This document shows, piece after piece, positions 1 to 64,000 of a stretch of DNA of 64,000 nt. The notes beneath the pieces were generated by a model. It saw only the letters and a list, made by a program, of their open reading frames with translations. It searched no databases and had not been told where the DNA came from. The stretch spans positions 3,472,001-3,536,000 of the forward strand of contig NZ_CP020737.1 of the NCBI RefSeq assembly GCF_002097715.1, read 5' to 3'. The DNA comes from Burkholderia ubonensis subsp. mesacidophila (lineage in GTDB: Bacteria; Pseudomonadota; Gammaproteobacteria; Burkholderiales; Burkholderiaceae). Made by a program: the position numbers and the translations under genes. Numbering within the stretch: the first letter of the stretch is position 1; each line of letters starts with the position of its first letter.

Positions 1-1043
1 TCGGACGGGTCGATCGCGGCGAGCGCCTCGGTGATGCCGGCATTGAGCAGGAAGCGCGCCTGCGACGTGTAGCCGAGCAGGTCCGCGCCGGTCGCGACGC
101 CGGCCTCGTAGATCCCCGAGAATTCGACGTGCGCGGTGATGTCCTGCAGCCCCGGATAGAGGAACGGGTCGTCGTGCGCGCGGTGCCGGTAGTGGCACAT
201 CAGGGTGCCGCGGTCGCGCTGCGGATGGTAGTACTCGTGCGCGGGGAAACCGTAGTCGACCAGCAGCACCGCGCCGCGCGCGAGCATCGTGCAGACGGTG
301 CGGGTGAACGCGAGCGCCGCCTCGTGCGTCTCGGCCACGTAGCCGTCGCTCACGCCGTCGAGCGTGGCGAGCGCCGGCGGCACGTCGGCCGGCGCGGCCG
401 GCCGGTCCTCGAACACGAACGCCTGCCGCGCGTCGAGCGCGACGCCGCGCTCGCGCCACGCGCCGTCCGCCTTCGCGAACAGCCGCACCGGCATCGCGTC
501 GAGCACCTCGTTGCCGACCACGACGCCCTCGAAGCGCTCGGGCAGCGCGTCGAGCCAGCGCACCTTCGACGCGAGGCCGGGCGCAGCCGCCGCGAGCGTG
601 TCGCGCTGCCGCTCGCGCAGCTCGCCGGACAGGTCGACAATCAGGTATTCGTCGAGTTCGGCTGCGAGCGCGTCGAGCGCCGCGAGCAGCCCCGCCGCGA
701 GCTTGCCGGTGCCCGCGCCGAATTCCATCACGCGGCGCGTGCCGCTCGCCGCGAGCGCCTGCGCGACGGGCCGCGCGAGCGTCTGCGCGAACAGCGGCGA
801 CAGCTCGGGCGCGGTGACGAAGTCGCTGCCGTCGTCGGCGCGGCGGCCGAACTTGCGGGCGCCGCCGCTGTAGTAGCCGAGACCGGGCGCGTACAGCGCG
901 CGCTCCATGAAGCGGTCGAACGGCAGCCAGCCGCCGGCCGCCGCGATCTCGTCGCGCAGTTGCGCGGCGAGGGTTTCGGACTGCGCGAGCGCGTCGGGGC
1001 CGGGAGCAGGTAAACTAGCGGGTTCGTGAGCTTTCGGGTTCAT
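1..1043 (-). CDS. MidA-family (DUF185) SAM-dependent methyltransferase, C-terminus beyond window
   Basis: About 347 codons are visible, starting at ATG 1043; the 3' end runs off the left edge. The N-terminus has the family's ALYAPGLGYYSG and FVTAPELSPLFA segments, followed by a glycine-rich SAM-binding motif (MEFGAGTGKLA) and VVGNEVLDAMPV. In mitochondria MidA/NDUFAF7 methylates a complex I subunit; the bacterial substrate is not established, so the role is inferred. The start lies only 13 bp from the divergent SDR start. A TACAAT hexamer at 1050-1055 on the minus strand could be a -10 box, which would leave almost no leader and no visible Shine-Dalgarno sequence. Confidence 0.85.
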   Translation of the reverse strand, partial: MNPKAHEPASLPAPGPDALAQSETLAAQLRDEIAAAGGWLPFDRFMERALYAPGLGYYSGGARKFGRRADDGSDFVTAPELSPLFAQTLARPVAQALAASGTRRVMEFGAGTGKLAAGLLAALDALAAELDEYLIVDLSGELRERQRDTLAAAAPGLASKVRWLDALPERFEGVVVGNEVLDAMPVRLFAKADGAWRERGVALDARQAFVFEDRPAAPADVPPALATLDGVSDGYVAETHEAALAFTRTVCTMLARGAVLLVDYGFPAHEYYHPQRDRGTLMCHYRHRAHDDPFLYPGLQDITAHVEFSGIYEAGVATGADLLGYTSQARFLLNAGITEALAAIDPS

Positions 1044-1056
1044 CCCGGCATTGTAA

Positions 1057-1818
1057 ATGACCGTTTCAGCCGATACGTCGACCGCGCGCGTGGTGCTCGT
1101 CGCGGGCGCCCTGGACAGCGCGGCCGACGCCGCGTCGATCGGCCGCGCGCTCGCCACGGGGTTCGCCCGGCACGGCTGGGACGTCGCGCTGCAGCGCGGC
1201 CGCGACGCGCCGCCGGCCGTGGCCGACGCGCTCGTCGCCGAGGTCGGCGCGCTCGGACGCCGTGCGGCCGTGCTCGATGCCGATCTGGCCCTCGAAGCCG
1301 ACGCGGCCGGGCTGGTCGCGGCCTGCGGCGCGGCGCTCGGCCGGCCGGCATGCGTCGTGTTCCACAGCGCGCCGACGGATGCCGACGACGCGCACTCGGT
1401 GCGCCATGCGTCGCTCGCCGCCGCGCTGGCCCGCAACGTCGCCGCGCCGCTCGCGCTGGCCCGCGCGCTCGAAGCCGCGACGCCCGACGCCGCGCGCGCC
1501 GACGAGGCGCTGCGCGCGTGCGCGATCCACGTGCTGGACCAGGCGCTGTTCCACCCGGCGCCCGAACAGCTGTCGCACGCGCTGATGCAGGCCGCGCTGA
1601 ACCGCGCGACGGCCGCGCTGGCGCTGACGCTCGCGCCGAAGGTGCGCATCGCGGCGCTGGTGCGCGGGCGCGCGCCGCACGCGAACGACATCGCGGCGGC
1701 GGCCTGCTACCTGGCGGACGCGCCCGGCATCACCGGCGCGACGCTGACCGTCGACGGCGGCGAGCACCTGGCGCCGCCTGCCGCCGGCCCGAATGAACCG
1801 CACGGGCGCGCGCCATGA
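1057..1818 (+). CDS. Degenerate short-chain dehydrogenase-like protein (FolM-like context)
   Basis: 253 aa. The C-terminal ITGATLTVDGGEHL segment and overall layout are those of a classical SDR, as is the N-terminal VVLVAGALD nucleotide-binding strand. The catalytic Tyr-x3-Lys pair is missing: where YxxxKAAL is expected the protein reads HALMQAAL, placing His and Gln at the two positions. The glycine motif is also stretched (AGALDSAADAASIGRAL). The gene leads into folB, so a folate/pterin role by analogy with FolM is plausible, but reductase activity is doubtful. It has no clear ribosome-binding site, and its start is 13 bp from the divergent methyltransferase start. Confidence 0.75.
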   Translation: MTVSADTSTARVVLVAGALDSAADAASIGRALATGFARHGWDVALQRGRDAPPAVADALVAEVGALGRRAAVLDADLALEADAAGLVAACGAALGRPACVVFHSAPTDADDAHSVRHASLAAALARNVAAPLALARALEAATPDAARADEALRACAIHVLDQALFHPAPEQLSHALMQAALNRATAALALTLAPKVRIAALVRGRAPHANDIAAAACYLADAPGITGATLTVDGGEHLAPPAAGPNEPHGRAP

Positions 1819-1873
1819 CGGCCGCCGCCCGCGCCGCTTTGCGTGCGCGCACGCCAATTTGACTGGAACGACC

Positions 1874-2278
1874 ATGCATTCCGCCCTCCTGCACCCCCGC
1901 CTCGCGGATTGCCGCAGGCTCTACCTGCGCGACTACGAGGTGCACATCAACATCGGGGCATTCGAGCACGAGAAGCGCGGCGAGCAGCGCGTCGTCATCA
2001 ATGTCGACCTGTTCGTGCCGCTGGCGCTCAGCACCCCTGTCGACGACCGGCTGCATGAAGTCGTCGACTACGACCTGATGAAGCAGAGCGTCGCGCAGTG
2101 CGTGGCGCGCGGCCACATCCACCTGCAGGAAACGCTGTGCGACGCGATCGCCGCGCGCCTGCTGGCGCACGACGCCGTGCGCGCGGTACGCGTCTGTACC
2201 GAGAAACCGGACGCCTATCCGGACTGCGACGCCGTCGGCGTCGAAGTCTTTCGCATCAAGGACGAGGAGCGAGCATGA
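1874..2278 (+). CDS. folB: Dihydroneopterin aldolase FolB
   Basis: 134 aa from the ATG at 1874; upstream in-frame codons lack family similarity. FolB converts 7,8-dihydroneopterin to 6-hydroxymethyl-dihydropterin and glycolaldehyde in folate synthesis. Visible hallmarks are the N-terminal strand [19 protein letters not shown], the central [11 protein letters not shown], and the C-terminal [23 protein letters not shown], which corresponds to the family's conserved EKP/A segment. The gene overlaps ttcA by ATGA, so the two are translationally coupled, and it follows the SDR-like gene by 55 bp in the same direction. Confidence 0.9.
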
Positions 2279-3291
2279 ACGCCCCCCACACACCCAATCT
2301 GAATGATCCGGCGGCCGCTGCCGCCGTCGAAGACGGCGCGGCCAGCGCCGGCCGCCCCGCGCTGACGCGCCGCGAGCAGAAGGAAGCGTACGAGAACAAC
2401 AAGCTGTTCAAGCGCATCGTGCGCCAGGTCGGCCAGGCGATCGGCGACTACAACATGATCGAGCACGGCGACAAGGTGATGGTCTGCCTGTCCGGCGGCA
2501 AGGACAGCTACGCGATGCTCGACGTGCTGCTGCGCCTGCGCGAGCGCGCGCCGATCGACTTCGACATCGTGGCCGTCAATCTCGACCAGAAGCAGCCGGG
2601 CTTCCCGGAGCACGTGCTGCCCGAGTACCTGACGCGGATCGGCGTGCCGTTCCACATCGAGAACCAGGACACCTACAGCATCGTCAAGCGCCTCGTGCCC
2701 GAGGGCAAGACCACCTGCTCGCTGTGCTCGCGGCTGCGCCGCGGGATCCTGTACCGCGTCGCGGGCGAGCTCGGCGCGACCAAGATCGCGCTCGGCCATC
2801 ACCGCGACGACATCGTGCAGACGCTGCTGCTGAACATGTTCTACGGCGGCAAGCTGAAGGGGATGCCGCCGAAGCTGCAGTCGGACGACGGCAAGAACGT
2901 CGTGATCCGCCCGCTCGCGTACGTGAAGGAAACCGACCTGGAGAAATACGCGGAGCTGCGCGAATTCCCGATCATCCCGTGCAACCTGTGCGGCAGCCAG
3001 CCGAACCTGAAGCGCGCGGAAATGAAGGCGCTGATCCGCGACTGGGACAAGCGCTTCCCGGGCCGCGTCGAGAACATGTTCAACGCGCTCGCGAAGGTCG
3101 TGCCGTCGCACCTGATGGACACCACGCTGTTCCCGTTCACGTCGCTGCGCGCGACCGGCGAGGCCGATCCGCAGGGCGACATCGCGTTCGACGAGGAACC
3201 GTGCTCGAGCGGCGACGACAGCACCCCCGCGGGCGCGGCCAAACCTGACGCGGCCCGACCGATCTCGATCGTCCAGTTCGACGACCTGTAA
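2275..3291 (+). CDS. ttcA: tRNA 2-thiocytidine(32) synthetase TtcA
   Basis: 338 aa. A cytosolic PP-loop enzyme that thiolates C32 of certain tRNAs using ATP and an Fe-S cluster. The PP-loop SGGKDS is at residues 73-78. Two CxxC pairs (C148/C151 in CSLC and C236/C239 in CNLC) supply the cluster and sulfur-transfer cysteines, and the GHHRDD motif near residue 175 is intact. The ATG at 2275 overlaps the folB stop by 4 nt. Translation could read in frame from further upstream, but that stretch lies inside folB. Two GC-rich hairpins follow the stop codon. Confidence 0.95.
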
Positions 3292-3306
3292 GCCGCCCCG
3301 CGCGGG

Positions 3307-3379
3307 GCCCGGCGACGCCCGCCGGGCGGGCCCGCCAGCCCTGCCGGCCCCGCCTCGGCCGGGCTCGGCGGGCGGGGCC
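3307..3379 (+). terminator. Tandem GC hairpins after ttcA
   Basis: Two stem-loops follow ttcA: an 8-bp stem at 3307-3327 (GCCCGGCG/CGCCGGGC, 5-nt loop) and a 9-bp stem at 3346-3379 (GGCCCCGCC/GGCGGGGCC). Neither has a U-tract, so termination may need Rho; the placement before the glmU promoter fits a boundary. Confidence 0.5.
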
Positions 3380-3382
3380 CCA

Positions 3383-3391
3383 TGCTAGAAT
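3383..3391 (+). promoter_or_regulatory. Extended -10 promoter candidate for glmU
   Basis: TGCTAGAAT matches an extended -10 (TGnTAnAAT). It lies 35 nt before the glmU ATG and just after the ttcA hairpins. No convincing -35 box is visible, which is usual for extended -10 promoters. Confidence 0.45.
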
Positions 3392-3425
3392 GTGTAGCTT
3401 CGAACTCTTCTGACAAGCTGGCGCC

Positions 3426-4787
3426 ATGAATATCGTGATTTTGGCGGCAGGCACCGGCAAGCGCATGCGTTCCGCGCTGCCGAAAGTGCTTCATCCTCTG
3501 GCCGGCAGGCCCCTCCTCTCTCACGTCATCGCCACCGCGCGCGCGCTGCAGCCGTCCCGGCTCGTGGTCGTCGTCGGCCACGGCGCGGAGCAGGTGCAGG
3601 CGGCCGTCGGCGCGCCCGACGTGCAGTTCGCGGTGCAGGCCGAGCAGCTCGGCACCGGCCACGCGGTGCGCCAGGCGCTGCCGCTGCTCGATCCCGCGCA
3701 GCCGACCCTCGTGCTGTACGGCGACGTGCCGCTCACGCGCGTATCCACGCTCGAGCGCCTCGTCGCCGCCGCGCGCGAAGGCCGCTACGGCATTCTGACG
3801 GTCACGCTCGACGATCCGACCGGCTACGGCCGCATCGTGCGCGACCCGGCCGGCTTCGTCACGCGCATCGTCGAGCAGAAGGACGCGTCGCCGGAAGAGC
3901 AGAAGATCGCCGAGATCAACACCGGCATCGTCGTCACGCCGACCGCGCAGCTCGCGATGTGGCTCGGCGCGCTGAACAACGACAACGCGCAGGGCGAGTA
4001 CTACCTGACCGACGTCGTCGAGCTCGCGATCGACGCCGGCTTCGAGGTCGTCACCGCGCAACCGGACGCCGAATGGGAAACGCTCGGCGTGAACAGCAAG
4101 GCGCAGCTCGCGGAGCTCGAGCGCGTGCACCAGCGCACCCTCGCCGACGCGCTGCTCGCCGACGGCGTGACGCTCGCCGACCCGGCGCGGCTCGACGTGC
4201 GCGGCACGCTGCGCTGCGGCCGCGACGTGTCGATCGACGTGAACTGCGTGTTCGAAGGCAACGTGACGCTCGCCGACAACGTGACGATCGGCGCGAACTG
4301 CGTGATCCGCAACGCGTCGGTCGGTGCGGGCGCGCGCATCGACGCGTTCACGCACATCGACGGCGCCGAGCTCGGCGCGCACACGGTGATCGGCCCGTAC
4401 GCACGGCTGCGCCCGGGCGCGCAGCTCGCCGACGAGGCGCACGTCGGCAACTTCGTCGAGGTGAAGAACGCGGTGATCGGCCACGGCTCGAAAGCGAACC
4501 ACCTCACGTACATCGGCGACGCCGACATCGGCGCGCGCGTGAACATCGGCGCGGGCACGATCACCTGCAACTACGACGGCGCGAACAAGTTCCGCACCGT
4601 GATCGAGGACGACGTGTTCGTCGGCTCGGATACGCAGCTGGTCGCGCCGGTGCGCGTCGGGCGCGGCGTGACGATCGCCGCGGGCACGACGATCTGGAAG
4701 GACGTGGCCGACGGCATGCTCGCGTTGAACGAGAAGACGCAGACCGCGAAGAGCGGCTACGTCCGCCCGGTCAAGAAGAAAGGCTGA
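3426..4787 (+). CDS. glmU: Bifunctional GlcNAc-1-P uridyltransferase / GlcN-1-P acetyltransferase GlmU
   Basis: 453 aa, the normal family length. It acetylates glucosamine-1-phosphate and then couples it to UTP, giving UDP-GlcNAc for peptidoglycan and LPS. The N-terminal nucleotidyltransferase domain (about 1-230) opens with [20 protein letters not shown], including the signature glycines and the active-site Arg/Lys. The C-terminal half (about 250-440) is a left-handed beta-helix of hexapeptide repeats with the [20 protein letters not shown] and [14 protein letters not shown] segments of the acetyltransferase site. glmS follows 52 bp downstream, so two consecutive pathway genes lie side by side. 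Confidence 0.97.
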
Positions 4788-4839
4788 ACACCCCGCGGGC
4801 GCCGTCGTTGCGCCCGCTTCGACTTACAGGACTGTTTTC

Positions 4840-6672
4840 ATGTGCGGCATTGTCGGCGCAGTTGCAAAGCGTAATATCGTTCCGGTGCTGATCGAAGGTC
4901 TGCGGCGCCTCGAATACCGCGGCTACGATTCGTGCGGCGTCGCCGTGCTCGAACCGGACGCCCCTACGCCGGGTGCCCCGAAGCGCGCGCGCAGCGTCGC
5001 GCGCGTCGCCGACCTCGACGCGCAGGTCCGCGAGTCGCACCTCGAAGGCGTCACGGGCATCGCGCACACGCGCTGGGCCACGCACGGCGCACCGGTCACG
5101 CACAACGCGCACCCGATCTTCTCGTCGAACGCGCTCGCGCTCGTGCATAACGGCATCATCGAGAACTTCGAGTCGCTGCGCGACGCGCTGCGCGCGAAAG
5201 GCTACGAATTCGTGTCGCAGACCGACACCGAAGTGATCGCGCACCTCGTGCACAGCCTGTATCGCGGCGACCTGTTCGCCGCGGTGCGCAACGCGGTGCA
5301 GCAGCTGCACGGCGCGTATGCGATCGCGGTGATCCACAAGGACCAGCCGCACACGGTCGTCGGCGCGCGCCAGGGCTCGCCGCTCGTCGTCGGCTACGGC
5401 GACGGCGAGAACTTCCTCGCGTCCGACGCGCTCGCGCTGGCAGGCAGCACCGACCACTTCACGTTCCTCGAGGAAGGCGACGTGTGCGAGCTGTCGCTCG
5501 ACGGCGTGAAGATCGTCGACCGCCACGGCGCGGCGGCGCAGCGCGAAGTCCGCGTCGTCAGCGCGTACGGCGGCGCGGTCGAGCTCGGGCCGTACCGGCA
5601 CTTCATGCAGAAGGAAATCTTCGAGCAGCCGCGCGCGATCAGCGACACGATCCCGCAGGCCGACGCGTTCGACGCCGCGCTGTTCGGCGACGCCGCGGCC
5701 GCCGCGTTCGGCGAGATCGACAGCCTGCTGATCCTCGCGTGCGGCACCAGCTACTACTCGGGCCTCACCGCGAAGTACTGGCTCGAATCGATCGCGAAGA
5801 TCCCGACCCAGGTCGAGATCGCGAGCGAATACCGCTACCGCGAATCGGTGCCGAACCCGCGCCAGCTCGTCGTCGTGATCTCGCAATCGGGCGAGACGGC
5901 CGACACGCTCGCGGCGCTCAAGCACGCGCAGTCGCTCGGCCATGCGCACACGCTCGCGGTGTGCAACGTCGCGACGAGCGCGATGGTGCGCCTCACCGAA
6001 CTGCAGTTCCTCACGCATGCGGGCACCGAGATCGGCGTCGCGTCGACGAAGGCGTTCACGACCCAGCTCGTCGGGCTGTTCGTGCTGGCCGCGACGCTCG
6101 GCAAGCTGCGCGGGCACGTGGACGCCGCGCAGGAAGCCGAGTACCTGAAGCAGCTGCGCCACCTGCCGGCCGCGCTGAACAGCGTGCTCGCGCTCGAACC
6201 GCAGATCATCGCGTGGTCGGAAGAATTCGCGCGCAAGGAAAACGCGCTGTTCCTCGGCCGCGGGCTGCACTACCCGATCGCGCTCGAGGGCGCGCTGAAG
6301 CTGAAGGAAATCTCGTACATCCACGCCGAGGCGTATCCGGCGGGCGAACTGAAGCACGGGCCGCTCGCGCTCGTCACGGAAGCGATGCCGGTCGTCACGG
6401 TCGCGCCGAACGACACGCTGCTCGAGAAACTGAAGTCGAACATGCAGGAAGTGCGCGCGCGCGGCGGCGAGCTGTACGTGTTCGCGGACGCGGACACGCA
6501 GATCGTCAACGACGACGGCCTGCACGTGATCCGGATGCCGGAGCACTACGGCCAGCTGTCGCCGATCCTGCACGTCGTGCCGCTGCAGCTGCTCGCGTAT
6601 CACACCGCCTGCGCACGCGGCACCGACGTCGACAAGCCGCGGAACCTCGCGAAGTCGGTGACGGTGGAATAA
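4840..6672 (+). CDS. glmS: Glutamine-fructose-6-phosphate aminotransferase GlmS
   Basis: 610 aa. It makes glucosamine-6-phosphate from fructose-6-phosphate and glutamine, the entry to the hexosamine pathway. The N-terminal Ntn-glutaminase domain begins MCGIVGAV, so Cys2 is the nucleophile once Met is removed; TRWATHG near residues 75-81 and the HNGIIENF segment follow. Two SIS sugar-isomerase domains occupy the C-terminal part ([30 protein letters not shown]). The protein ends [13 protein letters not shown], the normal family terminus. I see no glmS ribozyme in the 52-bp leader, as expected for a proteobacterium. Confidence 0.97.
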
Positions 6673-6711
6673 GCGGCGCGGCGCGCCGCCGATGAGACAG
6701 ACGGAGAAAGC

Positions 6712-7170
6712 ATGGTGAGACTGATCGGATGCGGATTGCTGGCGCTGGCGTGTGCGACGCCGGCCATGGCCGCCGACCATTACGTCGAGGTGTGGAATCC
6801 GCCCGAGGCGCGCACGGCTGCGCCGCGTCCGCCGGCGGCGCACGCCCCCGACGCACATGCGGCCGCCCCCGCGAAGCATGCCGCCGTCCAGCAAAAGGCG
6901 GTCGCGAAGCCGCACAAGCGCCACGTCGCGCCCGCCACGCAGACGCTGAAGACGGGCGCGCATCGCATGCCGGCGGCCGGCACGCCGTCCGCCACGCCCG
7001 CCGCGCGCCCCGTCGCCCAGCCCGCACCGGGCCGGCTTACGGTGATGCAGCCGGACGCGCAGGATTCGCCGCATGGTCTCGCCTTCACCGACATCCCGCG
7101 GCAATACACGCCGGACGGCAACGTGCTGCGCGTCGGCACCCGCAACGGCCCCGCCAAGGTGACACGATAA
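6712..7170 (+). CDS. Secreted Ala/Pro/His-rich protein of unknown function
   Basis: 152 aa. A Sec signal peptide is clear (hydrophobic LIGCGLLALACATPAMA with an AMA-A cleavage site). The mature protein is low-complexity, rich in Ala, Pro, His and Lys to about residue 110, then has a short more ordered tail (GLAFTDIPRQYTPDGNVLRVG). I do not recognise a domain. It follows glmS by 39 bp and its TAA overlaps the next ATG by one base, so the two small genes are probably co-translated. Periplasmic or envelope location is inferred from the signal peptide. Confidence 0.7.
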   Translation: MVRLIGCGLLALACATPAMAADHYVEVWNPPEARTAAPRPPAAHAPDAHAAAPAKHAAVQQKAVAKPHKRHVAPATQTLKTGAHRMPAAGTPSATPAARPVAQPAPGRLTVMQPDAQDSPHGLAFTDIPRQYTPDGNVLRVGTRNGPAKVTR

Positions 7171-7388
7171 TGGAAGCAGAAAGCTACCACGGCTACCAGA
7201 TCTGGGGCCACGCGATCCTGCAGCAGGACGAGATCATGCAGCCCGAGCGCTTCGCGGCAAGCGGCACGATCACGCAGAACAACAAGCTCGTTGAAGCGTC
7301 GGGCGTGCTCGGCGTGTTCGACACCGATGACGAGGCGCGCGTCGCCGGGCTCGAATGGGCGCGCGCGTGGATCGACAACCACCGCTGA
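7170..7388 (+). CDS. 72-aa cytosolic protein of unknown function
   Basis: Starts at ATG 7170 through a TAATG overlap with the secreted protein upstream. It has no signal peptide and a mixed alpha/beta composition: an N-terminal ESYHGYQIWGHAILQQDE segment, and a C-terminal helix with FDTDDEARVAGLEWARAWID. I do not recognise the family. Coupled translation and a strong hairpin after its stop make it a likely real gene and the last one of the unit. Confidence 0.7.
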   Translation: MEAESYHGYQIWGHAILQQDEIMQPERFAASGTITQNNKLVEASGVLGVFDTDDEARVAGLEWARAWIDNHR

Positions 7389-7407
7389 GCGCAGGCCGGT
7401 AAACGAA

Positions 7408-7434
7408 CGAAGGGGCGTCCATGACGCCCCTTCG
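7408..7434. terminator. Bidirectional hairpin between convergent genes
   Basis: A perfect 12-bp stem (CGAAGGGGCGTC / GACGCCCCTTCG) with a CAT loop, sitting between the plus-strand 72-aa gene and the minus-strand FTR1 gene. It has no long U-tract on either side. Confidence 0.65.
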
Positions 7435-7453
7435 CTCATTCAGACCCCGTCAC

Positions 7454-8290
7454 TCAGGCGACCGGTCGCGGCGGCCGCACCGCGCCTTGCGGCCGGCCGA
7501 CGAACCGCGCCAGCACGACGATCGTCGCCAGCGTCGCGAGGTACACGGCGATCTGGATGCCCGCCGGACGCGCGGTATAGCCGATCAGCGTATGCAGCGC
7601 CTTGCCGACGAGGCTCGAATCCTTCAGCAGCCACGACGTATCCCACACCGCGTCGCCCCACGACGGCACGAGGCCGGCCGCCAGCAGGAAGCCGACGCAC
7701 TGGCTCGCCATCCCGGCCGCGAGCAGCACGATCAGCCCGTTGGTGACGGAGAACAGCCGCTTCAGCGGAATCCGCAGCAGGCCCGCATACATCGCATAGC
7801 CGAGCCCCGCGCCGCCGAGCACGCCGAGCAGCCCGCCGGCGATCATCTGCGGCGTCTGCCCCGGATCGCCCGCCGCGATGCCGTACAGGAACAGCACGGC
7901 CTCGGAGCCTTCGCGCAGCACCGCGACGCCGACGACGATCGCGAGCCCGGTCAGCGGCTTGCTGCCGGCCGCAACCGCCCGGCCGACCGCGGTCATGTGC
8001 AGCGCCATCTCGCGGCCATGCTTGCTCATCCAGATGCTGTGCCACGCGAGCATCAGCGTCGCAACGAACATCACGCCCGCGTTGAACACCTCCTGGCCCA
8101 TCCCGGACGCCCACTGCGAGATCACGTCGGCGAACGCGGCGATCAGGCCGGCGCCGATCACGCCGCCGACCAGCCCGCTGCCGACCCACCAGCCGCGCCG
8201 CGGCACGCCCTTCGTGGCGGCCATCACGATCGAGACCACCAGCGCGGCCTCGAGCACTTCACGAAAGACGATCAGGGCGGTAGACAACAT
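7454..8290 (-). CDS. FTR1-family high-affinity iron permease
   Basis: 278 aa, about seven hydrophobic segments, an inner-membrane iron permease. The two diagnostic RExxE iron-binding motifs are present: REVLE at residues 10-14 and REGSE at 126-130. It is 12 bp downstream of the cupredoxin gene on the same strand, matching the FtrB-FtrC pair of the Bordetella/Burkholderia FtrABCD system. No P19-like ftrA or polyferredoxin ftrD is seen in the neighbouring sequence, so this is a two-gene version. Iron control is suggested by a Fur-box-like site upstream of its partner. Confidence 0.9.
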   Translation of the reverse strand: MLSTALIVFREVLEAALVVSIVMAATKGVPRRGWWVGSGLVGGVIGAGLIAAFADVISQWASGMGQEVFNAGVMFVATLMLAWHSIWMSKHGREMALHMTAVGRAVAAGSKPLTGLAIVVGVAVLREGSEAVLFLYGIAAGDPGQTPQMIAGGLLGVLGGAGLGYAMYAGLLRIPLKRLFSVTNGLIVLLAAGMASQCVGFLLAAGLVPSWGDAVWDTSWLLKDSSLVGKALHTLIGYTARPAGIQIAVYLATLATIVVLARFVGRPQGAVRPPRPVA

Positions 8291-8302
8291 GATGGCGTGC
8301 GC

Positions 8303-8635
8303 TTACTTGACGGTGAGCTTCGTCTTCGACTGAGCTTCGTGGTACTCGTCGTGGAACTCGTAGGTGCCGGCCTTCAGCGGCCCGACCAGGATCTCGGCCG
8401 ACTTGCCGGCGGGAATGACCTTCTCCGCCTTGAAGTCGTCGCTTTCGAATTCGGCGGGCGTCGCGTCGAGGTTCTTCACGACGAACTTCACCTTCTTGCC
8501 GGCGGGAATCGTCACGCCTTCGGGCGAGAACTTGTGGTCCTTCAGGGTCAGGTTGACGACGTCGTCGGCCGCGAATGCGGAGGTGGCCGACGCGCCCAGC
8601 AGGGCCAGAGCGAAACCGAAAGCGAAACGATTCAT
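8303..8635 (-). CDS. Periplasmic cupredoxin-like protein of the FTR1 iron system (FtrB-like)
   Basis: 110 aa from ATG 8635, which directly precedes a good signal peptide (FGFALALLGASATSAFA, cleavage before ADD); a longer reading from 8701 would bury that signal. The mature part is a small beta-sandwich (VNLTLKDHKFSP, VTIPAGKKVKFVVKN, LKAGTYEFHDEYHE). There is no Cys, so a classical type-1 copper site is absent; acidic and His residues near the C-terminus (EFHDEYHE) are candidate metal ligands. In FtrABCD-type systems this component handles Cu/Fe redox at the permease. It is coupled to the FTR1 gene by a 12-bp gap. Confidence 0.85.
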   Translation of the reverse strand: MNRFAFGFALALLGASATSAFAADDVVNLTLKDHKFSPEGVTIPAGKKVKFVVKNLDATPAEFESDDFKAEKVIPAGKSAEILVGPLKAGTYEFHDEYHEAQSKTKLTVK

Positions 8636-8672
8636 GATCAGGAGTAGAAAGAAATGCGGGAGAGGAATTGAT

Positions 8673-8692
8673 ACTAAGAGCGATTCGCATTT
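8673..8692 (-). promoter_or_regulatory. Candidate Fur box upstream of the iron-uptake pair
   Basis: Read on the minus strand, AATGCGAATCGCTCTTAGTA agrees with about 14 of 20 positions of the AATGAGAATCATTCTCATTT-type Fur site. It lies about 38 nt upstream of the cupredoxin start, where Fur repression would be expected. Confidence 0.6.
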
Positions 8693-8924
8693 CCGCATCA
8701 ATTACCCTTGTTCGCAAAATGGGGATCGCGCTTCACATCGTTTCACAAGCCTTTGTCTCAAAAGGTATTTCCTCGCCGACGCGGCAGACCCTGAACGGTC
8801 AATCAGGCTAAATACCGACTGACGATCCGATCAAAGTTTTTATTCGTCTGATGACACGCTGACGAATGGCTGTCGCATCGTGCAGGCGGCGCACGGGGTA
8901 TCCTGCGCACCGGCGCGCACACGC

Positions 8925-8955
8925 TTGACCTTCCCACGATGGCAAGCTTCATGCT
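8925..8955 (+). promoter_or_regulatory. CueR-type copper-responsive promoter
   Basis: TTGACC, then a 19-bp spacer that begins TTCCC and contains GGCAAG, then CATGCT. The long 19-bp spacer and the CCTTCC-type dyad overlapping the -35 reproduce the arrangement of MerR-family copA promoters. The transcript would start about 20 nt before the chaperone ATG at 8985. Confidence 0.7.
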
Positions 8956-8984
8956 GTGCGGGCTCGTCAACTCTGGAGAAAACC

Positions 8985-9185
8985 ATGGAATTCGAAGTTC
9001 AGGACATGACCTGCGGCGGCTGCGCGAACGCGATCACCCGCGCGGTGACCGCGGCCGATCCCGCCGCCACGCTCGACATCGACGTCGCCGCGAAGCGCGT
9101 GTCGGTCCAGTCGACCCAATCCGCCGAGCGCGTGCAGTCGATCATCGAAGCCGCGGGCTTTCATCCCGCGCTGCGCGCCGCGTAA
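8985..9185 (+). CDS. Heavy-metal-associated (CopZ-like) copper chaperone
   Basis: 66 aa. A single HMA domain with the metal-binding MTCGGCANAI (CxxC) near the N-terminus, the expected beta-alpha-beta-beta-alpha-beta size, and a terminal AAGFHPAL. It would bind Cu(I) in the cytosol and hand it to an exporter such as CopA. The ATG at 8985 has GGAGA seven bases upstream; the longer in-frame reading from 8880 includes the promoter and is not used. No P-type ATPase gene lies beside it, so its partner must be elsewhere. The CueR-type promoter upstream supports copper induction. Confidence 0.88.
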   Translation: MEFEVQDMTCGGCANAITRAVTAADPAATLDIDVAAKRVSVQSTQSAERVQSIIEAAGFHPALRAA

Positions 9186-9193
9186 CGCGCACC

Positions 9194-9221
9194 GCCGGCT
9201 CCCGTACCACAGGGAGCCGGC
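9194..9221. terminator. Bidirectional hairpin between copper chaperone and puuC
   Basis: A perfect 10-bp stem (GCCGGCTCCC / GGGAGCCGGC) with an 8-nt loop lies in the 51-bp gap between the two convergent stop codons. Confidence 0.65.
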
Positions 9222-9236
9222 AGCGCGCGGCCGGCG

Positions 9237-10727
9237 TCACCGCAGCCGCACGAGCGTCGACTTCAGCTCCGTGTACTTCTCGAGCGCATGCAGCGACTTG
9301 TCGCGGCCATTGCCCGACTGCCTGTAGCCGCCGAACGGGAAGTTCATGTCGCCGCCCTCGTCGTAGCAGTTCACCCACACGGTGCCCGCGCGCAGGCGTC
9401 GCGACACCTCGTGCGCGGTCGTCAGGTTCGACGTCCACAGCGCCGCGGCCAGCCCGTACTCGGAATCGTTGGCGATGCGCACGGCTTCGTCCACGTCGTC
9501 GAACGCGATCACCGACAGCACCGGCCCGAAGATCTCCTCACGCGCGATCCTCGCATCGGGCTTCACCTCGAACACCGTCGGCTCGACGTAGAAGCCGCCC
9601 GTCTCCTGCTTCACGCGCGCCCCGCCCGTCACCAGCCGGCCTTCCTGGCGCCCCGCGTCGATATAGCCGAGCACGCGCTCGAGCTGGATGCCGTCGACGA
9701 TCGCGCCCATCGACACCGCCGGATCGAGCGGATTGCCGGGCACATACGCGCGCGCGGCCGCGACGAGCTTCTCGATGAACACGTCCTTGATGTCGCGATG
9801 CACGAGCAGGCGCGAGCCCGCGGTGCACATTTCGCCCATGTTGTAGAAGATCGCGCCGGCCGCGGCCTGCGCCGCGCGATCGAGATCCGGGCAGTCCGGC
9901 AGCACGATGTTCGGCGACTTGCCGCCGAGCTCGAGCCACACGCGCTTCAGGTTCGATTGCGCCGCGTACTGCATGATCAGCTTGCCGACCGCGGTCGAAC
10001 CGGTGAATGCAATGCAGTCGACGCCGGGATGCAGCGCGAGCAGCTTGCCCGGCTCGCCCGCGCCCGGCACGACGTTGAACACGCCCGCCGGAATGCCGGC
10101 CTCGTGCGCGAGCTGCGCGACCTTGATCGCCGTGAGCGGCGACTTCTCCGACGGCTTCAGCACGACGCTGTTGCCGGCGGCGAGCGCGGGACCGAACTTC
10201 CACGCGGCCATCAGGATCGGGAAATTCCACGGCACGACCGCCGCGACGACGCCGACCGGCTCGCGCGTGACGAGCCCGACCAGGTGATGATCGGCCGGCA
10301 CGACTTCGCCGCCGACCTTGTCGATCGCTTCGGCGAACCATTCGACGCAATACGCGGCGCCCGGCACGTCGACCGTCGTCGTGTCGCCGATCGGCTTGCC
10401 GGCATCGAGCGTCTCGAGCAGCGCGAGCTCGTCGAGATGCGCGCGCATCAGCGCGGCCCAGCGCAGCAGCACCGCCTTGCGCGCACGCGGGTTCAGCCCG
10501 GCCCACACCTGCGCGTCGAACGCGCGGCGCGCGGCCGCGACGGCCGCGTTCACGTCCGCCTCGCCGCAATCGGCGACCTGCGCGAGCACGCGGCCGTCGA
10601 TCGGGCTCACGCAGTCGAAAGTCCGGCCGGACTGCGCATCGCGAGACGCGCCGTCGATGAACGCGCGCCCTTCGATCGCGAGCGACGCTGCCTTGTCCTG
10701 CCAATCTTTCAAAGTCAACTTGTTCAT
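9237..10727 (-). CDS. puuC: Gamma-glutamyl-gamma-aminobutyraldehyde dehydrogenase PuuC
   Basis: 496 aa NAD(P)-dependent aldehyde dehydrogenase. VVPWNFPILMA and KPSEKSPLTA form the cofactor pocket; FTGSTAVGK is the Rossmann segment; the general base is E266 in LELGGKSPN and the nucleophile is C301 in GEMCTAGSR. In putrescine catabolism it oxidises the aldehyde made by PuuB, before PuuD removes the glutamyl group. It lies 85 bp downstream of puuR on the same strand and opposite the puuD-puuA-spuC-pot genes. The family is broad, so the substrate rests largely on this context. Confidence 0.9.
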   Translation of the reverse strand: MNKLTLKDWQDKAASLAIEGRAFIDGASRDAQSGRTFDCVSPIDGRVLAQVADCGEADVNAAVAAARRAFDAQVWAGLNPRARKAVLLRWAALMRAHLDELALLETLDAGKPIGDTTTVDVPGAAYCVEWFAEAIDKVGGEVVPADHHLVGLVTREPVGVVAAVVPWNFPILMAAWKFGPALAAGNSVVLKPSEKSPLTAIKVAQLAHEAGIPAGVFNVVPGAGEPGKLLALHPGVDCIAFTGSTAVGKLIMQYAAQSNLKRVWLELGGKSPNIVLPDCPDLDRAAQAAAGAIFYNMGEMCTAGSRLLVHRDIKDVFIEKLVAAARAYVPGNPLDPAVSMGAIVDGIQLERVLGYIDAGRQEGRLVTGGARVKQETGGFYVEPTVFEVKPDARIAREEIFGPVLSVIAFDDVDEAVRIANDSEYGLAAALWTSNLTTAHEVSRRLRAGTVWVNCYDEGGDMNFPFGGYRQSGNGRDKSLHALEKYTELKSTLVRLR

Positions 10728-10812
10728 CAGGATGCCTCAATGGTTGTGGCATTCGCCGCGGGTGGGCGGCAGCGCACGTCGTGCGGCCGGTGGCGAATGC
10801 GATGACGCGCGA

Positions 10813-11382
10813 TCAGAAGGTCGGCGGCGAGTTGGCCGAGACGACCTCGCAGACTTGCTCCGCGCTGGGATTGCGAAAACGGTGCGGCAAACGGCTTTCG
10901 AAGTAGTAGCCGTCTCCGGGATCGAGCAGCCAGGTCGCGCCGTCGACGGTGAGCTCGAGCCGGCCCGACACGACGACGCCGCCCTCGTGCCCGGCATGCG
11001 CGAGCATCTCGGGCCCTGTGTCGGCGTGCGGCTGGTAGACCTCGCGCATGATGCACATGTTGCGGTCCTTCACGCCTGCGCCGACGAGATGAAACGCGAG
11101 CGTGTCGTTGCCGAGGTTCGGCATCGCGTCGCGGCGCGACACCACGGTGCGCGACTCGACGAGCTCGAACGTGAAGAACTCGGCAAGGCTCATCGGAATG
11201 CACTCGAGCAGCTTCTTCAGCGAGCCGACCGACGGGCTCACGCGGCCCTGCTCGATCAGCGAGATCGTGCCGTTGGTCACGCCGGCCCGCTTCGCGAGTT
11301 CGCGCTGCGACAGGCCATGCTTGTTGCGCACGAAACGCAGGCGCTCGGCGACTTCGGTGGACATCGATTCGGTTTCGGACAC
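10813..11382 (-). CDS. puuR: XRE-cupin transcriptional regulator PuuR-like
   Basis: 189 aa from the GTG at 11382, or 183 aa from the ATG at 11364; neither has a strong ribosome-binding site. The N-terminus is a helix-turn-helix of the XRE class (LSQRELAKRAGVTNGTISLIE). The C-terminal half is a cupin barrel (HAGHEGGVVVSGRLELTVDG, LDPGDGYYFESRLPHRF) able to bind a small ligand. PuuR represses putrescine genes in enterics and is released by putrescine; here it lies between puuC and the divergent puuD operon, so the same role is inferred. Candidate operator repeats lie just upstream of it. Confidence 0.88.
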   Translation of the reverse strand: MSETESMSTEVAERLRFVRNKHGLSQRELAKRAGVTNGTISLIEQGRVSPSVGSLKKLLECIPMSLAEFFTFELVESRTVVSRRDAMPNLGNDTLAFHLVGAGVKDRNMCIMREVYQPHADTGPEMLAHAGHEGGVVVSGRLELTVDGATWLLDPGDGYYFESRLPHRFRNPSAEQVCEVVSANSPPTF

Positions 11383-11423
11383 GATAAGTGCGAGGAAAGA
11401 ATGAAACGACGCGTGGAGCGGCC

Positions 11424-11494
11424 GTTGAATATTCTAATCACTTTATGTCGGGTATTGGCGGGGAAAACCCTGAAAGGCGTCCGAAATATTCAAC
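11424..11494. promoter_or_regulatory. Spaced inverted repeat, candidate PuuR operator
   Basis: GTTGAATATT at 11424-11433 and its exact inverse AATATTCAAC at 11485-11494 flank 51 bp just upstream of puuR. The AT-rich 10-mers stand out in GC-rich surroundings. The spacing would allow looping or two separate half-sites; that PuuR binds here is inference. Confidence 0.45.
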
Positions 11495-11573
11495 ACTTTT
11501 CCGCCATTCCATTCACGCATATTTTATTCGCAGTGCTTCGGGAAAGCCCTGATCGAAGACCATAAAAAAACAT

Positions 11574-11601
11574 TTGACGCCGTTTTTGGCTCGTATATGC
11601 T
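11574..11601 (+). promoter_or_regulatory. Sigma-70 promoter candidate for the puuD-puuA-spuC-pot operon
   Basis: TTGACG, a 16-bp spacer and TATGCT, on the plus strand. This is the best promoter match between puuR and puuD, but it lies about 700 bp before the puuD ATG, implying a very long leader unless a second promoter exists nearer. Confidence 0.5.
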
Positions 11602-12305
11602 GGCTCTCAGGTCAGCGTCATTGAACCGTCACGCGCATCGAAACGCGTTATTGCAACGCAAAAAACCGATGCCCGCCGAGGTTCACGGCGCGCGACCCGC
11701 GTCTCGATTATTTAAACGCCTCGCGCGTTCAGGCAATCAGGCGTTCAATACTTTCAACGAACCAGTCGAGTGTAATCGTGAGAGTCCGTGGCCCTCTGGT
11801 GAGGTGGGATCGTGGCGATGTGCGAAGTCTGCGCAGCGCCGCCCCGACCATCACCGATGGCAGTTGCGGCTGGCATAGTCCTCGCCTGCTGCATCTGTCC
11901 ATCTACACCATCCTGTCCCGTCGTTCCGTCCGGCGTCACAACGCCGTCTCCGCACGCGCGTTCGTCGCCATCCATACCGACGAAGTGGCGTCGCTGCTGC
12001 CATAGCGCCTCTTTCCCTTTCACGTCGTCCGTTTCGCCCGCATCCCGTCCGCCGCGTCGCCTGACCGGTGACGGATGGCGCTCGCGCATGCATTGCCGCG
12101 CGCTGCGCCGCACCACGAAACGAACGTCGGCCTGATCGTCGCGCGCAACGCGACCCGTTCCGGATCTCCCGCTGCGCGCCCTTATCGGCAGCCATGCGCC
12201 TCGCGCACGGCTGCGGGGCCGTGTCGCGCCTGCAATCTGCGCTAGCCATGCTGGCCGCGCCGGTCGCCTCGCTTCACGGTTTGCTTAGGTAACCTGATCG
12301 ACGCC
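11602..12305 (+). other. Roughly 700-bp stretch before puuD with no convincing gene
   Basis: Short open frames exist (for example 11778-12005 and 11597-11878), but they have no ribosome-binding site, no recognisable domain, and an Arg/Ser-rich composition typical of random GC-rich frames. The segment also holds an AT-rich GTTCAATACTTTCAAC around 11741-11757. It may be a long 5' leader or contain an unrecognised small RNA; nothing more can be supported. Confidence 0.5.
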
Positions 12306-13097
12306 ATGGAAAGGAAACCCCTCGTCGGCATCACCGCCGACATGACGCAAATCGGTGCGCATCCGTCGCATACGGTCGGCGACAAGTACATCGCCGCCGT
12401 CGTCGACGGCGCGCATGCGCTCGCGATGGTGCTGCCCGCGCTCGGCGAGCGCCAGTCGGTCGATGACATCCTCGATGTGGTCGACGGGCTGCTGTTCACC
12501 GGCAGCTATTCGAACGTCGAGCCGCATCGCTACGGCGGCGAACCGAGCGCGCCCGGCACGAAGCACGACGCCGCGCGCGACGCAACGACGCTGCCGCTGC
12601 TGCCCGCGGCGATCGCGGCCGGCGTGCCCGTGCTCGCCTTGTGCCGCGGCTTCCAGGAGCTGAACGTCGCCTGCGGCGGCACGCTGCATCAGCGCGTGCA
12701 CGAAGTGCCGGGCCTCGCCGACCACCGCGAGGACGACAACGCGCCGCTCGACACGCAATACGGCCCCGCGCACGCGGTGCGCCTGACGCCCGGCGGCGTG
12801 TTGCACGCACTCGCGGACGGTCGCGACGAAGTGCGCGTCAATTCGCTGCACAAGCAGGGCATCGCGCAGCTCGGCGCCGGTCTCGCGATCGAGGCGGTCG
12901 CGCCGGACGGCCTGATCGAGGCCGTGAGCGTCGCCGGCGCCGCCGCGTTCGCGCTCGCCGTGCAATGGCATCCGGAATGGCGGCATGCGCACGACCCGCT
13001 GTCGACCGCGATCTTTCGCGCGTTCGGCGACGCGTGCCGCGCCCGCCGGGACGCCCGTACGAACGCCGGGGCCGGGGCCGCCGCCGCGCTCGCGTGA
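12306..13097 (+). CDS. puuD: Gamma-glutamyl-GABA hydrolase PuuD (SpuA)
   Basis: 263 aa class-I glutamine-amidotransferase-like hydrolase. It releases GABA from gamma-glutamyl-GABA in the last step of the Puu pathway. The nucleophile is C113 in LALCRGFQE, and the other triad members are H222 and E224 in QWHPEW. An N-terminal PLVGITAD and LLFTGSYSNVEPHRYGG match the family. It heads the operon whose order (puuD-puuA-spuC-periplasmic protein-ATPase-two permeases) is that of the Pseudomonas spuABC-transporter operon. The C-terminal 20 residues are Ala-rich and look non-essential. Confidence 0.92.
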   Translation: MERKPLVGITADMTQIGAHPSHTVGDKYIAAVVDGAHALAMVLPALGERQSVDDILDVVDGLLFTGSYSNVEPHRYGGEPSAPGTKHDAARDATTLPLLPAAIAAGVPVLALCRGFQELNVACGGTLHQRVHEVPGLADHREDDNAPLDTQYGPAHAVRLTPGGVLHALADGRDEVRVNSLHKQGIAQLGAGLAIEAVAPDGLIEAVSVAGAAAFALAVQWHPEWRHAHDPLSTAIFRAFGDACRARRDARTNAGAGAAAALA

Positions 13098-13125
13098 GCG
13101 CGCCGACCAACCAACGAGAACAAAC

Positions 13126-14463
13126 ATGCACGACATAGACGAATTCCTGAAGAAACACCGCATCACCGAGATCGAAGCGATCATTCCCGACATGGCCGGC
13201 ATCGCGCGCGGCAAGATCACGCCGCGCAACAAGTTCACGTCCGGCGAATCGATGCGGCTGCCGCAGGCCGTGATGGTGCAGACCGTCACCGGCGAATATC
13301 CGGAAGACGGCTCGCTGACCGGCGTGACCGACCCCGACATGGTGTGCGTGCCCGACACGTCGACGATCCGCCTGATCCCGTGGGCGGTCGACCCGACCGC
13401 GCAGGTGATCCACGACTGCGTGCACTTCGACGGCTCGCCGGTCGAGATCTCGCCGCGCTACGTGCTGCGCCGCGTGCTCGACCTGTACAAGGCGAAGGGC
13501 TGGAAGCCGGTGGTCGCGCCCGAGCTCGAGTTCTACCTGGTCGACATGAACAAGGACCCGGACCTGCCGCTGCGCCCGCCCGTCGGCCGCACGGGCCGCC
13601 CCGAAACGGGCCGCCAGTCGTATTCGATCGAGGCGGTCAACGAGTTCGATCCGCTGTTCGAGGACATCTACGAGTACTGCGAATTGCAGGATCTCGACAT
13701 CGACACGCTGATCCACGAGGTCGGCGCCGCGCAGATGGAGATCAACTTCATGCACGGCGACGCGCTGTCGCTCGCGGACCAGGTGTTCCTGTTCAAGCGC
13801 ACGGTGCGCGAGGCCGCGCTGCGTCACAACATGTACGCGACGTTCATGGCCAAGCCGATGGAAGACGAACCGGGTTCGGCGATGCACGTGCACCAGAGCA
13901 TCGTCGACGAGGAAACGGGCCAGAACCTGTTCACGTCGCAGGAGACGGGCGGCGCGACGTCAATGTTCTACAACTTCCTCGCCGGCCTGCAGAAGTACAC
14001 GCCGGCGCTGATGCCGATCTTCGCGCCGTACATCAACTCGTACCGCCGGCTGTCGCGCTTCATGGCCGCGCCGATCAACGTGCAGTGGGGCTACGACAAC
14101 CGCACGGTCGGCTTCCGCATCCCGCACTCGGGCCCGGCCGCGCGCCGCATCGAGAACCGCATCCCGGGCGTCGACTGCAACCCGTACCTCGCGCTCGCCG
14201 CGACGCTCGCGGCCGGCTATCTCGGGATGACGCAGCGCCTCGAGCCGACCGAGCCGCTCGTCAGCGACGGCTACGACCTGCCGTACCAGCTGCCGCGCAA
14301 CCTCGAGGAAGGGCTGACGCTGATGGCCGCCTGCGAGCCGCTCGGCGAAATCCTCGGCCACAAGTTCCTGAAGGCGTATTTCGCACTGAAGGAAACCGAA
14401 TACGAAGCGTTCTTCCGCGTGATCAGCTCGTGGGAACGCCGCCATCTGCTGCTGCACGTGTAA
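13126..14463 (+). CDS. puuA: Gamma-glutamylputrescine synthetase PuuA (SpuB)
   Basis: 445 aa, glutamine-synthetase fold. It ligates glutamate to putrescine using ATP, the committing step of the gamma-glutamylation route. Visible blocks are VVAPELEFYLVD, VGAAQMEINF, the NMYATFMAKPMEDEPGSAMHVHQS segment with its metal and ATP ligands, and RIENRIPGVDCNPYLA. The ATG at 13126 follows a GAGAA ribosome-binding site; the frame is open further upstream only through puuD. It is 28 bp from puuD and 28 bp from the aminotransferase. Related GS-like enzymes act on other polyamines, so the exact amine is not proved. Confidence 0.92.
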   Translation: MHDIDEFLKKHRITEIEAIIPDMAGIARGKITPRNKFTSGESMRLPQAVMVQTVTGEYPEDGSLTGVTDPDMVCVPDTSTIRLIPWAVDPTAQVIHDCVHFDGSPVEISPRYVLRRVLDLYKAKGWKPVVAPELEFYLVDMNKDPDLPLRPPVGRTGRPETGRQSYSIEAVNEFDPLFEDIYEYCELQDLDIDTLIHEVGAAQMEINFMHGDALSLADQVFLFKRTVREAALRHNMYATFMAKPMEDEPGSAMHVHQSIVDEETGQNLFTSQETGGATSMFYNFLAGLQKYTPALMPIFAPYINSYRRLSRFMAAPINVQWGYDNRTVGFRIPHSGPAARRIENRIPGVDCNPYLALAATLAAGYLGMTQRLEPTEPLVSDGYDLPYQLPRNLEEGLTLMAACEPLGEILGHKFLKAYFALKETEYEAFFRVISSWERRHLLLHV

Positions 14464-14491
14464 GCGTGCGCAACCGCCATACGGAGGAAAC

Positions 14492-15919
14492 ATGACATAC
14501 CGCAACGAATCGGCCTGGATCCAGCCCGCCGCGCCGGCGGCCCGCACCGCGCAGGCCCGCACCACCGCCGAATACCGCGCGCTCGACGCCGCGCATCACA
14601 TCCACCCGTTCTCCGACATGGGCGCGCTCAACCGCACGGGAAGCCGCGTGATCGTGAAGGCGGACGGCGTCTATCTGTGGGATTCGGACGGCAACAAGAT
14701 CATCGACGGGATGGCCGGCCTGTGGTGCGTGAACGTCGGCTACGGCCGCAAGGAACTCGCCGACGCCGCGTACCGCCAGCTGCAGGAACTGCCGTTCTAC
14801 AACACGTTCTTCAAGACCACGCATCCGCCGGTGATCGAACTCTCGGCGATGCTCGCGGAAGTCACGCCGCCGGGCTTCAACCACTTCTTCTACTGCAACA
14901 GCGGCTCGGAAGGCAACGACACCGTGCTGCGCGTCGTGCACCAGTACTGGCGCGTGCAGGGCCAGCCGCGGAAGAAATACGTGATCTCGCGCAAGAACGG
15001 CTATCACGGTTCGACCATCGCCGGCGGCACGCTCGGCGGGATGGGCTACATGCACGAGCAGATGCCGTCGAAGGTCGAGCACATCGTGCACATCGACCAG
15101 CCGTACTTCTTCGGCGAAGCGCAAGCCGGCGAAACGCCCGAGGCGTTCGGCCTCGCGCGCGCGCAGCAGCTCGAAGCGAAGATCCTCGAACTCGGCGCGG
15201 AGAACGTCGCCGCATTCATCGGCGAGCCGTTCCAGGGCGCGGGCGGCGTGATCTTCCCGCCGTCGACGTACTGGCCGGAGATCCAGCGGATCTGCCGCAA
15301 GTACGACATCCTGCTCGTCGCCGACGAGGTGATCGGCGGCTTCGGGCGCACCGGCGAATGGTTCGCGCACCAGCACTTCGGCTTCGAGCCGGACCTGATC
15401 ACGCTGGCGAAGGGGCTGACGAGCGGCTACGTGCCGATGGGCGCGGTGGGCATCCACGAGCGCGTCGCGCGGCCGATCATCGACAACGGCGAATTCAACC
15501 ACGGCCTCACCTACTCGGGCCACCCGGTCGCGGCGGCGGTCGCGGTCGCGAACCTGAAGCTGCTGCGCGACGAAGGCATCGTCGCGCGCGTGAAGACCGA
15601 CACGGGCCCGTACTTCCAGGCGCTGATGCGCGAGACCTTCGCGCGCCATCCGATCGTCGGCGAGGTGCACGGCGCGGGCCTCGTCGCGAGCCTGCAGCTC
15701 GCGCAAGCGCCGGCCGAGCGCCGCCGCTTCGCGAACGGCGGCGACGTCGGCACGATGTGCCGCGACTTCTGCTTCAACGGCAACCTGATCATGCGCGCGA
15801 CCGGCGACCGGATGCTGCTGTCGCCGCCGCTCGTGATCTCGCGTCAGGAAATCGACGAACTCGTGTCGAAGGCGAAGAAGGCCGTCGATGCGACCGCCCA
15901 GCAACTGGGTATTTCGTAA
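14492..15919 (+). CDS. spuC: Putrescine-pyruvate aminotransferase SpuC-like
   Basis: 475 aa class-III PLP aminotransferase. D278 in ADEVIGGFGRTG binds the pyridine nitrogen and K307 in TLAKGLTSG forms the Schiff base; YCNSGSEGNDT contacts phosphate. SpuC transfers an amino group from putrescine (or cadaverine/spermidine derivatives) to pyruvate, a route parallel to gamma-glutamylation. Its place directly after puuA and before the polyamine transporter matches Pseudomonas spuABC. Having both routes in one operon gives two exits for putrescine nitrogen. Confidence 0.9.
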   Translation: MTYRNESAWIQPAAPAARTAQARTTAEYRALDAAHHIHPFSDMGALNRTGSRVIVKADGVYLWDSDGNKIIDGMAGLWCVNVGYGRKELADAAYRQLQELPFYNTFFKTTHPPVIELSAMLAEVTPPGFNHFFYCNSGSEGNDTVLRVVHQYWRVQGQPRKKYVISRKNGYHGSTIAGGTLGGMGYMHEQMPSKVEHIVHIDQPYFFGEAQAGETPEAFGLARAQQLEAKILELGAENVAAFIGEPFQGAGGVIFPPSTYWPEIQRICRKYDILLVADEVIGGFGRTGEWFAHQHFGFEPDLITLAKGLTSGYVPMGAVGIHERVARPIIDNGEFNHGLTYSGHPVAAAVAVANLKLLRDEGIVARVKTDTGPYFQALMRETFARHPIVGEVHGAGLVASLQLAQAPAERRRFANGGDVGTMCRDFCFNGNLIMRATGDRMLLSPPLVISRQEIDELVSKAKKAVDATAQQLGIS

Positions 15920-15976
15920 CGGCTTTGCATATGGGCCGCGCATGCGCCGCGGCCACCTTACCAGGGGAACTCCACC

Positions 15977-17095
15977 ATGCGTGCTCGCACTCTTCGCCAA
16001 GCCTGTTCCGCCGTCGCCCTCGCCGCCGCGGCCGCGTTCACGTCGGTCGCCAGCCCGCCGGCGCAGGCCGCCGACGAGCTGAACGTCTACAACTGGTCCG
16101 ACTACATCGCGCCCGACACGATCCCGAACTTCCAGAAGCAGACCGGCATCCACGTCAAGTACGACAACTACGACAGCGACGACACGCTGCAGGCGAAGCT
16201 GCTCGCCGGCAGCTCGGGCTACGACATCGTCGTGCCGACGTCGAACTACATGGCCAAGCAGATCCAGGCCGGCGTCTACCAGAAGCTCGACAAGTCGAAG
16301 CTGCCGAACCTCGCGAACCTCGATCCGCTGCTGATGAAGATGATCTCGGACGCCGACCCCGGCAACCAGTACGGCGTGCCGTGGGCGTACGGCACGGACG
16401 GCCTCGGCTACAACGCGCAGGCGGTGAAGAAGGCGCTCGGCGAGAACGCGCCGGTCGACAGCTGGGCGCTGGTGTTCGACCCGGCGAACATGTCGAAGCT
16501 CAAGGGCTGCGGCGTGTCGTTCCTCGACCAGGCCGTCGACGTGTTCGCCGCGACGCTGCAGTACATGGGCAAGAACCCGAACAGCACGAACCCCGCCGAC
16601 TACCAGGCGGCGTTCGAAGTCCTGAAGAAAGTCCGCCCGTACATCACCCAGTTCAACTCGTCCGGCTACATCAACGACCTCGCGAACAACGACATCTGCG
16701 TCGCGCTCGGCTGGTCGGGCGACGTCGGCATCGCGCACCGCCGCTCGGCGGAAGCGAAACGTTCGTACGACATCAAGTTCGCGAACCCGAAGGAAGGCGG
16801 GCTGCTGTGGTTCGACGTGATGGTGATCCCGAAGGACGCGCCGCATCCGGAAGCCGCGCTGAAGTGGATCAACTACGTGTCCGATCCGAAGGTCAACGCG
16901 GCCATCACCAACACGGTGTTCTACCCGACCGCGAACAAGGCCGCGCACCAGTTCGTCACGCCGGCCGTCGCGCAGGACCCGACCGTGTATCCGGCCGAGG
17001 ACGTGCTGAAGAAGATGACGCTGATGAAGCCGATGCCGGCCGACATCCTGCGTCTCGAGAACCGTCTGTGGGCGCAATTGAAGACCGGCCACTGA
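15977..17095 (+). CDS. potF: Putrescine/spermidine-binding periplasmic protein (PotF/SpuD family)
   Basis: 372 aa. A Sec signal peptide ends near ASPPAQA-ADE. The mature protein begins with the family hallmark LNVYNWSDYIAPDTIPNFQ, followed by YDIVVPTSNYMAKQIQAGVYQKLDKS and WAYGTDGLGYN. It captures polyamines in the periplasm for the ATPase/permeases encoded just downstream. P. aeruginosa has two such proteins at this position (SpuD for putrescine, SpuE for spermidine); here there is one, so its range is uncertain. Confidence 0.93.
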   Translation: MRARTLRQACSAVALAAAAAFTSVASPPAQAADELNVYNWSDYIAPDTIPNFQKQTGIHVKYDNYDSDDTLQAKLLAGSSGYDIVVPTSNYMAKQIQAGVYQKLDKSKLPNLANLDPLLMKMISDADPGNQYGVPWAYGTDGLGYNAQAVKKALGENAPVDSWALVFDPANMSKLKGCGVSFLDQAVDVFAATLQYMGKNPNSTNPADYQAAFEVLKKVRPYITQFNSSGYINDLANNDICVALGWSGDVGIAHRRSAEAKRSYDIKFANPKEGGLLWFDVMVIPKDAPHPEAALKWINYVSDPKVNAAITNTVFYPTANKAAHQFVTPAVAQDPTVYPAEDVLKKMTLMKPMPADILRLENRLWAQLKTGH

Positions 17096-17221
17096 TCGCC
17101 TTGCGCGCCGCGGACTGACCGTCCGGGCGCGCGCCCCGCTCCACCCGGCACGAGCCGTTTCCGCGAGTCGCATCCTGCGCCTCGCGCGGGGACGCTCACG
17201 CCTGCAATCCGTGACGAACGA

Positions 17222-18388
17222 ATGGTGAACCCCATGCAATCGATACCCTCTACCGCAGCTGCGCGCCATGCGCAGCCGGCCGCCGCGGCCCGCACGACGC
17301 ACGACGCGTTCGTGCGCATCGAAAACGTCGTGAAGAAGTTCGGCGACAGCACGGCCGTCGACAACGTGAACCTGACGATCGCGAAAAACGAGCTGTTCGC
17401 GCTGCTCGGCAGCTCGGGCTGCGGCAAGTCGACGTTGCTGCGCATGCTCGCCGGGCTCGAAACCGCGACCGCCGGCAAGATCTACGTCGACGGCGAGGAC
17501 CTCGCGTCGCTGCCGCCGTATCGCCGCCCGGTGAACATGATGTTCCAGTCGTACGCGCTGTTCCCGCACATGTCGGTCGAGTCGAACGTCGCGTTCGGCC
17601 TGAAGCAGGAAGGCACGCCGAAGCACGAGATCAGGGAACGCGTCGCCGATGCGCTCGCGCTGGTGCAGATGAGCAAGTACGCGAAGCGCAAGCCGCACCA
17701 GTTGTCGGGCGGCCAGCAGCAGCGCGTCGCGCTCGCGCGCTCGCTCGTCAAGCGCCCGAAGCTGCTGCTGCTCGACGAGCCGATGTCCGCGCTCGACAAG
17801 AAGATCCGCCAGAAGACCCAGCTCGAGCTCGTCAACATCATCGAGAAGGTCGACGTGACCTGCGTGATGGTCACGCACGACCAGGAAGAGGCGATGACGA
17901 TGGCGAGCCGCCTCGCGGTGATGAGCGAAGGCAAGATCGTGCAGATCGGCTCGCCCGGCGAAGTGTACGAATACCCGAACAGCCGCTTCTCGGCCGAGTT
18001 CATCGGCTCGACCAACCTGTTCGAGGGCCGCGTCGTCGAGGACGAGCCCGACCATATCTTCGTCGAGAGCGACGACCTCGAGACGCGCATGTACGTGAGC
18101 CACGGCGTGACGGGTCCGCTCGGGATGCCGGTCGGCATCTCGGTGCGGCCGGAGCGCATCCACGTGTCGCGCGACAAGCCGCATTCGCCGCACAACTGGG
18201 CGCGCGGCGTCGTCACCGACATCGCGTACATGGGCAGCTACTCGCTGTACCACGTGCGCCTGCCGAGCGGCAAGACCGTCGTGTCGAACCTGTCCAGCTC
18301 GCACCTGATGCATGACGGTGCGCCCGCCTACAACGACGACGTGTTCGTCTCCTGGTCGCCCGCCAGCGGCGTGGTGCTGACGCAATGA
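17222..18388 (+). CDS. potG: Polyamine ABC transporter ATP-binding protein PotG
   Basis: 388 aa. Walker A GSSGCGKST, Q-loop in NMMFQSYALFPHM, signature LSGGQQQRVALARSL, Walker B LLLLDEP and the H-loop MVTHDQEEAMTMA are intact. A C-terminal TOBE-like domain (about 300-388) is typical of PotG/PotA. The first 30 residues are Ala-rich; translation may begin at 17222 or at the ATG at 17234. The stop overlaps the potH start (ATGA). It powers polyamine import from the cytosolic face. Confidence 0.93.
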   Translation: MVNPMQSIPSTAAARHAQPAAAARTTHDAFVRIENVVKKFGDSTAVDNVNLTIAKNELFALLGSSGCGKSTLLRMLAGLETATAGKIYVDGEDLASLPPYRRPVNMMFQSYALFPHMSVESNVAFGLKQEGTPKHEIRERVADALALVQMSKYAKRKPHQLSGGQQQRVALARSLVKRPKLLLLDEPMSALDKKIRQKTQLELVNIIEKVDVTCVMVTHDQEEAMTMASRLAVMSEGKIVQIGSPGEVYEYPNSRFSAEFIGSTNLFEGRVVEDEPDHIFVESDDLETRMYVSHGVTGPLGMPVGISVRPERIHVSRDKPHSPHNWARGVVTDIAYMGSYSLYHVRLPSGKTVVSNLSSSHLMHDGAPAYNDDVFVSWSPASGVVLTQ

Positions 18389-19371
18389 GAACTTCCGCTC
18401 CCTCCTCCCCCGCGCCGGTGTCGTCCGGTGCCGTGGCCGCAAGCGCGGCCCCCGCGCGCAAGCGCCGCCTCGCCGCGCTGTCGCGCTTCCTGCCGTCCGG
18501 GCGCAGCGTCGCGATCGGCGTGCCGTTCGTGTGGCTCGCGCTGTTCTTCGCGCTGCCGTTCGTGCTGGTGCTCAAGATCAGCTTCGCCGACCAGGTGATG
18601 GGCATTCCGCCGTATTCGGCGCTGATGCAGATCCAGGACGGCGTCGTGCACTTCGCGGTCCAGCTCGGCCACTACGCGTTCCTGCTGAAGGACGACCTGT
18701 ACGTCGCGACCTACCTCAGCTCGCTGAAGATGGCCGCCGTGTCGACGCTGTTCTGCCTGCTGATCGGCTATCCGATGGCGTACTACATCGCGCGCTCGGA
18801 GCCGGGCACGCGCAACGTGCTGATGATGGCCGTGATGCTGCCGTTCTGGACGTCGTTCCTGATCCGCGTGTACGCCTGGATCGGCATCCTGAAGGACGAC
18901 GGCCTGCTGAACCACGCGCTGATCGCGCTGGGCATCATCCACACGCCGCTGCGCCTGTATCACAGCGACGCGGGCGTCTACATCGGGATGGTCTATTCGT
19001 ACCTGCCGTTCATGGTGATGCCGCTGTACGCGCACCTCGTGAAGATGGACCTCACGCTGCTCGAAGCCGCGTACGACCTGGGCGCGAAGCCGTGGGTCGC
19101 GTTCACGCAGATCACGCTGCCGCTGTCGAAGAACGGGATCATCGCCGGCAGCCTGCTGGTGTTCATCCCGGCGGTCGGCGAATACGTGATCCCGGAACTG
19201 CTCGGCGGCGCGGACACGCTGATGATCGGCCGCGTGATGTGGGACGAGTTCTTCAACAACATGGACTGGCCGATGGCGTCCGCGGTGACGGTGGCGATGG
19301 TGCTGCTGCTGCTCGTGCCGATGGCGCTGTTCCAGTACTACCAGGTCAAGGAACTGGAGGAGGCGAAATGA
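18385..19371 (+). CDS. potH: Polyamine ABC transporter permease PotH
   Basis: 328 aa inner-membrane permease with six predicted transmembrane segments; the first is LALFFALPFVLVLKISF. The cytoplasmic EAA loop is present (LLEAAYDLGAKPWVAFTQITLPLSKNG-type, around residue 228). It overlaps potG by ATGA and potI by ATGA, so stoichiometric, translationally coupled synthesis is likely. The N-terminal 30 residues are a Ser/Pro/Ala-rich cytosolic extension. Confidence 0.92.
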   Translation: MRTSAPSSPAPVSSGAVAASAAPARKRRLAALSRFLPSGRSVAIGVPFVWLALFFALPFVLVLKISFADQVMGIPPYSALMQIQDGVVHFAVQLGHYAFLLKDDLYVATYLSSLKMAAVSTLFCLLIGYPMAYYIARSEPGTRNVLMMAVMLPFWTSFLIRVYAWIGILKDDGLLNHALIALGIIHTPLRLYHSDAGVYIGMVYSYLPFMVMPLYAHLVKMDLTLLEAAYDLGAKPWVAFTQITLPLSKNGIIAGSLLVFIPAVGEYVIPELLGGADTLMIGRVMWDEFFNNMDWPMASAVTVAMVLLLLVPMALFQYYQVKELEEAK

Positions 19372-20201
19372 TCAAGCCGAGCAAACCGCTGTCGACGGGC
19401 GTCCTCGCGTTCGGATTCCTGTTCCTGTACATCCCGATCATCAGCCTCGTCGTGTATTCGTTCAACGAGTCGAAGCTCGTCACCGTGTGGTCGGGCTTCT
19501 CGCTGAAGTGGTACGCGTCGCTGTGGCAGGACGACGAGCTGCTGTCGGCCGCGTGGCTGTCGCTGAAGATCGGCCTGCTGACCGCCACCGCGTCGGTCGT
19601 GATCGGCACGTGGGCGGGCTTCGTGCTCGCGCGCTTCGGCCGCTTCCGCGGCTTCACGCTGTACACGGGGATGATCAACGCGCCGCTCGTGATTCCCGAA
19701 GTGATCCAGGGCATCTCGCTGCTGCTGCTGTTCGTCGCGCTCGAGCAGATGTTCGGCTGGCCGAAGGGACGCGGGATGGTCACGATCTGGATCGGCCACG
19801 TGATGCTGTGCGTGTCGTACGTCGCGATCATCGTGCAGTCGCGCGTGAAGGAGCTGAACAAGTCGCTCGAGGAGGCCGCGCTCGATCTCGGCGCGACGCC
19901 GCTGAAGGTGTTCTTCGTGGTCACGCTGCCGCTGATCTCGCAGGCGCTGCTGTCGGGCTGGCTGCTGTCGTTCACGCTGTCGATCGACGACCTCGTGCTG
20001 TCGGCGTTCCTGTCGGGCCCCGGCTCGACGACGCTGCCGCTCGTCGTGTTCTCGCGCGTGCGGCTCGGCCTGAATCCGGAGATGAACGCGCTCGCGACGC
20101 TGTTCATCACGGCCGTCACGATCGGCGTGATCGTCGTGAACCAGATGATGATCGCGCGCGAACGACGGCGCGTGGCCGACATGCGGCTCGCGTTTTCCTG
20201 A
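19368..20201 (+). CDS. potI: Polyamine ABC transporter permease PotI
   Basis: 277 aa from the ATG at 19368, which overlaps the potH stop. Six membrane segments start with GVLAFGFLFLYIPIISLVVYSF. The EAA loop reads EEAALDLGATPLKVFFVVTLPL, and the family's FTLSIDDLVLSAFLSGPGS follows. It completes the importer with PotF, PotG and PotH. Confidence 0.92.
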   Translation: MIKPSKPLSTGVLAFGFLFLYIPIISLVVYSFNESKLVTVWSGFSLKWYASLWQDDELLSAAWLSLKIGLLTATASVVIGTWAGFVLARFGRFRGFTLYTGMINAPLVIPEVIQGISLLLLFVALEQMFGWPKGRGMVTIWIGHVMLCVSYVAIIVQSRVKELNKSLEEAALDLGATPLKVFFVVTLPLISQALLSGWLLSFTLSIDDLVLSAFLSGPGSTTLPLVVFSRVRLGLNPEMNALATLFITAVTIGVIVVNQMMIARERRRVADMRLAFS

Positions 20202-20331
20202 GCGCCCCGCTCACCGCTCATCCATCAAAACAATGACGCGGCCCCGTGCGTTCCGACAGATGCGCCGCACGGGCGCCGCGCTGCGCTCATCGCATTTTTT
20301 TGCCGACATACGACCGCTAGGAGAATCCGTG

Positions 20332-21927
20332 ATGAAGAAGAAACTGATCTGCCTGCTGGTGGCCGGCGCGCTGCCGGGCATCGCGCTGGCCGACTCGACG
20401 TCCGCCCAGCTCAAGGCGCTGCAGGCGCAGGTCGCCGCGCTGCAGAAGCAGATGAAGGCGATGCAGGCGCAGCTCGCCGCGAAGCCCGGCGGCGCCGCAT
20501 CTGCGATCGCACAGGGCGGCGCGCCGGCCGGCGGCCGGCCGGCCGCGGTGGCCGCGGCGGCCGCCGATCCGTCGTCGCCCGACTACGGCAAGTCGCAGGC
20601 CCTGCTGACCAACGACGACGTGACCGAGATGAAGCAGCAGATCGCGAACCAGCAGCTGAAGGTCGACTCGCTGTCGGACGCGGCGAACACCGGGCCGATC
20701 GCCGGCCTGTCGATCACCGGCTACATCGATCCGACCTACATCTACAACCGCGCGCCGGGCACGTCGTCGTTCCTGTTCGCGAACCACGAGAGCGTGTACA
20801 ACTACTTCAACAGCACGTTCGGCGACCTGTACCTCGACATCAAGAAGACCTTCGGCGTCGGCCCGATGGCGCCGTCGGCGGAGATCACGCTGATGCCGAA
20901 CCGCGGCAACGGCATCACGCTGCTGCAGAACTCGCGCAGCAGCAACAACATCGGCAACAACCTGCTGAACACGGCGGTCGTCAACGTGCCGCTCACCGCG
21001 ACGACGACGCTCGTCGCCGGCCTGATCCCGAGCTTCGGCGGCTACGAGGTGCAGCAGTCGAACCAGATGCTCACGCTCACGCACAACCTGCTGTACGACT
21101 TCTCCGACCCGGGCGCGTACGTCGGCATCGGCGCGAACTACACGAAGGGCAACTGGGCGTGGAAGTTCTTCGTCGGCAACGAGCAGTACCGCACCTACGG
21201 CTCGGTCACGACGACGGGCACCAACGCGCTCGGCGATCCCATCACCACCAGCAACAAGGTGCCGACCTTCACCGCGCGCGCGGACTACACGTGGTCGAGC
21301 GCGCTCGACCTCGGCGGTTCGTTCAACATCGGCCGGCAGACGCTGTCGAGCGCGATCGATTCGAACGGCGTCGTCCACTACGGCCCCGGCGGCGCGGCGC
21401 CGAGCGCGTACGGCTCGTTCTTCTTCGGCGAGCTCGACGCGACCTACACGCTCGCGGACGTGCAGTACAACGCGGAAGTCGACTACGGCCGCCAGGATCA
21501 TGCGGCGTTCAACGGCGGGCTCGCGCAGTGGTACGGGCTGTCGCTGCTCGCGCACCGCAAGTTCAACGCGCCGGTGGTCGGCCGCATGGGCGTGACGCTG
21601 CGCTACGATCTGCTCGCGAACAGCAAGAACGGCGGCGGCGGCGGCGGCATCGCGCTGAACGGCAACGGCATGGACCCGAACAACGGCTTCGGCGTCGACG
21701 CGGACTGCCTCGCGATGTCGAAGGCCGGCGGCGGGCTCGGCTTCGAGTGCAAGGGCGCGGTGCGCCAGGACGTCGCGCTCGACCTGCTGTTCTATCCGAC
21801 CCAGCAGATCACCGTGAAGGTCGAATACCGGCACGACTGGGCGAACAACAAGGTGTTCCTGCGCCACGACGGGTCGTACGGCAAGTCCAACGACCTGCTC
21901 GCGACGCAGTTCATCTATTCGTTCTGA
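20332..21927 (+). CDS. DUF3138-family outer-membrane protein
   Basis: 531 aa from ATG 20332, preceded by AGGAG. A signal peptide (LICLLVAGALPGIALA-DS) is followed by a coiled coil of Q/K/A heptads (about 25-50), a Gly/Ala-rich linker, and a long amphipathic-strand region ending in aromatic YSF, as in outer-membrane barrels. DUF3138 has no assigned function that I know. It sits between the polyamine transporter and the polyamine oxidases, so it may be the outer-membrane entry channel for polyamines; that is inference. Confidence 0.8.
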   Translation: MKKKLICLLVAGALPGIALADSTSAQLKALQAQVAALQKQMKAMQAQLAAKPGGAASAIAQGGAPAGGRPAAVAAAAADPSSPDYGKSQALLTNDDVTEMKQQIANQQLKVDSLSDAANTGPIAGLSITGYIDPTYIYNRAPGTSSFLFANHESVYNYFNSTFGDLYLDIKKTFGVGPMAPSAEITLMPNRGNGITLLQNSRSSNNIGNNLLNTAVVNVPLTATTTLVAGLIPSFGGYEVQQSNQMLTLTHNLLYDFSDPGAYVGIGANYTKGNWAWKFFVGNEQYRTYGSVTTTGTNALGDPITTSNKVPTFTARADYTWSSALDLGGSFNIGRQTLSSAIDSNGVVHYGPGGAAPSAYGSFFFGELDATYTLADVQYNAEVDYGRQDHAAFNGGLAQWYGLSLLAHRKFNAPVVGRMGVTLRYDLLANSKNGGGGGGIALNGNGMDPNNGFGVDADCLAMSKAGGGLGFECKGAVRQDVALDLLFYPTQQITVKVEYRHDWANNKVFLRHDGSYGKSNDLLATQFIYSF

Positions 21928-21935
21928 TGCCGGCC

Positions 21936-21972
21936 GCGCGGGACGCCGTGCGGCGCGCGCGGCGTCCCGCGC
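21936..21972 (+). terminator. 13-bp hairpin after the DUF3138 gene
   Basis: GCGCGGGACGCCG pairs perfectly with CGGCGTCCCGCGC around an 11-nt loop, eight bases after the DUF3138 stop. No U-tract follows, so it could terminate partly or protect the upstream mRNA from 3' decay while letting some transcripts continue into the oxidase genes. Confidence 0.5.
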
Positions 21973-22027
21973 AAGGCTTCACGCAGGATTCCGGCGCGTT
22001 GCGCGCCGCATGGAGGGAGTCGGTTTC

Positions 22028-23332
22028 ATGAGCCAGTCTTTCACCCGTCGCGCCGACGCGCTCGCGCGCGACTCGTACTACGAAGCGAGCGCCGCGCGCC
22101 CCGCGGCCGACGACCCGTCGCTCGACGGCGCGCTCGACGTCGACGTGTGCGTGATCGGCGCCGGCTTCGCGGGCCTCTCGACCGCGCTGGACTGCCGAGC
22201 GCGCGGCTTGTCGGTCGCCGTGATCGACGCGCACCGGCCCGGCTGGGGCGCGTCGGGCCGCAACGGCGGGCAGGCGATCGCCGGCTTCGCGAAGGACGAG
22301 GCGATCGAGCATCAGCTCGGCGCCGACGGCGCGCGCGCGGCGTGGGCACTGTCGCTCGACGGCGTCGCGCTGATCGCCGAGCGGATCTCGCGCTACGGCA
22401 TCGACTGCGACTTCACGCGCGGCTACCTGACCGTTGCGACCAAGCCGGGCCGCATCGGCGACCTGCGCGCATGGATGGACGCGGCGAGCTCGCGCTGGGG
22501 CCATCCGTCGCTGACGTGGCTCGACACCGACGCGATCCGCGCGCGCATTGCGTCAACCCGCTACCTCGCCGGCGTCCACGATCCGCTGTCGGGCCACCTG
22601 CATCCGCTCAAGTACTGCCTCGGCCTCGCCGACGCCGCGCGCCGCGAAGGCGTCGCGCTGTTCGCGCATACGCCGGCGCTCGACGTCGTGCGCGGCGCGC
22701 GGCCCATCGTGCGCACGCCGGCCGGCGAGATTCGCTGCCGCTTCGTCGTGTCGTGCTGCAACGCGGGGCCGGGCGGCGTGCTGCCTGCGGCGACGGCCGC
22801 GCGCATCGCGCCGATCGCGTCGTACATCATCGCGACCGAACCGCTCGGCGAGACACGCGCCGACGCGCTGATCGCGCGGCGCGAAGCGGTGTGCGACAAC
22901 AACTTCTTTCTCGACTACTTCCGGCTCTCCGCCGATCACCGGATGCTGTTCGGCGGCCGCGCGAGTTCCGCGGGTGCGTCGCCCGCCGCGCTCGCCGGCG
23001 CGATCCGGCGGCGCATGACCGGCGTGTTCCCGCAGCTCGCCGACGTGCGCGTCGACTACGCATGGGGCGGCTTCGTCGACGTCACGCGCAACCGCGCGCC
23101 GGACTTCGGCGCGATCGACCCGACCTTCTTCTACGTCCAGGGCTTCAGCGGGCATGGCGTCGCGCTCACCGGCATCGCCGGGCGCGCGGTCGCCGGCGCG
23201 ATCGCGGGCGACACGCGCGCGTTCGACCTGTTCGCGCGCCTGCGCCATCGCCGCTTCCCGGGCGGCGACGCGTGGCGGCAACCCGCGCTCGCGCTCGGCA
23301 TGCTGTATCACCGGCTGCGCGAGCTGTGCTGA
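22028..23332 (+). CDS. puuB: PuuB-like FAD-dependent gamma-glutamylputrescine oxidoreductase (copy 1)
   Basis: 434 aa. The start is ATG 22028, with GGAGGGAG nine bases upstream; an earlier in-frame ATG at 22010 precedes that site and is not used. DAO-family FAD motifs are clear: DVCVIGAGFAGLSTAL (GxGxxG), WGASGRNGGQAIAGF, and a C-terminal FFYVQGFSGHGVALTGIAG. PuuB oxidises gamma-glutamylputrescine to the aldehyde used by PuuC, giving H2O2 and ammonia. A second, homologous gene follows 24 bp later. Confidence 0.88.
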   Translation: MSQSFTRRADALARDSYYEASAARPAADDPSLDGALDVDVCVIGAGFAGLSTALDCRARGLSVAVIDAHRPGWGASGRNGGQAIAGFAKDEAIEHQLGADGARAAWALSLDGVALIAERISRYGIDCDFTRGYLTVATKPGRIGDLRAWMDAASSRWGHPSLTWLDTDAIRARIASTRYLAGVHDPLSGHLHPLKYCLGLADAARREGVALFAHTPALDVVRGARPIVRTPAGEIRCRFVVSCCNAGPGGVLPAATAARIAPIASYIIATEPLGETRADALIARREAVCDNNFFLDYFRLSADHRMLFGGRASSAGASPAALAGAIRRRMTGVFPQLADVRVDYAWGGFVDVTRNRAPDFGAIDPTFFYVQGFSGHGVALTGIAGRAVAGAIAGDTRAFDLFARLRHRRFPGGDAWRQPALALGMLYHRLRELC

Positions 23333-23356
23333 GCCCATTCATTCGTGTTCCTGACC

Positions 23357-24658
23357 ATGCAGACATTCGCGAACCAACCGCATGCCGCGTCGTACTACGC
23401 GGCCACCTCCAACGATACGACGCGCCACGCGCCGCTCGCCGGCGCCGTCGACGCCGACGTGTGCGTGATCGGCGCGGGCCTGACCGGCCTGTCGGCCGCG
23501 CTCAATCTCGCCGAGCGCGGCCATTCGGTCGTCGTCCTCGAAGCGTCGCGGGTCGGCTGGGCCGCAAGCGGCCGCAACGGCGGGCAGCTGATCGGCGGCT
23601 ACGCGTGCGACATCGACACGTTCGCGCGCTACCTGCCGGACGCCGACGTGAAGCGCATCTGGGCGATGGGGCTCGAAACGCTGTCGCTCGTGAAATCGCG
23701 CATCGCGCAGCACGCCATCGATTGCGCGCTGGTGCCCGGCTACCTGACCGCGGCGAACACCGCGCGCGATGCCGATGCGCTCAAGCGCTGGCGCGACGAC
23801 GCCGCGAAGCGCTTCGGCTACGAGCGCCTGCGGTTCGTCGAAGCGGACGACCTCGGCGGCTACGTGCAGTCGTCGCGCTACCGGGGCGGCCTGTACGACC
23901 CCGACAGCGGCCACCTGCATCCGCTGAACTACACGCTCGGCCTCGCGCGCGCGGCGACCGGGGCCGGCGTGCGCATCCACGAGCACAGCTGCGTGACGCG
24001 CGTGCGCGACATCCCGGCCGGCCATCTCGTCGAGACGGCGCAGGGCCACGTGCGCGCGCGCTTCGTCGTGCTCGCGTGCAATGCGTATCTGGGCGCGCTC
24101 GCGCCGGCGCTCGCGAGGAAGATCATGCCGGTGGGCACCTACGTGATCGCGACCGAGCCGCTCGGCGAATCGCGCGCCGCCGCGCTGATGCCGGCGCGCG
24201 CCGCGGTCTGCGACAGCCGCTTCGTGCTCGACTATTTCCGGCCGGCGCCGGACACGCGGCTCGTGTGGGGCGGCAAGGTCAGCTACTCGACGCGGCAGCC
24301 GCGCCATCTCGCGCAAGCGATGCGGCGCGACATGCTGAAGACGTTCCCGCAGCTCGCGGACGTGAAGGTGGAATACGCATGGGGCGGCTTCGTCGACATC
24401 ACGATGAACCGCGCGCCGCATTTCGGGCGCGTCGCGCCGACGCTGTATTTCGCTCAGGGGTTCTCGGGGCACGGCGTGAACACGACCGCGCTGGCGGGCA
24501 AGCTGATCGCCGAGGCGATCGACGGGCAGGCAAGCCGCTTCGACCTGTTCGGCCGGGTCCCGCATCGCGATTTCCCGGGCGGCGCGCGGCTGCGCACGCC
24601 GGCGCTGGTGCTCGCGATGAGCTGGTATCGGCTGCTGGACGCGTTCGGCGTGCATTGA
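23357..24658 (+). CDS. PuuB-like FAD-dependent oxidoreductase (copy 2)
   Basis: 433 aa from ATG 23357 (a GTG four codons upstream is possible). Same family and length as its neighbour: DVCVIGAGLTGLSAAL, WAASGRNGGQLIGGYACD and LYFAQGFSGHGVNTTALAG. It shares the YYAAT N-terminus and SGHLHPLNYTLGLARA segment with copy 1 but differs widely elsewhere, as expected of an old tandem duplication with divided substrate use. One copy may act on gamma-glutamylputrescine and the other on a different (glutamyl-)polyamine or aminated product; which is which cannot be told. Confidence 0.85.
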   Translation: MQTFANQPHAASYYAATSNDTTRHAPLAGAVDADVCVIGAGLTGLSAALNLAERGHSVVVLEASRVGWAASGRNGGQLIGGYACDIDTFARYLPDADVKRIWAMGLETLSLVKSRIAQHAIDCALVPGYLTAANTARDADALKRWRDDAAKRFGYERLRFVEADDLGGYVQSSRYRGGLYDPDSGHLHPLNYTLGLARAATGAGVRIHEHSCVTRVRDIPAGHLVETAQGHVRARFVVLACNAYLGALAPALARKIMPVGTYVIATEPLGESRAAALMPARAAVCDSRFVLDYFRPAPDTRLVWGGKVSYSTRQPRHLAQAMRRDMLKTFPQLADVKVEYAWGGFVDITMNRAPHFGRVAPTLYFAQGFSGHGVNTTALAGKLIAEAIDGQASRFDLFGRVPHRDFPGGARLRTPALVLAMSWYRLLDAFGVH

Positions 24659-24675
24659 GCCGGCGCCGAAACGCA

Positions 24676-24700
24676 CACGGCGCGCATGACGCGCGCCGTG
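24676..24700. terminator. Bidirectional hairpin between oxidase 2 and the lipoprotein operon
   Basis: A perfect 10-bp stem (CACGGCGCGC / GCGCGCCGTG) with an ATGAC loop between convergent stops. Confidence 0.6.
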
Positions 24701-24759
24701 GCTTGAGTGGCGGCCGGCCGCCAGATGCCGTCGTCACGACGGCACTGCAGGGCAGCCCG

Positions 24760-25434
24760 TCAGTCGGTGCCGTACTTGCTCGAACGCGGGCCGTACAGCA
24801 GGCCGGTCGGCGGGCCGGCCGACAACAGGCGATTGCTGGTCAGCGCGGCCACGTCGTGGGCCTCGTCGGTCAGCGAATGCGCGATCTGCTTGACGGCGGC
24901 CTGCACGAGCACACCGACGATCCCGAAACCGCCGACGCCCATGTTGGTGCCGATTTCCTTGCCGTTCGCGCTGCCTTCGCCCTGCCACAGCACGTCGCCC
25001 GTTTTCAGGTCGACGAGCTTGGCCGACGCGGTCACCACCGTCGTGCTGTCGATGATCTGGTACACCGAGCCGTACTTCGAGACCTTCGAATACAGCGCGG
25101 CGTCCGCGCCGAAGATTTCGCGCAGCTTGGCCGGCGGCGCGTCCTGGATCTCGGCGGCGTTGGTCAGGCCGTTCTGCTTGAAGGCCTCGTCCATCACCGC
25201 CACCGGCACCACGTAATAGCCGGCCTCGGCGAGCGGCAGCGTCATCTGCGACAGCATCCCGTAGGTCGCCGCGACGTCGTTGGTTTCGTTGACCGGCGGC
25301 AGCACGAGGATCGAACGCGGCTGGCTCTTCTTGAACGCCGTGTAGTCGGCGTGCTTCACCGGCTGCGCGCAGGCGCTCAGCAGCGCGACGATCGACAGCA
25401 CGGACAGCAGCTTGAATGAAATGGTCTTGAACAT
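24760..25434 (-). CDS. DUF799 (GNA1162-like) lipoprotein
   Basis: 224 aa. A lipoprotein signal with lipobox LSAC (VLSIVALLSAC-AQP). The mature domain starts SILVLPPVNETNDVAATYGMLSQM and includes GADAALYSKVSKYG and SAKLVDLKTGDVLWQGEG, like TolB-N/CsgG-type lipoproteins. This matches DUF799, whose Neisseria member is antigen GNA1162. It is third in a three-gene unit after a CsgG-like and a DUF4810 lipoprotein. Molecular function is unknown; an outer-membrane assembly or secretion role is only suggested by the CsgG partner. Confidence 0.82.
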   Translation of the reverse strand: MFKTISFKLLSVLSIVALLSACAQPVKHADYTAFKKSQPRSILVLPPVNETNDVAATYGMLSQMTLPLAEAGYYVVPVAVMDEAFKQNGLTNAAEIQDAPPAKLREIFGADAALYSKVSKYGSVYQIIDSTTVVTASAKLVDLKTGDVLWQGEGSANGKEIGTNMGVGGFGIVGVLVQAAVKQIAHSLTDEAHDVAALTSNRLLSAGPPTGLLYGPRSSKYGTD

Positions 25435-25444
25435 GGCAGGTGCG

Positions 25445-25867
25445 TCACTGTTTGGCGGTGTTCTGATCGACCGGCTTCTGCTCAGCCGTTTTCTGCTCGG
25501 CCGGCTTCTTCGCCGCCGGTTTGTGCTTCATCAGGAAGTCCATGAACGGCGACGATTCCGGAAACAGCTGCTTCTCCGCCTGCAGTTCCTGTTCGGCCTG
25601 CTGTTCGCTGCCGACGCTCGCGTACAGCATCCCGAGATGCGCGTGGAAGCCCGGCGGCGGCGTGTTGCCCTTCGCCCGGATCTGCTGCAGCGCCTTTTCG
25701 AGCGCGTCGATCTGCTCCTGCGGCGACGTCTTGCCCTTGAAGTACTCGTACACCTGCGGCTGGTAGCCGTTCCATTGATAGAGCGGCGGCGTGGTCGGCG
25801 CCGCGCAGCCCGCGAGCAGCAATGCGGCGGCCGTTGCCGGCAGCCAGATACCCCGTTTCATGGTCAT
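25445..25867 (-). CDS. DUF4810 lipoprotein
   Basis: 140 aa. Signal with lipobox LAGC (ALLLAGC-AAP). The mature part begins PLYQWNGYQPQVYEYFKG and then forms TPR-like helices (EQIDALEKALQQI, GFHAHLGMLYASVGSEQQAEQELQAEKQLFPES). The C-terminal 30 residues are a charged Lys/Glu/Pro/Gln tail with repeats of AEQK. It is 10 bp upstream of the DUF799 gene and 49 bp downstream of the CsgG-like gene, so the three lipoproteins are made together and probably act as one complex at the outer membrane. Confidence 0.82.
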   Translation of the reverse strand: MTMKRGIWLPATAAALLLAGCAAPTTPPLYQWNGYQPQVYEYFKGKTSPQEQIDALEKALQQIRAKGNTPPPGFHAHLGMLYASVGSEQQAEQELQAEKQLFPESSPFMDFLMKHKPAAKKPAEQKTAEQKPVDQNTAKQ

Positions 25868-25916
25868 TTCTCTTCTTGTTGATGTGGTGAATCGGTGAAG
25901 CCGTGATGCGCAACGC

Positions 25917-26594
25917 TTACTTCGCCGGCTTCAGCGCGCCGGCGTCGACCTGGTCGACGAGATGGTTGACGGCCTCCTGGATCGCGAGATCGAGCACCTT
26001 GCCGTTGAGCGTCGAGTCGTAGCTCGCGGTGCCGCCGAAGCCGATGATTTCGCGGTTGGACAGGCTGAATTCGCCCGCGCCCTGGCTCGATGCGATCACT
26101 TCCGACGTCGTCGTGTCGACGATGTTCAGGTTGACCTTCGCATACGCGACCTGCGTCTTGCCGTTGCCGAGGATGCCGAACAGCTGGTGATCGCCGACGT
26201 CCTTGCGGCCGAATTCGGTCACGTCGCCCGTCACCACGTAGTTCGCGCCCTTCACCGCCTGCGCCTTCTTCATGAAGCCGGCTTCCTGCTTGATCTCCTC
26301 GAGGTTCTCGCGATCGAGCACGTTGAAGCGGCGGCTCTGCTGCAGGCGCGTGACGAGGATCGTCTTCGCCTGGCCGCCGAGGCGGTCGATGCCGTCCGAG
26401 AAGATGCCGCGCATATAGCTCGAACGGTTGTCGAACTTGCCGACCGCGATCGCGACCGGCTTGCCCGTGTACGGGCGCTGCGCGCTGCTGACGACCGGCA
26501 CGTCGAGCGTGCGCGACGATTCGGTCGCGCAGCCGGTCAGCGCCGCGACGAGCGCCGCGGCGACGAGGACGTTGCGTCGTGTCTGGATGTTCAC
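25917..26594 (-). CDS. CsgG/HfaB-family lipoprotein
   Basis: 225 aa from the GTG at 26594, which has AAGGAG seven bases upstream; the longer frame to 26681 lacks a signal. Lipobox LTGC follows a hydrophobic stretch (NVLVAAALVAALTGC-ATE). The mature region has the CsgG core: VAIAVGKFDNRSSYMRGIFSDGI, RRFNVLDRENLEEIKQEAGF, and ANYVVTGDVTEFG. E. coli CsgG forms the curli secretion pore; no curli subunit genes are here, so export of curli is not implied. It heads the CsgG-DUF4810-DUF799 unit. Confidence 0.87.
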   Translation of the reverse strand: MNIQTRRNVLVAAALVAALTGCATESSRTLDVPVVSSAQRPYTGKPVAIAVGKFDNRSSYMRGIFSDGIDRLGGQAKTILVTRLQQSRRFNVLDRENLEEIKQEAGFMKKAQAVKGANYVVTGDVTEFGRKDVGDHQLFGILGNGKTQVAYAKVNLNIVDTTTSEVIASSQGAGEFSLSNREIIGFGGTASYDSTLNGKVLDLAIQEAVNHLVDQVDAGALKPAK

Positions 26595-27194
26595 TGCTGA
26601 TCTCCTTGCGTGGAAAGAATGCCCGTGGCGGGCGCGCCGGCGCGCGCACGAGCGGGACTTCAAGGCGGCGTCGGCGCGCACGCGCGCGCCGATGCGTCGC
26701 TCGACGCGACGCGATCACGCAACGCGGCAGGCGTCGCCTTGGGTGCTATCAGGAAAATAAAAGCGGATGCGCGCGTGACGAGCGAGTCACGGCGAATGGC
26801 GGGCCGGCGGCGAAATCGTCACGATTCGCGCGCGGCGTGGTTACCCCGTTGTTCTGATTGCTGCGCTGTTGATCGCGCATGGTCGGCCCCGTTTCTGGTT
26901 TGGCGCGATGATAGCAAACGCGTTGCCGAATATGCCTTGTCGTGACTCGACCGGCGCACGGCATCCCGCATCCGCACCTCATCGCGGTTGCGCGCGACGC
27001 CCCGCGGGAAGCGGGAAAGCGGGCGTCACGGCGATCCGCGAACCCGAACGACGCGGTTGGACCCTGCCGCCGTTCGGGAATATCAGGCATTCGCAAACGC
27101 ACAGCCTGAATGCCGCCGTTCGGAACCTTGCATCTCGTGATAACGGCACGCGGTTCGCATTCTGTAGGGCGCGCGGCGCGCGATCTCCGGCTGG
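26595..27194. other. 600-bp intergenic stretch, no supported gene
   Basis: Lies between the csgG-like start and the end of gor. Open frames on both strands (26749-27102 minus, 26869-27453 plus) have no domain or ribosome-binding site and the plus frame runs into gor antisense. AT-richer patches around 26750-26765 and 26905-26925 could hold the csgG-like promoter. I see nothing definite. Confidence 0.5.
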
Positions 27195-28550
27195 TCAGTC
27201 CGCCACCTTCTGCCGCATCGTGACGAACTCTTCCGCCGCGGTCGGGTGGATGCCGATCGTGTCGTCGAACTGCGCCTTCGTCGCGCCCGCGCGGATCGCG
27301 ATCGCGATGCCCTGGATGATCTCGCCCGCGTCGCGCCCGACCATGTGCGCGCCGACCACCCGCTGGCTGTCGCGCGCGACGACGAGCTTCATCAGCGTGC
27401 GCTCGTCGCGGCCGGACAGCGTGTGGCGCAGCGCCTTGAACGACGTGCGGTAAATATCCACTGCGCCATGCACGTCGCGCGCACGGGCTTCAGTGAGGCC
27501 GACCGTCGCGACCTCGGGCTGGCTGAACACCGCCGACGGCACCCATTCGTGATCGGCCGCGACGCGCCGCCCGCCGAACAGCGTCAGCGCGAGCAGGCCG
27601 CCGTCGCGCGTCGCGACCGGCGTGAGCTGCGGCCGCGACGTCACGTCGCCGATCGCGTGGATCGACGCGACCGAGCTCGCCGAATACGCGTCGACCGCGA
27701 TCGCGCCGCGCGCATCGAGCGCGACGCCGGCCGCCTCGAGATCGAGGCCCTCGACGTTCGGCACGCGTCCGGTCGCATAGAGCACCGCATCGTACGGCCC
27801 GTGGTGCGCGCCGCCGACGCGCACGCTCAGTGTGCCGTCGGCCGCGCGCTCGATCGCGTCCACCGACGCGCCGGTGTGGATCGTCACGCGCTGCTTCGTC
27901 ATTTCGTCGGCGAGGAACTGCCGGACGTCGTCGTCGAAGCCGCGCAGGATCTGCGCGCCGCGATAGAACAGGTCGACGCGGCTGCCGAGCCCGTTGAAGA
28001 TGCCCGCGAACTCGACCGCGATATAGCCGCCGCCGACCACGGCGACGCGCGCCGGCAGCGTCGCGAGCGACAGCGCCTCGCGCGACGTGATCGCATGCTC
28101 GATGCCGGGCAGCGGCGGCAGCGACGGGCGCGACCCCGTCGCGATCGCGATGTGGCGCGCGGCGATACGGCGCTCGCCGAGCGCGACCGTGTGCGCATCG
28201 ACGAGGGTTGCACGCCCCGCGTGCATCTCGACGCCGGACTGCCGCAGCAGGTTCACGTAGATGCCGCTCAGCCGGTTGATCTCGCGATCCTTCGCGGCGA
28301 TCAGTGCGGGCCAGTCGAGCGTGCCGGCGCCGAAGGTCCAGCCGAAGCCCTGCGCGTCCTCGACTTCATGCGGGTAATGCGATGCGTAGACGAGCAGTTT
28401 CTTCGGAATGCAGCCGCGCAGCACGCAAGTGCCGCCGATCTGCTCTTCTTCCGCAATGCCCACGCGCGCGCCGTATTGCGCCGACATCCGGGCCAGCCTG
28501 ACGCCGCCCGAGCCGGCGCCGATCACGAACAGGTCGTAGTCGAATTCCAT
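27195..28550 (-). CDS. gor: Glutathione-disulfide reductase
   Basis: 451 aa flavoprotein that regenerates GSH from GSSG with NADPH in the cytosol. FAD site FVIGAGSGGVRLA; redox-active pair C42/C47 in GGTCVLRGCIPKK; NADPH-binding GGGYIAVEFAGIFNGLG with a downstream Arg-containing segment; the C-terminal FDDTIGIHPTAAEEFVTM carries the partner-subunit His-Glu dyad. Length and motif set fit Gor rather than lipoamide or mercuric reductase. It appears monocistronic. Confidence 0.95.
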   Translation of the reverse strand: MEFDYDLFVIGAGSGGVRLARMSAQYGARVGIAEEEQIGGTCVLRGCIPKKLLVYASHYPHEVEDAQGFGWTFGAGTLDWPALIAAKDREINRLSGIYVNLLRQSGVEMHAGRATLVDAHTVALGERRIAARHIAIATGSRPSLPPLPGIEHAITSREALSLATLPARVAVVGGGYIAVEFAGIFNGLGSRVDLFYRGAQILRGFDDDVRQFLADEMTKQRVTIHTGASVDAIERAADGTLSVRVGGAHHGPYDAVLYATGRVPNVEGLDLEAAGVALDARGAIAVDAYSASSVASIHAIGDVTSRPQLTPVATRDGGLLALTLFGGRRVAADHEWVPSAVFSQPEVATVGLTEARARDVHGAVDIYRTSFKALRHTLSGRDERTLMKLVVARDSQRVVGAHMVGRDAGEIIQGIAIAIRAGATKAQFDDTIGIHPTAAEEFVTMRQKVAD

Positions 28551-28625
28551 CGCATGCCCTCATCGAGTTCGGATGACGGCACGATAGCAAGATTCCGGTT
28601 TTCCTGCGGCGCGCGGCGCCCGCGC

Positions 28626-28658
28626 AAAAAAAACGGCGAGAGACCTTGCCTCTCGCCG
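28626..28658 (-). terminator. Rho-independent terminator of the 77-aa gene
   Basis: On the minus strand a 9-bp stem (CGGCGAGAG / CTCTCGCCG) with a 7-nt loop is followed by eight T residues. It lies downstream of the small acidic gene at 28783-29016 and ahead of the gor start. Confidence 0.85.
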
Positions 28659-28782
28659 ATCAATCCGGCTGCCGGGTTCGTCATGCGTCACCGATCGACC
28701 GCATGCCCGACCCGCCGGCTGCGCGACGCCGGCTCGCCCGTCCGCGCGGCTTGCGCGGGCGCGGCCGAGCCGGCCGCCATGC

Positions 28783-29016
28783 TCATGCCTGCGACGTGTC
28801 GCCGCCGTCGGTCGCCTGCGTATCGTCTGCCGCTTGCTCGGGCTTCTCTTCCTTCTTCTCGAGCATGCCCTCGAGCGCTTCCGCGCCCTTGAAACCGGCG
28901 ACGGCCGCCGCCGCCTTGGTCAGGAGACCCGCATCCGGATCGACTTTCTCTGCCGCTTCGACGGCCGCCACGGCGCCCGCGATTTCGCCAACGGTGTTCA
29001 GGATACCCATCATCAT
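28783..29016 (-). CDS. Small acidic Ala-rich protein of unknown function
   Basis: 77 aa or slightly fewer; three ATGs lie in tandem (29016, 29013, 29010) after AAAGGGG. The N-terminal half is an Ala/Val/Gly helix (ILNTVGEIAGAVAAVEAAEK); the C-terminal half is acidic and disordered (EKKEEKPEQAADDTQATDGG). There is no signal peptide or known domain. A ribosome-binding site and a strong U-tracted terminator downstream support a real monocistronic gene. Confidence 0.7.
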   Translation of the reverse strand: MMMGILNTVGEIAGAVAAVEAAEKVDPDAGLLTKAAAAVAGFKGAEALEGMLEKKEEKPEQAADDTQATDGGDTSQA

Positions 29017-29228
29017 CCCCTTTCAAGGTCAATCGTGAAGCGCATCGTTCCACGAAAAAAAACCGGCTGACAGCGTTTGTCATCACCGGATACACAATTT
29101 ACCGACCGCGCCGGCCACGCCGAGCGATCCATGCAGCTTAGCGGAACACCTGCGCGCGGACTGTAAAACTATGTTCCGGAATGCCGACGAACGGCTTACG
29201 GATACGCGGTGCGCGTGTCGAGCAGACG

Positions 29229-29257
29229 AAAAAAAGAGATCCCCGCGGGGATCTCTT
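29229..29257 (-). terminator. Rho-independent terminator of the porin gene
   Basis: A 24-bp perfect palindrome at 29234-29257 (half AAGAGATCCCCG) followed, on the minus strand, by a T-tract. It is about 40 bp past the porin stop. Confidence 0.85.
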
Positions 29258-29295
29258 CGTCGCGAGCCGGACGCCGGTCCGGCACAGGCGATTTA

Positions 29296-30429
29296 TCAGA
29301 AGATATTGCGCAGGCCGATCGCGATACCCGTCTGGTTGCTGCGGCCCGGCAGCTCGACGTTGGCCGCGCCGTTCGTCTTGTTGAAGTCGACCGTGCCGTA
29401 GATTTCCGTGCGCTTGCTCAGCGCGTACTCGGCGATGCCCACGATCGCGTAGCGATTGCCGCTCGCGAGCGTGCCGTTCGCGGTCATCGCGTTGCGCATG
29501 TGGTCGTAGTAGAACGCGCCCGTCAGCGTCAGCGGCGCGCTGGCCTGCCAGCTCACGCCCGCGAACGGACCGTCGTCGATCCGGCCGGTGCCCTTCGCAG
29601 TCGGAATCTTCTGCTGCGCGAGCAGGCTGTCGACGAAGCCCGTATCGTCCTTCGAGCGCAGGTAGCCCGCGTAGACCTTCACCGTGCTGAACGCGTAGAC
29701 GACGTTCGCGTGATAAATGGTCTGCTTGCGTGCCGAGTTGTCGCTGTTCTGCTGCGCGCCGGCCGCGATGCTGAGCGGGCCCATCACGTACGACAGCGAG
29801 ATACCCCACGCATTGCCCTTGCCGAGCGAGCCGGGGATCTGGCCGGAGAAGCCGCCGGGGCCGGTCTTCTCGTAGTTCGTGCCGGTCGAGTACATCGCGC
29901 TCGCGGTCAGGCCGCTGAACGTGCCCGTGTACTTGATCTGGTTGTCCGCGTACAGCCCGCCGCCGAGCGCCACCGGCAGCCACGCGTTCTCGAAGTAGTT
30001 GCCGACGGTCAGCGGATCGTAGGTGTCCGACAACAGGTCGAACAGCGGCGTCTTCTGACGGCCGAGGGTCACAGTGCCGTACGGGCTCGACAGGCCGACG
30101 TACGCGGCGCGGTTGAACATGCGGCCGCTGTCCGAGAACGCACCGCTTTGCAGGTCCACGCCGCTCTCGAGCTTGAACAGCGCCTTCATCCCGCCGCCGA
30201 GGTCTTCGGTACCGTAGATGCCGAAGCGGCTGTTCGTGATCGCGCCGTTCGTCATCGACAGCAGGCCGTCGTTCTTGGCGTTCGCGTTGGTCAGGTAGCG
30301 GACGCTGACGTCGGCGACGCCCCACAGCGTGACCGAGCTTTGTGCCGCTGCGTATTGGCTGGCGAAGGCCAGCGCGGCGCCCCCTGCGAGTGCTGCGAGT
30401 CTGGTGGTCTGCTTCATGAGCGATCCCAT
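29296..30429 (-). CDS. Gram-negative general porin (OmpC/Omp_Porin_4 type)
   Basis: About 377 aa. Translation probably begins at ATG 30429, 12 nt after AAGGAG, or at ATG 30417 (MKQTT...). The signal peptide ends AAA-QSSVTLWG; QSSVTL is the usual first mature segment of Burkholderia porins. The NSRFGIYGTEDLGGGMKALFKLESG and YVGLSSPYGTVTLGRQ segments are family hallmarks, and the last residue is Phe (GLRNIF), as needed for BAM assembly. It forms a trimeric outer-membrane channel for small solutes. Confidence 0.92.
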   Translation of the reverse strand: MGSLMKQTTRLAALAGGAALAFASQYAAAQSSVTLWGVADVSVRYLTNANAKNDGLLSMTNGAITNSRFGIYGTEDLGGGMKALFKLESGVDLQSGAFSDSGRMFNRAAYVGLSSPYGTVTLGRQKTPLFDLLSDTYDPLTVGNYFENAWLPVALGGGLYADNQIKYTGTFSGLTASAMYSTGTNYEKTGPGGFSGQIPGSLGKGNAWGISLSYVMGPLSIAAGAQQNSDNSARKQTIYHANVVYAFSTVKVYAGYLRSKDDTGFVDSLLAQQKIPTAKGTGRIDDGPFAGVSWQASAPLTLTGAFYYDHMRNAMTANGTLASGNRYAIVGIAEYALSKRTEIYGTVDFNKTNGAANVELPGRSNQTGIAIGLRNIF

Positions 30430-30830
30430 ATTTGTTGGTGTCTCCTTACATGGCCGGCCGCATGCGCGGCCGGGTGACAATCGCGCGCGTTCTTGGCGCG
30501 CGCGACGTGGCGAGAATCATAAGATGACTCCGAATCGCGAAAGAAATTGAAATGCGTGGTAACGGTTCGATTGTCGTCAGCGCACAACGCCCGTCACGCG
30601 CAGGGCTTGCGCGACGGGCGGGCGATTCGGCAGGAATCCGTCACGACTCGGGCGGGCGGCGGAGGGATCGCCGGGAGTGAGCGGGGATGCGGTTGATGCG
30701 GCGCAGCAGACGAGCTGCGAGGCTGCGAGCGAGACGGCAAGGCAATGACACGGCGACGTGACGGGCGCGGACCGGTTCCACAGCGGCGACGGATGCCGCG
30801 CCGCAGCACGGAACCGACCGCGCTTCGCCG
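30430..30830. other. 400-bp intergenic stretch upstream of the porin
   Basis: Contains the AT-rich porin promoter area around 30515-30560 (a TATGAT-like -10 on the minus strand) and, further up, GC-rich sequence with no supported gene. The open frame 30577-31365 on the minus strand is the shadow of the DUF1275 gene running on. Confidence 0.4.
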
Positions 30831-31526
30831 TCAGCCGGCCGCGCCGGCGCCCGCGTCGACGCGGCGCCACGCGCGCCGCACGATTTCGGCGAACGCGCCT
30901 GCGAGCAGCAGCACCGCGCCCCACAACGCGACGCCCGGCACGAGGCGCGTGACGAGGCCGCCGGCCACGGCGCCCGCGAGAAAGCAGAAGCTGATCGTCG
31001 CGAGCAGCGCCGAATCGTGCAGCGCGCCGGCGTCGTAGCGCGGAATCAGCCCGACGAACAGCTTCTGCGCGGCGCGCCGCAGGTTGCCGGTCGTCATCAC
31101 GGAGGTGTACGACAGTTCCTCGAGGTGCGTGAACGACAGCGTCTGCAGCGTCGCGACGAACGAGATGCCGGGAATCAGCCACGCGCTCGACGCGCCGACG
31201 ACGCCGCTCGCGGCGATGCCGAGAAACGCGATCTCGACGATCAGGCTCGCGAACGCGGTGTGCCGCATCCAGCCGCGCTGCGCGGCGAGCCCGAGCAGGT
31301 GTGCGACGAACACTGCGATCACAAAGCCGACGAGCGGCGGCACGTGGTGCAGCGCCGCGGCCCACTCGCCTGCCGACAGGTTGATGCCGAGCAGCGCGAC
31401 GTTGCCGGTCATCGTGTTCGCGAACACGTGGCCGTGGCCGACGTATGTGTACGCGTCGAGATAGCCGCCGGACAGCGTCAGCAGCGCGGCGACCGTGAGA
31501 TTGCGGCTGGCGCCGTCGAGATCCAT
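30831..31526 (-). CDS. DUF1275 (YoaK-like) membrane protein
   Basis: 231 aa from ATG 31526, with GGAGG seven bases upstream; the longer frame begins at a TTG without a site. Six hydrophobic segments, and the family signature GGYLDAYTYVGHGHVFANTMTGN in the first helices and SVMTTGNLRRAAQ after the mid-loop. Function is unassigned; a small-molecule transporter is generally assumed. It follows the yjdM gene by 32 bp on the same strand. Confidence 0.85.
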   Translation of the reverse strand: MDLDGASRNLTVAALLTLSGGYLDAYTYVGHGHVFANTMTGNVALLGINLSAGEWAAALHHVPPLVGFVIAVFVAHLLGLAAQRGWMRHTAFASLIVEIAFLGIAASGVVGASSAWLIPGISFVATLQTLSFTHLEELSYTSVMTTGNLRRAAQKLFVGLIPRYDAGALHDSALLATISFCFLAGAVAGGLVTRLVPGVALWGAVLLLAGAFAEIVRRAWRRVDAGAGAAG

Positions 31527-31558
31527 CGGTCCTCCGGTTCCTTCGCGCGCAGGGAAGC

Positions 31559-31900
31559 TCAATTCTTCTTCAGGTAGCAGGCCTTGAGCATCACGCTCAT
31601 CCCGTCGACCTTGCAGTCGACCTCGTGATCGCCGTCGACGAGGCGGATGCTCTTCACCTTCGTGCCCATCTTCAGCGTGACCGACGAGCCCTTCAGCTTC
31701 AGGTCCTTGATCAGCACGACCGAGTCGCCGTCGGCCAGCACGTTGCCGTTCGCGTCGCGCACGACGCGCGCCGCGTCGTCATCGGCCGCCGCCGGTGCGG
31801 CGCTCGACCACTCGTGGCCGCAGTCCGGGCAAATATACTGCTCGCCGTCGGGGTAGGTGTTCTCCATCGCGCATTGCGGACAGGCGGGAATCGTCGACAT
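31559..31900 (-). CDS. yjdM: PhnA/YjdM zinc-ribbon protein
   Basis: 113 aa. An N-terminal zinc ribbon with CPQC and CPDCGHEW pairs, then the conserved PhnA core: [52 protein letters not shown] and a terminal LKACYLKKN. Despite the historical name, the family is not needed for phosphonate use in E. coli and its function is unclear. No phn genes are nearby. It is probably co-transcribed with the DUF1275 gene. Confidence 0.9.
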
Positions 31901-32025
31901 GATGCTGGGTCCTGCTGATTGAAAGCCGGCAGTATACCGGCCCGCTGCACCGCACCACCCCGCCGCATCTCAACGCGCGACCGAATGACACCCTCAGGCC
32001 GGCCGCTCCTGCGCGGCGGCGGCGC

Positions 32026-32553
32026 TCACTGCCCGAAGCCGGTCAGCCCGATCAGCGCGCCGGCCGCGAGCAGCCACAGCGGATGGATGCGCGTGCGGTA
32101 TGCGAGCACCGCGCACGCGGCGGTGATGCCCCACTGCACGGCCGTGTGGTTCGACGCGTCGGCGATCAGCACCGCGCTCGCGACGACGAGCCCCGCCGTG
32201 ACGGGCACCATGCCCTGCTGCACGTAGCGCCGCCACGGCCGGTTGCGGAAGCGCTCCCATGCGTGCAGCGCGAGCACCGTGACCACCGACGACGGCCCGA
32301 ACTTCGCGAGCGTCGCGACGAGCAGTCCCGACCAGCCGGCCACGTGCCAGCCGACGAGCGACACGATCATCATGTTCGGCCCCGGCGCCGCCTGCGCGAG
32401 CGCGAACAGCGCGGTGAACTCGTGCGCGCTCATCCAGTGGTGCACGTCGACGACCTGCCGCTGCATCTCCGGCAGGATCGTATTGCCGCCGCCGAACGCG
32501 AGCAGCGACAGTTGCGTGAAGAGGGTCGCGAGCGCGATCAGCGTGTCGTTCAT
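32026..32553 (-). CDS. chrA: Chromate transporter subunit, short-chain ChrA (second half)
   Basis: 175 aa, about half the length of a fused ChrA. The CHR-domain start LFTQLSLLAFGGGNTILPEMQRQVV and ALAQAAPGPNMMIVSLVGW are diagnostic; five or six hydrophobic segments follow. Its ATG overlaps the TGA of the preceding half by ATGA. Paired short-chain ChrA proteins insert with opposite topologies and act together in chromate efflux; whether chromate is the true substrate here is not shown. Confidence 0.88.
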   Translation of the reverse strand: MNDTLIALATLFTQLSLLAFGGGNTILPEMQRQVVDVHHWMSAHEFTALFALAQAAPGPNMMIVSLVGWHVAGWSGLLVATLAKFGPSSVVTVLALHAWERFRNRPWRRYVQQGMVPVTAGLVVASAVLIADASNHTAVQWGITAACAVLAYRTRIHPLWLLAAGALIGLTGFGQ

Positions 32554-33212
32554 CGCGCGCCTCCGTCGTGCGGGCCGCGCTGCTGCGCGTCGCGCGGCGC
32601 GCCCGCGCCCGGCGGCGCGCCGTGCGCGGCCGGCGCCGCGGCCGATGCGGCGCCGCGTCGCGCGGCGAGCCACACGCTGAGCGGCGTCAGCACCAGCATC
32701 GTCGTGAGCAGCGGGATGCGCAGCACCGCGATCGCGACGAACGCCAACGCCGCGATGCCCGCCGCCGCGCGCGCATGCCGCAGCGGCTTCGCGACCTTCA
32801 CCGCCATCGCCGTGAGCAGGCCGGCCGCGGCGGCCGACAAGCCGGCGAACAGGTGCCGGACGGCCGGATCGTGCTCGGTTTTCGCATACAGCACGCCGAG
32901 CGAGACGACCACGAGCGTCGGCCCCGCGATCAGCCCGAGAATGCCGGCGAACGCGCCCGGCACGCCGCGAAAGCGCATCCCGACCGCAACCGACAGGTTG
33001 ATCACGTTGCCGCCGGGCAGGAACTGGCACAGGCCGAGCAGATCGGTGAATTCGTCGGCGGACAGCCATTTGCGCTCCTCGACGATCGTGCGGCGCGCGA
33101 ACGGCAGCGCGCCGCCGAACGACATGAGGCCGAGCGACAGGAAACCGGTGAACAGCTCGGCGACGCCGACGTCGCGCGGCGCGTGGGCGGGCGGCGGGGA
33201 AACGGATTGCAT
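32550..33212 (-). CDS. chrA: Chromate transporter subunit, short-chain ChrA (first half)
   Basis: 220 aa from ATG 33212, with GAGGA six bases upstream. CHR-domain motifs are LFTGFLSLGLMSFGGALPFARRTIV and LCQFLPGGNVINLSVAVGMRFRG. The C-terminal 40 residues are an Ala/Pro/Gly-rich cytosolic tail not seen in the partner. It is translationally coupled to the second half and divergent from a LysR regulator, with a perfect palindrome in the shared 96-bp promoter region. Confidence 0.88.
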   Translation of the reverse strand: MQSVSPPPAHAPRDVGVAELFTGFLSLGLMSFGGALPFARRTIVEERKWLSADEFTDLLGLCQFLPGGNVINLSVAVGMRFRGVPGAFAGILGLIAGPTLVVVSLGVLYAKTEHDPAVRHLFAGLSAAAAGLLTAMAVKVAKPLRHARAAAGIAALAFVAIAVLRIPLLTTMLVLTPLSVWLAARRGAASAAAPAAHGAPPGAGAPRDAQQRGPHDGGAR

Positions 33213-33285
33213 GGGAGTCCTCGATAAACGACAGGTCGAGGTTACCGCCGTCCGGCGCACCCGCAAAACGATTTTATCGGCGCTC

Positions 33286-33308
33286 GCTTGTGATCTAGAA
33301 TCACAAGC
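33286..33308. promoter_or_regulatory. Perfect palindromic LysR-type operator abutting a start codon
   Basis: GCTTGTGAT and ATCACAAGC are exact 9-bp inverted arms around CTAGA. The repeat ends on the base before the LysR ATG at 33309. It contains TAGAAT (33296-33301), a possible -10 for the LysR gene, and covers the -35 area of the opposite chrA promoter, whose possible -10 (TAAAAT on the minus strand) is at 33271-33276. This layout fits both autorepression and control of chrA. Confidence 0.7.
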
Positions 33309-34196
33309 ATGGCACGCGATCTCCCGCCCTTTTCCGCGCTTCGGGCCTTTGAAGCCGCGGCACGACACGAAAGCTTCAGCGCCGCCGGCGACGAGCTGCA
33401 TGTGACTCATGGTGCCATCAGCCGGCAGATCGCCGGGTTCGAGGCGTGGCTCGGCAGGCCGGTGTTCCACCGGATCGGCAAGCGCGTGAAGCTCACCGAC
33501 GAAGGCCGCCAGTACCTGGATACCGTGCGCGCCGCGTTCGACAGCATCGCGCTCGCGACCGAGCGGCTGCGGCGCACCGGCGCCGCGCGCGTGCTGCGCA
33601 TCAACGCGCTGCCGACCTTCGCGATGAAATGGCTGCTGCCGCGCCTGTCGCGCTTCCAGCGCGACGTGCCGAACGTGGAGCTGAAGCTGTCGACGTCGAA
33701 TGCGCCGCTCGACATGCTCGACGGCTTCGACGTCGCGATTCGCCGAGGCCCGGGCCACTGGCCGAACTGCGCGAGCGGCCGCTTTCTCGACGAAAGCGTG
33801 ATCCCGGTCTGCAGCCCGGCGCTGGCGAAGCGCCTGCCGATCGCGCGCGTCGACGACCTGTCGCGGCACGTGCTGCTGCATTCGGATACGCGCCCGGAAG
33901 GCTGGCGCGACTGGTTCGCGGCCGCCGGCGCGACGATGAAGGGCCGCAAGCGGCAATCGTTCGACCACTTCTACCTGGCGCTGCAGGCGGCGGTCGACGG
34001 GCTCGGCGTCGCGCTCGGCCCGCTGCCGCTGATCGACGACGAGCTTGCGAGCGGCCGGCTCGTGATGCCGCTTGACGGCCCGCGCATCGCGACGCGCAGC
34101 TACTGGTGGATCACGCCGCGCGAGCACGCGGACGAGCCGGTCGTCGCGCAGTTCTGCGCGTGGCTCGAAGCGCAGGCGAACGCCGCCGGCGCGTGA
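33309..34196 (+). CDS. LysR-type transcriptional regulator (GcvA-like)
   Basis: 295 aa. The N-terminal winged HTH reads LRAFEAAARHESFSAAGDELHVTHGAISRQIAGFE, typical of the GcvA/AmpR branch; the C-terminal periplasmic-binding-like domain (about 95-290) includes NALPTFAMKWLLPRL and DVAIRRGPG. No Shine-Dalgarno sequence precedes the ATG; the likely start site of transcription falls within a few bases of it, so the mRNA may be leaderless. It is divergent from the chrA pair and is their probable regulator; the inducer is unknown. Confidence 0.9.
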   Translation: MARDLPPFSALRAFEAAARHESFSAAGDELHVTHGAISRQIAGFEAWLGRPVFHRIGKRVKLTDEGRQYLDTVRAAFDSIALATERLRRTGAARVLRINALPTFAMKWLLPRLSRFQRDVPNVELKLSTSNAPLDMLDGFDVAIRRGPGHWPNCASGRFLDESVIPVCSPALAKRLPIARVDDLSRHVLLHSDTRPEGWRDWFAAAGATMKGRKRQSFDHFYLALQAAVDGLGVALGPLPLIDDELASGRLVMPLDGPRIATRSYWWITPREHADEPVVAQFCAWLEAQANAAGA

Positions 34197-34217
34197 TGTG
34201 TGATGTGGAGTGAAGCA

Positions 34218-34244
34218 GCGCGGGCGGCATCGCGCCGCCCGCGC
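34218..34244. terminator. Bidirectional hairpin between LysR gene and uraA
   Basis: An 11-bp perfect stem (GCGCGGGCGGC / GCCGCCCGCGC) with loop ATCGC between convergent stops; no U-tract. Confidence 0.6.
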
Positions 34245-34283
34245 CGTGATCCGTCCCCGTCCATGACAGGCTGGCGCCCGGCG

Positions 34284-35591
34284 TCAGACCACCGGGCCCG
34301 GTTCCTTTTCCTTGCGCAGGATTGCGTAGAGGAGGATCGCGCCGAACGTCGCGGTGCCGATCCCGCCGAGCGCGAAGCCGCCGAACTTCAGCGAGAAGTC
34401 GCCCGCGCCGAGCACCAGCGTGACGGCCGCGACGATCAGGTTGCGGTTGTCGGAGAAATCGACCTTGTTGACGACCCAGATGCGCGCGCCCGTCACCGCG
34501 ATCAGCCCGAACACGACGATCGACACGCCGCCGAGCACCGGGCCCGGAATCGTCTGGATCACCGCGCCGAACTTCGGCGAGAAGCCGAGCACGATCGCGA
34601 TCAGCGCGGCGACGACGAACACGAGCGTCGAGTAGATGCGCGTAACGGCCATCACGCCGATGTTCTCCGCGTAGGTGGTCACGCCCGTGCCGCCGACGCT
34701 GCCCGACACGATCGTCGCGAGCCCGTCGCCGATGAACGCGCGGCCGATGTAGCGGTCGAGGTTCTGGCCCGTCATCGCGCTCACGGCCTTGATGTGGCCG
34801 AGGTTCTCCGCGACGAGGATCACCGCGATCGGCGCGAGCATCAGCACCGCGTGCGGATCGAACACCGGCGCGTGGAAGGTCGGGATGCCGAACCATGCGG
34901 CATGCGCGACGATCGAGAAGTCGATCGGCTTGCCGAGGCCCATCCCGTTGGTCGCGACCGCGTAGATCGCGTACGCGATCACGAGCCCGACGAGAATCAA
35001 GAGACGCTGCATCATCCCGCGCGCGAACACCGCGACGCCGCCGACCGACAGCACGGTGACGAGCGCCATCGCCGAATCGAACTGCGACGCGGACACGCCC
35101 TTGACCGCGATCGGCGCGAGATTCAGGCCGATCACCGCGACGATCGCGCCCGTGACGACGGGCGGCATCAGCGCCTCGATCCAGCGCGTGCCGACCGCCG
35201 ACACGATCGCGCCGAGCGCGACATACACGACGCCGCACGCGATGATGCCGCCGAGCGCGACCGGGATGTTCGGGTTCGGGCCGCTGCCGCCGTAGCCCGT
35301 CACCGCGATCACGAGGCCGATGAACGCGAAGCTCGAGCCGAGGTAGCTCGGCACCCGGCCGCCGACCAGCGCGAAGAACAGCAGCGTGCCGACGCCGGAC
35401 ATGAAGATGCACAGGTTCGGATCGAAGCCCATCAGGAGCGGCGCGAGCACGGTCGAGCCGAACATCGCGACGACGTGCTGCACGCCCATCGCGATCATCT
35501 GCGGCCACGACAGGCGTTCGTCGAGGCCGACGACGCGCGCGGCCGCGCCGGGCGGTTGCACCCGCCAGCGCGGGAAATAGGAATCGGACAT
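34284..35591 (-). CDS. uraA: Uracil/xanthine permease (NCS2 family, UraA-like)
   Basis: 435 aa from ATG 35591, with AGGAG nine bases upstream; the open frame extends further but without a site. Around 12-14 hydrophobic segments. NCS2 hallmarks: GVQHVVAMFGSTVLAPLLMGFDP at the start, the AENLGHIKAVSAMTGQN segment with the substrate-binding Glu, and GGTGVTTYAENIGVMAVTRIYS. The second motif favours uracil over purines. A proton symporter of the inner membrane; no pyrimidine gene lies nearby. Confidence 0.9.
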   Translation of the reverse strand: MSDSYFPRWRVQPPGAAARVVGLDERLSWPQMIAMGVQHVVAMFGSTVLAPLLMGFDPNLCIFMSGVGTLLFFALVGGRVPSYLGSSFAFIGLVIAVTGYGGSGPNPNIPVALGGIIACGVVYVALGAIVSAVGTRWIEALMPPVVTGAIVAVIGLNLAPIAVKGVSASQFDSAMALVTVLSVGGVAVFARGMMQRLLILVGLVIAYAIYAVATNGMGLGKPIDFSIVAHAAWFGIPTFHAPVFDPHAVLMLAPIAVILVAENLGHIKAVSAMTGQNLDRYIGRAFIGDGLATIVSGSVGGTGVTTYAENIGVMAVTRIYSTLVFVVAALIAIVLGFSPKFGAVIQTIPGPVLGGVSIVVFGLIAVTGARIWVVNKVDFSDNRNLIVAAVTLVLGAGDFSLKFGGFALGGIGTATFGAILLYAILRKEKEPGPVV

Positions 35592-35731
35592 CGGGACACG
35601 CTCCTGTCTTGTCGGTCGCCGGCTGCGAGGGATGCGCCGGTCTGGAATCTGGCGCGAAGTGTACGGAGCGGGGGTGGTGCTGGCAAGCGGCCGGACGATC
35701 GACCTGCCGCCGCAGAATCTGACTCGTCCCA

Positions 35732-35844
35732 TTCACGGCGGCGGCCGGGTTCCCTAAAGTAGCAGCACTGCCGTGCACCAGGCGCGGCAGTGTTCTGCAC
35801 TCTCCGTTGGCCGTTCGCGCTCCCCGCCCGAACGGCTTTTTTTT
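35732..35844 (+). ncRNA. Candidate small RNA with promoter, two hairpins and intrinsic terminator
   Basis: TTCACG (35732-35737), a 17-bp spacer and TAAAGT (35755-35760) form a sigma-70-like promoter. The transcript would start near 35767, at hairpin 1 (CACTGCCG / CGGCAGTG, 35766-35792), and end at hairpin 2 (GCCGTTCG / CGAACGGC, 35810-35836) followed by eight T residues: about 75-80 nt. The loop of hairpin 2 is C-rich (CTCCCCGCC), the kind of sequence that pairs with Shine-Dalgarno regions. No open frame precedes the terminator on this strand. No homology to a named RNA is claimed. Confidence 0.55.
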
Positions 35845-35990
35845 GGTTCATCGCGAATGTGCGGAGAACGCAACGCCGGCCTGCCGCTTTCGGCCCCGCC
35901 GATCACCGAAATTCCTCAGTAGAATGGCCGCTGCCCTGAACTTCGGGCCTGCGTTTTCCCGCCCTCCCACCCTTTATGTGCTGGTGATCG

Positions 35991-36659
35991 ATGAAAGCTG
36001 AACGCCTACTTGTCCTGGATATCGACGGCACGCTGACGGACTCGGTCGCCATGCACCAGTCCGCGTTCCTGGCGGCGATGCTGGCCCTGAAGCTGCCGGC
36101 CCTCGACACTGACTGGGGGCGCTATCCGCACCACACCGACACGGGCATCCTCGCGCACGCGCTATCGTCCAACGGCTGGCGCCCGATGAGCGCATCGGCC
36201 GTTGCGACCTTCGAGCAGGAGGTGGATCGTCATTTCGTCGACGCGCTGTCCCGCCAAGAACTCAGGGAAATTCGCGGCGCCGGCGCGTTCGTGCGGGAGG
36301 CGATGGCGTCGGGGTGGGGAATTGTCTTTGCGACGGGCGGGGTGAGGCGCGTCAGCGAGCGGAAGCTGCGGGCCGTCGGCATTCCGTTCGACGACGCGCT
36401 GCTGGTGACCGCGTCGGAATACCCTTCACGGACAGATCTTGTCGCGGCCGCCGTCGAGCGCGCCCGGCGGCACTATCGCGTCGACTCGGCCTGCCGCACC
36501 GTTTCGGTCGGCGACGGGCGCTGGGACCTCGACGTGGCCCGGCATCTCGGCCTTGAATTCGTCGGCGTCGGCACGCCGCCCAAGGCGGACGTCCTGACCG
36601 CGCGCGGCGCCTTGGTCTTTCCGGATCTCGAGGAAGCCCGCCCGTTCCTGTCCAGCTAA
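35991..36659 (+). CDS. HAD-superfamily phosphatase (phosphoglycolate-phosphatase-like)
   Basis: 222 aa. Motif I is DIDGTLTDS with the nucleophile D10 and acid D12; motif II is the Thr of VFATGG; the motif III basic residue lies near TDLVAAAVERA; motif IV is GDGRWDLDVA. A helical cap domain lies between residues 16 and about 90. The substrate cannot be told from sequence. It stands alone between the small-RNA candidate and the flagellar genes. Confidence 0.85.
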   Translation: MKAERLLVLDIDGTLTDSVAMHQSAFLAAMLALKLPALDTDWGRYPHHTDTGILAHALSSNGWRPMSASAVATFEQEVDRHFVDALSRQELREIRGAGAFVREAMASGWGIVFATGGVRRVSERKLRAVGIPFDDALLVTASEYPSRTDLVAAAVERARRHYRVDSACRTVSVGDGRWDLDVARHLGLEFVGVGTPPKADVLTARGALVFPDLEEARPFLSS

Positions 36660-36660
36660 G

Positions 36661-36710
36661 GCCGGACGGCGCGCCGCGCGACGTGAGCATGCGCTCACAT
36701 CGCGTCCGGC
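36661..36710. terminator. Nested hairpin between HAD gene and flgL
   Basis: Outer arms GCCGGACG / CGTCCGGC (8 bp) enclose an inner stem-loop closing on GTGAGC-ATGC-GCTCAC. It fills the gap between the two convergent stops. Confidence 0.6.
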
Positions 36711-36720
36711 GCAGGCTGCA

Positions 36721-37962
36721 TCACGGGTTGATGTACTGGAACAGCGACAGGTTCTGCATTTGCACGAAGGCCTTCTGCGCGCCGGTCAGCGCGTTCTGCA
36801 GCTGCGTGAACTGGCTGATCGTCGAGACCATGTTGGTGCTCGTCAGGTCCGCGAGATTGCTGGAAACCTGCAGCGAGTTGGTCTGCGTGACCGTCTGCAT
36901 CGCCTTGATTTCCTGCTCGCGGCCGCCGACGTCCGCCTGGATCGTCGTGACGTTGCTCATCGTGTTGCTGAGCTTCGTCGCGCCGGCCGTCATCGCGTTC
37001 TTGAGCGTCGCCATGGCTACCGGGTTGTTGACGGAAGGCGTATTCAGCGCGGCGACGATCGAATCGAGCGTCGAGAACACGTCGGCGCCGCCGGGGGCCT
37101 GCGGCGCGGGCGACACCGTGAATGAATCGGTGTTCGCGGGCGCGCCGGACACCGCGACCGTCATGCCGCCGCCGAGTGAAATCGCCGCGCCGGCCGTGTA
37201 CGGCTGCGCGGGCGTCGTCGACGTCGGGCCGATCGTGTTGTCGGTCACCGTGTAGGTCGGCGCGGCGGCGGTGCCGCCGAACTGGATCGTGAACTGGTGG
37301 TTGTTGGTCGCGGCCGACGGGCTCGTCACGGTGACAGGGCTGATCGTGCCCGTGCCGGTGTTCGACGCACTCCCGGCCGGCACCGGCTGGCTGCCGAACG
37401 TCGGCACCGACATGAACACGGACGCGCCGTTGTCGCCCTGCGACAGGGTGCGGGAATCGGCAATCTGCACGTTGCGCGTGCCCGTGTCCCCGACGTAGCT
37501 CACACCGCCGCCCGCCTTGTTCGTGAACGGCTGGCTGCCGTTCTTGAACCCGGCGAACAGGTAGTTGCCCGCGCCGTCGTTCGAGTTCGCGATCGTCATC
37601 AGCTGGTCGCGCGCGCTCTGGATCTGCGTCGCGAGCGCCGCGCGGTTGGTGTCGGACAGCGAACCGTCGCCTGCGCGCACCAACGTCGACTGGATGCTGG
37701 TCAGCACGGTGTTGACGCTCGACAGCGCCGAGTCCTCGGCCTGCAGCGACGCCAGCGCCGCATTCTGGTTGGTCGTGTACTGCGACAGCGTCGCCGACGT
37801 CATCGACAGCTGCACGGCCTGTGCGGCGCCGACCGGGTTGTCCCCCGGCGTCGTCAGGCTCACGCCGCTCGACAGCTGCTGGTACAGCTGCGCGAGCTGT
37901 GCCTGCTGGTCGTTCATCGTGGCGACGTTCAGCTGGAAAAACTGGGCGCTGGAAATTCGCAT
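36721..37962 (-). CDS. flgL: Flagellar hook-filament junction protein FlgL
   Basis: 413 aa. HAP3, which joins the hook cap end to the filament. The N-terminus MRISSAQFFQLNVATMNDQQAQLAQLYQQLSSG-type coiled coil and the C-terminal flagellin-like helices (TSTNMVSTISQFTQLQNAL) are the export and polymerisation ends. The middle contains one copy of the VSGAPANTDSFTVSPA module that FlgK also carries. It lies 22 bp after flgK and probably shares the sigma-28 promoter upstream of flgK. Confidence 0.95.
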   Translation of the reverse strand: MRISSAQFFQLNVATMNDQQAQLAQLYQQLSSGVSLTTPGDNPVGAAQAVQLSMTSATLSQYTTNQNAALASLQAEDSALSSVNTVLTSIQSTLVRAGDGSLSDTNRAALATQIQSARDQLMTIANSNDGAGNYLFAGFKNGSQPFTNKAGGGVSYVGDTGTRNVQIADSRTLSQGDNGASVFMSVPTFGSQPVPAGSASNTGTGTISPVTVTSPSAATNNHQFTIQFGGTAAAPTYTVTDNTIGPTSTTPAQPYTAGAAISLGGGMTVAVSGAPANTDSFTVSPAPQAPGGADVFSTLDSIVAALNTPSVNNPVAMATLKNAMTAGATKLSNTMSNVTTIQADVGGREQEIKAMQTVTQTNSLQVSSNLADLTSTNMVSTISQFTQLQNALTGAQKAFVQMQNLSLFQYINP

Positions 37963-37984
37963 CGCTTGAATCCTCGAAATCCGG

Positions 37985-39976
37985 TCAGTTGAACAGGCCG
38001 AGCACGGTCTGGAACAGCGTCGACGCCGTCTGGATCACTTTCGCGTTCGCCTGGTAGAGCTGCTGGTACTGCATCAGGTTGGCCGCTTCCTCGTTCTGGT
38101 TCACGCCCGACACCTCCTGCTGCGCCTTCGTGATCTGGCCGACGAGCGCGGTCTGCGCGGCGCTCGACGACTTCAGCTGGCTCGCGGTGTTGCCGATCCC
38201 GTTCACATAGTTCGCGTACGCGCCGGTCAGCGTTGTCGTGCCGTTGCCGAGCGTCTTCGCGGTCACGATCTGCGAGAGCGCGAGTGCGTTGTTGCCGTCA
38301 CTGGTGCCGCCCGAGTACGGGGCGATCTTGAAGGTGTCACCGGTGCTCGGCGTGCCCGACAGCGTAATCGTCACGCCGTTGATCGCGCCCGCCGCGGCGC
38401 CCGTCATCGTCATCGTCGCGCCCGTCGCCGGGGTGTACGGCACCGTCGTCGCCGGGCCGGCGATCGGCACCGTGGTCGGCGGCGTGGTCGCGATCGTCAC
38501 CGTCGTGCCGGCAGGGAAGCCGGACAGCGTGTTGGTCGTCGCGTCGTAAGTCAGCGTCGTGCCGCCGGCCGGAACCTGGTAGCCCGCGGTCACCGCGCCT
38601 TGCGTGATCTTGCCGGTGCCCGTGTTGGTCCCCGACGCCGACACGGCGACCGGCGACGCCGCCGCGATCGCCGCGCCGTTCGTGGTCGCGAGCGAGAACC
38701 CACCGAGCGCGCCGCGCGTCGGCAGCACCGTGAACGAATCGCCCGCGTTCATCGTGCCGGATACGGAGAAGTTCAGCCCGCCGATCGAAATCGGCATCGT
38801 CGCCGACGTGGCCGTGCCGACCACCGAGCCGGTCGCGCGGTCGGTCAGCGCGTACTTGTTGGCGCCCTGGTACGACAGCGTGTAGTCGCTCGTCGTCGGC
38901 TGCGAGGGGTTCGCGAACGACACGTTGAGCGTCGCGCCACCCGTGTTCGCCTGGTTCGCGAACACGGTCGGGCTGCCGGTCGAGAACAGGTTGCCGCCGG
39001 GATTGCCCGACAGGTCGACGCCGAGCGCGTTCTGCGCGTTGACCTGCGCGGCGAAGCTGGTCGCGACCGCGCCGAGCTGCGCCTGCGCGGGGTCGAGGGT
39101 CTGGCGGCGGAAAGAGAGCAGGCCGCCGAGCGTGCCGCCCGACAGCGACGTATCCGGCAGCGACTGGTTCTGGCCCGGCGGGTTCGCGCCGGCGATCCCC
39201 TGCGACACGACGGACAGCTCGCTCGGGTCCGACGGCGACGTGACCGCGGCGAGCGTGTAGCTCTTGTCGGCGACGACGAGCGGCTGGCCGCCCGCGAGGA
39301 ACACGCTGTAGCCCTGGTCGTTGCGCACGACCTGGATGCCCGCGAGGCTCGACAGGTTCGACACCGCCTGGTCGCGCTGGTCCAGCAGCTGGTTCGGCGG
39401 CTGCCCCTGGCTGCCCGCCGTCGCGATCTGCTGGTTCAGCTGCGCGATCTGCGTCGTATACGTATTGATCTGCGCGACGGTGCCGGACAGCTGCGTGTTC
39501 ACGCTCTGGCGCAGCGCGTCGTATTGCGCGCCGGCCGCCTTCAGCTGGTCGGCCAGCGTCTGCGCGTTGCTGATCGCAGTCTGCCGCACCGACGTGTCGG
39601 CCGCCTTGTTCGCGACGTTCTGCAACCCGGTGAAGTAGTTGGTGATCGCGGTCGAGATCCCGCCCGTCGGGCTGCCGACGAAGTTGTTCAGCTGCGCGAC
39701 CAGCGTATTCCAGGTCGACAGCGAACCGCCCTGGGTCTGCGCGCTGTTCAGCTGGTCGTTCAGGTACTGGCTGTACTGGCGCTGGACGGTGACGGTGTTC
39801 ACGCCCTGCGGCAGGTAGCCGCTGCCGGTGTACTGGCCGCTCGCCTCCGCGTAGACCGGGCGCTCGATCGTGTAGCCGGGCGTCGCCGCGTTGGCGATGT
39901 TGTTGCTGGTCGTCGTCAGGCCCCAGATGGCGGAGTTGAGGCCGCTGATACCGAGGTTCATCAGTGTGTTGGACAT
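37985..39976 (-). CDS. flgK: Flagellar hook-associated protein FlgK
   Basis: 663 aa, HAP1. The N-terminal rod/hook signature MSNTLMNLGISGLNSAIWGLTTTSNNIANAATPGY includes the ANAATPGY box common to axial proteins. The C-terminus (GVNQNEEAANLMQYQQLYQANAKVIQTASTLFQ) is the matching helix. A large variable centre carries two related modules (GGLNFSVSGTMNAGDSF, NGVTITLSGTPSTGDTF). Transcription is from a sigma-28 promoter 56 bp upstream of the start. Confidence 0.95.
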   Translation of the reverse strand: MSNTLMNLGISGLNSAIWGLTTTSNNIANAATPGYTIERPVYAEASGQYTGSGYLPQGVNTVTVQRQYSQYLNDQLNSAQTQGGSLSTWNTLVAQLNNFVGSPTGGISTAITNYFTGLQNVANKAADTSVRQTAISNAQTLADQLKAAGAQYDALRQSVNTQLSGTVAQINTYTTQIAQLNQQIATAGSQGQPPNQLLDQRDQAVSNLSSLAGIQVVRNDQGYSVFLAGGQPLVVADKSYTLAAVTSPSDPSELSVVSQGIAGANPPGQNQSLPDTSLSGGTLGGLLSFRRQTLDPAQAQLGAVATSFAAQVNAQNALGVDLSGNPGGNLFSTGSPTVFANQANTGGATLNVSFANPSQPTTSDYTLSYQGANKYALTDRATGSVVGTATSATMPISIGGLNFSVSGTMNAGDSFTVLPTRGALGGFSLATTNGAAIAAASPVAVSASGTNTGTGKITQGAVTAGYQVPAGGTTLTYDATTNTLSGFPAGTTVTIATTPPTTVPIAGPATTVPYTPATGATMTMTGAAAGAINGVTITLSGTPSTGDTFKIAPYSGGTSDGNNALALSQIVTAKTLGNGTTTLTGAYANYVNGIGNTASQLKSSSAAQTALVGQITKAQQEVSGVNQNEEAANLMQYQQLYQANAKVIQTASTLFQTVLGLFN

Positions 39977-40031
39977 GCGCGATCCTGAAGGGTCGGCCGC
40001 GCTGCGGCCGCCGGGTTGCGTGACTCCCGGT

Positions 40032-40058
40032 ATAACGGCCGCGGATCGAAAAAATTGA
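40032..40058 (-). promoter_or_regulatory. Sigma-28 (FliA) promoter of flgKL
   Basis: On the minus strand: TCAATTTT, 11 bp, GCCGTTAT, against the consensus TAAAGTTT-N11-GCCGATAA. Six of eight bases match in each half and the spacing is exact. Confidence 0.75.
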
Positions 40059-40117
40059 GGGGAAAATGCGGGCCGCCGCGCGCAATGGCAGCGGGCGGCC
40101 GGGGGGTGATGCAGACG

Positions 40118-40873
40118 TCAGGCGCGCGCGAGCTGGCGGCGCTTCATCTCGAGCTGGGTGATCAGGCGCTGCAGCGTGTTCTCGGCACTGCCCGGCAACG
40201 ACATGAAGCGGAAGCCGAGCTGGTAGCGCCGCGTGCCGTTCGGCACCTCGGTCGAGCGCTGCGACACGAGCTGCAGGTCGAGCGACAGCTTGCCGTGCCC
40301 GTTCAGCTCCAGCTCGACGTCGGGCAGCACCGTGCCGAGCTCGAGCGCCGCGACGCGCTCGTCGGCCGTGCGCAGGCCGACCCCGCCGAGCGACAGGTTG
40401 TGCACTTCGAACAGGAAGCTCTCGCCGTCCGGCAGCTTGCCGCGGCACAGGTACGGATCGATGATCGGCGCGTCGACCCGGAAATATTCGCGCCGCTGGA
40501 TGCAGTACAGCACGTCCGGGAAGTCGGCCTCGAACGCGGGCAGCCCTTCGTAGCGGGTCTCGCGCGGCGCGCTGGTGCCGAACTCGACGCGCACGCCTTC
40601 CGGCGAGGCCGAGAACGTGCAGTGCGACGCGGCGAGAATGCCGTCGTTCTGTTCGGCGAGCGCGCCCCAGTCGAACGTGAAGGTGCGTGCGCCGACGTCG
40701 ACCTCGAGCAGCCGGGTGACGAGCTGGCCGCCCGGGTACTGGACGGTCAGGAAATCGCCGCGGTTCACGAGGTTGCGCAGCTGCACGCCGATTTCCAGCG
40801 GATTGCGGCGGGCGTAGTCGGGCCCGGAGTGCCCCGCGTCCTGGCTCGGGTCCGTCGACAGTTCGATATTCAT
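40118..40873 (-). CDS. ycgR: Flagellar brake protein YcgR (PilZ, c-di-GMP effector)
   Basis: 251 aa. An N-terminal YcgR domain (about 20-115) precedes a PilZ domain. The c-di-GMP-binding residues are visible: QRREYFRV supplies RxxxR, and NLSLGGVG supplies the D/NxSxxG motif, with Asn at the first position as in some active members. When c-di-GMP rises, YcgR binds the motor and slows or biases it. The gene lies between flgJ and flgK and has its own sigma-28 promoter, but an intrinsic terminator sits inside the leader. Confidence 0.92.
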   Translation of the reverse strand: MNIELSTDPSQDAGHSGPDYARRNPLEIGVQLRNLVNRGDFLTVQYPGGQLVTRLLEVDVGARTFTFDWGALAEQNDGILAASHCTFSASPEGVRVEFGTSAPRETRYEGLPAFEADFPDVLYCIQRREYFRVDAPIIDPYLCRGKLPDGESFLFEVHNLSLGGVGLRTADERVAALELGTVLPDVELELNGHGKLSLDLQLVSQRSTEVPNGTRRYQLGFRFMSLPGSAENTLQRLITQLEMKRRQLARA

Positions 40874-40918
40874 GGCTTGCCGGTCTTTCTTGTCATGAGC
40901 GCCCGGGAACCGGTGCGC

Positions 40919-40947
40919 AAAAAACCGGGCCAGATCGTCGGCCCGGT
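40919..40947 (-). terminator. Intrinsic terminator inside the ycgR leader
   Basis: On the minus strand, an 8-bp stem (ACCGGGCC / GGCCCGGT) with an 8-nt loop is followed by six T residues. It ends the flgB-J transcript but also lies about 10 nt after the expected start of the ycgR sigma-28 transcript and 46 nt before its ATG. Confidence 0.75.
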
Positions 40948-40963
40948 CGCAGGTCTCTCACAC

Positions 40964-40990
40964 TTAGCGGCAGTGCTGCCCGAAAGTTTA
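40964..40990 (-). promoter_or_regulatory. Sigma-28 (FliA) promoter of ycgR
   Basis: On the minus strand: TAAACTTT, 11 bp, GCCGCTAA. Seven of eight bases match the consensus in each half and the spacing is exact. Confidence 0.8.
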
Positions 40991-41094
40991 GATCGATTTT
41001 CCGATTTTTTTCGCGCAAACGTTCAAACCGCGCGCGGCGAGGCCGGGCGCGGTCCGAAAGAAGGAGCGCAACAGGATAGACGAAAGCGGCCTGG

Positions 41095-42090
41095 TCAGCC
41101 GATCTGCTGCATGATCGAGATGAGCTTCTTCGCGTAGTTCGGGTCGGTCGCGTAGCCGGCCTTCTGCATCCCGTGCGCGAAGCCCTCGACGCTGCGGCTC
41201 GCGCTCAGCACGCCCGCGTAGCGCGGATTGTTCTTCAGCAGGTTCGCGTAGTCGGTCATCGCGTGCTCGTAGGAGTCGTACGCGCGGAACTTCGCGACGA
41301 CGCGGCGCGGCTCGCCGTTCACGTATTCGGTCGTCAGCGCCGACACCGTGCGGCCGGTCCAGCCCTTGGTCGCCTTGATGCCGAACACGTTGTAGCTCGT
41401 CGAGCCGTCGGCCGCGCGGATCTCGCGCTTGCCCCAGCCCGATTCGAGCGCGGCCTGGCCGACGATGAAGCGCGCCGGCACGCCGGTCGTCGCGCTCGCC
41501 GCCTGCGCCGGGCCGGCGAGCCGGTCGACGAATGCGTCGGCGTCGGGCGAGCCGCCCGCGCCCTTCACCGGCGGCGTCAGCGCGCTGCCCGCGGAATAGC
41601 CGCGCCCGCTCGCCAGCGCGCCGTTGTTGCCGGCCGCGCTCGCGTAGGCGCGCGCCATCGCGTTCATCGCGGCCATGCCGCCCTCGTTGCCGGCGATCCC
41701 CGAGCCGGCCATCCCGAGCCCGTCCGCGCCGGCGTCGGCCGCGCCGCCCGCCCCGCCCGCGCCGAGGTTCGCGTTGCGCATCAGCTGCTTCATCAGCGCG
41801 TCGGCCACGCCGATCCCGCGCGACGACATGTGCTGCGCGAGCTGCTGGTCGAGCATCGACGTGTACATCTTCGACGTGCTCGAGTCGAACAGGCCGCCGT
41901 CGGGCGTCGCGTCGCGCATGCTCTTCAGCATCATCTGCGTGAACATCGCGTCGAACTGGCCCGCGACGAGCTTCACGCCCGCCTGCGGCGACTGCTTGAC
42001 CTGCGCGCGCAGCGCGTCGAAGCCCTGCACGTCGAGCGCGAAGCGCTGCGACAGGTCGTTCGCGTTGGAGAGATTCGCGGAATTCGCCAT
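41095..42090 (-). CDS. flgJ: Rod-cap and peptidoglycan hydrolase FlgJ
   Basis: 331 aa, two domains. The N-terminal rod-cap region (about 15-105: FDAMFTQMMLKSMRDATPDGGLFDS) scaffolds rod assembly. A Gly/Ala-rich linker (about 105-185) leads to a muramidase/glucosaminidase domain whose catalytic acid is probably E216 in GQAALESGWGKREI; YNVFGIKA and SYEHAMTDYANLLKNNPRY follow. It opens a hole in peptidoglycan for the rod. Its ATG directly follows the flgI stop. Confidence 0.94.
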   Translation of the reverse strand: MANSANLSNANDLSQRFALDVQGFDALRAQVKQSPQAGVKLVAGQFDAMFTQMMLKSMRDATPDGGLFDSSTSKMYTSMLDQQLAQHMSSRGIGVADALMKQLMRNANLGAGGAGGAADAGADGLGMAGSGIAGNEGGMAAMNAMARAYASAAGNNGALASGRGYSAGSALTPPVKGAGGSPDADAFVDRLAGPAQAASATTGVPARFIVGQAALESGWGKREIRAADGSTSYNVFGIKATKGWTGRTVSALTTEYVNGEPRRVVAKFRAYDSYEHAMTDYANLLKNNPRYAGVLSASRSVEGFAHGMQKAGYATDPNYAKKLISIMQQIG

Positions 42091-43284
42091 TTAGATGATC
42101 TCCAGGTCGGCCCGCAATGAACCTGCGGCCTTCATCGCCTGCAGGATCGACATCAGGTCCGCGGGCGTCGCGCCGAGCGAGTTGAGCGCCTTCACGACGT
42201 CGGCGAGGTTCGCGCCCGCCGTCACCATCTTCAGCGCGCCGTTGTCCTGCTTCAGCTGGATCTGCGACTGCTGCGCGGCCACCGTCTGCCCGTTCGAGAA
42301 CGGCCCCGGCTGCGACACGACCGGCTGCGTGTTGACGACCACCGACAGGTTGCCGTGCGCGACCGCGCAGCTCTGCAGCGTGACCATCTGGTTCATCACG
42401 ATCGAGCCCGTGCGCGCGTTCAGGATCACCTTCGCGGCGGCCTTGTCCGGACTCACGTCGAGGTTCTGCAGGCGCGCCATGAACGCGACCTGCTGCGCCG
42501 AATCGGCCGGCGCCGCGAGCTGGATCGTGCGGCCGTCGAGCGCGGTCGCGGTGTTCGGCCCGAAGCTGCCGTTGATCGCCGACACGATGCGCTGCGCGGT
42601 GCCGTAGTCCATGTCGTTCAGCTGCAGCTGCAGCATCCCGTTCATCTGCGCGACCGCGTTCGGCACCGAGCGCTCGACGATCGCGCCGCCGGCGATGCGG
42701 CCCGACGCGAGCTGGTTCACCTGCACGCGGCTGCCGTTCGCGCTCGCGCCCGCGCCGCCGACCGCCATGTTGCCCTGCGCGAGCGCGTACACCTGCCCGT
42801 CCGCGCCCTTGAGCGGCGTGAGCAGCAGCGTGCCGCCGCGCAGGCTCTTCGCGTTGCCGAGCGACGACACGGTGACGTCGACCGCCTCGCCCGGCCGCGC
42901 GAACGGCGGCAGCGTCGCGGTGACCATCACCGCCGCGACGTTCTTCAGCTGCATGTTCGACAGCGACGAGCCGCCGCCGTTGGCCGAGCCGTTGTTGAGC
43001 GAGATGCCGAGGTTCGCGAGCATGTTCGCGAGCGTCTGCGTCGTGAACGGCGTCTGCATCGTCTGGTCGCCGGTGCCGTCGAGGCCGACGACGAGGCCAT
43101 AGCCGATCAGCGGGTTGTCGCGCACGCCCTGGATCTGCGCGAGGTCCTTCAGGCGCTCGGCGTGCGCGGCCGCCGGTACGAGGGCGAGCGCGCAGCACGC
43201 GGCGAGCGCGCAGCGCACGGCGGCCAGGCGATTCGAGCGGACGAGATGGCGCATCACGCGCGCGAGCAAGGTACGCATCGTCAT
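42091..43284 (-). CDS. flgI: Flagellar P-ring protein FlgI
   Basis: 397 aa from ATG 43284, which overlaps the flgH TGA by one base; GTG codons two positions upstream are less likely. A Sec signal peptide ([23 protein letters not shown]) precedes the P-ring core: [53 protein letters not shown]. It polymerises in the periplasm around the rod, helped by FlgA. Confidence 0.94.
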
Positions 43285-43973
43285 CACCACGGCGAAATGT
43301 TGAGGAAGAAGCGCTGCAGCCAGCCCATCGTCTCGGCTTCGTTGATGTAGCCCTTCGCCGAGTATTCGATCTTCGCGTCGGCGACCTGCGTCGAGAGGAC
43401 CGAGTTCGCGCCGGAGATCGTGTTCGGGTTCACGACGCCCGAGAAGCGCACGAACTCGTTGCCCTGGTTGATCAGCATCTGCTTCTCGCCGCTGACGATC
43501 AGGTTGCCGTTCGGCAGCACGTTGGTCACGGTGACCGTGATCGTGCCGTTGAACGTGTTCGCCGCGCTCGCGCCGCCCGTCGCGTTGAACTTGTTGGCGC
43601 CCGTCGCCGACAGGTTCGCCTTGCTGAACAGCCCGCCGAGGAAGCCGGCGGTCGGCACGTCGAAGTTGGTGTTGCCCGCGCGGTTGGTGTTCGCGCCGGA
43701 CGACTTCGTCGCGTTGATGTTCTCCGCGATCACGATCGTCAGGATGTCGCCGACGTTGCGCGGGCGCTGATCCTCGAACAGCGGCCGGCCCGCGTAGCCC
43801 GGGTTGTAGATCGAGCCGGGCGCCTGCATCGACGGCGGAATCGGCGGCTGCGCCGACATCGGCTGCTGGATGATCGGCTCGCGCGGAATCTGCGCGCAGC
43901 CCGCGAGCGCCGCCGCCGCGAGCACGCAGGCGGCGCGGGCGGTGACGAACGGGAAGGGACGAACCTGCTTCAT
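43284..43973 (-). CDS. flgH: Flagellar L-ring lipoprotein FlgH
   Basis: 229 aa. Lipobox LAGC ([13 protein letters not shown]). The core has [71 protein letters not shown] and ends [12 protein letters not shown], as in other FlgH proteins. It forms the outer-membrane ring around the rod. Confidence 0.95.
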
Positions 43974-43994
43974 TGCGGCGACGAGTGATTCCGG

Positions 43995-44783
43995 TTAGCT
44001 CTTCATCTGCGTGACGTTCTGCAGCATCTGGTCGGAAGTCGTCACGGCCTTGCTGTTGATCTCGTACGCGCGCTGCGTCTGGATCATGTTGACGAGCTCC
44101 TGCACGACGTTCACGTTCGACGCTTCGACATAGCCCTGGTTGAGCGAGCCCGCGCCGTTCAGGCCCGGCTGCGATACGTTCGGCGCGCCCGACGACGTGG
44201 TCTCGGCGAACAGGTTCTCGCCCTTCGCCTCGAGGCCGGCCGGGTTGATGAAGGTCGCGATCTGGATCGAGCCGATCTGCACCGCGTTGTTCGAGCCCGC
44301 CTGCTTGACCGACACCACGCCGTCCTTGCCGATCGTCAGCGCGGTCGCGTTCTGCGGCACGGTGATCGCCGGCAGGACCTGGTAGCCGCTCGCCGTGACG
44401 AGCTGGCCCTGCGCGTTGGTCTGGAACGAGCCGTCGCGCGTGTACGCGTTCGTGCCGTCCGGCATCAGCACCTGGAAGAAGCCCGCGCCATCGATCGCGA
44501 GGTCCTTCGAGTTGCCGGTCTGCTGCAGGCTGCCCTGCGTGTACAGGCGCTCGGTCGCGACCTGCTGCACGCCGGTGCCGAGCTGCAGGCCCGACGGCAG
44601 CTCGGTCTGCTGCGTCGAGTTCGCGCCGGGCTGGCGGATCGTCTGGTACAGCAGGTCCTCGAATACCGCGCGCGAGCCCTTGTAGCCGTTGGTGCTGACG
44701 TTCGCGAGGTTGTTCGAGATCACGTCCATCTGCGCCTGCTGCGCATTCATGCCGGTAGCGGCGATGTAGAGCGAACGGTTCAC
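43995..44783 (-). CDS. flgG: Distal rod protein FlgG
   Basis: 262 aa from a GTG start, with GAAGGAG ten bases upstream. N-terminal [32 protein letters not shown] is the rod-family motif; the C-terminus [26 protein letters not shown] is the matching coiled coil. [12 protein letters not shown] is the typical C-terminal core segment. FlgG forms the outer part of the drive shaft. Confidence 0.95.
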
Positions 44784-44811
44784 TTTGAATTGACTCCTTC
44801 GTTGGCTGGCG

Positions 44812-45570
44812 TCAGCTGAAATTGAGCAGCTGGTTCGCCGACTGCTCGTTCTGGTCGGCAGTCTGGATCATCTTCGACTGCAGCTGGAAGGCGCGCGCGT
44901 TGTCGATCATCGCGACCATCGCGTTCACCGGGTTGACGTTGCTGCCTTCGAGCGAATTCGGCACGACGACGACGTTCGGGTCGGCGTCCGCCGGGTTGCC
45001 GTCGGCGGTGCGGAACAGGCCGTCGTTGCCGCGCGTGATCGTCGCCGGATCGGGATTGACGAGCTTCATCTGGTCGATCATCGCGACCGCGGTCGGCGGA
45101 TCGCCCGGCATCAGCGCGGACACCGTGCCGTCCTTGCCGATCGTCACCTCGGCATTCGGCGGCACCGAGATCGGGCCGCCGTTGCCGACCACCGGCAGGT
45201 TGTTCGCGTTGACGAGCTGGCCGTCCTGGTTGACGTGCAGGTTGCCGTCGCGCGTATAGGCCTCGCTGCCGTCGGCCAGCTGCACGGACAGCCAGCCGGC
45301 GCCCTGCACCGCGACGTCGAGCGGATTGCCGGTGCGCGAGATCGGCCCCGGCGCGAAGTCCGCGCCGGGCGTCGACGACAGCACGTAGGTGCGGGTCGTC
45401 GTCGGGTCGATCGCGCTGCCGTCGCCGAAGTTCATCGGCACCGCGCGATAGGTCGCGAGCTGCGCGCGAAAGCCGGTCGTCGACGCGTTCGCCAGATTGT
45501 TCGCGACGATCGCCTGCTGGTCGAGCGCCTGCGAAGCGCCCGTCATCGCCGTGTATATCAGTCGGTCCAT
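44812..45570 (-). CDS. flgF: Proximal rod protein FlgF
   Basis: 252 aa. [34 protein letters not shown] at the start, and the C-terminal [44 protein letters not shown] identify FlgF. It is 20 bp after flgE and 28 bp before flgG. It builds the proximal rod with FlgB and FlgC. Confidence 0.95.
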
Positions 45571-45590
45571 GGCTGCCGATTATCCGCGCG

Positions 45591-46832
45591 TCAGAGGTTG
45601 ATGACCGCCTGGTCGACGGCCTGCTGCGTCTTGATCGTCTGCGCGTTCGCCTGGTAGTTGCGCTGCGCGGTGATCAGGTTGACGAGCTGGGCCGTCAGGT
45701 CGACGTTCGAGTTTTCCAGCGCGCTGCCCTGCAGCACGCCGTGGTTCGTGCTGCCCGGCGCGGAGATCTGCGGCACCCCCGACACGGAGCTCTCGGCGTA
45801 CTGGTTGCCGCCGAGGTTCGTGAGGCCGTTCGGGTTGTTGAAGTTCGCGAGCGCGATCAGGCCGAGCGTCTGCGTCTGGCCGTTCGAGTAGTTGCCGGTC
45901 AGCTTGCCGTCGGCGCCGATCGTGAAGGTCGACAGCGTGCCGCTCGCGAAGCCGTCCTGCGCGAGGTTGGTCACGCCGTCCTTGCCGCCGTACTGGGTCG
46001 TGCCGGTCAGGTCGAGCGTCAGGTTCTGCGGCGTCGTGGAGCCGTCGCTGGTCGTGATCGAGAACGGGAACTTGCCGAGCGACGGGGTCCCCACGCCGCC
46101 CGGGGTGGTCGTGCTCATGATCTGGCCCGTCGGGCTGAACGTCACCTTGCCGAGGTCGGTCGTCGGCTGGCCCTGCACGTGCGCGTACGCTTCCCACTGG
46201 CCGGCCGTCGCGCTCTTCACGAAATACATGTCGACCTGCTGCGTGCCGCCGAGCGTGTCGTACACCTGGATCGACGTCGAGTAGTTGTACGTCGTGTTGT
46301 CCGTCGGGCTGAACGGCGTCGTGGCCGGCACCGTGTCCTGCGAGTTCAGGTTGAACTGGCCGGTGATCTTGGTCGACGCGGTCGGCGCGAGGTTGGCGGT
46401 CGGCGCCTGCAGCGGCACGGTCGCCGCGGTGTTGATCACGCCGCCCGCGGCTGCGGCATAGCCCATCAGGTTGCGGCCCTGCGAATCGACGATGAAGCCG
46501 TTCTTGTCACGCTGGAACGTGCCGTCGCGCGAATACGTGACCACGCCGTTGTTCGACATCTGGAAGAAGCCGTTGCCGTTGATCGCGACGTCGAGCGCGT
46601 TGCTCGTCGTGTTGATCGTGCCCTGGCCGAATTGCTGCTGCACCGACGCGATCCGCGTGCCGATGCCGATCTGGGTGTTGACCGACGTCGCGACCGAGTT
46701 CGCGTACATGTCGGAGAACTGCGCGGTGCTCGACTTGAAGCCGACCGTGTTCGCGTTCGCGATGTTGTTGCCGATCACGTCGAGCGCGTTCGATGCACCC
46801 GAGAGGCCGCTCAAACCTTGTTGATAACCCAT
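45591..46832 (-). CDS. flgE: Flagellar hook protein FlgE
   Basis: 413 aa. GYQQGLSGLSGASNALDVIGNNIANANTVGFKSS is the hook-protein N-terminus, and NSNVDLTAQLVNLITAQRNYQANAQTIKTQQAVDQAV the C-terminus. The central D1/D2 domains (about 140-330) are typical for a hook of this length. FlgD caps it during assembly. Confidence 0.95.
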   Translation of the reverse strand: MGYQQGLSGLSGASNALDVIGNNIANANTVGFKSSTAQFSDMYANSVATSVNTQIGIGTRIASVQQQFGQGTINTTSNALDVAINGNGFFQMSNNGVVTYSRDGTFQRDKNGFIVDSQGRNLMGYAAAAGGVINTAATVPLQAPTANLAPTASTKITGQFNLNSQDTVPATTPFSPTDNTTYNYSTSIQVYDTLGGTQQVDMYFVKSATAGQWEAYAHVQGQPTTDLGKVTFSPTGQIMSTTTPGGVGTPSLGKFPFSITTSDGSTTPQNLTLDLTGTTQYGGKDGVTNLAQDGFASGTLSTFTIGADGKLTGNYSNGQTQTLGLIALANFNNPNGLTNLGGNQYAESSVSGVPQISAPGSTNHGVLQGSALENSNVDLTAQLVNLITAQRNYQANAQTIKTQQAVDQAVINL

Positions 46833-46859
46833 TCCGGTCTCCGTTTCCTGAAAGCTGAA

Positions 46860-47621
46860 TCAGTTGGTGGTGGTCGTGCTGGTCGACGTGGACGACGACG
46901 ACGCGCTCGGGAAGATCGACGCGACCTGGGTGAGCCCCACCGTCGTGCCGTTCGACAGCACGAGCCCCGCCGTGCCGTCCGCCTGCTTGATCACGCTGCG
47001 GACCTGCGCGGTCGACAGCGCTGTCGCGGTATAGGTCTTGCCGTCGCTGCCGACGTACTGCGCGTTGATCGTGTACTTGCCGTCCGGCAGCGTGTTGCCC
47101 GCCGCGTCGGTCGGCGTCCAGTTGAACGGCACGGTGCCGGCCGACTGCTTGCCCGCGTTGATCGAGTTGACGACGACGCCCGCATCGTTCTTCACGGTGA
47201 TGGTCAGGTTCGACACGTCGTTCGGCAGCTGCACGCCGAACGGCGACGCCGCGCCGCCCTTCACCGCGACGCCGTTGCCCGGCGCGAGCACGTTCGAGCC
47301 GATCAGGAGCGCCGCCTGGGTCTGCTGGCCGGCCGTGAGCTGCGACGACAGCGAAGTCAGCGACGTGTTGAGCTGCGCGATGCCGCTCACCGTGTTGATC
47401 TGCGCGAGCTGCGAGGTCATCTGCGAGCTGTCGACCGGGCTGGTCGGATCCTGGTTCTTCAACTGCGTGACGAGCAGCTTCAGGAACGTCGTCTGCAGGT
47501 CGCTCGCCGACGTGGTCGACAAGGTGCCGGTGGTCGACACCTTGTTCGTGTTCATCGTGTCGGTCGGCAGCGTCGACGTGCTCGTGCCGTTGCCGCCGAT
47601 CGTGGTGGAGGAGGATGCCAT
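46860..47621 (-). CDS. flgD: Hook-capping protein FlgD
   Basis: 253 aa. The N-terminal segment LQTTFLKLLVTQLKNQDPTSPVDSSQMTSQLAQINTVSGI is the family signature. A FlgD Ig-like/tudor region follows (SNLTITVKNDAGVVVNS, GTVPFNWTPTDAAGNTLPDGKYTI). The C-terminus is a Ser/Thr-rich low-complexity tail. It is a scaffold, not part of the final hook. Confidence 0.94.
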   Translation of the reverse strand: MASSSTTIGGNGTSTSTLPTDTMNTNKVSTTGTLSTTSASDLQTTFLKLLVTQLKNQDPTSPVDSSQMTSQLAQINTVSGIAQLNTSLTSLSSQLTAGQQTQAALLIGSNVLAPGNGVAVKGGAASPFGVQLPNDVSNLTITVKNDAGVVVNSINAGKQSAGTVPFNWTPTDAAGNTLPDGKYTINAQYVGSDGKTYTATALSTAQVRSVIKQADGTAGLVLSNGTTVGLTQVASIFPSASSSSTSTSTTTTN

Positions 47622-47659
47622 TCGGTCGTGCCTTCTGTCTGGTGAGAGGGGAAACGCGC

Positions 47660-48085
47660 TCAGGTGCCGATCGTCAGCGTCTTCAGCATCAGCTGCTTCG
47701 CGGTGTTCAGCGTCTCGACGTTGGCCTGGTACGAGCGCGACGCGGAAATCATGTTCACCATTTCCTGCACCGGGTCGACGTTCGGCATCTGCACGTAGCC
47801 GTTCGCGTCGGCGGCCGGGTTCGCCGGATCGTAGGTCGACTTCATCGGCGACGGATCGTCGATCACCTTCGCCACGCGCACGCCGCCGACGCCCTGACCG
47901 GACGCGGTGCGCGCGCGGCCTTGCGGATCGGCCGCGAACACGACCTGCTTCGCCTTGTACGGCTTGCCGTCGGGGCCGGTCGCGCTGTCGGCGTTCGCGA
48001 TGTTCGACGCGGTGACGTTCAGGCGCTGCGACTGCGCGGACAGCGCCGAGCCGGCAACGCCGAAGATGTTCATCAACGAGGGCAT
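47660..48085 (-). CDS. flgC: Proximal rod protein FlgC
   Basis: 141 aa. N-terminal [44 protein letters not shown] and C-terminal [38 protein letters not shown] are hallmark rod sequences at normal length. It is 31 bp after flgB. Confidence 0.95.
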
Positions 48086-48116
48086 GGAGACTCCTTATGC
48101 TCGATGCGGGTTGCGG

Positions 48117-48593
48117 TCACGAGTTCGACGTGATCGCGGCGATCATCGCCTTGATCTGCTGGGTCATCACGGTCATCCCGCTTTCGTAGTGCAGCGCGTT
48201 GTTCGCGAACTGCACGCGCTCGACGTCGAGCTCGACCGTGTTGCCGTCGAGCGCCGGTTGCGTCGGCTGGCGGTATTGCGGCCGGCCGTAGTCGTCGGTC
48301 GGGATCAGCTTCGCGTTGCCGGCCATGTGGCCCTGCGCCGTCGACGCCATCGTCATCCCGCTCGTCACGCCGGCCGGCTGCGCGAGCGGCAGCTGCGCGG
48401 CGTTGCTCGGCGCGACGCCGCCGTTTACCTGTTTCAGCGAGCGGGCGAGCGTCGACGAGAAATCGACGTCGCGCGCCTGGTAGCCGGGCGTGTCCGCGTT
48501 TGCGATGTTCGACGACAGCAGTTCCTGCCGATAGGCGCGCACGTCGAGTGCCTGGCGGCCGAACGCGAATTCGGCATCGAGTCTGTCCAGCAT
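48117..48593 (-). CDS. flgB: Proximal rod protein FlgB
   Basis: 158 aa from ATG 48593, with GGAGAG about nine bases upstream; the longer frame to 48698 has no site. AYRQELLSSNIANADTPGYQARDVDF is the N-terminal box, and GNTVELDVERVQFANNALHYESGMTVMTQQIKAMIAA the C-terminus. It is the first gene of flgBCDEFGHIJ, divergent from flgA across a 204-bp promoter region. Confidence 0.94.
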   Translation of the reverse strand: MLDRLDAEFAFGRQALDVRAYRQELLSSNIANADTPGYQARDVDFSSTLARSLKQVNGGVAPSNAAQLPLAQPAGVTSGMTMASTAQGHMAGNAKLIPTDDYGRPQYRQPTQPALDGNTVELDVERVQFANNALHYESGMTVMTQQIKAMIAAITSNS

Positions 48594-48797
48594 GTGTGCG
48601 TCTCTCCGTTTGAAGCGCTGCACCGCTCTTTCGCCGCACGGCGGCCAAAGAGGCTTTTTTCCATGACACGCATGGTAGGCGGCGGGCGCAACGGGCAATC
48701 GGACGAATAACGCGGCAAAGCCCCCCTCTATTCATCGTTTGCGCGGCGGCCCCGCTCCCTAGAATGCCAATCGGATCAACGGATCGAGGACACGACG

Positions 48798-50156
48798 ATG
48801 ACCGGCAGCGCTCTTCGCAGCGTCAACGGGCAACGGCCACACGCGCGGCTGGCGTTCGCGCTCGCCGCCGCGCTGTGGGCGTGCGCCACGACCGCGCTGG
48901 CCGCGGACGACGGGATGATCGTGATTCCCGGCCGCGGCGAGTCGGCCGAGACCGCGCTCGCGAACGCGAATGCGGCCAACGCCGGGCGCCCGGCGGGGAA
49001 CCTGAACCCGGGCGGGACGCCGGGGGCGAACGCCGCGGAAACGGCCGGCGCGCTGCCGGCAGTGAACCCGGCGGCAAGCCCGGCGGCGATCGCGGGGGGC
49101 ATGGCCGCCGGCACCCCCGGTATGCCCGGACTGCCCGCCGGCACGCCGGCTTACGCGCCGCGCACCGTGGCAGCCGTGCCCCCGACCACCGTTCCGGCGG
49201 CGCCGGCCGCGCGCCCGCAGGCGCCGCTCCCGGCGCCCGCCCCCGCCCGCCTGGCCGCGCCGATGCCGGCCGGCAACCCCAACACCGCTTACGGCGCGGC
49301 ACGCCCGGCTCAGCCGGCCGTCGCGGCTGCCGATCCGGGCCGGATCGCCACGGTCGTCGCGGGCGAGCCCGCCGCGGTGATGCGCCCCGCGCTCGCGCCG
49401 CGCCAACCGGCCTGGCGCGCCAACGTGGCCGCCGCCGCGCCGGCCTCGCGCACCGGCCCCGCCGCCGGCCCCGCCGCCGGGGCCGCCGCCGCAGCCGCCG
49501 CAGCCGCCGCAGCCGCCGTCTCGACGCCGCCCGGCCAGCAGGACCCCGACACGATCCGGCGCACCGCGCTCGCGTTCCTCCAGCAGCAGATCGCCGGCCT
49601 GCCCGGCAAGCCGGCGGCGAGCGTCGCGCCCTCCTTTCCGCGCGGGCTCGCCGCGTGCACGACGCTCGAGCCGTTCCTGCCGACCGGCGCGCGCCTGTGG
49701 GGCCGCACGACGGTCGGCGTGCGCTGCGCGGGCGAGCGGCCGTGGACCGTCTACCTGCAGGCGAAGGTCACCGTGCAGGCCACCTATTACGCGGCCGCGC
49801 GGCAGATCGCGCCGGGCGAGGTGCTCACCGCGGCCGACCTCATCGCGCGCGACGGCGACCTGACCCTGCTGCCGCTCGCGGTCATCACCGATCCGTCGCA
49901 GGCGGTCGGCTCGACCGCGCTCGCGCGCGTCGCCGCGGGGTTGCCGCTGCGGCAGGACATGCTGAAGAGCGCGGCGTCGGTGACAGCCGGCCAGACCGTG
50001 CGGGTCGTCGCGGCCGGGCCGGGTTTCACGATCTCGGGCGAAGGCAGCGCGCTCGCCAACGCGGCGCCCGGCCAGTCGGTGCGGGTGCGGATGGCGGCCG
50101 GGCAGATCGTCACGGCGATCGTCAAGGACGCCGGCACGGTGGAGATTCCGCTCTGA
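48798..50156 (+). CDS. flgA: P-ring assembly chaperone FlgA with long low-complexity insert
   Basis: 452 aa, about twice the usual FlgA length. ATG 48798 follows GAGGA. A Sec signal (FALAAALWACATTALA) is followed, from about residue 50 to 245, by Ala/Pro/Gly-rich low complexity, including an uninterrupted run of Ala near residues 227-240. The conserved part (about 250-452) contains the helix RTALAFLQQQIAGLPGKP and the SAF domain (YYAAARQIAPGEVLTAADLI, LPLRQDMLKSAASVTAGQTVRVVA, and a terminal AGQIVTAIVKDAGTVEI). It helps FlgI polymerise in the periplasm. Confidence 0.93.
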   Translation: MTGSALRSVNGQRPHARLAFALAAALWACATTALAADDGMIVIPGRGESAETALANANAANAGRPAGNLNPGGTPGANAAETAGALPAVNPAASPAAIAGGMAAGTPGMPGLPAGTPAYAPRTVAAVPPTTVPAAPAARPQAPLPAPAPARLAAPMPAGNPNTAYGAARPAQPAVAAADPGRIATVVAGEPAAVMRPALAPRQPAWRANVAAAAPASRTGPAAGPAAGAAAAAAAAAAAAVSTPPGQQDPDTIRRTALAFLQQQIAGLPGKPAASVAPSFPRGLAACTTLEPFLPTGARLWGRTTVGVRCAGERPWTVYLQAKVTVQATYYAAARQIAPGEVLTAADLIARDGDLTLLPLAVITDPSQAVGSTALARVAAGLPLRQDMLKSAASVTAGQTVRVVAAGPGFTISGEGSALANAAPGQSVRVRMAAGQIVTAIVKDAGTVEIPL

Positions 50157-50205
50157 CCGAGACAAGATTCTGATTCCTCGGAGGTTTGCGTCGCCCACGA
50201 GGTGC

Positions 50206-50232
50206 TAAAGTTTGGCCCCGCCTTGCCGTTAT
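50206..50232 (+). promoter_or_regulatory. Sigma-28 (FliA) promoter of flgM
   Basis: TAAAGTTT, 11 bp, GCCGTTAT: the -35 half is a perfect match and the -10 half matches six of eight. It lies 28 bp before the flgM GTG, giving the usual feedback circuit in which FliA drives its own anti-sigma factor. Confidence 0.88.
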
Positions 50233-50260
50233 CTGGGTCAAACCGCACAGGAATGCCATC

Positions 50261-50599
50261 GTGAAAATCGATTCGACGCCTACCCCGAATACCCGCGCGC
50301 CTGCCACTTCCGGCAACGGCGCAGCTCGTCCGCAGGACGACGCGCCCGCCGCGGCCGGCCCGCAAGCGGGCGCCGCAGGCACGGCCGGCGGCGACGCGAC
50401 CGTCAACCTGTCGGGCCTGTCCGGGCAGTTGCGCACGCTGTCGGCGTCCGGCAACGCCGACATCGACACGGGCCTCGTCCAGTCGATCAAGGACGCGCTG
50501 AGCAACGGCACGCTGACGATCGACGCGAGCAAGATTGCCGACGGCGTACTGAATACCGCCCGCGAGCTGCTGAAGCAGCAGCGTCCGCAGGGCGCCTGA
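50261..50599 (+). CDS. flgM: Anti-sigma-28 factor FlgM
   Basis: 112 aa from the GTG at 50261 (VKIDSTPTPNT, equivalent to MKIDS in other FlgM proteins). The N-terminal half is disordered and Ala/Gly/Pro-rich, suited to export through the flagellar channel. The C-terminal sigma-binding helices are VNLSGLSGQLRTLSAS, DTGLVQSIKDALSNGTLTIDASKIADGVLNTARELL. FlgM holds FliA inactive until the hook is complete. Confidence 0.92.
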   Translation: MKIDSTPTPNTRAPATSGNGAARPQDDAPAAAGPQAGAAGTAGGDATVNLSGLSGQLRTLSASGNADIDTGLVQSIKDALSNGTLTIDASKIADGVLNTARELLKQQRPQGA

Positions 50600-50675
50600 T
50601 CCGGCCCGCAAGGCCGGTCCAACCGGTTTGCCGGCGCGCGGCCCGTCCGCGCGCCGGCCTGAAGAGCGAATGGCG

Positions 50676-51116
50676 ATGAGAGACGAGCTGCTGGCCACGG
50701 TCAACGACGAACACGCGACGGTCGAAGCGTTCGCGTCGCTGCTCGCCTATGAGGAAAAGGCGCTGACGACGCCCGAGCCGCTCGAGATGCTGCCCGGGAT
50801 CATCGAGAAGAAAAGCGAGCTGATCGACCGGCTCGCGCAGCTCGAGCGCACCCGCGACACCCAGCTGTCCGCGCTCGGCTTTCCCGGCGGCAAGAAAGGG
50901 ATGGACCAGGCCGCCGAGCACGACGCGCGCCTGTCCGGCAGCTGGCAATTGCTGCAGCATGCCGCCGATCGCGCCCGCCGCGCGAACGCGAACAACGGCA
51001 TGCTGATCCGCATTCGGATGGACTACAACGAGCGCGCGCTCGCGGTGCTGCGCGACGCGCCCGCGCGGGTCGGCTTCTACGGCCCCGACGGTCGCGTGTC
51101 GACGCTGGTGCGCTGA
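50676..51116 (+). CDS. flgN: Flagellar export chaperone FlgN
   Basis: 146 aa from ATG 50676, nine bases after GAAGAG; an ATG two codons earlier is too close to that site. It is almost all helical (LATVNDEHATVEAFASLLAYEEKAL, MLPGIIEKKSELIDRLAQLE) with the C-terminal NNGMLIRIRMDYNERALAVL that in FlgN binds FlgK and FlgL. It follows flgM by 76 bp. Confidence 0.9.
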   Translation: MRDELLATVNDEHATVEAFASLLAYEEKALTTPEPLEMLPGIIEKKSELIDRLAQLERTRDTQLSALGFPGGKKGMDQAAEHDARLSGSWQLLQHAADRARRANANNGMLIRIRMDYNERALAVLRDAPARVGFYGPDGRVSTLVR

Positions 51117-51271
51117 CCGGCCGGCGGCGGCCCGCGCCGCCGAGTTTCACCGCAGTTCAACGCAGTTCACGTTTCAACAGACCGGGCTCGAACCCGGCGC
51201 CCACGGTCCCCTCCAATACACGGCAGCGCAGCCGCGCGGCCGTCCAATCACAACAATCAGAAGAGGGCCTC

Positions 51272-52618
51272 ATGCAACGTTTCCGTATTCCCCTGTCACA
51301 CCGCATCGCCGCCGTCGCGGCGCTGGGCGCCACGCTGACGCTCGCTCCCGCGCACGCCGCCGGCCCCGCGCCGCTGCCCACGCCGACCGGCGACATGTCG
51401 CTGTCGCCGGCCGGCCCCGACGTCACGCCGCCGGCCGCCTCGACCGGGTCCGTCGTGACGCCGCGCACCGCGCGGCGCGGCTCCGACACCTACACCTACC
51501 TGCGCTGCTGGTACCGCATCGACGCGGACCCGCTGAAGCCGGCCGCGACCTACGAATGGGCGCGCGACCCCGCCGGCGGCGACTGGTATCGCGTGCCGGG
51601 CTACTGGTGGGCGGACGGCGTCACGCAGTGGAAGAACATGTTCTACAGCACGACGCCGCAGGACACGCTGGCCGACGTGTGCCGCAAGACGCTGGCCGCG
51701 AAAGGCATCAAGTCCGACCTCACGCAGGCGGTCGCGGCCAACAATGCGCTGTCGTTCAACTACACGGTGTGGACCATCGATTCCGCGCAGCAGGACGCGC
51801 GCGTCAACAAGCTGATCGTGTTCGGCGACAGCCTGTCGGACACCCAGAACATGTTCAACGCGAGCCAGTGGAAGCTGCCGAACGGCACGAGCTGGCATGC
51901 GGGGCGCTTCAGCAACGGCCCGGTGTGGGCCGAATACCTCGCGAACACGCTGCGGCTGCCGTTCTACAACTGGGCGATCGGCGGCGCGGCGACCGACCAG
52001 CACCTCGTCGTGCCGGGCCTCGTGCAGCAGATCGACTCGTGGCGCGAATACATGGAGCGCGCGCCGGACTACCGGCCCGGCAACACGCTGTTCGCGGTGT
52101 TCGCGGGCGGCAACGATCTCGTGAACTACGGGCGCTCGCCCGAGCAGGCGGCCAATGCGGTGCGCGACAGCCTTGACCGGCTCGCCGCGGCCGGCGCGAC
52201 GCGGATCATGCTCGTCACGCTGCCGGACGTGTCGCGCGCGCCGGTGTTCGCGACCCGCACCGACACCGCAAGCGTCGCCGCGCAGGTGAAGGACTACAAC
52301 AAGCGCCTCGCCGACGCGGCCGCCGCGCTGCGCGCCCGCTACGGCGCGACGCTGCGGCTCGAGGTGTTCGACGCGTACGCGCTGTTCGACGACCTGCTGA
52401 GCCACCCGGCCAAATACGGCTTCGACGAGGCGAAGCGCTCGTGCCTCGACATTCCGAAACCGTCGTCGTTCACCTACATGGCCGCGCAGACGCCGCGCGC
52501 GGACTGCCGCGATCCGGCGCGCTTCGTGTTCTGGGACACGCTGCACCCGACGACGCGCACGCACGCGTGGCTCGCCGAGCAGGTCGCGCCGTTCGTGCGC
52601 GCACGCCTGATGAACTGA
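51272..52618 (+). CDS. Secreted GDSL/SGNH esterase (thermolabile-hemolysin/GCAT-like)
   Basis: 448 aa. Signal peptide VAALGATLTLAPAHA. Residues 30-170 form an extra N-terminal domain (SDTYTYLRCWYRID, WARDPAGGDWYRVPGYW) as in Vibrio TLH and Aeromonas acyltransferase. The SGNH core starts LIVFGDSLSDTQNMF (nucleophile S187), then GRFSNGPVWAEYLA, NWAIGGAATDQ (Gly), GGNDL (N281) and WDTLHPTTRTH (D422, H425). It probably acts as an extracellular phospholipase or acyltransferase. It is 155 bp after flgN and has no obvious link with flagella. Confidence 0.88.
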   Translation: MQRFRIPLSHRIAAVAALGATLTLAPAHAAGPAPLPTPTGDMSLSPAGPDVTPPAASTGSVVTPRTARRGSDTYTYLRCWYRIDADPLKPAATYEWARDPAGGDWYRVPGYWWADGVTQWKNMFYSTTPQDTLADVCRKTLAAKGIKSDLTQAVAANNALSFNYTVWTIDSAQQDARVNKLIVFGDSLSDTQNMFNASQWKLPNGTSWHAGRFSNGPVWAEYLANTLRLPFYNWAIGGAATDQHLVVPGLVQQIDSWREYMERAPDYRPGNTLFAVFAGGNDLVNYGRSPEQAANAVRDSLDRLAAAGATRIMLVTLPDVSRAPVFATRTDTASVAAQVKDYNKRLADAAAALRARYGATLRLEVFDAYALFDDLLSHPAKYGFDEAKRSCLDIPKPSSFTYMAAQTPRADCRDPARFVFWDTLHPTTRTHAWLAEQVAPFVRARLMN

Positions 52619-52628
52619 TCGACGCAAA

Positions 52629-52652
52629 CGGCGGGCCGCGCGCGGCCCGCCG
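52629..52652. terminator. Palindromic hairpin between esterase and aminopeptidase genes
   Basis: A 24-bp perfect GC palindrome (half CGGCGGGCCGCG) lies between convergent stops; no U-tract. Confidence 0.55.
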
Positions 52653-52708
52653 CCGTCATCCGCGTCACCGCCGCCGGGCCGGGCCCGCGGCGGCATCGCC
52701 GGCGTCGC

Positions 52709-54559
52709 TTACAGCAGCGGGCACGCCGTCACCTGCGTGCCGCGCTCGGCGCACAGCCGCTCGTAGTCGCGCAGGTAATCGCGTTCGTCGTCGGTCAGCA
52801 GGTCGAGATCGATCAGGTCCCAGTCGTAGCCGACCGCGACGATGTTCTCGAACGTCATCTTGTCCGGCTCCTGCTCGCTCGGATGGATGATCACGATGTT
52901 CTCGATCCGCACGCCGCCCTTGCCCGGCACGTAGATGCCCGGCTCGACCGAGATCACCGCATTCGGCACGAGACCATACTTCGACCCCGGCGCGAACCGC
53001 ACCCCGCCTTCGTGCACGTGGATCCCGACGCCGTGCCCGGTGCCGTGGCCGAAATCGTGGCCGTGATCGCGGCACACCTGCCGCACGGCCGCATCGACGT
53101 CGCCGCCCGACGCGTCTTTCGGGAACGACGTGACGAGCCCCTTGATGCACGCCTTCAGCGCCACCGTGTAGATCTCCCGCTGCCACGGCTGCGCGACCGT
53201 GTCCGGCCGGGTCCGGCGCAGCACGACGCGCGTGCAGTCCGTCGCGAAGCCGGCTTCGTAGTACGCGCCGCTGTCGAGCAGCACCAGCTCGCCTTCCGTC
53301 AGCTCGACTTCCGGGCTCGCCGCCGTGTAGTGCGCGGACGCGCTGTTGGCGCCGTTCGCCGCGATCGTCGTGAAGGTCAGCGCCACCGCCGAGCGTGCGC
53401 CGTATGCGTCGTTGATCACGCGGGCCAGGTCGTATTCGGAATGCCGCTGCCCCGGCTCGCCCGTCTTCGCCCAGCGCATCGCGTCGGCGATCGCCGCGGA
53501 ACTGCGCACGAACGCGTCGCGGAACTGGTCGAGCACTTCCGGCGTCTTCGCGACCCGCATCGCCTCGACCGGGCTGAAATCGGCATGCCGGGCGTGCGGC
53601 CACACGCGGCTCACCGTCTCGACGAGCGCGCAGTTGACCGACTCGAAGCCGTAGCACACCTGTTCGGCCACGAACTGCGCGAGGAAGCGTTCGAGCTCGT
53701 CGAAGTCACGCCGGATCACCTGCAGCGCCGGATACGATTCGAGGTCGACCGGACAGCGGTCGCAGCCTTCCGGCAGGAACAGCACGACCTGCGCGCCGAC
53801 CACGAACAGGAAGCCCAGGTGCGACGACGCATTCGGGATGTGATAGCCGCGGCTGTTCAGCAGATAGCCGAGGTCGTCCGCCAGGCAGGTGACGAACGCA
53901 GTCCTTCCTTTTGCCGCGCCGGTGTGCGCGGCGAGCCGCTCGCCCAGCGTCGCGATGTTCTGCGCGACGCTCACGCCGGTCATCGATTCCGGCAGCTCGA
54001 AGATCGGCCGCTCGACGACCCAGCCCGGCAGCGCGATCGCCCGGTCGATCTCGCGGCCGACGAGGCTCGTCCAGTCGAACTGCGCCGCCTGCGTGCTGTC
54101 GAGCAGCCGGTCGCGCTGCGCGACGCTGATCCGCAGCCCGTCGTAGCCGACCCGCTTGAGCCGGCCCGCGTGGGCGACGAGCCAGTCGGCCATCGCCGGC
54201 CACATCGACACGTTCAGCCCGAGCTTCTCGACGTGCACGCGCGCCGGATTGCACTGCTTTTCGGCCTGCAGGTGATAGCGGCCGTCGACGAACAGCAGGA
54301 ACTGCGGCACGCCGAGCGCCTGCGCCGCCGCCGCGCTGAGGAAGATGCCGGAGCCTGCCGAGCCGTCGAAGCCCGACAGCGCGTAGCGCTGGTTGTTGCG
54401 GCGCGGCAGGTACTCGGTAATGAATTCGTCCTGCGACGTGATCACCACGGCGTCGAGCTGCACGGCGTCGAGCAGGCGCGACAGGCCTGCGTGTGTCTCG
54501 TCAACGGATGCATCGTAGGGGGGAAGGCCGGAGAAACTGTATTTCAGTTGATCGATCAT
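52709..54559 (-). CDS. Xaa-Pro aminopeptidase (M24B, APP1-like)
   Basis: 616 aa, the long three-domain type. Two creatinase-like domains (about 1-310) precede the pita-bread catalytic domain. Metal ligands are in LLDSGAYYEAGFATDCTR (two Asp), GHGTGHGVGIHVHEG (His), VISVEPGIYV (Glu) and GVRIENIVII (Glu). It removes an N-terminal residue preceding proline in the cytosol, so it would finish peptides brought in by the ABC transporter encoded just upstream. It has its own promoter, which overlaps the shared AT-rich motif described at 54631-54686. Confidence 0.93.
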   Translation of the reverse strand: MIDQLKYSFSGLPPYDASVDETHAGLSRLLDAVQLDAVVITSQDEFITEYLPRRNNQRYALSGFDGSAGSGIFLSAAAAQALGVPQFLLFVDGRYHLQAEKQCNPARVHVEKLGLNVSMWPAMADWLVAHAGRLKRVGYDGLRISVAQRDRLLDSTQAAQFDWTSLVGREIDRAIALPGWVVERPIFELPESMTGVSVAQNIATLGERLAAHTGAAKGRTAFVTCLADDLGYLLNSRGYHIPNASSHLGFLFVVGAQVVLFLPEGCDRCPVDLESYPALQVIRRDFDELERFLAQFVAEQVCYGFESVNCALVETVSRVWPHARHADFSPVEAMRVAKTPEVLDQFRDAFVRSSAAIADAMRWAKTGEPGQRHSEYDLARVINDAYGARSAVALTFTTIAANGANSASAHYTAASPEVELTEGELVLLDSGAYYEAGFATDCTRVVLRRTRPDTVAQPWQREIYTVALKACIKGLVTSFPKDASGGDVDAAVRQVCRDHGHDFGHGTGHGVGIHVHEGGVRFAPGSKYGLVPNAVISVEPGIYVPGKGGVRIENIVIIHPSEQEPDKMTFENIVAVGYDWDLIDLDLLTDDERDYLRDYERLCAERGTQVTACPLL

Positions 54560-54630
54560 CGGATGCCCACATTGTTCATTGTTGTCGGAGGGAGCGCGCG
54601 CGGCGCGCGAACCCGCGGCCAGCGCGCCCC

Positions 54631-54686
54631 AAATTACCGCTCGACCAAAGTTACGTCAAGCTTAAATTTATGCCTTACTTAAATCT
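54631..54686 (-). promoter_or_regulatory. Aminopeptidase promoter with shared operator-like motif (site A)
   Basis: On the minus strand TTGACG (54654-54659), a 17-bp spacer and TAATTT (54631-54636) form a good sigma-70 promoter. Overlapping the -35 are CTTAAATTT (54661-54669) and CTTAAATCT (54678-54686), 17 bp apart on the plus strand. The same pair with the same spacing occurs at 61733-61758 and 61910-61935. The outer half-site overlaps the stop codon of the upstream ATPase gene. Confidence 0.6.
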
Positions 54687-55455
54687 GCGCGAGCGGCCTT
54701 TCGGGTGGTCTTTCCGGCGCGCCGAACAGCGCGCGCGCCGCCGGATGGCTGCCGCCCGCCGACAGCCCCGCGCGGTCGAGCTGCTCGACGATGCGGCCGC
54801 GCTCCATCACCGCCACCCGGTCGCACAGGTGGCTGACCACGCCGATGTCGTGGCTGACGAACAGGTAGCCGATGTCGAACTCGCGCTTGAGCGCCGCCAG
54901 CAGGTTGAGGATCTCGGCCTGCACGGACGCGTCGAGCGCGGAGGTCGGCTCGTCGAGCAACAGGAGCCGCGGCTCCAGCACCAGCGCACGGGCGATCGCC
55001 ACCCGCTGGCGCTGCCCGCCCGACAACTGGTGCGGATAGCGGTAGCGAAAGCGCGCGCCGAGCCCCACCAGGTCGAGCACCCGGCTCACCCGTTCGTTGA
55101 CGCGGTCGAAGCCGTGATGCCGCAACGGCTCGGCCAGCGTCCGGTCGATCGTGTGCTTCGGGTGCAGCGAGCCGTACGGATCCTGGAACACCATCTGCAC
55201 GGCGCGCGCATGGCCTCGCCCCGGCGGCGCGCCGTCGCGGCGCACCGCGCCGTCGACGTCGAGCTCGCCGCGCCACGCGTCCTCGAGCCCGGCGAGCACC
55301 CGCAGGACGGTCGACTTGCCGCAGCCGGAGCCGCCGACCAGGCCGAAGGTCTCGCCGCGCGCGACGTCGAACGACACGTCCGCGACGGCGTCGAACGCGC
55401 CGCGCCGCGTGTGATACCGCACCGACAGGCCGGTGCATCGGAGAAGCAGGGTCAT
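54679..55455 (-). CDS. Peptide ABC transporter ATPase (OppF/DppF type)
   Basis: 258 aa from ATG 55455 (GGGAG upstream). Walker A GGSGCGKST, Q-loop VFQDPYGSLHPKHTI, signature LSGGQRQRVAIARAL, Walker B LLLLDEPTSALD, and H-loop VSHDIGVV. VFQDPYGSL and the ALKREFDIGYLFVSHD segment are typical of the OppF half. It lies 4 bp after its partner ATPase and is the last gene of the porin/GAF/transporter operon. Confidence 0.92.
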   Translation of the reverse strand: MTLLLRCTGLSVRYHTRRGAFDAVADVSFDVARGETFGLVGGSGCGKSTVLRVLAGLEDAWRGELDVDGAVRRDGAPPGRGHARAVQMVFQDPYGSLHPKHTIDRTLAEPLRHHGFDRVNERVSRVLDLVGLGARFRYRYPHQLSGGQRQRVAIARALVLEPRLLLLDEPTSALDASVQAEILNLLAALKREFDIGYLFVSHDIGVVSHLCDRVAVMERGRIVEQLDRAGLSAGGSHPAARALFGAPERPPERPLAQI

Positions 55456-55459
55456 GAGG

Positions 55460-56326
55460 TCAGCTCCCGTTGGCGGAAAGAACGTCGCGCGCGCCGTCGA
55501 GCCGCGCACGATCCAGCACCGGCAGCGTCGTGCCGCGCGTCGCGGCGGACGGCAGGCAGTCGAGCAGCCCGCGCGTGTACGGATGACGCGCGTCGAACAG
55601 CCGGTCGCCGCGGCATTCCTCGACGACGCGGCCGCGGTACATGATCAGCACCCGGTCGCAGAAGCGCGCGACCATCCGCAGGTCGTGGCTGATCAGCAGC
55701 AGCCCCATCCGGCGCGTGTCGATCTCGCGGCTCAGCAGCGCGAGCACCTGGTCGCGCACCTGCACGTCGAGCGCGGAGGTCGGCTCGTCGGCGATCAGGA
55801 GCTGCGGCGACGCCGCCAGCATCGCGGCGATCATCGCGCGCTGGCCGATGCCGCCCGACAGCTGGTGCGGATACGCGCCGGCCACGCGCTCCGGATCGGC
55901 GACGCCGACCTCGGCGAGCAGCGCCAGCACCTTCGCGCGCGCGTCGCCCTTGCCGAACGCGCGATGCAGCAGCCCCGCCTCGGCGACCTGCTCGCCGATC
56001 CGGCGCACCGGATTCAGCGAATACTTCGGGTCCTGCAGCACCAGCCCGATGCCGCTGCCGCGCAAGCGCCGCCAGCCGCGCTCGGACAGCCCGAGCAGGT
56101 CCTGCCCGCCGAATTCGAGCCGCGCGGCGCGCACCCGCCCGGGCGCGCGCACCAGCCCCATCAGCGCGCGAGCCGTCATCGACTTGCCCGAGCCGGATTC
56201 GCCGACGATGCCGACGCGTTCGCAGCCGATCCGCATCGACAGGTGCTGCACGACGTCGACGTCGCCGCGCAGGGTCGGATAGGTGACCGACAGGTCTTCC
56301 ACGATGAGCTCACGCATGTTTGGCAT
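55460..56326 (-). CDS. Peptide ABC transporter ATPase (OppD/DppD type)
   Basis: 288 aa from ATG 56326, or 285 aa from ATG 56317; both overlap the end of the permease gene. Walker A GESGSGKS, Q-loop VLQDPKYSLNP, signature LSGGIGQRAMIAAML, Walker B LLIADEPTSALD, H-loop ISHDLRMV. The C-terminal HPYTRGLLDCLPS is the OppD tail. With the OppF-type subunit it forms the heterodimeric motor of the importer. Confidence 0.92.
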   Translation of the reverse strand: MPNMRELIVEDLSVTYPTLRGDVDVVQHLSMRIGCERVGIVGESGSGKSMTARALMGLVRAPGRVRAARLEFGGQDLLGLSERGWRRLRGSGIGLVLQDPKYSLNPVRRIGEQVAEAGLLHRAFGKGDARAKVLALLAEVGVADPERVAGAYPHQLSGGIGQRAMIAAMLAASPQLLIADEPTSALDVQVRDQVLALLSREIDTRRMGLLLISHDLRMVARFCDRVLIMYRGRVVEECRGDRLFDARHPYTRGLLDCLPSAATRGTTLPVLDRARLDGARDVLSANGS

Positions 56327-57203
56327 CCAGCAGGTCGCGCAGGCCGTCGCCCAGCAGGTTGAAGGCCAGGCTCGTGAGCAGGATCGCCGCGCCCGGCGCG
56401 GCCGCCACCCACCACTGGTCGAAGATGTACTGCCGGCCGTTCGCGATCATCGCGCCCCACTCGGACATCGGCGGCTGCGCGCCGAGGCCGAGAAAGCCGA
56501 GCCCCGCGGCGGTCAGGATGATGCCGGCCATGTCGAGCGTCACGCGGATGATCGACGACGGCAGGCACATCGGCAGCACCTGGCCGAGCAGCACCCGCCA
56601 GGTCGGCAGGCCGAGCGCGCGCGCGGCGAGCACGAACTCGCTGCGCCGCACGACGCGCGTTTCGGTGCGCGCGATGCGCGCATACGCGGGCCATGCGGTC
56701 ATCGCGATCGCGAGCACCGCGTTCTCGATGCCCGGCCCGAGCAGCGCGACGAACGCCAGCGCGAGCACGAGGCGCGGAAACGCCATGAACACGTCGGTCA
56801 CGCGCATCAGCACCGCGTTCGCCCAGCCGCCGAAGTAGCCGGCGCAGATGCCCGCGGCCATCCCGAACGGCGCCGACAGCAGCGACACGAGCGCGACGAT
56901 CGCCAGCGTCGGACGCGCGCCGTGGATCGTGCGCGCCCACAGGTCGCGCCCGAGCTGGTCGGTGCCCAGCCAGTGCGCGGCGCCGGGCGGCGCGAGCCGC
57001 TGCGCGATGTCCTGCGCATTCGGATCGCAGCCCGCGAGCGCGGGCGCGAACGCCGCGCACGCGAGCAGCGCCGCCACCACCGCGGCGCCGAACAGGATCG
57101 CGGGATTGCGGCGCGCGCGACGCCACGCGCGATAGGCCGCGCCGCAGCGGGCCTGCCAGGTGCTTGCCGGCGCATCGTCCGCCAGCCATGTCATCAGGTT
57201 CAT
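56310..57203 (-). CDS. Peptide ABC transporter permease (OppC/DppC type)
   Basis: 297 aa from ATG 57203, overlapping the previous permease by ATGA. An OppC-N helix (NPAILFGAAVVAALLACAAFAPAL) is followed by a periplasmic loop with HWLGTDQLGRDLWARTIHGARPTL, diagnostic of the DppC/OppC family. The EAA-loop is ALGLPTWRVLLGQVLPMCLPS. It ends FNLLGDGLRDLLDAKHA. Confidence 0.92.
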   Translation of the reverse strand: MNLMTWLADDAPASTWQARCGAAYRAWRRARRNPAILFGAAVVAALLACAAFAPALAGCDPNAQDIAQRLAPPGAAHWLGTDQLGRDLWARTIHGARPTLAIVALVSLLSAPFGMAAGICAGYFGGWANAVLMRVTDVFMAFPRLVLALAFVALLGPGIENAVLAIAMTAWPAYARIARTETRVVRRSEFVLAARALGLPTWRVLLGQVLPMCLPSSIIRVTLDMAGIILTAAGLGFLGLGAQPPMSEWGAMIANGRQYIFDQWWVAAAPGAAILLTSLAFNLLGDGLRDLLDAKHA

Positions 57204-58279
57204 TCGGACCTCGGCTCGATCAGATGGGAAAGGAAATCGGCGCACGCGTTCAGCGTGACGAACGCCAGGCCGATCAGCAGCGTGCCGCCCAGCACCGCGG
57301 GCATGTCCGCCGCGAACAGCGCGTTCGTCATGTAGAGCCCGATGCCCTGCCACGAGAACACCGTCTCGGTGAGCACCGCGCCTTCGAGCAGCATCGCGTA
57401 CGACAGCGCGATCACCGTCACGAGCGGCGCGGCGATGTTGGGCATCACGTGCCGCCACAGCAGGTGCGCGGTGGGCGCGCCCTTCGCGCGCGCGGTGAGC
57501 ACGTACTCCTTGCCGAGCTCCTCGAGCGTCAGCGCGCGCGTGATGCGCGCGATGTACGCGATCGAGAAGAACGCCAGCAGCGCCACCGGCAGCACGAGGT
57601 GCCGCACCGCATTGCCGAACGCCTCCACGTTCCCCGCGCGCAGCGTATCGATCAGCATCGCGTTGCTCCACGCGGGCACCGTGTACAGGTACACGTCGTC
57701 GAGCCGCCCGGGCCCCGCCACCCATCCGAGCTTCGAATAGAAGACGAGGAGCCCCATCAGCCCGAGCCAGAACACCGGCACCGAGTAGCCGACGAGCGCC
57801 ACGATCCGGATCGCGTGATCGGCGGCCCGGTTGTGGCGCTGCGCGGCCCACACGCCCGCGGGCACGCCGAGCAGCACGCCGAGCAGGATCGCCAGCGTGG
57901 CCAGCTCGAGCGTCGCGGGGAAGTAGGTCAGCAGGTCGACGAGCACCGGTCGGCCGGTGCTCGTCGACTGCCCGAGATCGCCGTGCAGCGCGTCGCGCAC
58001 GTAGCGGACGAACTGCACGGCCAGCGGCCGGTCGAGCCCCATCGCATGACGGGCGGCCCGGTAGGTCTCGGGCGATGCGTGATCGCCCACCACCTTCAGC
58101 ACCGGGTCGATCGGCGATGCGCGGCCGATCAGGAACGTGACGAGCAGCAGGCCGAGCGACGTGAGCGCGAGCGCGCCCAGCGCGCGGCCGAGGCCGGTCG
58201 CACACCGCCGGACGGCGGATCGGAGCGATCCGCCGTCCGGCGACGCGCCGGCCAAAGTGGAAGCCGGCGCGCGCGTCAT
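57200..58279 (-). CDS. Peptide ABC transporter permease (OppB/DppB type)
   Basis: 359 aa from ATG 58279, overlapping the binding-protein stop by ATGA. Six membrane segments; the first (ALALTSLGLLLVTFLIGRAS) is preceded by a 30-residue cytosolic stretch. Family features: HAMGLDRPLAVQFVRYVRDALHGDLGQS, and the EAA loop ARAKGAPTAHLLWRHVMPNIAAP. It pairs with the OppC-type permease. Confidence 0.92.
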   Translation of the reverse strand: MTRAPASTLAGASPDGGSLRSAVRRCATGLGRALGALALTSLGLLLVTFLIGRASPIDPVLKVVGDHASPETYRAARHAMGLDRPLAVQFVRYVRDALHGDLGQSTSTGRPVLVDLLTYFPATLELATLAILLGVLLGVPAGVWAAQRHNRAADHAIRIVALVGYSVPVFWLGLMGLLVFYSKLGWVAGPGRLDDVYLYTVPAWSNAMLIDTLRAGNVEAFGNAVRHLVLPVALLAFFSIAYIARITRALTLEELGKEYVLTARAKGAPTAHLLWRHVMPNIAAPLVTVIALSYAMLLEGAVLTETVFSWQGIGLYMTNALFAADMPAVLGGTLLIGLAFVTLNACADFLSHLIEPRSE

Positions 58280-59850
58280 TTCGACACCCCCGCGTACTGG
58301 ATCAGGTCGGGCGTCAGGCCGACCGCGAACCCCTTGACGTTGCCGCGCACCGCCACCTGGCTCAGCTCCTGGAACGTCACGACGATCGGCGAATTGCGCT
58401 GGACCTCGCGCTGGATCGCCTGGTAGTCCGCCGCGCGGCGCGCCGGATCGCGCGCCTGCAGCGCGGCCGTGGTGCGCCGGCTCAGCTCGGGCACGAGCCA
58501 CGCGTTGCGCCACGCGGTCGTGCTCTGCGGATTCGCGTCGCCGTTGTCGACGTTGTACGCGAACGACTTCGCATTCGCATGCGGGTCGAAGTAGTCGGCG
58601 CCCCAGTACAGCAGCATCGCCTCATGCGCGCGCGCACGATAGCGCGTGATGACCTGCGCGCCCGTGCCGGGCAGCAGGTTCAGCCTGATCCCGCCCTTCG
58701 CGAAGCTGGCCTGCATCGATTGCGCGATGTCGAGAAAGCGCGGCGTGTTGATCACGTCGAGATCGATGCTCAGGTTCTTCACGCCGGCGCGCTCGAGAAT
58801 CGCGCGCGCCTTCTGCGGATCGAAGCGGTACGGGTTGTCGTTCAGCGCGCCCGCGAAGCCGCTCGGCAGGAACGCCTGATGCACCGTCAGCTGCCCCTTC
58901 TGCAGATGGCCGGCAATGCCGTCGTAGTCGACCAGGTAACGCAGCGCCTGCCAGATCGCGGGATTGCGCAGCTTCGCGTGCGTCAGGTTGAGGCTCACGA
59001 AATGCACGATCGCCTGCGGCGAGGTCTGCACCCGCACGCCCGGCTTGCCCTGCAGCGCGGCGATCTGGTCGGGACCAAGATCGCGCGCGACGTCCGCATC
59101 GCCCGATTCGAGCGCAAGCCGCTGCGTCGCCGCTTCGGCCACGTTCTTCATCAGCACCGTGCGGATCGCCGGCGCGCCCGCCGGGGACAGCGGATTCGCG
59201 TCGAGGATCACCACCTCCTTCGGCTTGTACAGCTTCAGCGCATAGCTGCCGCTGCCGGCCGAATGCGCCTGCAGCCACGCATTGCCGAGATCGCCGCGGC
59301 TGTCGTGCGCGGCCACCGTCGCCTGGTCGACGATCGACGCGGGCCGCGACGCCAGCAGGTTCAGCACGAACGCCGCGCCGAACTCGCCCTGCCACGCGAC
59401 GCTGAGCGTCTGCGCCCCCGTCCTGCGCACCATTTGCGCGAGATTCGCGCTCGTCCAGCCGAGCTGCGTGAGGATGAACGCCGGGGCCTTGTTCAGCACG
59501 ACGACGCGCCGGAACGAATACACGACGTCCTCGGGCCGCACCGGATTGCCCGATGCGAACTTCGCGCCCGGCTTCAGCACGAAGTCGATCGAGCGGCCAT
59601 CGCGCCCGACGCTCCAGCTCGCGGCCAGCCCGGGCCGCACGTTGTTCGGGTCGGCGGGATCGTACTGCACGAGGTTCTGGTACAGGTTGGCCCCGAGCTC
59701 CATGCTCGTCAGCTCGTAGCTTTCGGCGGGGTCCAGGCTCACGATGTCCTCGATGTTCTTGACGACGACGAGCATGTCCCTCGGCGTCACGGCCATGGCT
59801 CCCTGCACGAGCAGCGCAAGGCCGATCAGGAAAGTCAGAATGTGTCTCAT
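58276..59850 (-). CDS. Periplasmic peptide-binding protein (SBP family 5)
   Basis: 524 aa from ATG 59850. Signal peptide MRHILTFLIGLALLVQGAMA. The mature protein has the family-5 hallmarks: NIEDIVSLDPAESYELTSMELGANLYQNLV, FVLKPGAKFASGNPVRPEDVVYSFRR, and the C-terminal YWGADYFDPHANAKSFAYN. Ligands of this family include di- and oligopeptides, nickel and opines; the nearby aminopeptidase favours peptides. It is 32 bp downstream of the GAF gene. Confidence 0.92.
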   Translation of the reverse strand: MRHILTFLIGLALLVQGAMAVTPRDMLVVVKNIEDIVSLDPAESYELTSMELGANLYQNLVQYDPADPNNVRPGLAASWSVGRDGRSIDFVLKPGAKFASGNPVRPEDVVYSFRRVVVLNKAPAFILTQLGWTSANLAQMVRRTGAQTLSVAWQGEFGAAFVLNLLASRPASIVDQATVAAHDSRGDLGNAWLQAHSAGSGSYALKLYKPKEVVILDANPLSPAGAPAIRTVLMKNVAEAATQRLALESGDADVARDLGPDQIAALQGKPGVRVQTSPQAIVHFVSLNLTHAKLRNPAIWQALRYLVDYDGIAGHLQKGQLTVHQAFLPSGFAGALNDNPYRFDPQKARAILERAGVKNLSIDLDVINTPRFLDIAQSMQASFAKGGIRLNLLPGTGAQVITRYRARAHEAMLLYWGADYFDPHANAKSFAYNVDNGDANPQSTTAWRNAWLVPELSRRTTAALQARDPARRAADYQAIQREVQRNSPIVVTFQELSQVAVRGNVKGFAVGLTPDLIQYAGVSK

Positions 59851-59882
59851 GATTTGATTTCTCGAATGTGTGTGGTGTCGCG

Positions 59883-60332
59883 TCATTTCCCCGAGCCGGC
59901 GGCGGCCGAGAGAAATGCTTGAACGGCGCCGTGCGCCAACCGCTCGCAGGTCGGCAGCACCGATTCGGCATAGGCATGGCACCGGTCGAGCAGGTTGATC
60001 GTCCCGAGCACGTGTCCGTCGTGTATGACGGGCACGTTGATCGCGCTGCCGAGGCCCATCGCCACGATCTTTTCGTGATCCGCATAGAACGCGCGAAACT
60101 CGTCCGGCTGCCGGGCGAGAAAACTTCGCTGCTCGACCACCACGCGCGTGTACCACGCGTCGCGCAGCATCGGCTTGCGCCCGGTGAGCGGATAAGCACG
60201 CTCGTCGTTGCTGTAGATGCGTTCCGCTTCGCCGCCCGAGGCGACGATGCGCATCGCGGTGAACAGTCGGTGTCCGACCGTCCGTTGAAAAGCGTCTTCC
60301 ACGTGTTTGAACCAATCGTTTGCCGTACTCAT
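59883..60332 (-). CDS. Stand-alone GAF-domain protein
   Basis: 149 aa. A single GAF domain fills the protein: an N-terminal helix DWFKHVEDAFQRTVGHRLFTAMRI, then YTRVVVEQRSFLARQ, and MGLGSAINVPVIHDGHVLGTINLLDRCHAY, closed by a C-terminal helix. There is no output domain, so it would act as a ligand-binding protein or through a partner. It lies between the porin and the binding-protein genes, a rare place for a GAF protein; a sensor or feedback role for the transported ligand is inference. Confidence 0.82.
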   Translation of the reverse strand: MSTANDWFKHVEDAFQRTVGHRLFTAMRIVASGGEAERIYSNDERAYPLTGRKPMLRDAWYTRVVVEQRSFLARQPDEFRAFYADHEKIVAMGLGSAINVPVIHDGHVLGTINLLDRCHAYAESVLPTCERLAHGAVQAFLSAAAGSGK

Positions 60333-60385
60333 GGCCGTCCTGTGTGCTGTGATGCGCGCACGCGGGCGCCGTACGCGGCACCCGG

Positions 60386-61510
60386 TTAGAAGAAATGGAA
60401 CATGCCGAGCCGCACGACGGTCTGCTGATTCGACGTGGACGGCGCGAAGCTGTAGCCCACGACCGGATCGACGCCCGCCGATGCCCTCAGGTATTCCCCG
60501 CCCAGATAAAGGCTGGTCTGCTTCGACAGCGCGTACCACAGCCCGGCCGTGAACTGATTCCACGCGTGCTGCTCGAAGGTGTCGCGCTGGTAGCCGCCGT
60601 AGAACGTCCAGGTGGGCGCGATTTCGTAGCGCAGCCCGCCCTCGTAGACGTTGAAGGACGATCGGCGGCCGAAGCCTTCGATCGCGTTGTGCGTGACGTC
60701 CGCATAGAGCGTCAGCGCCTTGGTCGCCGCATAGCTCGCGCCGATGCCCGCGACCTTGCTCGACTCGACGACGAGCGACGGCGCGACGTCGGTGCGCGCG
60801 CCGGTGGCGGGATTGACGGTGGCGGTGGTTTGCCCGAGGAAGCGCGACAGCCCGGTGGCCGCATACGGATCGAGCACCGGCTTGAACAGCGCCGCGTAGG
60901 CGACGCCGATCTTGAACGCGCCGCGCGCGTACTGCGCGCCGAACGTGTACGCGCTGCCGTCGTGGACATTGCCCGGGCGGTTGCTGAACGAGTAGAGGCC
61001 GCCGAAGCTGAACCCCGAGTAGTCGACGCTCATGAACTTCACGGCGTTGTCGAGGCGCTCGCCCGCCAGGCGGTCGTAATCGCCCTGGTGCGTGCCGTAG
61101 CCGGTGCCGTTCAGGCCGACCGCGAACTGCGTGAGGAAGTCGCAGATCGAATCGTATTGACGGCCGAAGGTGATCGTGCCGTAATCGCTCGACAAGCCGA
61201 CGAAGGCTTGCCGGCCGAAGGCCAGCCCGCCCTGCCCGAGTTGCCCCGTGCCGAGCCGGTAGCCGCCCTCCAGCGTGAAGATCGCCTTCACGCCGCCGCC
61301 CAGGTCTTCGCTGCCCTTCAACCCCCAACGGTTGCCGAACATCACGCCGTCGTCCATCTTCAAGTTGTGCGAACCGCCTTCGTTCGTCACGTAGGTCAAA
61401 CCGGAATCGATCTCGCCGTATAGCGTGACCGAGCTCTGGGCCCGCGCCACCGGCGCGTGACACGCCCATGCCGCCACCGCTGCCGCGACCGCTGCTTTCA
61501 ACACATTCAT
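60386..61510 (-). CDS. Gram-negative porin, first gene of the transporter operon
   Basis: 374 aa from ATG 61510; the longer frame to 61720 runs through the promoter. The signal peptide ends ARA-QSSVTLYG. Barrel hallmarks are NRWGLKGSEDLGGGVKAIFTLEGGY and FVGLSSDYGTITFGRQYDS; the last residues GMFHFF end in Phe. It belongs to the same family as the porin at 29296-30429 but is clearly divergent, with different loops. Its link to a peptide ABC transporter suggests a specific outer-membrane entry route. Confidence 0.9.
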   Translation of the reverse strand: MNVLKAAVAAAVAAWACHAPVARAQSSVTLYGEIDSGLTYVTNEGGSHNLKMDDGVMFGNRWGLKGSEDLGGGVKAIFTLEGGYRLGTGQLGQGGLAFGRQAFVGLSSDYGTITFGRQYDSICDFLTQFAVGLNGTGYGTHQGDYDRLAGERLDNAVKFMSVDYSGFSFGGLYSFSNRPGNVHDGSAYTFGAQYARGAFKIGVAYAALFKPVLDPYAATGLSRFLGQTTATVNPATGARTDVAPSLVVESSKVAGIGASYAATKALTLYADVTHNAIEGFGRRSSFNVYEGGLRYEIAPTWTFYGGYQRDTFEQHAWNQFTAGLWYALSKQTSLYLGGEYLRASAGVDPVVGYSFAPSTSNQQTVVRLGMFHFF

Positions 61511-61730
61511 GCTTATCTCCAAGCCGTCCTTGCGTTGTGTCTTGCGAATTCCGGAACGGCTCGCCAGCAGCGACATGCACTTGCCCCGCGTGCGCGCTCC
61601 GGTGCCTCTGCCAGGGTGTTCGAGCGGCGCGCGTGACAGGCGTCGCGCCGCCCGCAGACCGGCCAACGGGCCTTGCCTGGTCGGCGTCGGACGCATGCCC
61701 GCGGGCGATCTGCGGGCCAAGTTTTTACCG

Positions 61731-61760
61731 GACTAAAATTTTAGTCAAGCTAAAATTTTG
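61731..61760. promoter_or_regulatory. Shared operator-like motif at the porin promoter (site B)
   Basis: AAATTTTAG (61736-61744) and CTAAAATTT (61750-61758) are exact 9-bp inverted arms around TCAAG; GACTAAAATTTTAGTC (61731-61746) is itself a 16-bp palindrome. CTAAAATTT also recurs at 61733-61741, 17 bp from the second copy. On the minus strand TTGACT (61743-61748) is embedded and could be the -35 of the porin operon, with a weak -10 about 61722-61727. Confidence 0.6.
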
Positions 61761-61905
61761 ACGCGGTTTCGCAGGGATTCGCGCGTGTCACGATCGTCCA
61801 TAAATCGATAAATAGCCCTTTAAACAAGGGGTATTTCTCATTTCACGCCACTGGAATCCGACGCTGCGAAGACGGATGGAACAGCGCGCCAGACGCGCCG
61901 CCCGC

Positions 61906-61935
61906 TTGACTTTGATTTTAGTGACGCTTAAATTT
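61906..61935 (+). promoter_or_regulatory. ATP-grasp gene promoter with shared motif (site C)
   Basis: TTGACT (61906-61911), a 17-bp spacer and TAAATT (61929-61934) make a good sigma-70 promoter. The half-sites CTTTGATTT (61910-61918) and CTTAAATTT (61927-61935) cover the -35 edge and the -10, again 17 bp apart, so a bound protein would block polymerase. The start of the gene is 38 bp downstream. Confidence 0.65.
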
Positions 61936-61973
61936 CAGACGGCAGTCCACCCCGCCCATTCTCTGGAGCCTTC

Positions 61974-63293
61974 ATGCTTTCGCATACCAACGAAGCATTC
62001 ATGGAAGCCATCACGGCGAAGCGCCGCACGATCGTCGCGCGCGGCGCGCGCCGCCACGCGCAAGACTGGCTCGATGCGCTCGAAGCCCGCCTGTACGTCG
62101 CCCTCCCGCAGCCCGTGCTGATCGACCGCACCGATTACGAGCGGCTCGGCGCGGCGGCCCGCGCGTTGTTGTCCGCGCAACTGAAGATCGCCCGGCACCT
62201 GGTGAGCACCCAGTCGCGCGAAGCGCTGCTGCGGCGCTTCCGGGTGCCCGACCACATGGCGCGCTTCGTCGACTGGGATAAATTCCAGACGGGCGCGATG
62301 ACCGTCGCGCGCATGGACATCGTGCCGACGGCCGACGGCTACCAGTTCTGCGAATTCAACGTGCATTCGGCCGTCGGCGGCGCGGAAAGCCACGGCTGCT
62401 ACCTGCACTTTTGCCGCGCGCTCGGCCTGCCCGCCGACAGCCAGGCACGTTCGCCCGACTACCATCTCGCGCAGATGTACACCCGCATCGCGCAGGCGCG
62501 CGGCATCGAGCGGATCGTGATCCTCGATTCCGTGCACCATGCGTCGCTCGGCTATCCGCGCCACGACGATCTCGCCGCGCTGCTGCGGCAGATGAATCCC
62601 GGCTGCGAGGTCGCGAATCACCGCGAAGACACCTACCCCGAAGCATGGCTCGCCCGCGAGCTGGGCGAGCGCACGCTCGTGCACCGGATGTTCACGTACG
62701 ACGAGATCACCGACGGCTGCGCGTTCCTCGCGCGGCTTGCCGACAGCGGCGCGGTGATCACGAACACGTTCGAAGCGGAAATGCGGATGAGCAAGCTATG
62801 GCTTGCGCTGCTGTGGGACGACCGGTACGGCGCGCTGCTCGACGATGCCGAGCGGGAAGCGGTCAGGCGCTACGTGCCGCCGACCTACGCGCTGACCGAG
62901 GACAACCTGGGCGCGTTCCTCGCCGAGCGTGCGCAATGGGTCTTCAAGTTCAACCACTCGTACGGCGGCGAGGGCGTGCTGATCGGCGCATCCACGTCGG
63001 CGGACGAGCTGGAACGCGCGATTCGCGAGAAAGGGATCGAGAACTGGATCGTGCAGCGCTTCGTCGAGGCGGAAACGCTCACCATGCCCTACGACGACAG
63101 CGACGCCGTCGCGCCGCACCATCTCGTGCTCGGCCTGTACGTGCACGACGGCCATACCTGCGGCTTCTTCGTGCGCGGCAGCGCGTCGTCGCGCGTGGTC
63201 AACCTGTCGAGCGGCGCGGGCAAGATGGCGTGGGGCCTCGTGCTCGACGCGCCGGCGCGTCAGCACTTCATCGATCGGATTCGACAGCTGTAG
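61974..63293 (+). CDS. Stand-alone ATP-grasp enzyme, possible peptide-bond ligase
   Basis: 439 aa with TGGAG seven bases before ATG 61974. YQFCEFNVHSAVGG resembles the Glu-x-Asn metal-binding strand of circularly permuted ATP-grasp enzymes (glutathionylspermidine synthetase-like). WVFKFNHSYGGEGVLIG is the Lys/Gly-rich ATP-binding loop, and NWIVQRFVE the second ATP strand; SRVVNLSSGAGK is a late glycine motif. Such enzymes join a carboxylate to an amine through an acyl phosphate. I do not recognise the exact family. Its stop lies 26 bp inside the convergent MFS gene. Confidence 0.75.
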   Translation: MLSHTNEAFMEAITAKRRTIVARGARRHAQDWLDALEARLYVALPQPVLIDRTDYERLGAAARALLSAQLKIARHLVSTQSREALLRRFRVPDHMARFVDWDKFQTGAMTVARMDIVPTADGYQFCEFNVHSAVGGAESHGCYLHFCRALGLPADSQARSPDYHLAQMYTRIAQARGIERIVILDSVHHASLGYPRHDDLAALLRQMNPGCEVANHREDTYPEAWLARELGERTLVHRMFTYDEITDGCAFLARLADSGAVITNTFEAEMRMSKLWLALLWDDRYGALLDDAEREAVRRYVPPTYALTEDNLGAFLAERAQWVFKFNHSYGGEGVLIGASTSADELERAIREKGIENWIVQRFVEAETLTMPYDDSDAVAPHHLVLGLYVHDGHTCGFFVRGSASSRVVNLSSGAGKMAWGLVLDAPARQHFIDRIRQL

Positions 63294-64000
63294 CCCGGCC
63301 GGGGCCGCGTGCGGCTTGCCGCGCGCGGGCCGCCTGCCGGACGTGCAGCGCGGCGAACGCCAGCGCCATCGCCGCGAGAAAGCCCGCCATGACCGCGAAA
63401 GTCTGGCCGAACGCCAGCACGAAGCCCGCGCGGTCGTCCGCCGCGCCAGGCGCGCCGCCCAGCCCGTCGAGATAGGCGGCATGGCGGATCCCGACGAGCG
63501 CCGTCAGCAGCGCCACGCCGATCGCCCCGCCGAGGCTGCGCGAGATGTTGAAGAGAATCGACGCGGACGGCGCATCGTGCTTGACCGTCGCCGTCGTCGC
63601 GAGCACGCCGAGCGGCGTCAGCATCAGCGTGAAGCCGAGCCCGCGCAGCAGCTGCGCGACGACCACCGACGCATAGCTGAAATCCGCCGCGGCCATGCTC
63701 CACATCCACGCGCTGACGCACGACAGCAGCGCGCCCACGACGACCAGCACGTGAACGTGCACACGTTTCAGGATGCGCGGGATGAAGCCGAGGATCGACA
63801 GTTGCACCGCACCGCCGTACAGGATCACGAGGCTGATCTGCGCGGGCGTGTAGCGCTGCAGCTCGATCAGGAAATACGGCACGAGAAAGTAGGTGCCGAA
63901 GACCGCGGCGCCCGTCGTCACGTTCGCCGCGCACGCGATCCGCAGTTGCCGGTTCGCGAGCAGGCCGAGCGCGACGAGCGGGTGCGCGCTCGCCCGCTCG
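63268..64000 (-). CDS. DHA2-family (EmrB/QacA-like) MFS exporter, N-terminus beyond window
   Basis: About 244 codons of the C-terminal half are visible; the start is past the right edge. Six or seven hydrophobic segments with LLRGLGFTLMLTPLGVLATTATV and ASILFNISRSLGGAIGVALLTALV, typical of 14-helix drug/proton antiporters. The reading continues through 63921 (a GTG inside the gene, not its start). It ends 26 bp inside the convergent ATP-grasp gene. It may export the product of that enzyme, or be an ordinary multidrug pump. Confidence 0.85.
   Translation of the reverse strand, partial: ERASAHPLVALGLLANRQLRIACAANVTTGAAVFGTYFLVPYFLIELQRYTPAQISLVILYGGAVQLSILGFIPRILKRVHVHVLVVVGALLSCVSAWMWSMAAADFSYASVVVAQLLRGLGFTLMLTPLGVLATTATVKHDAPSASILFNISRSLGGAIGVALLTALVGIRHAAYLDGLGGAPGAADDRAGFVLAFGQTFAVMAGFLAAMALAFAALHVRQAARARQAARGPGRATAVESDR

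Follow-up and report, generated by a model that had tools for sequence, protein, structure and literature searches.

What is the function of a locus that combines genes for a peptide importer, a peptidase and a ligase? These genes occupy the last part of a 64,000-nucleotide stretch of Burkholderia ubonensis subsp. mesacidophila DNA, which was analysed as a whole (the window). The region is probably the import part of a single unit for the synthesis, export and uptake of peptide-like compounds. This would be an NRPS-free pseudopeptide cluster that also does without ribosomes, within a PsdR-type regulon.

The Importer Operon and Its Peptidase

An earlier note had described a seven-gene operon (porin, GAF protein, binding protein, two permeases and two ATPases) with an adjoining peptidase gene. 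The genes are real and the observation was confirmed:

52709..54559, minus strand: M24 metallopeptidase, XPNPEP1-like three-domain Xaa-Pro aminopeptidase (Pfam M24 E 1.6e-44 and two creatinase N-terminal domains)
54679..55455, minus strand: importer ABC ATPase 2, Dpp/Opp type (profile matches)
55460..56326, minus strand: importer ABC ATPase 1 (profile matches)
56310..57203, minus strand: importer permease C (top NCBIfam model a D,D-dipeptide permease, below its cut-off)
57200..58279, minus strand: importer permease B (profile matches)
58276..59850, minus strand: periplasmic binding protein, SBP_bac_5 (Pfam E 3.4e-61; N terminus signal-peptide-like by eye)
59883..60374, minus strand: small stand-alone GAF-domain protein (GAF_2 E 1.5e-6; ATG start probably at 60332)
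60386..61510, minus strand: porin (Porin_4), which opens the importer operon (profile match)

The closest PDB match of the M24 peptidase was 3ctz (Xaa-Pro aminopeptidase 1, E 1.5e-44), and no signal peptide was seen by eye. The presumed metal-ligand motifs are preserved in each of the two M24 proteins encoded by this genome. In the PDB, the binding protein is related to 7kz8, 8upi and 1dpp, which bind dipeptides or are of the peptide/nickel type. The best binding protein was at most 45% alike in 63 of 65 genus genomes, the exceptions being the own genome and genome G062, which have the close importer; orthologues of the GAF protein were found in the same two of the 65 genomes, besides four weaker matches. 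Among the matches listed, binding proteins 60-69% alike were present on many other contigs.

A Biosynthetic Run Past the Window End

Synthesis had been ascribed to one ATP-grasp enzyme. This part of the earlier proposal had to be given up, because a large pathway lies outside the window; as the window ends mid-system, only the import half had been caught. Fifteen genes on one strand form a run from 63268 to 79357 in window numbering (16.1 kb, 15.4 kb of it past the window) with intergenic gaps of -4 to 125 bases, and the gene of an XRE-cupin regulator follows just outside the window. Two features are located at the border:

61974..63293, plus strand: ATP-grasp ligase, glutathione/glutathionylspermidine-synthetase fold (predicted model and VIA-align fold match)
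63268..64000, minus strand: MFS 1, 3′ portion (whole gene 63268-64725), final gene of the 15-gene run

The run encodes two alpha-oxoamine synthases (AOSa and AOSb), an isopropylmalate-synthase-like enzyme (LeuA-like), CitE-like and MaoC proteins, an OCD protein, Fe/2OG oxygenases, a desaturase-like hydroxylase, a second M24 peptidase and two MFS proteins. Pfam scans covered the nine window genes and 17 further locus genes, including XRE-cupin and PALP. The aldolase-type CitE-like gene matched HpcH/HpaI (PF03328, E 3.2e-22; L001:17634-18476), the MaoC dehydratase matched PF01575 (E 1.3e-17), and the regulator has HTH_3 and Cupin_2 domains (L003:4147-4974). The OCD/mu-crystallin-type protein was the sole candidate at the locus for a dehydrogenase role, and glycosyltransferase, sulfotransferase and NRPS families were not detected at the locus in these scans. 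Bulgecin and isosulfazecin, which strain ATCC 31433 produces according to the abstract of PMC5472815, were considered as products of the locus but set aside.

AOSa and AOSb scored 504 and 473 bits on PRK07505, above the cut-off of 342, and what is presumably the lysine motif is kept in both. The top PDB relative of both was 8xha (E 1.3e-97 and 1.6e-86), which is Alb29 in the accessible part of PMC11906848. This L-glutamate-using alpha-oxoamine synthase of albogrisin is the closest solved relative over nearly the whole length, a likeness at the level of the enzyme. The desaturase-like protein matched NF041365 (GntB family) over its full length with 311 bits, below the curated cut-off of 380, and the guanitoxin L-arginine gamma-hydroxylase GntB is thus no more than a relative of this protein. 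An Fe/2OG dioxygenase fold with HxD...H was present in DUFb, and DUFa was assigned via 43% identity.

The ATP-grasp ligase belongs to a rare family, with 16 homologues at E≤0.001 among 8000 scored candidates; within the genus there were three weak matches (E 4e-11 to 2e-4). Its identity to the glutathionylspermidine synthetase/YgiC family, which has another gene neighbourhood, was 13-16% in structure alignments, and the domains ATP-grasp_4 and LAL_C2 of the bacilysin-type L-amino-acid ligase were absent from it in the Pfam scan. In all seven Corallococcus loci the gene lies directly downstream of DUFb, hydrolase, AOSb, OCD and 2OGb, and therefore it belongs with the biosynthetic set. In Trinickia it is grouped with AOSa, CitE, MaoC and OCD. 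An LAL_C2 L-amino-acid ligase gene comes next after it in Corallococcus locus L007, and the start of the same gene is visible in L008. In genome G035 the ligase (41%) adjoins a 2OG-FeII_Oxy_3 gene near a transposase-like rve gene, and the other cluster genes were absent from 20 kb around it.

Ligase and oxygenases might also make a small metal chelator for export by MFS proteins and re-import through an ABC transporter of the Opp/Nik type, comparable to staphylopine-like opines. In the staphylopine layout MFS export lies beside Opp-type import, as is the case here, and the importer subunits score on NikA, NikC and Opp-nickel models. However, these scores are below the curated cut-offs (NikA 114.6 versus 393, CntA 52.5 versus 800, with CntC, CntD and CntF under theirs too), nicotianamine-synthase, opine-dehydrogenase and TonB-receptor families were not found in Pfam scans of the island, and the operator is PsdR-like (see below). 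A metallophore is very improbable and was set aside on account of the importer scores and the absent enzymes.

Candidate PsdR-Type Operators at Five Promoters

That three units share an operator had been proposed before. The proposed element matches the published PsdR palindrome, and on sequence evidence the set could be extended to five promoters, with candidate operators at the peptidase, importer, ATP-grasp and PALP genes and a weaker one at the biosynthetic operon. Those in the window are:

54651..54682, no strand: peptidase operator, a pair of PsdR-type palindromes 17 bases apart, TTACGTCAAGCTTAA and TTATGCCTTACTTAA (identical in B. ubonensis)
61723..61754, no strand: porin-importer operator, the palindromes TTTTACCGGACTAAA and TTTAGTCAAGCTAAA 17 bases apart (kept in B. 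ubonensis, flank partly diverged)
61917..61931, no strand: ATP-grasp operator, TTTAGTGACGCTTAA (kept in B. ubonensis except spacer bases)

The exact sequence GTCAAGCTWAAATTT occurs three times in 7.84 Mb, always at this locus. With at most one mismatch, the PsdR palindrome was found three times in the window versus 0.04 expected, every time at these promoters. Compared with TTAAG-N5-CTTAA, the PALP site is perfect, the M24 and ATP-grasp sites have at most one mismatch, and the porin site has two mismatches but is symmetric. The best match at the biosynthetic promoter was weak (8/10 of TTWAG-N5-CTWAA), and other 8/10 matches occur elsewhere. When up to two mismatches were allowed, six sites were found genome-wide, fewer than with a reversed-pattern control (nine), so that only exactness and clustering are unusual. 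A palindrome centred on AAATTT was rejected as operator unit; the PsdR palindrome fits better, and its tandem copies create the AAATTT form.

According to the available text of PMC10965056 and PMC7901475, a metallo-dipeptidase and a dipeptide-binding protein are under repression by PsdR. The locus shares with the PsdR-mdpA-dppA3 regulon of Pseudomonas aeruginosa an XRE-cupin regulator, a neighbouring metallopeptidase, a dipeptide-type binding protein and TTAAG-N5-CTTAA palindromes, but is larger by a biosynthetic operon, the ATP-grasp ligase and a complete ABC importer. The M24 and SBP_bac_5 genes behind the operators correspond by family to the two PsdR targets, MdpA and DppA3. A search for the XRE-cupin protein in 274 genomes of the class (E≤1e-25) yielded none beyond the own genome and two distant genomes.

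An Island Between Peptidase and Regulator

In all seven island-free relatives that were read, the peptidase and regulator genes adjoin with the operator between them, and the XRE-cupin gene adjoins cca in 11 of 12 relatives. In the own genome about 25 kb are inserted precisely between the two. The island flanks were aligned to two relatives only (L071 and L075); in these alignments the biosynthetic operon begins at the ancestral operator array, and on the M24 side the alignment continues into unrelated sequence, making that junction a rough one. The island gives the impression of having been built into a resident regulon, with a defined point of insertion. One point of the earlier proposal is to be corrected here: the M24 peptidase gene is apparently a resident one, adjoining the regulator gene in relatives without the island.

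These observations also fit plain dipeptide nutrition, in which XRE-cupin, M24 and importer would serve dipeptide catabolism as a PsdR-type regulon, while a biosynthetic cluster unrelated to them merely inserted in their midst and acquired the promoter: the trio of peptidase, operator and regulator without an island, the neighbourhood of cca and the start of the biosynthetic operon at the old array all speak for it. Other genomes bear on this reading from both sides.

Linkage of Import and Synthesis in Other Genomes

Genome G687, from another family, was picked out by the binding protein alone, which at E≤1e-175 was found only there and in the own genome among 399 genomes of the order. AOSa at E≤1e-60 was present in the own genome, in G687 (75%) and in three genomes of another family (42-48%). 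One stretch of G687 carries XRE-cupin and, on the synthesis side, AOSa, DUFa, desaturase, ATP-grasp (36%), MaoC, the second M24, one 2OG, CitE, LeuA-like, hydrolase, OCD and one MFS gene, and on the import side the first M24, GAF (43%), SBP, permeases and ATPases; a porin homologue was not found in the G687 stretches. Operator-like sites precede AOSa (9/10) and, weakly, the M24-importer operon (8/10). In a further lineage SBP (74%), ATP-grasp (67%) and DUFb (68%) all have one 26142-base contig fingerprint (sources lgn and ena). For ligase homologue P0003, as close as P0002 of that lineage, no fingerprint-matched binding protein was among the best 120 of 2642.

Importer homologues were not found (tblastn, E≤1e-5) in the seven Corallococcus loci, three of which reach just 2.5-4.9 kb downstream, in Trinickia, in two Legionella loci and in G035, and therefore the importer is not required by every ligase relative. 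The expected co-occurrence of ATP-grasp and transporter genes was thus seen in G687 and, by contig fingerprint, in a further lineage, but not in Corallococcus (7/7) and Trinickia, which have biosynthetic genes without the importer. The latter is in line with dipeptide nutrition. In contrast, the linkage of regulator, peptidase, importer and biosynthetic genes in G687, the shared fingerprint of importer and ligase, the own operators at the ATP-grasp and PALP genes, and the lack of a close importer in nearly all genus genomes argue against it, and this reading is unlikely. At the level of sequence, support is good both for the linkage of the genes, found in the own genome, in B. ubonensis, in G687 and (by contig fingerprint) in a further lineage, and for their shared operators. 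Of the original idea of import, synthesis and export, one regulated unit is supported by the G687 linkage and the operator-like sites, and synthesis by a single enzyme is not.

Comparison With Known Systems

The available portion of PMC11943689 gives as ktm genes an aldolase, a dehydratase, a PLP C-acyltransferase, an ATP-grasp ligase, an amidinotransferase and a dehydrogenase (ktmF), and names ketomemicins and arphamenines as the only known natural ketomethylene pseudopeptides. By predicted enzyme type, the locus resembles the ketomemicin/arphamenine system in the NRPS-free combination of an aldolase, a dehydratase, a PLP C-acyltransferase and a putative ATP-grasp peptide ligase in one cluster. 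It differs in its LeuA-like enzyme, OCD, four predicted Fe/2OG oxygenases, desaturase-like hydroxylase, two M24 peptidases, importer, PsdR-type operators and a ligase of the glutathionylspermidine-synthetase fold. In the nine genes of the window and the 17 others of the locus, Pfam revealed no counterpart of the amidinotransferase, and there is none of ktmF at the locus unless OCD serves. In open-licence PMC literature the gene set was not found described, the matches being on Pantoea ananatis or off topic, which is a weak test of absence; among the pseudopeptide papers listed there, none was on Burkholderia by title. Since a comparable set of enzymes is present in Burkholderia and in a second family, and its core also in Corallococcus and Trinickia, the ketomethylene pseudopeptide class could prove to be wider.

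Arphamenines inhibit aminopeptidase B (PMC11943689, same portion), and the product might likewise inhibit aminopeptidases, the M24 genes providing spare targets instead of processing enzymes and the importer sensing or scavenging the own inhibitor. Two M24 peptidases are within the unit both here and in G687. However, the argument is one of analogy alone, and the intact metal-site motifs in both M24 proteins of the own genome mark neither as resistant. Furthermore, three ketomemicins were inactive on aminopeptidase B in that portion of PMC11943689. Such self-protection is quite improbable.

A Possible Mechanism

For the preferred reading of a pseudopeptide cluster in a PsdR-type regulon, we infer product, ligand, chemistry, recapture and regulator binding as follows. 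The PsdR-type XRE-cupin regulator would bind tandem TTWAG-N5-CTWAA palindromes at the five promoters, by analogy as a repressor. An acyl-CoA would be assembled from a 2-oxo acid and acetyl-CoA by the isopropylmalate-synthase-like, CitE-like and MaoC enzymes, and the Alb29-type alpha-oxoamine synthases would join it to an amino acid, forming a C-C bond with loss of CO2. Fe/2OG and desaturase-type oxygenases may oxidise the intermediate, the ATP-grasp ligase would couple it via an amide bond, and the two MFS proteins would export the product. A dipeptide-like ligand, either the product or dipeptides from outside, would be sensed by the regulator, and the promoters would open. The importer would take in peptides, which the M24 peptidases would cleave for amino acid supply or product recycling; a peptide may thus be imported and hydrolysed while a related compound is made.

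It is tempting to speculate about a closed circuit, although this is rather unlikely: an NRPS-free ketomethylene-type pseudopeptide would be exported, re-imported by the Dpp-like importer and the GAF protein, and sensed by XRE-cupin, with the aminopeptidases under the same operator as target or off-switch. The island would then have tapped a resident dipeptide regulon by taking the peptidase promoter and bringing matching operators. Through its tie to a peptide importer, a peptidase and operators of the PsdR type, the cluster lends itself to a direct test of whether the product is sensed and recaptured.

Most of the biosynthetic genes lie beyond the window edge

All genes named in the earlier note were found and were intact from 52709 to the end of the window (G000:C1:3472001-3536000; genome total 7,840,830 bases, 4 contigs). 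The synthesis half that it had proposed was present, but instead of the ATP-grasp ligase alone it consists of a large pathway located outside the window. A minus-strand run of 15 genes starts at 63268 and is 16.1 kb long, with intergenic gaps of -4 to 125 bases; 15.4 kb of it, and with it most of the system, are hidden by the window edge. A divergent XRE-cupin regulator gene and a PALP gene follow, and then cca.

52709..54559, minus strand: M24 peptidase no. 1
54679-61510, minus strand: importer operon (porin, GAF protein, binding protein, permeases, ATPases)
61974..63293, plus strand: ATP-grasp ligase
Run from 63268, minus strand, part 1: two MFS transporters, OCD, Fe/2OG oxygenase a (2OGa), desaturase-like hydroxylase, DUFa
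Run, minus strand, part 2: alpha-oxoamine synthases a and b (AOSa, AOSb), alpha/beta hydrolase, LeuA-like enzyme, DUFb
Run, minus strand, part 3: CitE-like enzyme, Fe/2OG oxygenase b (2OGb), second M24 peptidase, MaoC

The paralogue identities (AOSa/AOSb 48%, DUFa/DUFb 43%, 2OGa/2OGb 57%, MFS pair 46%) indicated that the run holds two parallel sets. The Pfam scan matched no family to DUFa or DUFb. The predicted structure of DUFb resembles Fe/2OG dioxygenases, and an HxD motif and two histidines are kept across 36 sequences. Among the matches listed, this family (alignment A2), which has no Pfam entry and an Fe/2OG-dioxygenase-like fold, had 119 homologues, many in Streptomyces, Kitasatospora, Embleya and alphaproteobacteria.

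Judged by sequence, the ABC importer is of the Dpp/Opp type: its subunits matched peptide/nickel-class NCBIfam models, every score shown lying below the model cut-off, and a PDB comparison relates its binding protein to solved binding proteins of peptide and dipeptide type. Comparison with PDB relatives identified M24 no. 1 as a three-domain, XPNPEP1-like Xaa-Pro aminopeptidase. It retains the metal-ligand motifs.

Importer and biosynthetic genes co-occur in some lineages

Among 399 genomes of the order, the binding protein was found at E<=1e-175 only in the own genome and in G687, a genome of another family; AOSa at E<=1e-60 occurred in these two and in 3 genomes of one other family (42-48%). 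A single G687 stretch encodes the XRE-cupin regulator (63%), AOSa (74%), DUFa, the desaturase, ATP-grasp (36%), a MatE transporter, MaoC, M24 no. 2, one 2OG, CitE, LeuA-like enzyme, hydrolase, OCD, one MFS, a second HpcH enzyme, M24 no. 1 (58%), GAF (43%), binding protein (65%), permeases and ATPases. A porin gene is absent from it, and AOS, DUF and 2OG are single copy each. The best database binding protein after B. ubonensis was P0137 (74%); its record agrees with those of ligase P0002 (67%) and DUFb P0018 (68%) in longest contig (26142) and sources, from which we infer that the three lie on one contig. For P0003, the other near ligase, no such partner was present among the 120 matches listed. 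The importer half is tied to biosynthesis in some lineages. The proposed coupling of import, synthesis and export thus held in a second family, but not for every ligase relative: no importer homologue was detected at E<=1e-5 in the stretches of Corallococcus, Trinickia, Legionella and the genus genome G035, 3 Corallococcus loci extending just 2.5-4.9 kb downstream. No report on this gene set was found in the literature searched.

The ATP-grasp ligase is part of a biosynthetic set

The ligase family is rare: of 8000 candidates scored, 16 were homologous at E<=0.001, and 6 of 65 genus genomes gave matches at this threshold, 3 strong (own, G062, G035 at 41%) and 3 weak. A contig scan yielded 11 loci (B. 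ubonensis 1, Corallococcus 7, Legionella 2, Trinickia 1). At all seven Corallococcus loci DUFb, hydrolase, AOSb, OCD and 2OGb precede the ligase, and in Trinickia it is grouped with AOSa, CitE, MaoC and OCD (35%). The gene is therefore part of a biosynthetic set. Neither Legionella locus showed a further cluster member in the stretches compared, and none of the remaining cluster genes surrounds the G035 relative (L045).

Several neighbouring genes were also recorded. In Corallococcus L007 an L-amino-acid ligase gene directly follows ATP-grasp, with a divergent ketosynthase gene upstream (1922-4681 and 11360-12541). In Trinickia fusca (L015:1487-5536, 9137-9895) genes for a DmpG-type HMGL, a carbamoyltransferase and a short-chain dehydrogenase adjoin the core, suggesting another product. 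The Legionella relatives (L013, L014; L. drozanskii, L. gresilensis) have 30-31% identity. In G035 (L045 = G035:C2:8001-28000; 8622-10638 and 14022-15821) a small 2OG-Fe oxygenase gene adjoins, and a transposase-like (rve) gene is nearby.

By structure alignment, the ligase is predicted to share its fold with YgiC, glutathionylspermidine synthetase and glutathione synthetase; from this fold and its family, the enzyme likely forms an amide bond. A 2-oxo acid and acetyl-CoA would be condensed first, the alpha-oxoamine synthases would form a C-C bond, and oxidation and then amide ligation would follow in this putative order. Import and M24 cleavage would recycle the product or supply precursors. 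According to PMC11943689, ketomemicin clusters comprise an aldolase, a PLP C-acyltransferase, a dehydratase, an ATP-grasp ligase, an amidinotransferase and a dehydrogenase; this locus has counterparts of four of the six, with the ligase corresponding by fold class only. The closest solved relative of AOSa/AOSb is Alb29, which uses L-glutamate according to PMC11906848.

The island adjoins a probably resident peptidase and regulator

All seven island-free relatives read have the order FlgN, (esterase in 4), M24, XRE-cupin, cca, and their M24/XRE-cupin gap holds the 15-mer operator at 0-2 mismatches. Of 12 genus relatives, 11 have XRE-cupin next to cca. The esterase-to-cca distance is 3.1-3.3 kb in 4 relatives versus 29 kb in the own genome. 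In alignments with two relatives, homology on the XRE side continues across the ancestral operator array as far as the start of MaoC and on the M24 side fades about 60 bases or less from the start codon; about 25 kb thus lie between, and the biosynthetic operon occupies the former peptidase promoter. The peptidase, which the earlier note counted with the system, looks like a resident gene. A close binding protein together with AOSb occurs in 2/65 genus genomes, a distribution that gain by insertion fits. Loss from an older complete cluster would instead agree with peptidase, regulator and cluster staying together in G687.

Operators shared by the promoters

The whole genome has three exact copies of GTCAAGCTWAAATTT, one each ahead of peptidase, porin and biosynthetic operon, and 3 further sites have 2 mismatches, 2 of them inside this locus. 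Its reversed control pattern gave 9 genome sites at <=2 mismatches, so that the operator count by itself is no evidence. The PsdR site, given as TTAAG-N5-CTTAA in PMC10965056, was found in the window at <=1 mismatch at 3 sites (2 in the peptidase promoter, 1 in the ATP-grasp promoter; expected 0.04), and one perfect and one 1-mismatch site precede PALP in L003, past the window. All 4 window matches to TTWAG-N5-CTWAA at >=9/10 lie at these promoters; the best match at the biosynthetic promoter reached only 8/10, a score also found at 3 other window places. The copies before M24, porin and PALP are spaced 16-17 bases. The operators are kept in B. ubonensis. In G687 the gap separating AOSa from XRE-cupin contains 9/10 matches, and one of 8/10 lies ahead of the M24-importer operon. 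The position of the operators and the analogy with PsdR suggest that the XRE-cupin protein binds them. PsdR-type control, as described in PMC7901475 and PMC12021273, suggests by analogy that dipeptide-like ligands may derepress the locus.

Upstream of the PALP gene (L003:5297-6259), in the region 5043-5090, lies the only PsdR-type palindrome at the locus that was found to be perfect; the gene itself is missing between XRE-cupin and cca in 7/7 relatives read. A second XRE-cupin regulator gene lies in the window at 10813-11364, near a glutamine-synthetase-family gene (13126-14463).
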